Positions 1 to 22,966 of a stretch of 22,966 nucleotides of DNA are shown here, one piece after another. The notes below the pieces were generated by a model. The model searched no databases and had not been told where the DNA came from. It worked only from the letters and a program-made list of their open reading frames with translations. Made by a program: the position numbers and the translations under genes. The stretch comes from a virus, in IMG/VR virus record IMGVR_UViG_3300037258_000018, positions 1-22,966 of that record, one strand, 5' to 3'. Positions within the stretch are counted from its first letter, which is position 1. Each line of letters starts with the position of its first letter.

Positions 1-1
1 C

Positions 2-958
2 TTCACGGGTATTGAGAACGTCGTGGGCGCCGCGCTCGCGGGCGAGCAATGGGTTTTGGATGTCTACCATACCCACGGGATGATGTACGAGGCAACCGCT
101 GCAACCATCACTGGCATTCCCTTTGACGAGTTCGTCAAGCATCGCCTCGACACGGGCGGCAAGGCAGAGTACGACGCCAACGGAAAACTCATCGGTATTG
201 TGGGCGGCAAGCATCACCCGATGCGCAACAAAATTGGCAAGTTCGCCGTGCTCGGGTCGTTCTTTGGCGGTTGGATTGGTGCGTGGAAATCGTTTGGTGC
301 CGATGAATTTTTGACAGACCCCGAGATTAAATCGGCCATCCTAGCGCTACGTGCCCGCTCGCCCAACTACGTCGAGACGTGGGGCGGCCAAACCCGCGAT
401 GCATTCGATTGGAACAAGACGCCGTACCAACAACTGTTCGGCCTTGAGGGTGCAGCAATTGCGGCCGTGCAGAATCCCGGACAAGCGTTCTACGGCAACG
501 CGGCCAAGACTATCGTTTTGCAAATGTCCGGCGATGTGCTGTACATGCGCTGCCCCGGCGGCGGCCTCCTCACCTATCACAACCCTCACCTCGTGACCTC
601 GACGCGGCCCTACGCGCAACCGTGGGAGCTTGAACTATCGTTCATGGGGTACAACACCAACCCCAAGAAAGGCCCGGTAGGTTGGATACGGATGAAGCTC
701 TATGGCGGGCTCATCTTTGAGAACGCCGTGCAACACGTCGCTCGCCATATCCACGCAACGGGTATGCTCAATTGCGAGCGCGCCGGCTATAAAATCGTGA
801 TGCACACACATGACGAGCCGTGTGCAGAAATTGAAAAGGGCCTCGGCTCCATTGAGGAGTTCGAGACCCTTATGTGCAAGCAGTCCGAGGAGTTCGCCGG
901 CTGGCCTATCAGAGCAAAAGGCGGATGGCGCGGCGGACGCTACGGCAAGTTCGACTAG
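2..958 (+). CDS. Family A DNA polymerase, C-terminal polymerase domain (5' end outside window)
   Basis: This is the palm/fingers part of a phage PolA-type DNA polymerase that extends DNA during phage replication. The frame is open to the left edge, so the gene starts outside the window. The first visible residues (FTGIENVVGAAL) fit motif A after its metal-binding Asp, which would lie just upstream. Motif B reads RNKIGKFAVLGSFFGG, with the conserved Lys and a Phe-Gly where many relatives have Tyr-Gly. Motif C is HTHDEP, which carries the catalytic Asp. The C-terminus (GGWRGGRYGKFD) resembles other phage PolA ends. It is the only convincing + strand gene and converges on the lysis genes. Its TAG stop shares the palindrome CTAG (955-958) with the stop of the opposing i-spanin gene. 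The motif A position that is Arg in the classical IELR motif is not Arg here. No exonuclease domain is visible. Confidence 0.9.
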   Translation, partial: FTGIENVVGAALAGEQWVLDVYHTHGMMYEATAATITGIPFDEFVKHRLDTGGKAEYDANGKLIGIVGGKHHPMRNKIGKFAVLGSFFGGWIGAWKSFGADEFLTDPEIKSAILALRARSPNYVETWGGQTRDAFDWNKTPYQQLFGLEGAAIAAVQNPGQAFYGNAAKTIVLQMSGDVLYMRCPGGGLLTYHNPHLVTSTRPYAQPWELELSFMGYNTNPKKGPVGWIRMKLYGGLIFENAVQHVARHIHATGMLNCERAGYKIVMHTHDEPCAEIEKGLGSIEEFETLMCKQSEEFAGWPIRAKGGWRGGRYGKFD

Positions 959-1467
959 TGAGCGGGAGCCGGTGGCACGCCAAGGTCGGCAATGTACTTT
1001 GTCAGTCGCGCGACCGTGGCTTGCAGCCCTATTACTTGGTCGTCAGCGTCGCGCAGGGCTGTAAGGGTTGGCCCGCTAGGGTCAAAACCCCCTGTGCTTG
1101 GTAGCACGGCGCCTGCATCAACGACGGGTTCACTTTGGGCGGGGGCGGTAGCTGCACTACGTAAGGTCGGCACGGCGGCGTTGCGGCACACGATGCCAGT
1201 ATTAGCAACAGCGGGAACAGCAAGTTTCTCATGGTAGGTAACTCCAATTTCGTCGAGGTCGTGGGAAGCTGCGAGCGCAAGCGCATCGTCGCGCTGCTTG
1301 GTGACGGTTGCAAGTTTGGTGTCCTGCGCCGTCACAATGGCCGCGCCCTTAGCTTGCTCAACGTGGTCATGGTGAACCCATGCACCGCCGCCAACAATCA
1401 GGACTAGACCGATTATCGTTGCATAGAAAATGTCAGAGCCGGGAATGAGCTTGAGTAATGCGAGCAT
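955..1467 (-). CDS. Rz: i-spanin (Rz-like inner-membrane lysis protein)
   Basis: This is the inner-membrane half of a spanin pair, which links the inner and outer membranes and disrupts the outer membrane at the end of lysis in Gram-negative hosts. The 170-residue product has an N-terminal membrane anchor at about residues 12-31 (DIFYATIIGLVLIVGGGAWV). A charged, Ala/Gln/Asp-rich segment likely to be helical follows, then a periplasmic tail. The strongest evidence is a lipoprotein gene nested in another frame inside it (1032-1232), which is the lambda Rz/Rz1 layout. ATG at 1467 lies one base after the stop of the preceding small membrane gene. Sequence similarity to lambda Rz is not obvious; the call rests on architecture and position at the end of the lysis cassette. 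Confidence 0.8.
   Translation of the reverse strand: MLALLKLIPGSDIFYATIIGLVLIVGGGAWVHHDHVEQAKGAAIVTAQDTKLATVTKQRDDALALAASHDLDEIGVTYHEKLAVPAVANTGIVCRNAAVPTLRSAATAPAQSEPVVDAGAVLPSTGGFDPSGPTLTALRDADDQVIGLQATVARLTKYIADLGVPPAPAH
1032..1232 (-). CDS. Rz1: o-spanin (Rz1-like outer-membrane lipoprotein), nested in Rz
   Basis: This 66-residue lipoprotein is encoded wholly inside the i-spanin gene in a different frame. It begins MRNLLFPLLLILASC, a short signal peptide with lipobox LASC, so lipidation is predicted at Cys15. A proline-rich stretch (VQLPPPPKVNP) follows, typical of Rz1 proteins, along with extra Cys residues. The frame is open further upstream, to about 1313, but ATG at 1232 is preferred because TTGGAG lies at good spacing before it and the signal peptide starts there. 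In lambda-like systems Rz1 sits in the outer membrane and binds Rz across the periplasm. Its presence argues strongly for a Gram-negative host. Confidence 0.85.
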   Translation of the reverse strand: MRNLLFPLLLILASCAATPPCRPYVVQLPPPPKVNPSLMQAPCYQAQGVLTLAGQPLQPCATLTTK

Positions 1468-1468
1468 G

Positions 1469-1648
1469 TTAGGCGTCCGGGGTTTTGGCGTCGCGAAGCG
1501 TGAACCAATGGTAGAGCCCGAGTATCGCAGGAATCGCCATGCAGATGGCTCCCACTATCGTCGGGTCCGGGTGCATAAACGCCAACGTGAGTAACGCGAG
1601 TTCCGCTAGGCCCACGTGAGCGGCTATGTACCAATCAATGAACCGCAC
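1469..1648 (-). CDS. Small two-helix membrane protein, holin candidate
   Basis: This short 59-codon frame starts with GTG (MRFIDWYIAAHVGL...) and ends ...FTLRDAKTPDA. It has two hydrophobic segments, at about residues 8-25 and 31-50, separated by HPDP, and a short charged C-terminus. That is a plausible small-holin topology, and it lies between endolysin and spanin genes. The GTG directly follows the TAA of the upstream gene in the same reading frame, and no Shine-Dalgarno motif is visible. Expression would therefore rely on coupling or on readthrough. The stop is one base before the i-spanin ATG. The function is inferred from position and topology only. Confidence 0.6.
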   Translation of the reverse strand: MRFIDWYIAAHVGLAELALLTLAFMHPDPTIVGAICMAIPAILGLYHWFTLRDAKTPDA

Positions 1649-1873
1649 TTAGATGAAATGCCACACGGCCAAGCCGGCCGCGACGAGCACGCCCACTGCG
1701 ATTTTCTTGGCGTTGTTCGTGATGAACGACACCAACCAATTGTCGGCCTTGACCACTGCGGCCTCGGCTTTTTGCACGTCGGTTTTCGCCGTCGCGGCAA
1801 CCGCGGTCACATCTTTTACAGCGCCCTCGGCGTATTGCTCAGCCGTTTTTCGAGGCGGGGATACGCTTAGCAT
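1649..1873 (-). CDS. Small single-pass membrane protein of the lysis cassette
   Basis: This is a 74-residue protein. Its N-terminal half is polar and Ala/Lys/Asp-rich (TAEQYAEGAVKDVTAVAATA) and probably helical. It ends in one hydrophobic segment, KKIAVGVLVAAGLAVWHFI, so it looks C-terminally anchored. ATG at 1873 has a good ribosome-binding site (TAGGAG, about ten bases upstream). It lies between the endolysin and a two-helix membrane protein, so a holin, antiholin or holin-accessory role is likely. I do not recognise the family. The TAA stop is followed immediately in frame by the GTG of the next small ORF. Confidence 0.6.
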   Translation of the reverse strand: MLSVSPPRKTAEQYAEGAVKDVTAVAATAKTDVQKAEAAVVKADNWLVSFITNNAKKIAVGVLVAAGLAVWHFI

Positions 1874-1894
1874 GGTAGATACTCCTATGGTAAA

Positions 1895-2353
1895 TCAGGG
1901 GGATTGTATCATGGCGGCCTCGCCCTCGCGACGGGTGATGAGCCCCGCAAGGCGCTTGCCGCCGGCAAATTCCCAGTCGAGCAAATGAGTCTTGACCCCG
2001 GCCCAATCGTTCGCTGCAACGCACTTGCGAACCGTCGAGCCGGCGTAGTTGCCCGAGCCCTCGTTGTAAACGAAATCGGTGAGCGCGTCTATATCCCCTT
2101 GGGGGTCATTCGCGAGACCCGGGGAGAGCGCCAACAATTGGGCCTGTGCCGCGCTGAGACGGGCTACAAGGGCCGCGTCGCATTGGGCATACGTCCACAC
2201 GGTCCCTTGTGTGATTCCGGTGCCTGTCGTTCCGTAGCCGATTGTCCATACCTTCCCGGCGGCATCCCAATAGGCCGTCACCGTCCCGTCGCCGTTGTCC
2301 TTGGCGCGCCCCTCGCGGAGCTTGACGAATGTGATGAGTCCGGCCGAAATCAC
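1895..2353 (-). CDS. Endolysin, T4-type lysozyme (GH24)
   Basis: This is a 152-residue muramidase that cleaves peptidoglycan glycan strands at lysis. The GH24 signature is visible: KLREG with the probable catalytic Glu14, then YWDAAGKVWTIGYGTT with Asp30 and Thr37 matching the Glu-Asp-Thr triad of T4 lysozyme. NEGSGNYAGSTVRKCV and a C-terminal TRREGEA also fit phage lysozymes. A short extra segment (AKDNGDGTVTA) lies between Glu14 and Asp30. There is no signal peptide or anchor, so export should need a holin. It starts with GTG at 2353, overlapping the TAG of the upstream gene by one base (TAGTG), consistent with translational coupling. Confidence 0.9.
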   Translation of the reverse strand: MISAGLITFVKLREGRAKDNGDGTVTAYWDAAGKVWTIGYGTTGTGITQGTVWTYAQCDAALVARLSAAQAQLLALSPGLANDPQGDIDALTDFVYNEGSGNYAGSTVRKCVAANDWAGVKTHLLDWEFAGGKRLAGLITRREGEAAMIQSP

Positions 2354-2631
2354 TAGTGATGCCCGCGCGCGATATAATCGACCACGGCTCCGAACCCTGC
2401 GCCAATGACGGCGCCGACTGTCGAGATGGCGGCCACGAATCCGCGTTGGCGAGCGCCGGCCATTTCGAGCTTGCGGACGGAGCCATAGAGTTCGGCTTGG
2501 TGCGTCTCATCGTCCTTGATGTGCGCAACAAGAACCTCTTTTTGGCTGTCAACCTTGCCCTCAAGGCGGCCGATGTCGCCGCGCATGTTGATGAGGACGT
2601 TGTAAATGTCCGCGTTGGAAACTTCCGACAT
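2353..2631 (-). CDS. Coiled-coil plus C-terminal membrane protein, XhlA-like or holin candidate
   Basis: This 92-residue protein starts MSEVSNADIYNVL. A long amphipathic, heptad-like stretch at about residues 10-60 (NMRGDIGRLEGKVDSQKEVL) is followed by a Gly-rich membrane segment at about 64-87 (FVAAISTVGAVIGAGFGAVV) and a basic end. Phage proteins of this plan (XhlA-like) usually sit beside holins and endolysins. The frame stays open to 2844, but ATG at 2631 is preferred: it follows the tail-fibre stop by two bases, and the upstream part overlaps that gene. Its end overlaps the endolysin start by one base. It could be the holin itself or a holin partner. Confidence 0.65.
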   Translation of the reverse strand: MSEVSNADIYNVLINMRGDIGRLEGKVDSQKEVLVAHIKDDETHQAELYGSVRKLEMAGARQRGFVAAISTVGAVIGAGFGAVVDYIARGHH

Positions 2632-2633
2632 GG

Positions 2634-3872
2634 CTAATGCCCTACTGCGAAATAGTTGATGGTCGTGGTGTTGTTGCTGTACTGATTCCAACCCGAGGCG
2701 GTCGGCGCCGGGGTCGTGACCGTAAAAAATTCGACGCCCGTGGACGAGGCGACGACCGGCAACACCACGTAGCAACCAGTGGTGAACGGGGTTGAGAATG
2801 AATGCGCTTGCACGCCGGCCACCGTCTGTGAGACTTGGCCCCAACGGAATTGAATGCTGACGCCAGCGAACAGAAAATTGATGCCGCCGTTGACCGCTCC
2901 GACGATGCCGGACACGCCAAGCAAGTTTTGCACGAACGCCGTGGTGGCGAGCCGCAACGAGGAGTCAGTGAGCGGGGGAGTGGGCGCGGTCGGTGAGCCC
3001 GAGAAAACCGGCGATGCGAGCTTGGCATAGATGGACAGCGCAGCCGTGAGTGCTGCTTGCACAAACGCCGTCGTTGCAATCTGCGTCGTGTTGGTTGTCG
3101 CGGGGCTCGCGGTCGGTGCTGTAGGCGTGCCTGTCAGCGCGGGCGAGTTGATCGGAGCCAAGCCCGCGGTCGATACCCCCGTGTTCTGTATGTTCGTGCC
3201 ATCGCAATACAGCGAGGTCGGCGCGCTCGCGCCAGTTGCGGGAACCCCAACGCCAGTGCCCGAGGCCGTCTTGAGGGTCACGGTAAAGGCGCCTGTGCAG
3301 GCGTTCGAGGCAACCCATTGCTGCCCGGCGTTCGCCGGCAGAATGACATTGATGTTGGCCGAGAGAGTACCCGTGAATGACAGGAACGGCAATGCCGATT
3401 GCAGCGCGCTCAACGTGACGTTCGAGCCCGCGAGCGCCACCGAGGTCGCACCGACGCCGCCGACCGGGAGCCAACCCGCGCCGCCCGTGTCCGGGTCTGT
3501 GGTGTTGCCGCTCACTTGGTTGAACCACAGGCCGTTGCCGTTAGCGTTCACAAGAATGACGCCCACGGGATAGCCGCTCAGATTCGAGGACAGCGTGGCG
3601 TTGTACGATGAGAGCGCACCCGCGGCGAAGTTCGCGCAGTAGGCCGTAATCATGTACAGAATGCCGTTCATGTCCTGCCCAAAGAAAGGCAGGCCGCCCG
3701 ACACTTCCGGTGTCATGGTGTTCGGCGGAAACCCGGTCGTGAACGATGCCGCATTTATCGTGATGCCGGTTTGGTCCGGCTGCGGGATAGGCAGATTGAT
3801 ATACGTCGGGTTCGACGCATCAACGCCAAACGGCTGGTAAATCAGGTAAGGGGCAATGAGTGAGCTTGACAT
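2634..3872 (-). CDS. Tail fibre protein with Mu gp53-like C-terminal domain
   Basis: This 412-residue virion fibre is probably involved in receptor contact. Residues of about 145-225 form a beta-rich domain common in phage fibres (VALAGSNVTLSALQSALPF to LYCDGTNI). Two fibre repeats follow: SPALTGTPTAPTAS...TQIATTAFVQAAL and SPVFSGSPTAPTPP...LRLATTAFVQNLL, typical of the Phage_fiber_2 type. The C-terminal domain (about 325-412: FRWGQVSQTV ... TINYFAVGH) resembles the gp53-like fibre tip of Mu-type phages. It follows the DUF2612 baseplate gene by 12 bases and precedes the lysis cassette. No tail-fibre assembly chaperone gene follows it. Confidence 0.85.
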   Translation of the reverse strand: MSSSLIAPYLIYQPFGVDASNPTYINLPIPQPDQTGITINAASFTTGFPPNTMTPEVSGGLPFFGQDMNGILYMITAYCANFAAGALSSYNATLSSNLSGYPVGVILVNANGNGLWFNQVSGNTTDPDTGGAGWLPVGGVGATSVALAGSNVTLSALQSALPFLSFTGTLSANINVILPANAGQQWVASNACTGAFTVTLKTASGTGVGVPATGASAPTSLYCDGTNIQNTGVSTAGLAPINSPALTGTPTAPTASPATTNTTQIATTAFVQAALTAALSIYAKLASPVFSGSPTAPTPPLTDSSLRLATTAFVQNLLGVSGIVGAVNGGINFLFAGVSIQFRWGQVSQTVAGVQAHSFSTPFTTGCYVVLPVVASSTGVEFFTVTTPAPTASGWNQYSNNTTTINYFAVGH

Positions 3873-3884
3873 AATCCTATCCTA

Positions 3885-5789
3885 TCAGACGTTTGCGTTG
3901 ACTGTCACGGTGACGCCCGGCGGCGTCGGGATGACCCCCGACTGTTCCAGAATTGCAAGCTGAATCGGAGTCGGTTGAAAAGTAAGGTTATATGAGATTG
4001 CCATGGGGCTCACATTGAGGACCCACGCGGTTCCCGTGCCGTACAGATTTTGCAAAATCTGATTGATGGCGGGGGCAGTCGTCGCGCAAATATTCGCGAA
4101 CGCCTTGGCGAGGATGAGTTGCCGGTAGGCATCGTCCGGCAGCAAGTACGCTTGTGTCGCATTGTAGCCCGTATACATCTGGCCGCCGACCGCGGGTTGT
4201 GGCGGTTGGTCACTGCCCATCGGCTGCCAATCTTGGTCAGGCTGCGACTCGCTTGCGATGTAAAAACCCACATAATCACTCGTTGTCGAAATCTGCAAGA
4301 GGCGGCCGACGCCGACGATGCGCCCGAGAATATCGAGACCAAATCCTTGCGCGGAATTGATGTTCCACACATAGTTGTAAAACGCCGCGAAGTTCGCAGA
4401 TTGGTCAATGTATTGATTCATGTTCTGCACCAACTGCATGAGCGTCGGTGAGTTGGCGAACTGTGAAATGACTGTCTGTTCCGCATCAAAGAGATTGGAT
4501 GCCGCGGGGAACCCCGTGGAAATCACGAATGATACGATATTGCCCGGCGCAATGAGTTGTCCGGCGCTCGGGTTTTGGGTCATGACCTCATTAGCTGGAA
4601 AAATCTTGGACGGTGCGAACCCCACCGCGCCCGGCGTTAGGCCGAGCGAGAGTAGTAGATTGGTCGCGTCCTCTTGCGTGAGGCCGAATAGATCGGGGAC
4701 CGTCAGCGGCGGCAAGCCCTGCGACACAACAATGCTAACCGGACTTCCTTCAATAACCGTTGTGCCCGCAGCGGGGCTCTGCGATATGACATTGCCGGCA
4801 ATGACGGTGCCACTCGGCGCGTAAGTCACTGCCCCGCTCACGAGATTGGCCGCAATCAGAATGTCGGGCACAAGTCCAATCGCGAGATTCACGACATTCG
4901 GAACGGTCGTCGATGTGGTCGGCACTGCAATTTGTAAGTCGATGGCTGAGCCAATCGTTGCACTTGCGCCGCCGCCCGGCGCCTGCAATATGACGGTGCC
5001 CGGCGTCGAGAGACTTGGGACATCCGTGACAGTGCCTACGGTGAAACCCGCGCCGGTAATCGCCGTTGTCGCGGCAGCCAGCGTATCGCCCATGACGTTC
5101 GGGACACTCGCCGTTGTGACGGGGCTCACGAATGGCGCGGTATATTGAATCTGCGAGGCGGCAATGTTCAGAGAGGGCGAGTGCTGCACTTGTCCCCAAA
5201 TGAGACCCGGATTCCATCCGGTCAGCGCGCCGCCCGCAGTGAAATCGTAATGCGAGGAAACGTCAATGCTGCCGGCGGTTCCCCATCCCGAGGCAGGCGC
5301 AACCAACTGCCACACGCCGCCGAACGACAAGTAAGCGGTGACGATGTTGTTGACGAGACCGATTCCAATGGCGTCGGGTAGCGCACCGCCCGTATTGATA
5401 GATGTAGAGGCAACCGTTGCCAGCGTGCCGGAAACCCATATCACCAAGTACATCGTCAAAGTGGTTGCAGACGTTTGCGGGCCAAGTTCAAAGAACAATG
5501 CGTTGTTCGCATCCTTGACGATGCCGACGCCGAAATTGGCTTGACCGTTAGTAAGCACTGTCCACGTGGGCGAGCCCATCGCTGCCGTCACTGTGACACT
5601 CGGGCTTGAGATGGCCCAAGCGTTCTCACCAACTGTGAGGCCGGTCACGGTGCCGCCCGCTGTCACCGCCGTCAACGTTAGTTGATTGCCAGCGATGAGA
5701 AACGAACCACTCGCAGCGGCCCACGTAGCCGGCGAGTATTGGGTAAGCTGCCCGGTGTTCGATGCAAAATTGTCTGTTAAAACGGTCAT
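3885..5789 (-). CDS. Baseplate protein: beta-sandwich domain, three PASTA repeats, DUF2612 domain
   Basis: This is a 634-residue composite baseplate protein. Residues 1-220 look like a lectin/LamG-type beta sandwich (DNFASNTGQLTQYSPATWAA...). Residues 227-290, 294-358 and 362-427 are three PASTA-like repeats. Each starts with VPN(V) or VPDL, then has a helix and a G-X-V/T strand, a Q-(S/N/A)-P turn and a final beta strand (for example ISQSPAAGTTVIEGSPVSIVV). Residues of about 431-634 match DUF2612 (NMNQYIDQSANFAAFYNYVW, GFGLDILGRIVGVGR, DDAYRQLILAKAFANI), a phage baseplate family usually found alone at about 200 residues. It lies 16 bases after the gpJ-like gene and before the tail fibre. The extra 430 residues are the unusual part and may form a baseplate-anchored adhesin. 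PASTA domains elsewhere bind cell-wall fragments; binding here is inference. Confidence 0.85.
   Translation of the reverse strand: MTVLTDNFASNTGQLTQYSPATWAAASGSFLIAGNQLTLTAVTAGGTVTGLTVGENAWAISSPSVTVTAAMGSPTWTVLTNGQANFGVGIVKDANNALFFELGPQTSATTLTMYLVIWVSGTLATVASTSINTGGALPDAIGIGLVNNIVTAYLSFGGVWQLVAPASGWGTAGSIDVSSHYDFTAGGALTGWNPGLIWGQVQHSPSLNIAASQIQYTAPFVSPVTTASVPNVMGDTLAAATTAITGAGFTVGTVTDVPSLSTPGTVILQAPGGGASATIGSAIDLQIAVPTTSTTVPNVVNLAIGLVPDILIAANLVSGAVTYAPSGTVIAGNVISQSPAAGTTVIEGSPVSIVVSQGLPPLTVPDLFGLTQEDATNLLLSLGLTPGAVGFAPSKIFPANEVMTQNPSAGQLIAPGNIVSFVISTGFPAASNLFDAEQTVISQFANSPTLMQLVQNMNQYIDQSANFAAFYNYVWNINSAQGFGLDILGRIVGVGRLLQISTTSDYVGFYIASESQPDQDWQPMGSDQPPQPAVGGQMYTGYNATQAYLLPDDAYRQLILAKAFANICATTAPAINQILQNLYGTGTAWVLNVSPMAISYNLTFQPTPIQLAILEQSGVIPTPPGVTVTVNANV
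4509..5111 (-). repeat. Triple PASTA-like repeat region within the DUF2612 protein
   Basis: Three tandem units of about 65 residues are encoded here. They align by eye on VPNVMGDTLAAATTAI / VPNVVNLAIGLVPDIL / VPDLFGLTQEDATNLL. The middle parts are TPGTVILQAPGGGA / IAGNVISQSPAAGT / PANEVMTQNPSAGQ, and the closing strands are IDLQIAV / VSIVVSQG / VSFVIST. The units differ clearly in sequence, so the duplication is old or the array was acquired as such. Confidence 0.8.
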
Positions 5790-5805
5790 GGCTGTTATGG
5801 CTGTT

Positions 5806-7299
5806 TTAAGTTATGACGTTGATGTTGGCTGCCGCAATCGTCGGCTCTTGGTCAATACCCATCTGCACGTTCGACCCGCTAGACGGATTGGACGAGAACC
5901 CCACGAATATCGTGAGAATTGAAACCTCATTACCGATTGCCTGCACGGGCGCATAGTAGCGTGATGCCAAAATTTGAGACGCGGTGCGCTCGCGCAAACT
6001 GCCCTGCGTCTGCCCCGTGAACTGCGCGACGATGGCTTGCTGAACGAGAGTCACGATGTTCGCCGGCAACAGCGACGAGGCGGCGAGCGTCACTTGGAAA
6101 TACACAGGCGTCTGCGCCGGGTTGATGTAATTGACCACGTAGGACGGCACGGGCGGATTATAGCCACTCGGGTCGGTCACTGTCTCACTCACAAGAGTTG
6201 CGCCGGCCGTGCCTTGCTGCGCGCCCGTCACTATCCCCGACGACACGGTGCCTGTGGTGCTCACGGTGAGAGTGCCATGGCCGAGCGCGTGCGTGTAGGT
6301 TCCGAACGCAGTGACGATGCTATTGGGCTCAACGCCTGCGCCGTTCAAGGTCATGCCAATCGAGATGTAGTTGTTGCTGTTACCGTTGGCGGTCGTCGTG
6401 GCAATCGTGACTGTCGTCCCCGACTGCGAGCCGGTGCCGGTGAAATTTGGCTGATAGCTGACGCCCACGTTGGTCGCTGCCCAAATGGCCGCTGCTACCG
6501 ACGCCGCTGCGCCACCGCTGACCGCGATGTACACCGAGCGCGGCGCCACAGGGAACGAGGTTGAATTAGGGTTGCCATTGATGGCGCCTGATATTGTGGC
6601 GTCCGTGTTGTTCTGAGTGACGAACACGTCAATGACATCGGTCGTTGAGAAACACGCGGCATAGATCGCAGGCAATGAACCCTGCGCATTCAAGCCCACA
6701 GATTGTTCGCGGCGGTACTCGAACGCGGCCGGCGTCTCAACTGCGGCGCCAATGACGCCCGGCGAGACGTTGTTGACCGATTCCCACCCGTTAATAGCCT
6801 GATAGATAATAGTGACGGTATTGGCCGGGCACGGCGTTGGGCCGGCCACGACGTTCGCGAACGGCAGAGTGATGCTGCCGCCGATAGGAATGGTGCCGGA
6901 CTGCGAACAAATGTACACATTGCCGCTCGTATCTTGTACGAGCGCGCCGACCGGAATAGGCGTGCCAAAGGTTCCAACGCACAGGCAATTGACCGTCGTG
7001 GGCACGGCGGGATTACGGTTCAGAAAGTAAAAACGCGCGACGGCATCTTGCATGAATCCGGTGTTTTGGTCAGGGTCAACCTGATTGACGAACGTCGCAA
7101 ATACTGTGTTGGCGTTCGCAATCATCGCGGTCAAGCTCGACACGAGTTGCCCCTGTGGGCTGTTGAGCGCAGGATTTAAATTGCCACCGAACGCGGCGTT
7201 AAAATCTGCCTGTACGCCTGCGAGAATCGCGGCCTCAGTCGGTATCACCAACCCTGTCGGGGTAAACTGCGGCGTTGGAACGTTGGTCGTATTTGCCAT
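5806..7299 (-). CDS. Baseplate wedge protein, gpJ-like (Baseplate_J family)
   Basis: This 497-residue protein is the conserved ring-forming wedge of contractile-tail baseplates. Family features include the N-terminal LVIPTEAAILAGVQADFNAAFG, SPQGQLVSSLTAMIA, the HVDPDQN-like segment NQVDPDQNTGFMQDAVARFY, EYRREQS, and a C-terminal QAIVAQFTGQTQGSLRERTASQI. Residues of about 285-360 form an inserted beta module absent from ordinary family members as I know them (see separate entry). The frame is open to 7398, but ATG at 7299 (MANTTNVPTPQFTPTGLVIP) is preferred. It is two bases after the gp25-like stop, and the upstream residues lie inside that gene. Confidence 0.88.
   Translation of the reverse strand: MANTTNVPTPQFTPTGLVIPTEAAILAGVQADFNAAFGGNLNPALNSPQGQLVSSLTAMIANANTVFATFVNQVDPDQNTGFMQDAVARFYFLNRNPAVPTTVNCLCVGTFGTPIPVGALVQDTSGNVYICSQSGTIPIGGSITLPFANVVAGPTPCPANTVTIIYQAINGWESVNNVSPGVIGAAVETPAAFEYRREQSVGLNAQGSLPAIYAACFSTTDVIDVFVTQNNTDATISGAINGNPNSTSFPVAPRSVYIAVSGGAAASVAAAIWAATNVGVSYQPNFTGTGSQSGTTVTIATTTANGNSNNYISIGMTLNGAGVEPNSIVTAFGTYTHALGHGTLTVSTTGTVSSGIVTGAQQGTAGATLVSETVTDPSGYNPPVPSYVVNYINPAQTPVYFQVTLAASSLLPANIVTLVQQAIVAQFTGQTQGSLRERTASQILASRYYAPVQAIGNEVSILTIFVGFSSNPSSGSNVQMGIDQEPTIAAANINVIT
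6220..6447 (-). repeat. Inserted beta module in the gpJ-like wedge
   Basis: Residues of about 285-360 read FTGTGSQSGTTVTIATT, then SIGMTLNGAGVEPNSIVTAF, GTYTHALGHGTLTVSTTGTV and SSGIVTG. They sit between the end of one gpJ segment (WAATNVGVSYQPN) and its continuation (GATLVSETVTDPSGYNPPVP). The segment closely resembles the sheath insertion at 15187-15399, sharing TGSQ, VTIA, GAGV, FGTYT, LGxGT and VST..TVS in the same order. Confidence 0.75.
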
Positions 7300-7301
7300 G
7301 A

Positions 7302-7670
7302 TTAGATGCTCACTGCTTGCGTCTGTCCGTTGCTCGTCGTGAATGTCACTTGCCCTTTCGCCAATCGGCTCACTGAGTCGAAATTGTCTAGCGTGCAAAC
7401 CGCCGTCGCCACACTAGGCACGGTCAAGGATGCTTCAACGAATTGCTCTTGGAACACGGAAGCCGGCGGGGTCTGTCCGAATATCAGGCCGAAGTAATCC
7501 ACCCCCAAGCTCGTATCATAATAGACCTCACCGAGCACTGTGCGACACGCGCACGCCACATCCTGCGCAACCGCATAGGGTGGCGTGGCGAGGGCGATGT
7601 TGCCGTTGGCATCAAGGGTAAGGTCCCAAGTGCCTACGTCGAGCAACAGTGTCGAATAAGGTGCGGTCAT
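7302..7670 (-). CDS. Baseplate wedge, gp25/W-like
   Basis: This is a small 122-residue baseplate protein. The family pattern of gp25-like wedges is visible in WDLTLDANGNIALATPPYAVAQDVACACRTVLGEVYYDTSLGVDYFGLIFG: a linking strand, an A-x-D-V-x-x-x-x-R-T helix with a local E-x-Y, then the turn leading to a DY motif. Its position between the spike and gpJ genes is the usual one. It overlaps the spike stop by one base (TAATG) and ends two bases before the gpJ start, so the three wedge/spike genes are probably translationally coupled. Confidence 0.85.
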   Translation of the reverse strand: MTAPYSTLLLDVGTWDLTLDANGNIALATPPYAVAQDVACACRTVLGEVYYDTSLGVDYFGLIFGQTPPASVFQEQFVEASLTVPSVATAVCTLDNFDSVSRLAKGQVTFTTSNGQTQAVSI

Positions 7671-9346
7671 TAAGCAATCCTCCTAAACCAGTCTACAATA
7701 GCAGTCGAGGCCCCTGCCGTCACACCTTCCCAACAAAAACCAATCAGAGTCGGAACTGCGCCTATGAAAGTAGCCGGCAATTCCTGATAGATGGTCACAA
7801 AAGTCCCTATGTGTCCGCTAAAGCTGTATCTATAGTTTATGTGCGTGCCATCGTAATCGACTTGCAGGTATAGCGGCTGCGCAAAAAATGGACCGAGCGG
7901 CGGGTTAGCTGTGCCCGCATTGCCTGACGTGGTATAGCCCGGCGTCCCGGAGGCTGAGTAAGCCGTTGCCGAAAACGTCGTGTTGTTCGTGTAATGCTGC
8001 ACCGTCCAATATCCAGATGCTATGCCCCACACTGACAGCTTACCGTTCGTACCGTTGCTAATGACAAAACCAAATAACACCGATCCTTGAGTGTAGGGAA
8101 AGTATGATACTATTTTCATTTGATACGTCCAATTACCGGACGCGGGCGCAGGCTGAGTGTACTGCGAAATTGTGACAAATGAATTTGGAATAGCGACGTT
8201 CATTGCGCCTTGACCATTCAGAGTCGGAGTTGCCGTCGCTCCCAAATTGTAGCCGGTCCACGCAGTCGCCCCTGAGTATCGGGCACCAGTTGTATCGAGC
8301 ACTGTGCCATATTCAAACTCATCATTCGGCCCTATTCCGACTCCCGTTGGCGTCGCAGGGTGCATGTCGGGAGTTACATTGAACACAGTTGAGCCACCGC
8401 CCGAGCCATTCGAGGCAGCGGTGACTTGCCCTTGTGCGTTGACGGTAATGTTGGCACTGGTGTAACTGCCCGGCGTGACCGCCGTATTGGCGATGTTTAC
8501 CGTGGTGCCGCCGCCCGTGACGCTTATCCCGGTGCCCGCGGTCACAGTTTGCAGCGCGGTCACAGCGAGCGCGAGAGCGGCGATGGACGCGCTACTCAAG
8601 GCAATGGTGCCGCTCGTCGTGATGGGGCCGCCGGTCAAACCTGTGCCGGTCGCAACGCTCGTGACTGTGCCGCCGCCCCCGCCCCCACCGCCTATGAAGC
8701 TCGACGCGGTGACGCTGCCCGAGAACACTGCTGACGCGCCAGCAATGGTTGTCGTGGTGAGACCGCCCGATAGCGTGGATGCTCCCGTAACCGCGAGGGC
8801 TGCTTGCAGCGTCGTGTTGCCGGTGACATTCAACGTGCCGCTGTTCGTCGTCGCTGGCGCCTGAATCGCCACCGTGCCCGGCGACACAATGTTGATGCCC
8901 CCGCCGCCGGTTAGAAATTTGATGTACTGTGTGGGCGGGGTGTTCAGAATGCCGCCGATGTATACGCCGTCAGACCACGAGAATCGCCGGCCGCTCGCAG
9001 GGTTCGCCGCAGCCTTGGCGGAAATCACGGCGCTTATATCGCGTGAGGCGAAAATCATGGTGCCAATGTCGCCCACGGCCGGGTCGCAGATGATACCGTT
9101 GGTGCCGCCCTGCAATCGGAAGTATGGCCGACCGCCGAGGCGCCCGTGTGGAATAGAGATGCCTGCGCCGGACAGTAGGTTGACGAGCACGACAACATCG
9201 ACGGTCATGGCTCCCGTATCGACGGCGAGCACTTCCACCACACTCATCGTCTGAACGTCATCCAACACGCGCTGAATCTGAAACTCTAGCGCGTTGTAAT
9301 CGCTCGCGTCCGAAAACGGCGTAGCTTGACCAACTGCGGCGGTCAT
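7670..9346 (-). CDS. Baseplate spike with Gp138-type N-terminus fused to a fibre and lectin-like tip
   Basis: This 558-residue protein is probably the central membrane-piercing spike or a spike/fibre hybrid. Residues of about 19-145 match the Gp138 N-terminal OB-type domain (EFQIQRVLDDVQTMSVVEVL, GDIGTMIFASRDISA, GRRFSWSDGVYIGG). Residues 150-218 are VTG/TLxG repeats suggesting a trimeric beta-helix shaft. Residues 219-226 are eight consecutive Gly. Residues 227-315 contain the common fibre motif GTVTSVATGTGLTGGPITTS. Residues of about 325-558 form a beta-sandwich-like C-terminal domain (NDEFEYGTVLDTTGARY ... YLQVDYDGTHINYRYSF). ATG at 9346 overlaps the hub stop by four bases (ATGA), so it is preferred to the upstream start at 9379. 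The C-terminal coding region is visibly less GC-rich than the rest. Confidence 0.8.
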   Translation of the reverse strand: MTAAVGQATPFSDASDYNALEFQIQRVLDDVQTMSVVEVLAVDTGAMTVDVVVLVNLLSGAGISIPHGRLGGRPYFRLQGGTNGIICDPAVGDIGTMIFASRDISAVISAKAAANPASGRRFSWSDGVYIGGILNTPPTQYIKFLTGGGGINIVSPGTVAIQAPATTNSGTLNVTGNTTLQAALAVTGASTLSGGLTTTTIAGASAVFSGSVTASSFIGGGGGGGGTVTSVATGTGLTGGPITTSGTIALSSASIAALALAVTALQTVTAGTGISVTGGGTTVNIANTAVTPGSYTSANITVNAQGQVTAASNGSGGGSTVFNVTPDMHPATPTGVGIGPNDEFEYGTVLDTTGARYSGATAWTGYNLGATATPTLNGQGAMNVAIPNSFVTISQYTQPAPASGNWTYQMKIVSYFPYTQGSVLFGFVISNGTNGKLSVWGIASGYWTVQHYTNNTTFSATAYSASGTPGYTTSGNAGTANPPLGPFFAQPLYLQVDYDGTHINYRYSFSGHIGTFVTIYQELPATFIGAVPTLIGFCWEGVTAGASTAIVDWFRRIA

Positions 9347-10302
9347 GACTGCACCGCCGGAAGCGCGCCGGGCGGCCATAATTTCATGTCAGTGAACCAC
9401 GCACCGCCGGGCTTTTGGCATTCGATAGTGTGGACGAGGGGACCGATGGCCCAATTGCCATTCGCTGAACTGTTGAGCGTCGCTTGCGTGCCGGCTTGCG
9501 TACCTATGTTTTGGTCAATCACAACGTCACTGCCCTGAATTGTGAGCGGTCCCAAGAGGCGCAGCGCCGGGTTAAACACCGAGCGCACGTTGAGGTATCC
9601 ATTGCCGAGCACTTGCGGGTAGCCCACGAGACCGGATTGCGGCGTCAGCAAAAACGGTTGAATCGTCGTGCGCGCCATGCCGGCCGGCGTGATGATAATG
9701 GACGAGGTTTCGCCCGGGTCCACAGCGAGATACGCGCCCGCGGCCCGCACCGCCTGTCGTAGCTGCGACATGAGCGTTCCCGAGAAATAAGCGTTGGTAG
9801 TCGAGCCGGTCACGCCATCGTTCTCGAACGTAAACGACAGCTTTGATGCAATGCTGCCGATGATGTCAGACCACTGCGCGATGCCGGGAAAGGCTGTCGG
9901 TTGCGCTGGCGTCAATTGCTCATACCCGCCATTCTGCCCGTGAACCATCAAGTACACGTCGGGCGACTCGGAATATTCCGGGCCGCTTTGAATGATTTGG
10001 CCCGAGAAAATATAGACGAATCCCGAGCCCGAGTCAGCCTCAATCTGCATGGTGTTGCGAGTGTACTGTGGTTTGCCGCTGTCGGTCTGCACACGAGCAA
10101 GGGCGTTCATATCAGCTTGCCGCATTCCATAGATGCGCAACGTTGCCTCGGGGAATGCGGGGATTCCCGATTGCTTGACCACAGCGGACATGCGCAGTCC
10201 CGACACTTGCAGCGTGTTCGAGTTGGTCCCGGGAAACACTGCATTGCTGTTCGTCAGCGTGAATGTCACCCGGATATTTTTGACTGTGTAACTGCTAGCC
10301 AT
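9343..10302 (-). CDS. Baseplate hub protein, E217 gp41-like
   Basis: This 319-residue protein should form the hub that joins tail tube and spike. The N-terminal half has the hub-type beta fold with SGLRMSAVVKQSGIPAFPEATLRIYGM and ADMNALARVQ. Then follow IEADSGSGFVYIFSGQIIQSGPEYSESPDVYLMVHGQNGG and a helix-rich part (IIGSIASKLSFTFENDGV, LMSQLRQAVRAAGAYLAVD). The PTGI-like C-terminal part includes QSGLVGYPQV and VRSVFNPALRLLGPLTIQGSDV, typical of T4 gp27/E217 gp41-type hubs. It overlaps the upstream plug gene by eight bases and the downstream spike gene by four. The specific family name is from memory of the pattern, not a search. Confidence 0.75.
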   Translation of the reverse strand: MASSYTVKNIRVTFTLTNSNAVFPGTNSNTLQVSGLRMSAVVKQSGIPAFPEATLRIYGMRQADMNALARVQTDSGKPQYTRNTMQIEADSGSGFVYIFSGQIIQSGPEYSESPDVYLMVHGQNGGYEQLTPAQPTAFPGIAQWSDIIGSIASKLSFTFENDGVTGSTTNAYFSGTLMSQLRQAVRAAGAYLAVDPGETSSIIITPAGMARTTIQPFLLTPQSGLVGYPQVLGNGYLNVRSVFNPALRLLGPLTIQGSDVVIDQNIGTQAGTQATLNSSANGNWAIGPLVHTIECQKPGGAWFTDMKLWPPGALPAVQS

Positions 10303-10666
10303 AAATCGCCGTCAAATCCGATTGCTCGATATAGAGCAACACATATTGCGAGTTGAGGCCGGTGTAGTACGGCGGCGTCCCGTTGAACGTTGGCGGACCT
10401 CCCTGCGTGGCGAGTGTGTCGAGAAACATGAAGTCTCCCGACACGCCCAAGTATTCACGGTCAAGCAACAACCGTGTCCTGTCGAGGCAACGCGATGTGT
10501 TTAATATCGGCGTGCCGTTGACAGTGAGGTCAAAGAAAAGCCCCGCGGCTACTCCGTACTCATCGACAGTCGGTTGCTTTTGATACACCGCAATTTGGCA
10601 ACTCTGACCGTCGAGAACTATGCTTAGCGTCTGCGATGGAACTGCGCTGAGTGGGACTTGCAACAT
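10295..10666 (-). CDS. Baseplate plug protein, Pam3 gp18-like
   Basis: This 123-residue protein is entirely beta-rich. It begins VPLSAVPSQTLSIVLDGQSCQIAVYQKQP and continues LFFDLTVNGTPILNTSRCLDRTRLLLDREYLGVSGDFMFLDTL. The ends pack around PPYYTGLNSQYVLLYIE. This matches the small plug domain described for the cyanophage Pam3 baseplate, whose gene also lies between the Dit-like and hub genes. ATG at 10666 follows the Dit-like stop (10677) by ten bases. Confidence 0.7.
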   Translation of the reverse strand: MLQVPLSAVPSQTLSIVLDGQSCQIAVYQKQPTVDEYGVAAGLFFDLTVNGTPILNTSRCLDRTRLLLDREYLGVSGDFMFLDTLATQGGPPTFNGTPPYYTGLNSQYVLLYIEQSDLTAIYG

Positions 10667-10676
10667 GGGGCTAAAC

Positions 10677-11444
10677 CTATTGGGCCAACCATTTCAAAAA
10701 CGCAACCTCATCGTTCGGGTTCGCGAGCGCTTGCGCCGCAGCCGTCGAAATCTGAGGGCTTGGAGTCGTGGGCAAACTCAATGCCTGATTCGTGGTCGGG
10801 ACCGCCGAGGGCACGCTTGAGTTCGACAAGTCGGTACTCGTGGTCGCCTGTCCGTACTGCACTGGCACGGGGTTAATCTGAATGAAAAACAACTCAACGT
10901 CGAAATAGGCGTGGTTCTCGGTGCCGCGCCGGGCAAGTTCGGCTCGCGTCGCGCTCATGTTCTTGTACGTCTTTTCCGGCGTGCGGACGGTGTAGAGCGC
11001 AATGTTGCTCTGAGCAATCACCGCGTCAACCTCTTGCAGGAACGTCGTGCGGTCCGCGAGCGTGCCGCCTTTCGTCAAAACAATTGAGCACTCATAGGGC
11101 AAACCCACGCGGTTGTACGTCGCGAACTGACCTTGCTGGATAGGGAAATTTCCAATGCGATTCTCTTGGCGCCAACCCATGTCCATCACCGAGTCGGCCG
11201 TAACCGCCAAATCGTCGTTCTCGTCATAGACACCCCACACAATCTGAGACTGCGTTGACTGCCAGATGGCGGACACCGTGGACGGCGTTGCAATCGTCGG
11301 CGCGAGCAATGCGGGGAACAGCAACGAGCGCGCCAACTGCGGCACGCCCGGAAGTGCCGGCACGTTCGGGAACGGTGGCGTGGCGACCGTAATGGCGATG
11401 CCGAGCCCGGCGCCCCATCCTTGAGTAATGATAGCGGCACTCAT
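10677..11444 (-). CDS. Dit-like baseplate/tail-end protein
   Basis: This 255-residue protein lies directly after the tape measure, where the distal-tail or initiator subunit is expected. Its centre carries a pattern of conserved baseplate proteins: WGVYDENDDLAVTADSVMDM, RIGNFPIQQGQFATYNRVGLPYECSIVLTKGG, RTTFLQEVDAVIAQSNIALYTVRTPEKTYKNM and a closing DVELFFIQINPVP. The C-terminal 65 residues are Ser/Thr/Pro-rich and probably flexible. ATG overlaps the tape-measure TGA by four bases (ATGA). The Dit-like family assignment is moderately confident; a role in tail initiation follows from position. Confidence 0.65.
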   Translation of the reverse strand: MSAAIITQGWGAGLGIAITVATPPFPNVPALPGVPQLARSLLFPALLAPTIATPSTVSAIWQSTQSQIVWGVYDENDDLAVTADSVMDMGWRQENRIGNFPIQQGQFATYNRVGLPYECSIVLTKGGTLADRTTFLQEVDAVIAQSNIALYTVRTPEKTYKNMSATRAELARRGTENHAYFDVELFFIQINPVPVQYGQATTSTDLSNSSVPSAVPTTNQALSLPTTPSPQISTAAAQALANPNDEVAFLKWLAQ

Positions 11445-13018
11445 GATTGCCCCGTATCGGCTTGAGTGACCGAGAGCTTGCGATTGATGGCCGCCGGCAA
11501 TTGCTCGGCCACATGGCGCGGGTCAGCTTGCGGCGCATTGATGTTGATAGTGTCGATGTCCACGGTAGTCGTCGCACCGCCCGAGTTCCCGCGGGAACTC
11601 TGCGAACGGCGGGTATTGCCCGACTCGTAATCCGTGATGATTTGCGTGAGCTTGGCAATGTCGCCCTTGCCCACTTCCTCGTGACCGAGCGCGTTTTTGA
11701 CGTAGGCTTGATACGCAGGAATGTTGTTGTTCTTGGTGTCGCCGCCCTCATAGGCGTTGATGAGCGCGTCAACCGAGGTCAGCCCGCGGCCAATTTTGGC
11801 GGCCAAGTCCCCCTCTAGCGCAGCCTTGCCCTCGGCAAACGATGCATACTTGCGTTTGTTGCCGAACCTGTCTTGGATGTTCCCGGGATTGTTGTTTCGC
11901 GCGGCGAGACTGCCCGCCTTGGGTCCCACGTAACCATCGGTGCCCGATTGGTCCGTACCTGTGGCCGAGGTCACAACGTTGCCGGACTGCGCTGCGGTCT
12001 GTGTCGCCCACAGCTTGGCAATGTCAGCGTCAGCCTGTATGTCGGCCGCCTTGCTACGCGCGGATTGGTCGTTGAGGATGGCCGCCGCGCCCTTGAAATC
12101 GCCGTGCAGCGCGGCTCCTATTGCGGCAGCGGCTCCACCAACCGAATCGCCCACGCCCACGAAAATGCGCTTGATGGCAATGGCCGCGGACCCGATGAGC
12201 TTGAGCCCCGTGGAAAACTCGTCGCTCTGCAAATTGATTTCCCCGAACACGGAGAACAACTGCTTGAGCGCGGGAGTGACGGCCGTCAATATCATCTGCC
12301 CGGCAGCCTGAATGTGCAGTCCCACCGCGCGCCAATACTCTTGAAGTTCCTGCGCCTGCTTGACGCTCGCCTCGTTGACGGCGTTGTTTTGCTCGGACAG
12401 CCGCAATTGCTGTTCGCGCTCTTGCCGCGTCTCAATGAGGTACTTGATGTGTCCCTCGTCGAGCCCGGCTTGGCGAAATAGTGCCGTCTGGTATTGCTCG
12501 CCATATTGAGCGGTCTTGTCCGCCAATTCCTCGAATATCGCGCCTTGATTCCGTAACTGTCCGTTCGAGTCGCGCACGTTGACGCCGACTTGGCTGAGGA
12601 TGTTGAGGAGCGCCGTAGGACCCGCGATGCCGGCGGTGAGGTTCGAGAAATCGTTGGTGAGCTTCGCGAAATCGCTTTGGACGCCCTCAGCGCTTTGCCC
12701 GGCTAGGACCGCGGCATTGCCCCACTTGTTCAGTTCGTGGGCGCTCATGCCGATTTGGTTGGCCGTGCGACCCAACTGAGCCTCGCCCGAGTTCAGCGCG
12801 CCGAGCCACTTGGCGAATCCCGTGGCCGACTCGAACCCGAGGAACAACCCGGCCACGGTTTTACCTACGTCGAGCAAGGACTTGGTTAAATCCTCGGACG
12901 ATGCTTTGACCTTGCGGGCCGTCTCGCTCGTTTCTTTTTCGGCTTGCTCGCGCCCTTTCTTATAGTTCGAGGCGTCGAGACCGAGTAGAACGACTAGGCT
13001 GTCAATTACGGTTGCCAT
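11441..13018 (-). CDS. Tail tape measure protein with lysozyme-like domain
   Basis: This 525-residue protein sets tail length and is ejected first into the cell. The N-terminal part is helical and charged (ASNYKKGREQAEKETSETAR). A tape-measure segment follows (LGRTANQIGMSAHELNKWGN ... ALFRQAGLDEGHIKYLIETR), then hydrophobic helices at about 235-315. Residues of about 372-446 (AARNNNPGNIQDRFGNKRKY, FAEGKAALEGDLAAKI, TSVDALINAYEGGD, NIPAYQAYVKNALG) resemble a lysozyme/transglycosylase-like domain found in phage virion proteins. It may open the cell wall locally during entry. It is short for a tape measure, which implies a short tail. ATG at 13018 overlaps the stop of the frameshift ORF by one base (TGATG); the TTG one codon upstream is less likely. 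Confidence 0.88.
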   Translation of the reverse strand: MATVIDSLVVLLGLDASNYKKGREQAEKETSETARKVKASSEDLTKSLLDVGKTVAGLFLGFESATGFAKWLGALNSGEAQLGRTANQIGMSAHELNKWGNAAVLAGQSAEGVQSDFAKLTNDFSNLTAGIAGPTALLNILSQVGVNVRDSNGQLRNQGAIFEELADKTAQYGEQYQTALFRQAGLDEGHIKYLIETRQEREQQLRLSEQNNAVNEASVKQAQELQEYWRAVGLHIQAAGQMILTAVTPALKQLFSVFGEINLQSDEFSTGLKLIGSAAIAIKRIFVGVGDSVGGAAAAIGAALHGDFKGAAAILNDQSARSKAADIQADADIAKLWATQTAAQSGNVVTSATGTDQSGTDGYVGPKAGSLAARNNNPGNIQDRFGNKRKYASFAEGKAALEGDLAAKIGRGLTSVDALINAYEGGDTKNNNIPAYQAYVKNALGHEEVGKGDIAKLTQIITDYESGNTRRSQSSRGNSGGATTTVDIDTININAPQADPRHVAEQLPAAINRKLSVTQADTGQS

Positions 13019-13242
13019 CAATCCGTCTCGTTCGCGCGTCGGGTATTGAACGCATCGACGGTGATAACCTCAACCAAGTCGAATAAATCGCGCACGCCGT
13101 ATGCCGACTGCAACTCATACAGGGTCGCGCGCCCCGATGATACCACCATGCCTATCAGCGGGGGAAGATTGACGTACTGCGCAAACCCACGGCCGGCGCG
13201 CTTGCCGGGCGGCCCTAAGTCGGGGGCGCCGCGCCCGCGGAA
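13018..13242 (-). CDS. Tail assembly chaperone, frameshift extension (gpT-like part)
   Basis: This is the -1 frame continuation of the tail chaperone gene. It has no good start of its own and a different composition from the first part. The frame reads FFRGRGAPDLGPPGKRAGRGF, then QYVNLPPLIGMVVSSGRATLYELQSAYGVRDLFDLVEVI, and it stops one base into the tape measure start. If joined at the GGGTTTT site, 74 residues are added to 135 residues of the first frame, giving a 209-residue product. In lambda the equivalent gpG-gpGT fusion binds the tape measure through the T part. The position directly before the tape measure fits. Confidence 0.8.
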   Translation of the reverse strand, partial: FRGRGAPDLGPPGKRAGRGFAQYVNLPPLIGMVVSSGRATLYELQSAYGVRDLFDLVEVITVDAFNTRRANETD

Positions 13243-13646
13243 AAACCCATTTGATGGGAGAACGCAGCCTTGTACAAGGTGAGATAGGTTTTGATTTCCC
13301 GCACGGGGCAATTGCCGGCGCTGTCAGGCTTCACCCGTTGCAACGGCTGGCCCTCTTTGTGCTCATAGCCCACGTGGTCAAGCAACTCGTCAAGGAGGGG
13401 CTTTATCGCCGCGTAGGGAGCCTGTAGCAAGGCGGTGAGGCCGAACTGTGCAAGTCCCGCCATGCCAGTCGTCAAGGCTCCCTCAGGCAACTGAACGCCC
13501 GAGGCGGCCAGCGCCAAGAGGAGCCGCAACGCCCAATCTTGGCCGGCGTATGCGGTCATTTCTTTGATGACAAAAGTTTTGCCGTTGTCCCGTTCGCCAA
13601 CGTTGTCGGACTTGACGCCGGGTATAGTCACGCGGGTTTCGCGCAT
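13215..13646 (-). CDS. Tail assembly chaperone (gpG-like)
   Basis: This 143-residue protein lies between tube and tape measure, where tail chaperones lie in nearly all long-tailed phages. Visible features are a short beta start (RVTIPGVKSDNVGERDNGKTF), FVIKEMTAYAGQDWALRLLLALAASGVQLPEG and a helical remainder (LLDELLDHVGYEHK). The ORF ends APPT after the shift site. ATG at 13646 follows a GAGGAG ribosome-binding site. The gene contains a slippery heptamer (13242-13248) that lets a fraction of ribosomes enter the -1 frame. The sequence family is not recognised strongly; order plus the frameshift cassette make the call. Confidence 0.82.
   Translation of the reverse strand: MRETRVTIPGVKSDNVGERDNGKTFVIKEMTAYAGQDWALRLLLALAASGVQLPEGALTTGMAGLAQFGLTALLQAPYAAIKPLLDELLDHVGYEHKEGQPLQRVKPDSAGNCPVREIKTYLTLYKAAFSHQMGFSAGAAPPT
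13224..13248 (-). promoter_or_regulatory. Programmed -1 ribosomal frameshift site in tail chaperone gene
   Basis: On the minus strand the heptamer G GGT TTT (13248-13242) fits X XXY YYZ in the frame of the upstream ORF (ATG GGT TTT TCC). After a spacer of five bases lies an all-GC hairpin, GGGCG-CGG-CGCCC (13236-13224), with five pairs. Slipping back one base leads into the only other open frame, which runs to the tape measure. The zero frame stops at TAG 13217-13215, just behind the hairpin. Confidence 0.85.
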
Positions 13647-13681
13647 GGTTCAAACTCCTCGGCGTGGTGGCGCCGTGTGGA

Positions 13682-14116
13682 TTAGATCGCGGAGACTTCT
13701 ACAGCCTCCCAAGTGATTTCCCATTCCTGCGCCTCGAACACTTGCTTGGCGTTAGGAATGATGCTCGCCTCGGTGAGGGTGCCGTTGTACAGCGCCCAAG
13801 CCTTGCCCAATGACGGGGACCAAATGGACGCTTGCTGCGCCGGTAGGTCGTCGTCGGCCGCCTGAATGGCGCCGTTCCATTGGTCGAAAATCGCGACCGC
13901 GGGAGAGTCCGGCATCAAGTGGACTTTCATAACCACGAGATACGGGACCTTGCCCGAGGACTTGCGGCCATCGACGCCTTGCTTGGCAACCGCCGGCTTG
14001 ACATTCGCCGTGTCAAAGGCGTCGTCCACTGCGTAGCCTTCCAGAATCACGGGACCGTCGAACACGTCGGGAATCGTGATGGTAAATTCCGAGTTCATTG
14101 AGGTAATCGTTGCCAT
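13682..14116 (-). CDS. Tail tube protein (DUF3277 family)
   Basis: This is a 144-residue tube subunit that polymerises inside the sheath. Family pattern: ITSMNSEFTITIPDVFDGPVILEGYAVDDAFDTANV, then KVPYLVVMKVHLMPDSPAVAIFDQWNGAIQA, and an end EWEITWEAVEVSAI. Beta-rich start, one helix around the centre, and length are typical. It follows the sheath gene by 14 bases, with GAGAG as ribosome-binding site, and precedes the chaperone gene by 35 bases. The sheath-tube-chaperone-tape order is standard for contractile tails. Confidence 0.88.
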   Translation of the reverse strand: MATITSMNSEFTITIPDVFDGPVILEGYAVDDAFDTANVKPAVAKQGVDGRKSSGKVPYLVVMKVHLMPDSPAVAIFDQWNGAIQAADDDLPAQQASIWSPSLGKAWALYNGTLTEASIIPNAKQVFEAQEWEITWEAVEVSAI

Positions 14117-14130
14117 GGGTCTCTCGCTCG

Positions 14131-15861
14131 TTACTGCACGTCAACAGATGACATGCTGATTTGCTGCACGCTGCCGCCGTCAGTGTAATAGAAATTGATG
14201 ACCGGCGACCCGCGGTTGCCGCGGACGATGGCGCCCGGGTCGAGGATTTGCAGATACCATCCGGTGTTCTGAATCGTGGCCGTCGCGTTCGGGTCGTTGG
14301 TCGCGTTGTTGAGTGCGGCCGACTGCGCGGTGGACAACGTGACGCCGGCCACGAATGCGCCGAAATTCGCCATCTGCTGAATCGGTCCGAGGAGCGCCGC
14401 ACGAATGAGGTTGTATCCACGGGTCACATACGGCACGGCCGGGACGGTCTGCAACAGTGTCATCAACGCCAATTGGAACTGCGCGTTGAAATAGATTTGG
14501 TTGATGTAGGTATCGAACCACTTGAACGGCCCCGAGATTTGACCGGGCTGGTTTTCGATGAACTGCTGATTGGCCGTCGCATACGCGCCGTAGAAATTGT
14601 ACCCGTTGGCAATCAGGTTGTTTGCCACGGTTTCGCTCGTGACTTGCGCGGTGAGTCCGGCCTGCCCACGGAACGCGGCGACAGTGCGGCCGTTCGCCTG
14701 ATTGAAATTGATGCTCGCGGCGATAGCCGTTTGGAACGCGGCAATGACGCCGGTCCCGCTAATATCGAACACGGGCATGATGCCGGTATCGTTGGCTGCA
14801 TTCACGATGTTGCCGAACGAACCCGTGGCATCGTCCGAGGTCGTGGGCGATTGGTCGGAATCTTGGCACACATACAGATAGCGGTTGTTGGTCGTTTGGA
14901 CCCATGCCGCGAATGCTTCCTTGTTGGAAAGCGACTGTTCGGTAACGGTCAGGAACGTCGCCCAATTCTGCGTCGCTGCAACCACAGTGCCCATGATGGC
15001 CGCGGGCGTCGGCGCTGCCGCACCCTGCGAGGTCACGGCGCCGGTCGCGGCGGTGAGGTTCAGACCGTTCGCGAACGAGCCGGCGGTGGCAAAGCCAATC
15101 GTTGAGGTCGTGCCGGTCGCGCCCGAGCCATCGGCAATCACGAATGCATCACGCAGCGCGTCGTAAGTGCAAGTCGCCTGTCCGGCCACATCGACGGCGC
15201 CAAGCGAGACAGTGGCCGAGGTCGAGACGTTCACAGTACCCGTGCCGAGCAATACCGTGTAAGTGCCGAACGACGTGATAGTAGCCGGGCCATCGACTCC
15301 CGCGCCTATCAAAATATCGCCCACGGCAAGCTCGCCTGAGACCGTCGAGGCAATCGTGACAACGGCCGCGGTCTGCGAGCCCGTGCCGCTAAATACCGCA
15401 GTGGTCGATTGCAACCCGGCTTGAATGAGTGCTGCCGCATTGGTGAATGAGGTTGCGCCTGAGAGATTGATGGCGCTCGAAACGTTCGGCTGTCCGTTGA
15501 TGGTAATGGTGAGCGTACCGGAAAACGCCTGCAACTGTGCAAGCGAGAGAGCGGCCACCGAGCCACCCCGCAAGTACGCGGCAACCGCCGCGCTGTTGAA
15601 CTGAACGAAATACAGGGTGCTAGGCAACGCCGTGCAATTGGTGAACCCCGCGAAATAGACGTTGGCAAGCACCGTCTCGGGCGCATTCGGGCCGAACCAA
15701 TCGGCCACCGCCACCGCACTCGGGAATCCCTGTGCCGCGCCAATCGGTATCGACGGGTCAGAGGTCAGATAAACGGAGTTGAGCGAAAGCGGATTTCCCC
15801 CCGCGCCAAGGACGCCGGGGATTACATTTGCGAGGGCCGAGGCCGGAATGGATGCCGTCAT
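14131..15861 (-). CDS. Tail sheath protein (DUF3383 family) with an inserted beta module
   Basis: This 576-residue protein is the contractile outer sheath. DUF3383 features: an N-terminal SLNSVYLTSDPSIPIGAAQGFPSAVAVADWFGPNAPE, VYFAGF, INGQPNVSSAINLSGATSFT, a middle TVTEQSLSNKEAFAAWVQTT, and a C-terminal KWFDTYINQIYFNAQFQLAL followed by RGYNLIRAALLGPIQQMANFG and GAIVRGNRGSPVI. Residues of about 155-225 form an extra module that splits the stretch AALIQAGLQ ... ATCTYDALRDAFVIADG. ATG at 15861 lies after the largest intergenic gap of the unit (68 bases). The insert would be expected on the sheath surface, since a buried insert would block assembly. Confidence 0.88.
   Translation of the reverse strand: MTASIPASALANVIPGVLGAGGNPLSLNSVYLTSDPSIPIGAAQGFPSAVAVADWFGPNAPETVLANVYFAGFTNCTALPSTLYFVQFNSAAVAAYLRGGSVAALSLAQLQAFSGTLTITINGQPNVSSAINLSGATSFTNAAALIQAGLQSTTAVFSGTGSQTAAVVTIASTVSGELAVGDILIGAGVDGPATITSFGTYTVLLGTGTVNVSTSATVSLGAVDVAGQATCTYDALRDAFVIADGSGATGTTSTIGFATAGSFANGLNLTAATGAVTSQGAAAPTPAAIMGTVVAATQNWATFLTVTEQSLSNKEAFAAWVQTTNNRYLYVCQDSDQSPTTSDDATGSFGNIVNAANDTGIMPVFDISGTGVIAAFQTAIAASINFNQANGRTVAAFRGQAGLTAQVTSETVANNLIANGYNFYGAYATANQQFIENQPGQISGPFKWFDTYINQIYFNAQFQLALMTLLQTVPAVPYVTRGYNLIRAALLGPIQQMANFGAFVAGVTLSTAQSAALNNATNDPNATATIQNTGWYLQILDPGAIVRGNRGSPVINFYYTDGGSVQQISMSSVDVQ
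15187..15399 (-). repeat. Inserted beta module in the tail sheath
   Basis: Residues of about 155-225 read VFSGTGSQTAAVVTIAST, then GELAVGDILIGAGVDGPATI and TSFGTYTVLLGTGTVNVSTS. They interrupt DUF3383 between a helix (NAAALIQAGLQ) and a strand (TCTYDALRDAFVIA). The order of motifs (TGSQ, VTIA, VGD.L.GAGV, FGTYT, LGTGT, VST..TVS) matches the insertion in the gpJ-like wedge. Confidence 0.75.
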
Positions 15862-15900
15862 TGGGTTAACCCTTCGAGGTTCGAGAATATGTCAAACCGG
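15862..15900 (-). promoter_or_regulatory. Possible promoter/operator upstream of the sheath gene (weak)
   Basis: The 68-base gap before the sheath holds TTGACA at 15895-15890 (a perfect -35 consensus), a direct repeat TTCGAG-g-TTCGAG on the + strand, and the palindrome GGGTTAACCC at 15863-15872, just before the ATG. No good -10 hexamer is seen at 17-18 bases. It may be a regulated late promoter, a repressor site, or chance. Confidence 0.25.
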
Positions 15901-15929
15901 ATCATAGCCCGACCCGTCCTAAATCACAA

Positions 15930-16538
15930 CTAGGGCAGTTCCGGCGCGAAACCATCCGGCGGTGGGTTGGCGGGCGCCGCGTCGTACATGTTCACGGGAC
16001 CGACTGTATCGGCGTACTGCTGAGGCGTGGTCACGACCGGGTTATATTGCAGCCGGGCAGTGATAATCCAACGGTCCTCGTATTGCTGTTCCGCGTTGGT
16101 GAGCGGCGCCCGGATAGGGTCATCCGCGTACAGCGGCGCGCAGGCAGGCACGAGCGCGCGATAGGAAACATCATCGCGCAGCAAGGTCACAAGGATGTCC
16201 GCCCAATCGCTCGCGTTCGGCCCGTACACGTCCAATTGCATATCGAGCTTTTGTCCCATCTCCTCAGTCTGTGAGCTTGGGTCATCAACGTCCGGCGTCA
16301 CATCGACGTTCGTGCGCAAGCGCTTTTTCGTCATGGCGGTTATCACGACGAAGCCTTGCGGGTAGCCCTCACCGACGAGCGGCAGAGTATCCGGCATCGA
16401 CGTTCGATTGGGATAGCCTTGGATGACTTGCGGCGGATTCGTCGATAGACCGAGTTGCGTGACAATGAAATTGCCGAGTGCGGTGTACACGGCTTTGATG
16501 CCATTGGCGAGCACAGCTTGCGGAGTGGGCGCGCTCAT
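15930..16538 (-). CDS. Phage neck terminator protein, gp12-like (LIC_12616-type)
   Basis: This 202-residue protein is expected to cap the tail tube at the neck. Family-like pattern: AVYTALGNFIVTQLGL, VIQGYPNRTSMP, FVVITAMTKKRLRTN, KLDMQLDVYGPNASDWADIL, CAPLYADDPIRAPLTNAEQQYEDRWIITARLQYNPVVTTPQQYAD. It is placed just before the sheath, as in related contractile phages. ATG at 16538 (MSAPTPQAVLANG) overlaps the previous TGA by four bases; the longer open frame to 16616 lies inside the neighbouring gene and is not needed. Confidence 0.72.
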   Translation of the reverse strand: MSAPTPQAVLANGIKAVYTALGNFIVTQLGLSTNPPQVIQGYPNRTSMPDTLPLVGEGYPQGFVVITAMTKKRLRTNVDVTPDVDDPSSQTEEMGQKLDMQLDVYGPNASDWADILVTLLRDDVSYRALVPACAPLYADDPIRAPLTNAEQQYEDRWIITARLQYNPVVTTPQQYADTVGPVNMYDAAPANPPPDGFAPELP

Positions 16539-16957
16539 ACGTTGACCCCGGGCTTGGGCGTGTCGGTTTGCAGGACAACAATTAGCTTTGTCCAACCGCC
16601 GTTCTCGACATTCCACGGGCCGGCGGGCTCAACCACTTTCCAGTTTTGCACGGGCTCGCCTTGGAAGGTTCGGAACTGCAAGAGGTCTCCACCCTTCGCC
16701 TGCACGCGCACGATACCCTGTGTGTTGCCAAACATGTACACGGTGCGAAACACGCCCGTCATGTTCAGTCGCTCAATCTGGCGCAAGCCCTCTTTGTCGA
16801 GCGGCTGAATTTGAATGCGGACGGTGACGCCCGGCGCGTAGGCCGCGGTCTGCGTGAAATCCGAATTACTCGTGGCGCCAATGCTCTTGAGGTACAACGC
16901 CGTGCGGTCCGGGTTCACCGAGTTGATTGCGCCGCGTACTATGCCGTGTAGGTTCAT
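16535..16957 (-). CDS. Conserved neck protein of unknown function
   Basis: This 140-residue protein is predicted to be beta-rich: TVRIQIQPLDKEGLRQIERLNMTGVFRTVYMFG, GIVRVQAKGGDLLQF, QNWKVVEPAGPWNVENGGWTKLIVVLQTD. Genes of this look lie in the neck block of related contractile phages, often without a named function; a head-tail stopper role is possible. It overlaps both neighbours by four bases (ATGA at each end), so it should be made in step with the tail-completion and terminator proteins. Confidence 0.65.
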   Translation of the reverse strand: MNLHGIVRGAINSVNPDRTALYLKSIGATSNSDFTQTAAYAPGVTVRIQIQPLDKEGLRQIERLNMTGVFRTVYMFGNTQGIVRVQAKGGDLLQFRTFQGEPVQNWKVVEPAGPWNVENGGWTKLIVVLQTDTPKPGVNV

Positions 16958-17463
16958 TTCTTGACCTCGAATGCCACGGCGTCCTGCATATCGCCGCTAT
17001 CGACCAACGGCTTATCGAAGCCCTTGACCTTGATTGTAAATTCAGAGTTCGGCGGCGCGCTCCACGTAGCTATCGCCCGCTGCACGTCGCCAACCATGTC
17101 CTCACCAAGTATAGCCAACGATGCCTGCCCATCATAATCGGTTGTCTTAAGCGCAGCGGCGAGCACGTCGGCCCATGTCTTGGATTGCTTCGCAATGGTC
17201 GTTCGGAAAAACGGTCGCGCGGGCGCGGTCGCAGTGCCGTACTCATTCCAGAATGCAGCCTGCGCGATAGGCAACGGCGGTTGCAATTTCGGCGTCGCGT
17301 TACTGCCGACAGCTTTGAGAAAGCGCGCATTCGTCCGCGGCGGGTAGCGCGAGCCCTCAAGGAAACCCACGCGGAGCACGCCGGCATTTGTGACTTTTTT
17401 CTCAATCGAGGCGAGCGCGAGTGTCAGTTTTTTGCCGCCAACGACCTTGACGTTAGCAGCCAC
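16954..17463 (-). CDS. Tail completion / minor tail protein, HK97 gp10-like
   Basis: This 169-residue protein (start GTG at 17463) acts at the head-tail junction in the HK97 gp10/lambda Z group. Typical pieces: [15 protein letters not shown], then [29 protein letters not shown], the helix [18 protein letters not shown] and a C-terminal [16 protein letters not shown]. The start is uncertain. The frame is open to a TTG at 17556, and GTG codons occur at 17472 and 17463, all inside the end of the DUF4054 gene. GTG 17463 gives a first part [14 protein letters not shown] like that of relatives. No clear ribosome-binding site is visible; coupling to the upstream stop (11-base overlap) is likely. Confidence 0.75.
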
Positions 17464-18238
17464 GACCGCCACCGCCCCACGGACCGGACCCGCCACCCCA
17501 AGGGCCGGGGCCGAGACCGATGAGCGGGTTGTACGCTCGCGCAGGCGCCGGTACAAAAATTGCCGTGCGGTATCGAGCGGTCATTGTCCAATAGTCCGCG
17601 CCGTACTTGGTCTGTAGAAAATACGCGGCGTTTGCATTCGGCGGCGCGCTCCACTCGGACGACACGGACACGTCGCCTTCGCTCGCATTGTTGATGCGAC
17701 CGACGATGCCTAGCGGTGGCGTGACGAGCGGCACGCCCGGTACAATGATGGTCTCAGACGCAACCGTCTGCGACGGAGCAATGTTATATGTACCAATTCC
17801 GCCGGTTCCGCTGCCGAGACTCGCAATGGCAGAGCCAACGATGAGCAACGAACTGCCGATGCTCGGGCCATCGTAGAGCGACAGGCCGACGCTCAACGGG
17901 ATTTGCGAGCCCGGATTGATGGCGGTCACGTTCATGACACCAGCGGTCACACTTGCCACGAATGACGCAGCGGGCGAGCCCACGCCGGCATCGTTGATGC
18001 CCTGGTGAATTGTCGCAAGGTGCGCCGTCAGCAAGTAGAGCAAGAACATGCGTTGGTTGCCGTCCTGCACTCGCGAGAAACACGTGTTGTTGAGGAGGAA
18101 CGTTGCCCCTGTGAAATCATTGGCGAGCGAGATAGGATTGATGCCCGTAAATTCCGGGTACGTCGCAAGAAACTCAGGCGCAGAGAATTGCACGATTCCC
18201 GGCGTGAAGGTCTGCGGAGCACATGGAATTACGGGCAT
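17453..18238 (-). CDS. Head-tail adaptor (DUF4054 family) with inserted beta module and Gly/Trp-rich tail
   Basis: This is a 261-residue neck adaptor. Residues 17-85 show the DUF4054 start ([41 protein letters not shown]). Residues 175-232 show its end ([40 protein letters not shown]). Between them, residues of about 92-167 are an extra beta module. The last 20 residues are low complexity, with two GPWGGG units, ending in Cys. This end overlaps the start of the next gene. DUF4054 proteins connect the portal/head to neck proteins. ATG at 18238 follows AAGGAAC. Confidence 0.85.
17738..17965 (-). repeat. Inserted beta module in the DUF4054 adaptor
   Basis: Residues of about 92-167 read [20 protein letters not shown], then [20 protein letters not shown] and [20 protein letters not shown], then [13 protein letters not shown]. 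They lie between the AHLATIHQG helix and the [12 protein letters not shown] strand of DUF4054. The VTAV/I, VGxxL, GTGGxGTY and SQTVAS pieces match modules in the cement protein and, more loosely, those in sheath and gpJ. Confidence 0.75.
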
Positions 18239-18247
18239 CGTCGTTCC

Positions 18248-18688
18248 TTACTCGTCGGTGCGGGTTTCGAGCACGCCAGCGTCGGCGCCCTCGGACTTGA
18301 CCTTGACTTTGCGGTCCTTGTCGATGGGTCCAAGAATGACCGGCGTTCCCACCGAATCGTTCTTGCGCGTGGCCGCGTCCGCGTGCGACTTAGCCGCGAA
18401 CAAAACTTCATTGCGCAACAGCCATGACTTAGGATGCTCGGCGCACCACTGTTCCCAAAACGCTTTCGGCACATTGAAATTGATGTATGCCTGTGGCTTC
18501 AATTTGTTCGGCGCCGGATTCTGTAGATTGATCGGGCCGCCATTCGAGTTCCAACCCTTGAGGGTGAACATTTGGTAGTGCTCCCCCTTCGCAGGGGCGC
18601 TGCCGACAACGGCCTTTTGCAATCCGATTTCGAGCTTGATTCCATTGGGGAGCTTGCACCCCACTGCTACTGTTTCAACATTCGCCAT
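18248..18688 (-). CDS. Conserved phage protein of unknown function (head region)
   Basis: This 146-residue protein begins MANVETVAVGCKLPNGIKLEIGLQ. It has a beta-rich front half with FTLKGWNSNGGP, then NFNVPKAFWEQWCAEHPKSWLLRNEVLFAAKSHADA, and a charged end KVKVKSEGADAGVLETRTDE. Proteins with VGCKLPxG near the start and a VPxxFWxxW helix occur at this place, between capsid and DUF4054 genes, in related contractile phages, as far as I recall. No function is known to me. ATG at 18688 has an AGGAG ribosome-binding site. Confidence 0.75.
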   Translation of the reverse strand: MANVETVAVGCKLPNGIKLEIGLQKAVVGSAPAKGEHYQMFTLKGWNSNGGPINLQNPAPNKLKPQAYINFNVPKAFWEQWCAEHPKSWLLRNEVLFAAKSHADAATRKNDSVGTPVILGPIDKDRKVKVKSEGADAGVLETRTDE

Positions 18689-18698
18689 GACTCAACTC

Positions 18699-19316
18699 CT
18701 ATGGTGTAAAAAACGCGGCACTCGACACAATGCCAAGCTGCCCCGGCATTATGTTATAGCACACGAGGAACGGTGTCGCCTCGCAATTGGCCGGCGGCGC
18801 AGTGGGAAGCCCCGAGACGGCCGAGCCATCCACGAGTGAGGCATACACGGTGTTGCCCGCTATGCCGCCCCCGGCAAACCGTAGCCAGAAATTCCCGCGG
18901 TCGTGCATCGTGACCACAAGGCCCGGCCGGACCCGCAGACCGCCGAACGGCCAAGGCGTCGCGGTTGGGTCGTAGAACTCCCATGTGTAGGATGCCTGCC
19001 AGCCCGCCAGATACTTCGGGCCGCCCACGACGCCGCCATTGGCCCCATTGAGCGAGCGGAAGGGAATGACGATGCCTTGGGCATCCTGTGCGGTTACGCG
19101 GATGTTCTGAGTGGTTCCCGTCGATGGGTCGCCCCACGCGAACCGCCCTTGCAGGACGCCACCCGCGGCCGAGTCGCTCGTCCACGCATGAACGCCGGCA
19201 TTGACAGAGCGAAAGGGGGCGCGAGCTTCAAGGTTCTGCGCAATGGGCCATGAAGCAAAAGCGCCCTCATAGTTTCCCATGAGGGCGCCTTGCGCGCCTT
19301 GTGACGGCGCGGACAT
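18699..19316 (-). CDS. Cement-like capsid decoration protein (module-free paralogue)
   Basis: This 205-residue protein lies 12 bases after the capsid gene. It aligns by eye with the cement-like protein upstream of the capsid gene: EGAFASWPIAQ / KGDFASLNPYS, GGVLQGRFAWGDP / GGLLVGNFAWVGP, LVVTMHDRGNFWLRFAGGGI / FMVTLINGGDLWAEFATGAT, NTVYASLVDGSAVSG / MKVYADPNDGAPIA, and a strand-rich end. In related phages cement proteins bind the outside of the capsid lattice and stabilise it. This copy lacks the large inserted modules and instead has about 45 different residues around GPKYLAGWQASYTWEFYDP. A terminator-like hairpin lies over codons 10-19; M13 (19280) is an alternative start within it. Confidence 0.7.
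   Translation of the reverse strand: MSAPSQGAQGALMGNYEGAFASWPIAQNLEARAPFRSVNAGVHAWTSDSAAGGVLQGRFAWGDPSTGTTQNIRVTAQDAQGIVIPFRSLNGANGGVVGGPKYLAGWQASYTWEFYDPTATPWPFGGLRVRPGLVVTMHDRGNFWLRFAGGGIAGNTVYASLVDGSAVSGLPTAPPANCEATPFLVCYNIMPGQLGIVSSAAFFTP
19257..19288 (-). terminator. Intrinsic terminator-like hairpin just after the capsid gene, inside the next CDS
   Basis: On the minus strand GCGCCCTCAT (19288-19279), an eight-base loop GGGAAACT, and ATGAGGGCGC (19270-19261) form a perfect ten-base-pair stem. It is directly followed by TTTTGCTT (from 19260). GC-rich stem plus T-run is the classic rho-independent form. It lies about 40 bases past the capsid stop but within the first 20 codons of the following gene, so it may act as a partial terminator or as an RNA 3'-end stabiliser. 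Confidence 0.65.
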
Positions 19317-19328
19317 GCTGAGGTCGCC

Positions 19329-20363
19329 TTATTCGCCGAGCATCGTGGCGATGAACGCCGGATACTTGATGATGGTCCCCCACGTGCCGGCAGACTTTTT
19401 CTGCTCCCACGAGGACGACTTGGTGACGACGGCGTGCGCGCGCATTTTCTCGGTGAAAGCGGACACGACCGTTTCTTGACCCTCAACCATGGGCGCAATC
19501 AACTGCACGAGTTCCGTTCCGCCCTCGCCCCCGCCGCCGTTGATGGCGAACTCGGGGATTGTCACGATGGACAGGTTGGGGAAATTCGTCTTTATCTGCG
19601 TGTACACGTTGACGTTGTACTGGTTCGTGTTGTTGAAATTCGTGACGTTGCCCGGCGAGATGCCGAGATTGAACTTGGTTTCCGCGTCCACCAACCCATC
19701 GCCCTGCGCAATCATCTGTTGCACGAGACGCAGAACGTCACCGTAAATCACGGTCGCATCAGCACCAAACCACGAGGAGGTCGGGGCAATCGGCGCCGGC
19801 AGCGCCGGGTCATTCGTGCCGCCGTAGCATTGCAAGTTCGAGATGCCGTACAAGTACGACAGGTTTTGGAACTTGGTGATGGCGAGGGCAGACGCCTTGT
19901 TGATGTTCGCGGCGCGGTCAATGCGAGCCTCGGCGGCGCGCTCCAACTCACGCTGACCCCAACGGGTGTTGACTTGGAAATGGTAGCTCTGACGAGAAAC
20001 CCAATTCTCGTTCGAGTTCGCCATTCCGCCCTGCGAGTAGTCGCCATACGACTCGGTTTCGCCGGTACGTTCCACAACGGGGAACATGCTGGTATCGACG
20101 ACCCAAGTTCCGTACTTGGTCTCACCGTACAGTACCGCGGCCTTAGTGGGGCTCACCAAAACCTCGATTTGCGCGGGGTCAACGTAGGTCGTGAACAGCG
20201 AGGGCACGCCCGCGTTCGCCTGCGTCACCAACTGCGGCTGAGCGTCGAGCGCCAAGCTGCGGTCGAACAACTGCATGCCCGAGGCTTCGGCCTGAATGCC
20301 GGCCATGAAATGGATGCCGTAGCGGCGGGCTGCGTCGGCGTGGTCGAATGCAATGCGCTTCAT
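19329..20363 (-). CDS. Major capsid protein (DUF2184 family)
   Basis: This 344-residue HK97-type capsid protein is the main shell subunit. The DUF2184 pattern is visible: PSLFTTYVDPAQIEVLVSPTKAAVLYGETKYGTW, VVERTGETESYGDYSQGGMANSN, YHFQVNTRWGQRELERAAEARIDRAANINKASALAI, SYLYGISNLQCYGGTNDPALP, and a C-terminal LVQLIAPMVEGQETVVSAFTEKMRAHAVV ending KYPAFIATMLGE. It starts at ATG 20363 with AGGAAA about ten bases upstream. The leader ACACAGGAAACACGACTATG is nearly the same as that of the cement gene upstream. It is followed by a terminator-like hairpin, which may help set its high expression. Confidence 0.88.
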   Translation of the reverse strand: MKRIAFDHADAARRYGIHFMAGIQAEASGMQLFDRSLALDAQPQLVTQANAGVPSLFTTYVDPAQIEVLVSPTKAAVLYGETKYGTWVVDTSMFPVVERTGETESYGDYSQGGMANSNENWVSRQSYHFQVNTRWGQRELERAAEARIDRAANINKASALAITKFQNLSYLYGISNLQCYGGTNDPALPAPIAPTSSWFGADATVIYGDVLRLVQQMIAQGDGLVDAETKFNLGISPGNVTNFNNTNQYNVNVYTQIKTNFPNLSIVTIPEFAINGGGGEGGTELVQLIAPMVEGQETVVSAFTEKMRAHAVVTKSSSWEQKKSAGTWGTIIKYPAFIATMLGE

Positions 20364-20399
20364 AGTCGTGTTTCCTGTGTCTCTGATTCTGCTACTCGA

Positions 20400-21557
20400 T
20401 TAAACCGCGGTCGCCGAAATCTTGGCAATCTCGTTGTTTCCGGCCGTATAGGTCCCAGTAACGGTGAAGTTCGTAAGCTGCGCCGTGCCTGCAACTGTCA
20501 CGGTCGTTGATGCGAAATTCTGCCCGGCAGGTTCAACCGCGTAAATGCCGATTCCACCCTGTACAGAATTGTCCACAACGGGGGCTGCGGTGATGTTGAT
20601 GGCGGCATCCGCGCTCAACACATACACGCCAATTCCACCCGGGGTTCCGCTCGTCTGCGAGGCAATCGTACCTACGGTCACGCCATTGGAACTCACGACC
20701 GCGCCGATAAGCAACGGGCCGGATTCCGAGTTGACGCTGTTGACGGTGAGGCCGGTTCCGCTCGTGACTGCGGTTGCAGTGCCCGAGAATCCGGCGTTCT
20801 GCAATCCAATCACCGTACCTGCCGCAACACTCGATCCGCTCACGGCGTCGCCGAAATTCAACGAACCATCCGCAACCGCGGTCACAACCATGTAACCGCT
20901 CGTGCTGGTAACGGCACCCGCGAGGGTCCCGGTAGCCGCAGCGGACATTTCGTATGTGCCGCGCGAGCCGTAGCCGTAACCAGCCGTGACGGTAAGCTGT
21001 TGCACAATGGTCGTGCCACTCGGAATGTTCGACGCGCTGATTACGTCGCCTGGCAGTAAGAGCCCGGCGGTATCTGCCGTAATGGTCAAGGTCGTGCCGG
21101 CGACTACTGACGCCGTGCCGGTTCCCGTGAATCCGCCGACCGCAGTGACGGTGCCGAGTGTCGGCGTGGAGTTCGCTGCAATCGGTGCCCCGTCATTCGG
21201 GTCCGCGTAAACTTTCATGCCGGGGGTTGCGCCAGTCGCAAACTCGGCCCACAAGTCACCGCCATTGATGAGCGTGACCATGAAACCCGCCGGAATCAAC
21301 AGCGTGCTCTCGCCGAGAAATTCGGTGATGAGCGCCTGTTCACTACGCTGGCAGAAACCGAGTTGGTATCCGCTCACAAAGGATTGCGAAACCTGACCGG
21401 CCGGACCAACCCACGCGAAGTTACCGACGAGCAATCCGCCCTCGGGTGCGACGAGCGCGCCGGGACCGGCGACGATGCTGGAATACGGATTGAGCGAGGC
21501 AAAATCGCCCTTGACGCCGGGAGCTTGAAGGCGGTTCACTTTATTGGGAAACGGCAT
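20400..21557 (-). CDS. Cement-like capsid decoration protein carrying a run of beta modules
   Basis: This is a 385-residue protein. Residues 1-128 and about 356-385 together form a cement-type domain (VKGDFASLNPYSSI, GLLVGNFAWVGPAG, LIPAGFMVTLINGGDLWAEF, VYADPNDGAPIA, then TNFTVTGTYTAGNNEIAKIS). Residues of about 140-345 are two to three Gly/Thr/Val-rich beta modules inserted near the end of that domain. The paralogue after the capsid gene lacks them. The longer open frame (to 21665) is rejected: ATG at 21557 has AGGACA at good spacing, and the first residues fit. The protein should decorate the capsid outside, so the modules would be displayed on the virion surface. Confidence 0.75.
   Translation of the reverse strand: MPFPNKVNRLQAPGVKGDFASLNPYSSIVAGPGALVAPEGGLLVGNFAWVGPAGQVSQSFVSGYQLGFCQRSEQALITEFLGESTLLIPAGFMVTLINGGDLWAEFATGATPGMKVYADPNDGAPIAANSTPTLGTVTAVGGFTGTGTASVVAGTTLTITADTAGLLLPGDVISASNIPSGTTIVQQLTVTAGYGYGSRGTYEMSAAATGTLAGAVTSTSGYMVVTAVADGSLNFGDAVSGSSVAAGTVIGLQNAGFSGTATAVTSGTGLTVNSVNSESGPLLIGAVVSSNGVTVGTIASQTSGTPGGIGVYVLSADAAINITAAPVVDNSVQGGIGIYAVEPAGQNFASTTVTVAGTAQLTNFTVTGTYTAGNNEIAKISATAV
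20523..21137 (-). repeat. Tandem beta modules in the cement-like protein
   Basis: Module 1 (about 141-217) has VAGTTLTITADTAGLLLPGD, VISASNIPSGTTIVQQLTVT and GSRGTYEMSAAATG. Module 2 (about 218-254) has GYMVVTAVADGSLNFGDAVS followed by GSSVAAGTVIG and then lacks a GTY end. Module 3 (about 257-345) has GTGLTVNSVNSESGPLLIGA, VVSSNGVTVGTIASQTSGTP and GGIGVYVLSADAAI, plus a partial extra GGIGIYAVEPAGQNFASTTV. All follow T-L-T-V-T-A, L-x-x-G-x-x-V, GTxI, GxGxY order. Confidence 0.7.
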
Positions 21558-21597
21558 TGTCGTGTGTCCTGTGCTGCTGTCTGTCGTTGATCGAAAC

Positions 21598-22329
21598 TTA
21601 TTTGAGCCGGCCGTAGCCGGGAATGACTGCTTGCATGCCGGCGACAACCGCCGCATCGGAAGCAATCACGGGAGTCGATGCCGTCGCTTTGTCGCGAGCG
21701 AGCTTGAAAATTGTTCCATACGCCGAAGGGTCAACCCCGTCCACACTGACGCCGAGCTTGACGAGCGCAGCCTTGTACACTTCCGCGGCGGTGTCATACT
21801 GAACCGCGCCAATCGTGGTCTCAACATCGCGCCGTGCGGTATGCAGAGCATCACGAGCATCGAGCGCGACCTTGATGGCGGCGTCCGTCGCTTTCTTGTC
21901 CTTGGCAGGTTCGGCACCGGCTTGACCGGACTTGCTCGCGCCCGTCACGGATTCTTTCGGCTGCACGTCCACGTCGGCATCGTTGGTGCCTTCCGGGTCG
22001 TCCTTGTCCTTGGAGTCACGCGCCTTATCCTTGGCGTCTTTCTTTTCCTCATCGCTCATGGCGTCCCACGCTTTGGCATCCATACCCTCGGGCATGTCCT
22101 CGTCCTCACCGCGCGGGTTGTCACCCTCGCCGGCCGCGTCCTTGCCTTTCTTGTCCTTCGCCTTGTCCTTTTGTTCCAACTCTTTCGGGCCGAGGCCGCT
22201 GTTGTCGTCCTTGCCCTTTTTGTCGGTGGCGAGCATCGTGGCGAGCGCGGAAATAACCTTGGGGTCGCTGGCGTCGGTGGCGAGCAATCCGGCTGCTTTG
22301 AGGCCGGCGGCGATGGCAGAGAGTTTCAT
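21598..22329 (-). CDS. Acidic scaffold-like head protein
   Basis: This 243-residue protein has a very charged middle (about residues 36-150), rich in Lys, Asp and Glu, with runs such as KGKDDNSGLGPKELEQKDK and KAWDAMSDEEKKDAKDKARD. The C-terminal third is a more ordered helix region: ARDALHTARRDVETTIGAVQ, DTAAEVYKAALVKLGV. Similar acidic regions and AR-x-AL...A...V-x-x-x-x-G ends occur, as I recall, at the C-terminus of DUF2213 proteins in related phages. Here they form a separate ORF 45 bases after the DUF2213 stop. A capsid scaffold role is therefore inferred. Protein composition is unlike its neighbours. Confidence 0.65.
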   Translation of the reverse strand: MKLSAIAAGLKAAGLLATDASDPKVISALATMLATDKKGKDDNSGLGPKELEQKDKAKDKKGKDAAGEGDNPRGEDEDMPEGMDAKAWDAMSDEEKKDAKDKARDSKDKDDPEGTNDADVDVQPKESVTGASKSGQAGAEPAKDKKATDAAIKVALDARDALHTARRDVETTIGAVQYDTAAEVYKAALVKLGVSVDGVDPSAYGTIFKLARDKATASTPVIASDAAVVAGMQAVIPGYGRLK

Positions 22330-22374
22330 AGTTCGTGTCCGTGTCGGGTTATGTAAAACGACTGAGCCGTGAGA

Positions 22375-22941
22375 TTAGCGCTTGGCCCGTAGCAATGTCA
22401 ACTGTCCATCGGCAACCATCACATCGGGACCCGCACGGCCAGCCTCAACGAGGGCTACGTGATTAGCCACGATTTGAGTCATGCGACCGTCATACTTGAC
22501 GCCATCGGGAGAGGTTCCCGCGGTCATGTCAGGCACATAGCGATAGCCGCAACTCAACTCTTTTTGCCGGCCGCTCTCGACTGCCTCGATACCTTCGCGG
22601 TCCCATAGCGTGAGGTCCGCTTTTAGGTATGGGTAGGAGAACCGAACGTTGCTCACGGTGCCGACGATGAAATACTTTTGCGGGTCGTCCGCGCTCACAG
22701 CGATGTGTTGCGACATGAGCGGCACGCGCTCGTATGTCTTGATGGCCGCCTCAATTTCCGCGCTGTCTCGATACAGCATGTAGATTTTCGCGGGGTCGAG
22801 GCCGAGAGCTTCTGCGCCGGGAATCTCGCTGCCCATGTACGGGCATACGTTCGCTTTCGAGATGTTGCAATCCGTGACGACCAAGTGACCGTCAATTGTT
22901 TCCATGCGTCGGTCGAACGCGAGCCGGCGCGCCGAATCCAT
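22375..22941 (-). CDS. Prohead protein, DUF2213 family (possible protease or scaffold partner)
   Basis: This protein has 188 residues from ATG at 22941; the frame remains open to the right edge. DUF2213 pattern: LAFDRRMETIDGHLVVTDCN, ISKANVCPYMGSEIPGAEAL, GLDPAKIYMLYRDSAEIEAA, RVPLMSQHIAVSADDPQ, IVGTVSNVRFSYPYLKADLT, ELSCGYRYVPDMTAGTSPDG and IVANHVALVEAGRAGPDVMV. The final HVALVExGRAG motif recalls the Ser/His-containing core of prohead protease-like proteins, but I cannot assign catalytic residues. Start choice: ATG 22941 fits homologue beginnings (MDSARRLAFDRR), yet no clear ribosome-binding site is seen. ATG 22905 or a start outside the window are alternatives. Portal and terminase genes are expected to the right. 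Confidence 0.85.
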   Translation of the reverse strand: MDSARRLAFDRRMETIDGHLVVTDCNISKANVCPYMGSEIPGAEALGLDPAKIYMLYRDSAEIEAAIKTYERVPLMSQHIAVSADDPQKYFIVGTVSNVRFSYPYLKADLTLWDREGIEAVESGRQKELSCGYRYVPDMTAGTSPDGVKYDGRMTQIVANHVALVEAGRAGPDVMVADGQLTLLRAKR

Positions 22942-22966
22942 TGCTGAGCCGCAGTCGGGCTCCAAC

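Follow-up and report, generated by a model that had tools for sequence, protein, structure and literature searches.

A baseplate protein encoded by an uncultivated contractile-tailed phage contains three genuine PASTA domains, set between a variable N-terminal domain and a C-terminal DUF2612 domain of the baseplate wedge. The best reading, to which we give a probability of roughly two in three (0.68), is that this protein is a wedge subunit with a covalent, modular receptor-binding arm, the PASTA array forming the stalk and the N-terminal domain an interchangeable tip. The window, meaning the whole 22,966-nucleotide stretch that was analysed, is a 23-kb fragment of this phage. The arm combines known parts in a new way, and the openly licensed literature that we searched contained no description of PASTA in a baseplate.

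PASTA domains in a baseplate wedge protein

The three PASTA units occupy residues 227-427 of the 634-aa protein, between the tip and DUF2612 (Table 1). The Pfam PASTA profile (PF03793) matches the protein in three stretches (E 3.8e-31, 107.3 bits), each unit individually exceeding the curated cut-off of 23.2 bits; all unit matches fall within 4509-5111, where the initial annotation had seen three PASTA-like repeats, and its proposal is borne out. A PASTA HMM that excludes the window's units scores the region at 202.6 bits, compared with 14.3 bits for the best of 1000 shuffles and -0.1 for the reversed sequence. Pairwise identity among the three units is 27-36%, and recent duplication is therefore not their origin. 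Structure prediction, which had been proposed as a check together with the profile search, gives the same answer: in the AlphaFold model, whose block-mean pLDDT over the stretch is about 84-97, strand-helix-strands units of PASTA topology recur, each with one helix lying on a three-stranded sheet. The closest fold match is S. aureus PrkC (3py9; Foldseek E 5.9e-15; VIA Z 14.3), followed by the third PASTA domain of M. tuberculosis PknB (3ouv; Z 12.1, rmsd 1.2 over 67 residues). The DUF2612 parts of the model are of low confidence, and fold matches there were for this reason left unused. The PknB and PrkC arrays have in common with the phage array both the fold and the linear arrangement of several units, but they belong to kinases, whereas the phage chain bears no kinase or transpeptidase domain (PASTA and DUF2612 are all that it shows above the Pfam cut-off), has almost no basic residues and is a predicted virion protein.

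Table 1. Positions of the fusion gene, its domains and the adjoining genes in the window
Feature	Position	Strand	Remarks
PASTA-DUF2612 fusion gene, complete	3885..5789	(-)	634 aa, single open frame, no stops
N-terminal tip domain, residues 1-226	5112..5789	(-)	all-beta, concanavalin-like at low confidence
PASTA unit 1, distal (c3)	4929..5105	(-)	Pfam 36.6 bits
PASTA unit 2, middle (c2)	4719..4907	(-)	Pfam 45.6 bits
PASTA unit 3, wedge-proximal (c1)	4515..4703	(-)	Pfam 43.2 bits; most conserved unit of the family
DUF2612 baseplate wedge domain (PF11041), residues 437-629	3903..4481	(-)	T4 gp7 / XM1 gp17 / Pam3 gp23-like; Pfam E 4.8e-46, 157.4 bits
Baseplate J-like wedge protein, counterpart of T4 gp6 / XM1 gp16	5806..7302	(-)	immediately upstream; order kept in nearly all relatives
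Tail fibre gene, 412 aa	2634..3872	(-)	immediately downstream; PHROG 12796, E 5.2e-45

The DUF2612 protein also matches PHROG 587 (E 1.8e-57). Its sequence matches to structurally characterized wedge proteins are weak (XM1 gp17, 7kh1, E 0.0034; Pam3 gp23, 7yfz, E 0.011), and the gp7/gp17-like identity is upheld nevertheless because gene order agrees: the succession of hub, spike, gp25-like, gp6-like (Baseplate_J), gp7-like (DUF2612) and fibre genes is found in the window and in most relatives, a tail fibre gene following the wedge gene in nearly all of them. The fusion thus has in common with XM1 gp17, T4 gp7 and Pam3 gp23 both the DUF2612 domain and the slot between a Baseplate_J gene and a fibre gene. 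At the spike position, the window encodes a 559-aa baseplate protein (7670-9349, minus strand) without significant Pfam or PHROG match, whose C-terminal third looks beta-rich and binding-domain-like and whose length varies among relatives.

XM1 gp17 is the homologue of T4 gp7; one copy per wedge is complexed with two gp6-like proteins, its flexible loop and C-terminus hold twelve spikes, and a pull on these spikes has been proposed to trigger contraction (PMC10457771). Given that XM1 gp17 holds receptor-binding spikes, an adhesin borne by a wedge protein is plausible. The attachment differs: XM1 gp17 binds separate spike proteins by its loop and C-terminal segment, while the arm of the window's fusion is N-terminal. 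The N-terminal helices of XM1 gp17 sit inside the (gp16)2-gp17 core bundle, which counts against the arm reading, as an arm leaving at this end might clash with the bundle. The clade of the window lacks the C-terminal tail of 30-40 residues seen in most stand-alone DUF2612 relatives, and most of its 17 members also lack the extra downstream fibre cassette of those relatives. As a general rule, however, replacement of a C-terminal spike-docking tail by the arm was rejected, since the tree shows no independent joint change of PASTA and tail: in a test of PASTA/tail co-change with 4 supported pairs, the tail differs in under one on average.

Other DUF2612 proteins vary in other ways. GP075 of Pseudomonas phage K8 is likewise a DUF2612 wedge protein, and its variants bind core oligosaccharide; the changes there are point mutations or a 7-aa internal duplication, in contrast to the added domains of the window's fusion. 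In two Achromobacter prophages (L174, L175) and a virus contig (L259), DUF2612 has an N-terminal extension of another kind (about 270-290 aa, 'MTTNIVNVFEPAQFGVGDGATT...') that contains no PASTA; this represents an independent case of fusion to the N-terminus of the wedge domain.

The initial annotation had placed the phage in a Gram-negative host on account of its spanins. Such a host is plausible from the relatives, which include phages or prophages of Gram-negatives; the o-spanin match itself is weak (PHROG 4306, Rz-like, E 0.0025). A small lipoprotein-like frame (1032-1313, minus strand), the source of this match, is nested, in a different reading frame, in a membrane-anchored one (955-1467, minus strand), and the two are probably a nested spanin pair. 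The protein at the tape-measure position (11441-13021, minus strand) contains 'RNNNPGNIQDRFG...', which by eye resembles a motif of virion-associated peptidoglycan hydrolases.

Recurrence and geometry of the fusion

A survey of DUF2612 proteins for the same fusion, suggested in the initial annotation, yielded 25 distinct loci besides the window in which PASTA and DUF2612 form a single frame, all in uncultivated virus contigs and counted as distinct sequences in loci reached via the capsid protein or DUF2612. An assembly or frame artefact as the source of the fusion is ruled out by these 25 loci. The capsid-protein route gave 50 virus records, with PASTA above the cut-off in 9 and DUF2612 in 31, and a search with a DUF2612 alignment added further relatives beyond this set. 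All 45 PASTA-bearing frames in the examined loci, which were fetched by capsid protein or DUF2612, also bear DUF2612. Conversely, 86 distinct DUF2612 frames in the same loci are PASTA-less, in keeping with the earlier statement that DUF2612 normally stands alone. The full-length 634-aa query found no relative among the viral or genome contigs, because the search patterns probably fell in variable parts.

In the other collections searched, the fusion was not encountered. The 50,697 GenBank phage records searched contain none, DUF2612 matches there spanning that domain alone and PASTA matches lying in records from Listeria, Enterococcus or gut viromes that carry no annotation; a match in phage Highwayman that reaches into the third PASTA unit runs across two genes and was rejected as a fusion. 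None was found in bacterial genome contigs among 41 DUF2612 loci, nor, by match extent, in the 397 family-level and 385 class-level genomes around Bombella, where PASTA matches sit in separate frames. PASTA in Gram-negatives outside kinases and PBPs is seen in three proteins from the family-level genomes (L325, L326, L327), which resemble one another, are about 450 aa long and consist of a charged N-terminal region, then three PASTA units, then a conserved domain at the C-terminus. About seven PASTA units, several of them very poor in K/R and phage-like in style, occur in a protein of up to 743 aa that looks secreted (L331:1058-3286, plus strand) and is encoded by the proteobacterial MAG UBA6915 (the genome of L180); a protein of this type is a candidate for the kind of donor from which the phage PASTA came. 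PASTA in uncultivated phage proteins is itself already known from annotations in BFVD (e.g. A0A6J5NDH4, A0A8S5MTT6). A further parallel is crAssphage, in which tandem repeats of a carbohydrate-binding-type domain, BACON, occur in a phage protein (PMC6949934); the domain and the protein are different there, and the protein is not a DUF2612 wedge fusion.

Within the family, the geometry of the array is nearly constant. Proteins carry 1-4 units, and the array is therefore not 'fixed' across the family as first described, but the pitch is 63-70 residues in every multi-unit array and the linkers between units measure 4-9 aa, with L227 (16 aa) as sole exception. The gap from the last unit to DUF2612 is 6-16 aa, apart from 41-42 aa in L167 and L168, each of which has one divergent unit. 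In a tree of 65 units, grouping follows the position counted from the wedge: wedge-proximal units (c1, 17 rows) and second units (c2, 15 rows) form supported clades, and position labels change 12 times compared with 31.2 in shuffles, none of 200 shuffles being as low. By this tree, units that hold the same place counted from the wedge are orthologues. Both this register and the near-constant pitch and linkers favour the spacer stalk that the initial annotation had offered as one of two possibilities.

These data also bear on the idea that the PASTA and lectin-like domains are neutral decoration, passively acquired as cargo and without a defined role. The distribution of the fusion on the DUF2612 tree is patchy, as such cargo might be: the tree, which cannot separate gains from losses, requires 6 changes in PASTA, of which supported branches force at least 4, and PASTA was therefore gained or lost repeatedly. 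However, the uniform geometry, the positional orthology and the supported clade in which the window falls, with 17 rows from distinct lineages that all bear PASTA, argue for a maintained function, and we regard passive acquisition as very improbable.

Exchange of the distal tip

Close relatives trade tips while stalk and wedge persist, which lends good support to the reading of the array as a stalk that presents a lectin-like tip. The wedges of L155 and L165 share 95% identity and their stalks 71%, yet similarity between their tips is undetectable; for L141 and L159 the corresponding values are 94% and 67%, and again the tips show no similarity. Over the 14 closest pairs, mean identity declines from the wedge (90.1) through c1 (78.5), c2 (69.8) and c3 (60.2) to the tip (24.1, against a shuffled-tip baseline of 18.1). 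L141 and L165, which have a tip type in common, are 78% identical in their distal PASTA unit compared with about 55% with their neighbours, as if this unit travelled with the tip. The distal domain is thus variable and exchangeable on a conserved base, as expected of a receptor-binding protein.

In siblings, a significant Laminin_G_3 domain (Pfam) lies at the equivalent position. BNR-repeat-like tips are suggested by a sub-threshold Pfam match in L234, with which the tips of L232, L233 and L241 group; other tips are beta domains that belong to no assigned family. For the window's tip, residues 1-226, Pfam gives no match, and modelled alone it yields a poor, all-beta model (pLDDT 49.7), for which Foldseek returns E-values no better than 2.4e-3 with many concanavalin-like folds among the weak matches. 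The label 'lectin-like' given earlier to these residues is accordingly of low confidence for the window's own tip, although siblings have Laminin_G_3 at that position. The window tip is related to that of L226, itself a fusion, and outside fusions to the N-terminal part of tail proteins of 508-513 aa (L333, L334) that adjoin fibre genes in two other phages.

Two further points speak against a receptor-binding arm: the lack of a significant family match and of a good structural model for the window's tip, and the five PASTA relatives (L145, L147, L168, L231, L242) with no tip, or with at most about 40 residues before PASTA, in which the array cannot present a tip of the same chain. In L145, a 567-aa protein is encoded directly upstream of the tip-less PASTA-DUF2612 gene (L145:6005-7705, plus strand); its second half resembles by eye the second half of the L333/L334 proteins, which suggests a detached adhesin. 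Its BLASTP match to the window's tip is not significant (E 0.066), and homology of the two was not accepted.

Stalk or ligand-binding array

A different reading assigns ligand binding to the PASTA array itself, which would bind peptidoglycan or another envelope polymer after passage of the outer membrane and signal to the wedge or anchor the contracted baseplate. Muropeptide binding is known for PASTA units of PknB and PrkC, but in B. subtilis PrkC only one of the three domains binds the DAP-muropeptide and Arg500 is required, muropeptide binding not being intrinsic to PASTA according to the authors (PMC3601408). The persistence of tip-less PASTA on DUF2612 in four of the relatives above (L147, L168, L231, L242) would also suit a binding array. 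The composition of the phage units does not: Arg and Lys together account for about 0.5% of the residues counted over all phage PASTA, and the window's units lack Arg altogether and have very little Lys. We weigh this argument moderately because the phage tips (K+R 1.4%) and the PASTA of L331 are also very poor in these residues. In contractile tails generally, elements borne on the wedge remain at the cell surface as the tail contracts, and would therefore rarely meet peptidoglycan. The 'peptidoglycan sensor' of the initial annotation is thus not supported, and we consider a ligand-binding array unlikely. In PknB, the length of the PASTA array itself matters for function (PMC6428115), which is in line with a spacer role of the phage PASTA.

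Two other readings deserve mention. Wedge-borne PASTA arms could act as sensors of envelope state, such that after docking of the tip, contact with peptidoglycan or an inner polymer would be relayed via the gp7-like domain and license contraction; we hold this to be distinctly unlikely. Alternatively, stalk and ligand binding might coexist, the stalk adding a weak, non-specific affinity for the envelope and the tip giving specificity. The persistence of tip-less arrays and the good conservation of c1 would agree with this, but packing on the wedge explains the conservation of c1 equally well and the putative binding lacks positive evidence, so that such a dual role seems quite improbable.

We therefore return to the modular receptor-binding arm. 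The C-terminal DUF2612 domain would be seated in the wedge core beside the gp6-like protein, and a short stalk of 1-4 PASTA domains (three in the window) would leave its N-terminus and end in an interchangeable beta-rich tip, probably carbohydrate-binding. With one such subunit per wedge, each particle would have six arms, next to the fibres that the following gene encodes. The PASTA stalk would set their reach and spacing, and the conserved wedge-proximal unit would hold the junction constant during tip swaps. Recombination in or above the array may exchange the tips and so alter the choice of cell-surface glycans that are gripped. Binding of a tip would then pull directly on the wedge, the part proposed to trigger sheath contraction.

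Contractile phages usually recognize their receptors with separate fibres or spikes that dock onto the wedge. In the family described here, a modular arm would instead be part of the wedge subunit, with the fold of a bacterial signalling domain serving as a rod and with tips that are traded between near-identical phages. The family could thus offer a clear and testable case of host-recognition modules moving through recombination at a repeat array, and it carries a warning that PASTA in viral proteins should not be read as a 'peptidoglycan sensor'.

Follow-up and report, generated by a model that had tools for sequence, protein, structure and literature searches.

We observed that the capsid cement, neck adaptor, tail sheath and baseplate wedge genes of one myophage carry copies of a single module of ~75 residues. 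This is likely an uncatalogued, promiscuous, all-beta decoration domain of tailed phages that enters loops of virion proteins by in-frame insertion. Mobility of the module is well supported. A broader proposal is evenly balanced in our judgement: the fold would be distinct from that of Ig domains, and the module would form a second large promiscuous virion-decoration system that invades many loops, even within its own copies; one binding chemistry would then appear on the capsid, neck, sheath, baseplate and fibres of a single particle.

The window, the whole stretch of DNA analysed, is an IMG/VR record of 22,966 bases, which it contains in full. It is a myophage structural operon on the minus strand. 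Family scans assigned the major capsid protein to phrog_264 and the hub to PF22759 (E217 gp41). The window sheath, DUF4054 adaptor and gpJ wedge were related by sequence to E217 gp31, gp27 and gp44, the match of DUF4054 to gp27 being weak (E 0.02). The predicted structure of the cement core resembled phage capsid decoration proteins. The host genes and the module copies are as follows.

5806-7398, minus strand: gpJ-like baseplate wedge gene (PF04865, phrog_6; relative of E217 gp44), one module
6211-6447, minus strand: module in gpJ, residues 318-396 (pairwise and module HMM; empty in L010)
14131-15861, minus strand: tail sheath gene, DUF3383, 576 residues (PF11863, E 7.4e-114; phrog_205), one module
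15181-15405, minus strand: module in the sheath, residues 153-227 (between E217 gp31 residues about 152 and 157; empty in L018)
15930-16616, minus strand: neck protein without a module in the window (the homologue in the Paraburkholderia elongata prophage, phrog_1876, carries one)
17453-18238, minus strand: DUF4054 head-to-tail adaptor gene, E217 gp27-like, 261 residues (PF13262, phrog_302), one module
17735-17974, minus strand: module in DUF4054, residues 89-168 (phrog_38233 and module HMM; empty in L013)
20403-21557, minus strand: capsid cement gene, beta-tulip type core plus modules (PF22758/PF23982, phrog_2122; probable start ATG at 21557)
20403-20462, minus strand: final strand region of the cement core, where the core resumes past the modules (from the module-free RCIP0114 and Amjad_SA cement proteins)
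20463-20561, minus strand: cement module 2, second half, HMM 56-83 (profile)
20562-20798, minus strand: cement module 3, in a hairpin loop of module 2 (profile; absent from L014 and other two-module relatives)
20796-20909, minus strand: cement module 2, first half, HMM 17-49 (profile)
20910-21158, minus strand: cement module 1 (profile; AlphaFold2 region with pLDDT about 80)

A sequence-only reading of the window had proposed one module type in these four host proteins. The scans confirmed the families, and shuffle tests, HMMs and phrog_38233 bore out the homology. In pairwise tests, the sheath and gpJ modules matched at E about 1e-12, 15.5 SD above shuffles. Cement unit 1 scored 4.1 SD above shuffles against the sheath module (0 of 1000 shuffles reached the score) and 5.9 SD against cement unit 3. 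The low-complexity Gly/Thr/Ser/Val composition of the module inflates weak matches, and the DUF4054 module was marginal, near chance, in direct pairwise tests. An HMM whose only input was the sheath and gpJ modules matched the DUF4054 (1.4e-4) and cement (2e-4) modules of relatives, as well as modules at the corresponding sheath and gpJ positions. An iterated profile over 16 related contigs recovered all four window module positions, and the independent PHROGs profile phrog_38233 matched the window DUF4054 module (E 5e-8). A profile made from the modules thus found them again in proteins that had not been given to it, as the reading had suggested checking. Of the shared motifs listed in that reading, GTGxxGxGTY is degenerate in the window sheath and gpJ copies. 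Judged by the profile, pairwise and phrog_38233 matches, the four window segments are homologous, and the copies in sheath, DUF4054, gpJ and cement share a common ancestry.

The cement protein had been described as holding two to three units. We found three modules (overall 20463-21158), which do not stand in a row: unit 3 is nested in unit 2. Profile matches along the window cement covered model positions 3-73, 8-53, 4-80 and 55-84. The two halves of unit 2 were complementary, scoring 29 bits (model 17-49) and 16 bits (56-83) separately and 38 bits when joined, with a profile built without the cement modules of the window and of L013. The cement of L013 had the same nested arrangement, and L014 and other relatives had units 1 and 2 only. 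In the AlphaFold2 model of the window cement, module 2 and the nested region had pLDDT below 50, too low to confirm the nesting. On these profile matches, the cement carries two tandem modules, the second interrupted by a third, so that one module is inserted into another.

We assessed breadth by scanning viral contigs. At least 476 candidate loci were confirmed, using a consensus typed by hand as the query and HMMs to check the matches; this sample is shaped by the query and should not be read as a census. A window-derived profile found the module in 80/80 viral loci examined. After masking of the modules, 216 host frames fell into 45 groups without detectable mutual similarity, a number that includes a few fragments and is more safely taken as at least 40. 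Named hosts included head closure Hc3 (two modules), an SU10-type adaptor, gpJ, a tail fibre, a minor head protein, the phrog_1912 head protein, a baseplate wedge, a head protease/capsid fusion and an esterase-like protein. Matches in genome collections were mainly from Pseudomonadota. The profiles phrog_21413 and phrog_38233 (unnamed / tail fibre) contain the module, with matches to these members of up to E 7e-11. Each of the two families covers a whole protein and includes the module as a single unlabelled segment, and a module profile would annotate such a segment in hundreds of viral proteins. Searches of isolated phages by tblastn with the consensus or a single module returned nothing, for which the low-complexity filter is the likely cause, and this is not evidence of absence. 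By these comparisons the module is promiscuous, residing in host proteins without homology outside it. The earlier proposal of spread among several structural genes of one phage holds for this phage and was too narrow, the module being common to many unrelated phages.

Lys and Arg together made up 0% of the modules in three of the four window hosts and 1.8% over 289 modules. Their near-absence fits an inert, protease-tolerant, polar surface. In the mechanism that we propose, ~75-residue copies, almost free of Lys and Arg, would insert in frame into surface-exposed loops. The module ends would lie close together, so that host fold and assembly survive. Ordinary recombination or gene conversion would carry copies from place to place, both within a phage genome and from one genome to another, and mobile-element machinery would play no part. 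Dozens to hundreds of copies per particle may then build a decoration layer; the sheath of E217 has 204 subunits (PMC10329688), and a module in the sheath alone could therefore amount to about 200 copies on each particle. The putative role of the layer is weak multivalent contact with a surface polymer, such as glycans of the host envelope or matrix.

Particle stabilisation is the main alternative role. A module acting as a spacer or clamp would pack on neighbouring subunits and stabilise capsid, neck and sheath without a ligand, which we regard as possible, if rather doubtful. It would suit an uncharged, Thr/Ser/Gly-rich and nearly Lys/Arg-free beta domain, and copies do occur in cement and sheath, where added domains have been proposed as particle stabilisers (PMC9230969). 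However, free presence or absence in close relatives and the use of lineage-specific loops fit specific packing poorly, and the module occurs in tail fibres and the esterase-like protein too. We place putative weak multivalent binding just on the probable side and prefer it to clamping, because the loops differ and copies come and go, as would be expected of a tethered domain and not of a specific interface.

Structure prediction with 46 modules gave an all-beta AlphaFold2 model (mean pLDDT 84, core about 90). In Foldseek searches of the PDB, the best E value among the 50 matches listed was 0.26, those of highest probability were beta-barrel domains of F1-ATPase (TM about 0.55), and none of the 50 was an Ig structure. 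Among predicted viral structures (BFVD), matches with probability 1.0 lay within tail fibres, a tip attachment protein, a P22 gp10-type protein and an HK97 capsid protein. The inserts thus share one profile and one predicted fold, which recurs in independently predicted viral structures; the lack of a common fold, which the earlier reading had named as refuting, was not seen. Scans of the 46 modules found no Ig-type family in Pfam at E up to 1 or in NCBIfam at E up to 0.1, and the Pfam scan gave no carbohydrate-binding module family. Pfam and NCBIfam held no model for the module, and the PDB held no relative by sequence. PASTA (PF03793) was not matched by the modules and in the window was found only in a separate DUF2612 protein (3885-5789). 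Among the open-access papers searched, we found none that contained the peptide motifs of the module or described the domain.

The textbook case of a promiscuous virion domain is the phage Ig-like domain, whose role remains under debate. Such domains are found in proteins of the tail fibre, baseplate, tail tube and capsid and in Hoc (PMC9022992), and sheath proteins carry them too (PMC9230969). As the work of Fraser et al. 2006 is presented via PMC9022992, they (Big_1, Big_2, I-set, FN3) are beta domains of about 80-100 residues, inserted or appended. Like the module, they are promiscuous among virion proteins and dispensable in some relatives, and they are proposed adsorption aids. The module differs in that it matches no Ig profile, retrieves no Ig fold in the PDB matches listed, and nests; its hosts also include cement and head-closure proteins, neck adaptors and neck terminator-type proteins. 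By analogy the module behaves as phage Ig-like domains do; we do not claim membership, because Ig profiles do not match and the fold comparison lends no support. The question whether this is a known Ig-like family, raised by the earlier reading, is answered in the negative as far as Pfam, NCBIfam and Foldseek allow. A divergent Ig-like domain (Big/I-set/FN3) missed by sequence profiles is improbable: size, beta content, promiscuity and insertion in sheath and baseplate match known phage Ig-like behaviour (PMC9022992, PMC9230969), but the 46 members lack any Ig-type Pfam or NCBIfam match and the 50 PDB matches listed for a confident model, all at E 0.26 or worse, include no Ig structure.

Other known systems share single traits with the module. 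Additional domains of tail sheaths (PMC9230969) are also accessory beta domains on a conserved sheath core; they are described as mostly Ig-like, and the text of that paper includes neither DUF3383 nor E217. The window module, unlike these, is common to non-sheath proteins. A study of lactococcal 936 phages (PMC6669499) reports carbohydrate-binding modules on virion parts, including the neck in one phage group, and provides a precedent for the function of a decorated particle; the module here has no match to such families. T4 Hoc (PMC10385173) likewise consists of beta domains repeated in a string on the capsid surface. It is a separate protein of Ig-like domains, whereas the window modules sit within core virion proteins. 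If a second domain, apparently unrelated to Ig, does the same on sheath, neck and capsid, whole-particle decoration would be seen to be a general strategy.

We compared each host protein with module-free relatives. The L018 sheath, about 67-73% identical to the window sheath in the flanks, matched window residues 1-155 and 228-575 with a 2-residue gap between them. The L013 DUF4054 protein matched window residues 1-84 and 169-260 with contiguous residues, none lying between. The L010 gpJ protein matched window residues 34-317 and 395-530. In the cement proteins of Klebsiella phage RCIP0114 and Pseudomonas phage Amjad_SA, the core continued directly into the last strand without a module. Each of L018, L013 and L010 was empty in a different gene and kept modules in its other genes. 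The E217 sheath, gp27 and gp44 sequences had no insert at the module sites, and alignment of the window sheath to gp31 placed a gap at the module. Sheath matches to isolated-phage relatives were split in two pieces, as were the longer DUF4054 matches, which is what absence of the module there predicts. The flanks therefore rejoin in all four genes once the module is removed, as had been claimed, and close relatives lack the segment, contrary to the refuting case of the earlier reading, in which all of them would carry it as part of the core fold. On these alignments the module is dispensable, being present or absent between close relatives. Such natural presence/absence pairs in every major virion part are material for testing the effect of decoration.

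Mapped on module-free references, gpJ modules lay at four loops in four phage lineages: about 290 (window group), 243-251 (P. elongata prophage), 361-398 (L050) and 394-404 (L070). Sheath modules lay at two loops, about 170 (window, L108, L115) and 193-198 (P. elongata). By this mapping, independent insertions recurred at different loops of the same protein families, and the loops used provide a map of insertion-tolerant sites in phage structural proteins. We consider it very improbable that the module is ancestral to each host family and that the empty sites are deletions. Individual empty sites may be losses; L018 has a gpJ module and no sheath module, and window-type sheath and gpJ modules form one clade, which makes a sheath loss in L018 plausible. 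However, module-free forms occur in E217 and in isolated-phage relatives, whose matches break at the module, and different lineages use different loops. Empty relatives, a shared profile and a shared predicted fold together support the reading of the module as a mobile accessory domain.

In a tree of the window group, DUF4054 modules formed one clade, gpJ modules another, and sheath and gpJ modules grouped together, gpJ modules appearing nested in sheath modules. We did not adopt donation from sheath to gpJ, which this tree suggests, since an AU test leaves a single sheath clade acceptable (p 0.136). Deep forks were poorly resolved in the module trees; on the well-supported branches of a broad tree, host labels changed at least 3 times for sheath, at least 4 for gpJ and at least 4 for cement. 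Modules of different genes were up to 74% similar in DNA over 185 bases. Convergence of non-homologous, low-complexity Gly/Thr/Val beta stretches is hardly credible, since biased composition and near-chance DUF4054 similarity in direct pairs stand against shuffle-controlled scores, position-specific profile matches in relatives outside the build set, this cross-gene DNA similarity, a single confident predicted fold and a split cement module whose halves match complementary profile parts. In the window, module G+C was near that of the flanks, and no direct repeats longer than 8 bases spanned the module junctions. The insertions look old in this lineage, with no mobile-element signature left. 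Recent import by composition was rejected on the flank-like G+C. A self-mobile element (intein, intron or transposon) was rejected as well, the unit being one beta domain with no machinery and no flanking repeats.

The related P. elongata prophage, resident in a cultured bacterium, had a cement with three modules and one module each in sheath and gpJ. Its DUF4054 protein was empty and its phrog_1876 neck protein filled, the reverse of the window. All seven significant module matches (E <= 1e-5) in the 11.1-Mb P. elongata genome lay within one 20-kb prophage cluster. In ten related viral records, profile matches were confined to open frames with the lengths of the four host proteins. As far as these profile searches reach, the module is restricted to virion genes in the related phages tested. 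The module matched 6 of 300 Burkholderiaceae genomes, and a lysogen in a cultured soil bacterium, P. elongata, makes the system testable.

We observed the module in one or more proteins of the following other loci (coordinates are local to each locus):

L106 (Methylovulum MAG contig), 6033-8567: fusion of head maturation protease and major head protein, with the module appended
L108 (Sulfuritalea MAG contig), 562-9974: modules in the cement protein, the phrog_1912 head protein, the phrog_1876 neck protein and the sheath
L114 (Bacteroidota bin, phage or cellular), 5913-12800: 2296-aa frame with five modules in tandem
L164 (Paraburkholderia elongata prophage), 7954-9522: module and lysophospholipase L1-like esterase family (phrog_8480) in one protein

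The L108 sheath carried two modules in tandem, and a fifth module match on this contig lay in a frame without a known family (6572-7195). Among the predicted viral structures in BFVD, the predicted module fold also matched the collagen-repeat proteins A0A1V0SCQ2 and A0A1V0SDM6 of the giant virus Indivirus ILV1, whose identity to the module was 30-40% across the matched region.

Within the window, we also noted:

3885-5789, minus strand: DUF2612 virion protein with three PASTA domains (PF03793, E 4e-31)
18699-19316, minus strand: second cement paralogue (phrog_2122), without the module

The PASTA domains, which precede the DUF2612 family domain, are a further borrowed module, of a binding type, in the operon shared with the module-bearing genes. 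The module-free cement paralogue was located between the major capsid gene and the DUF4054 gene.
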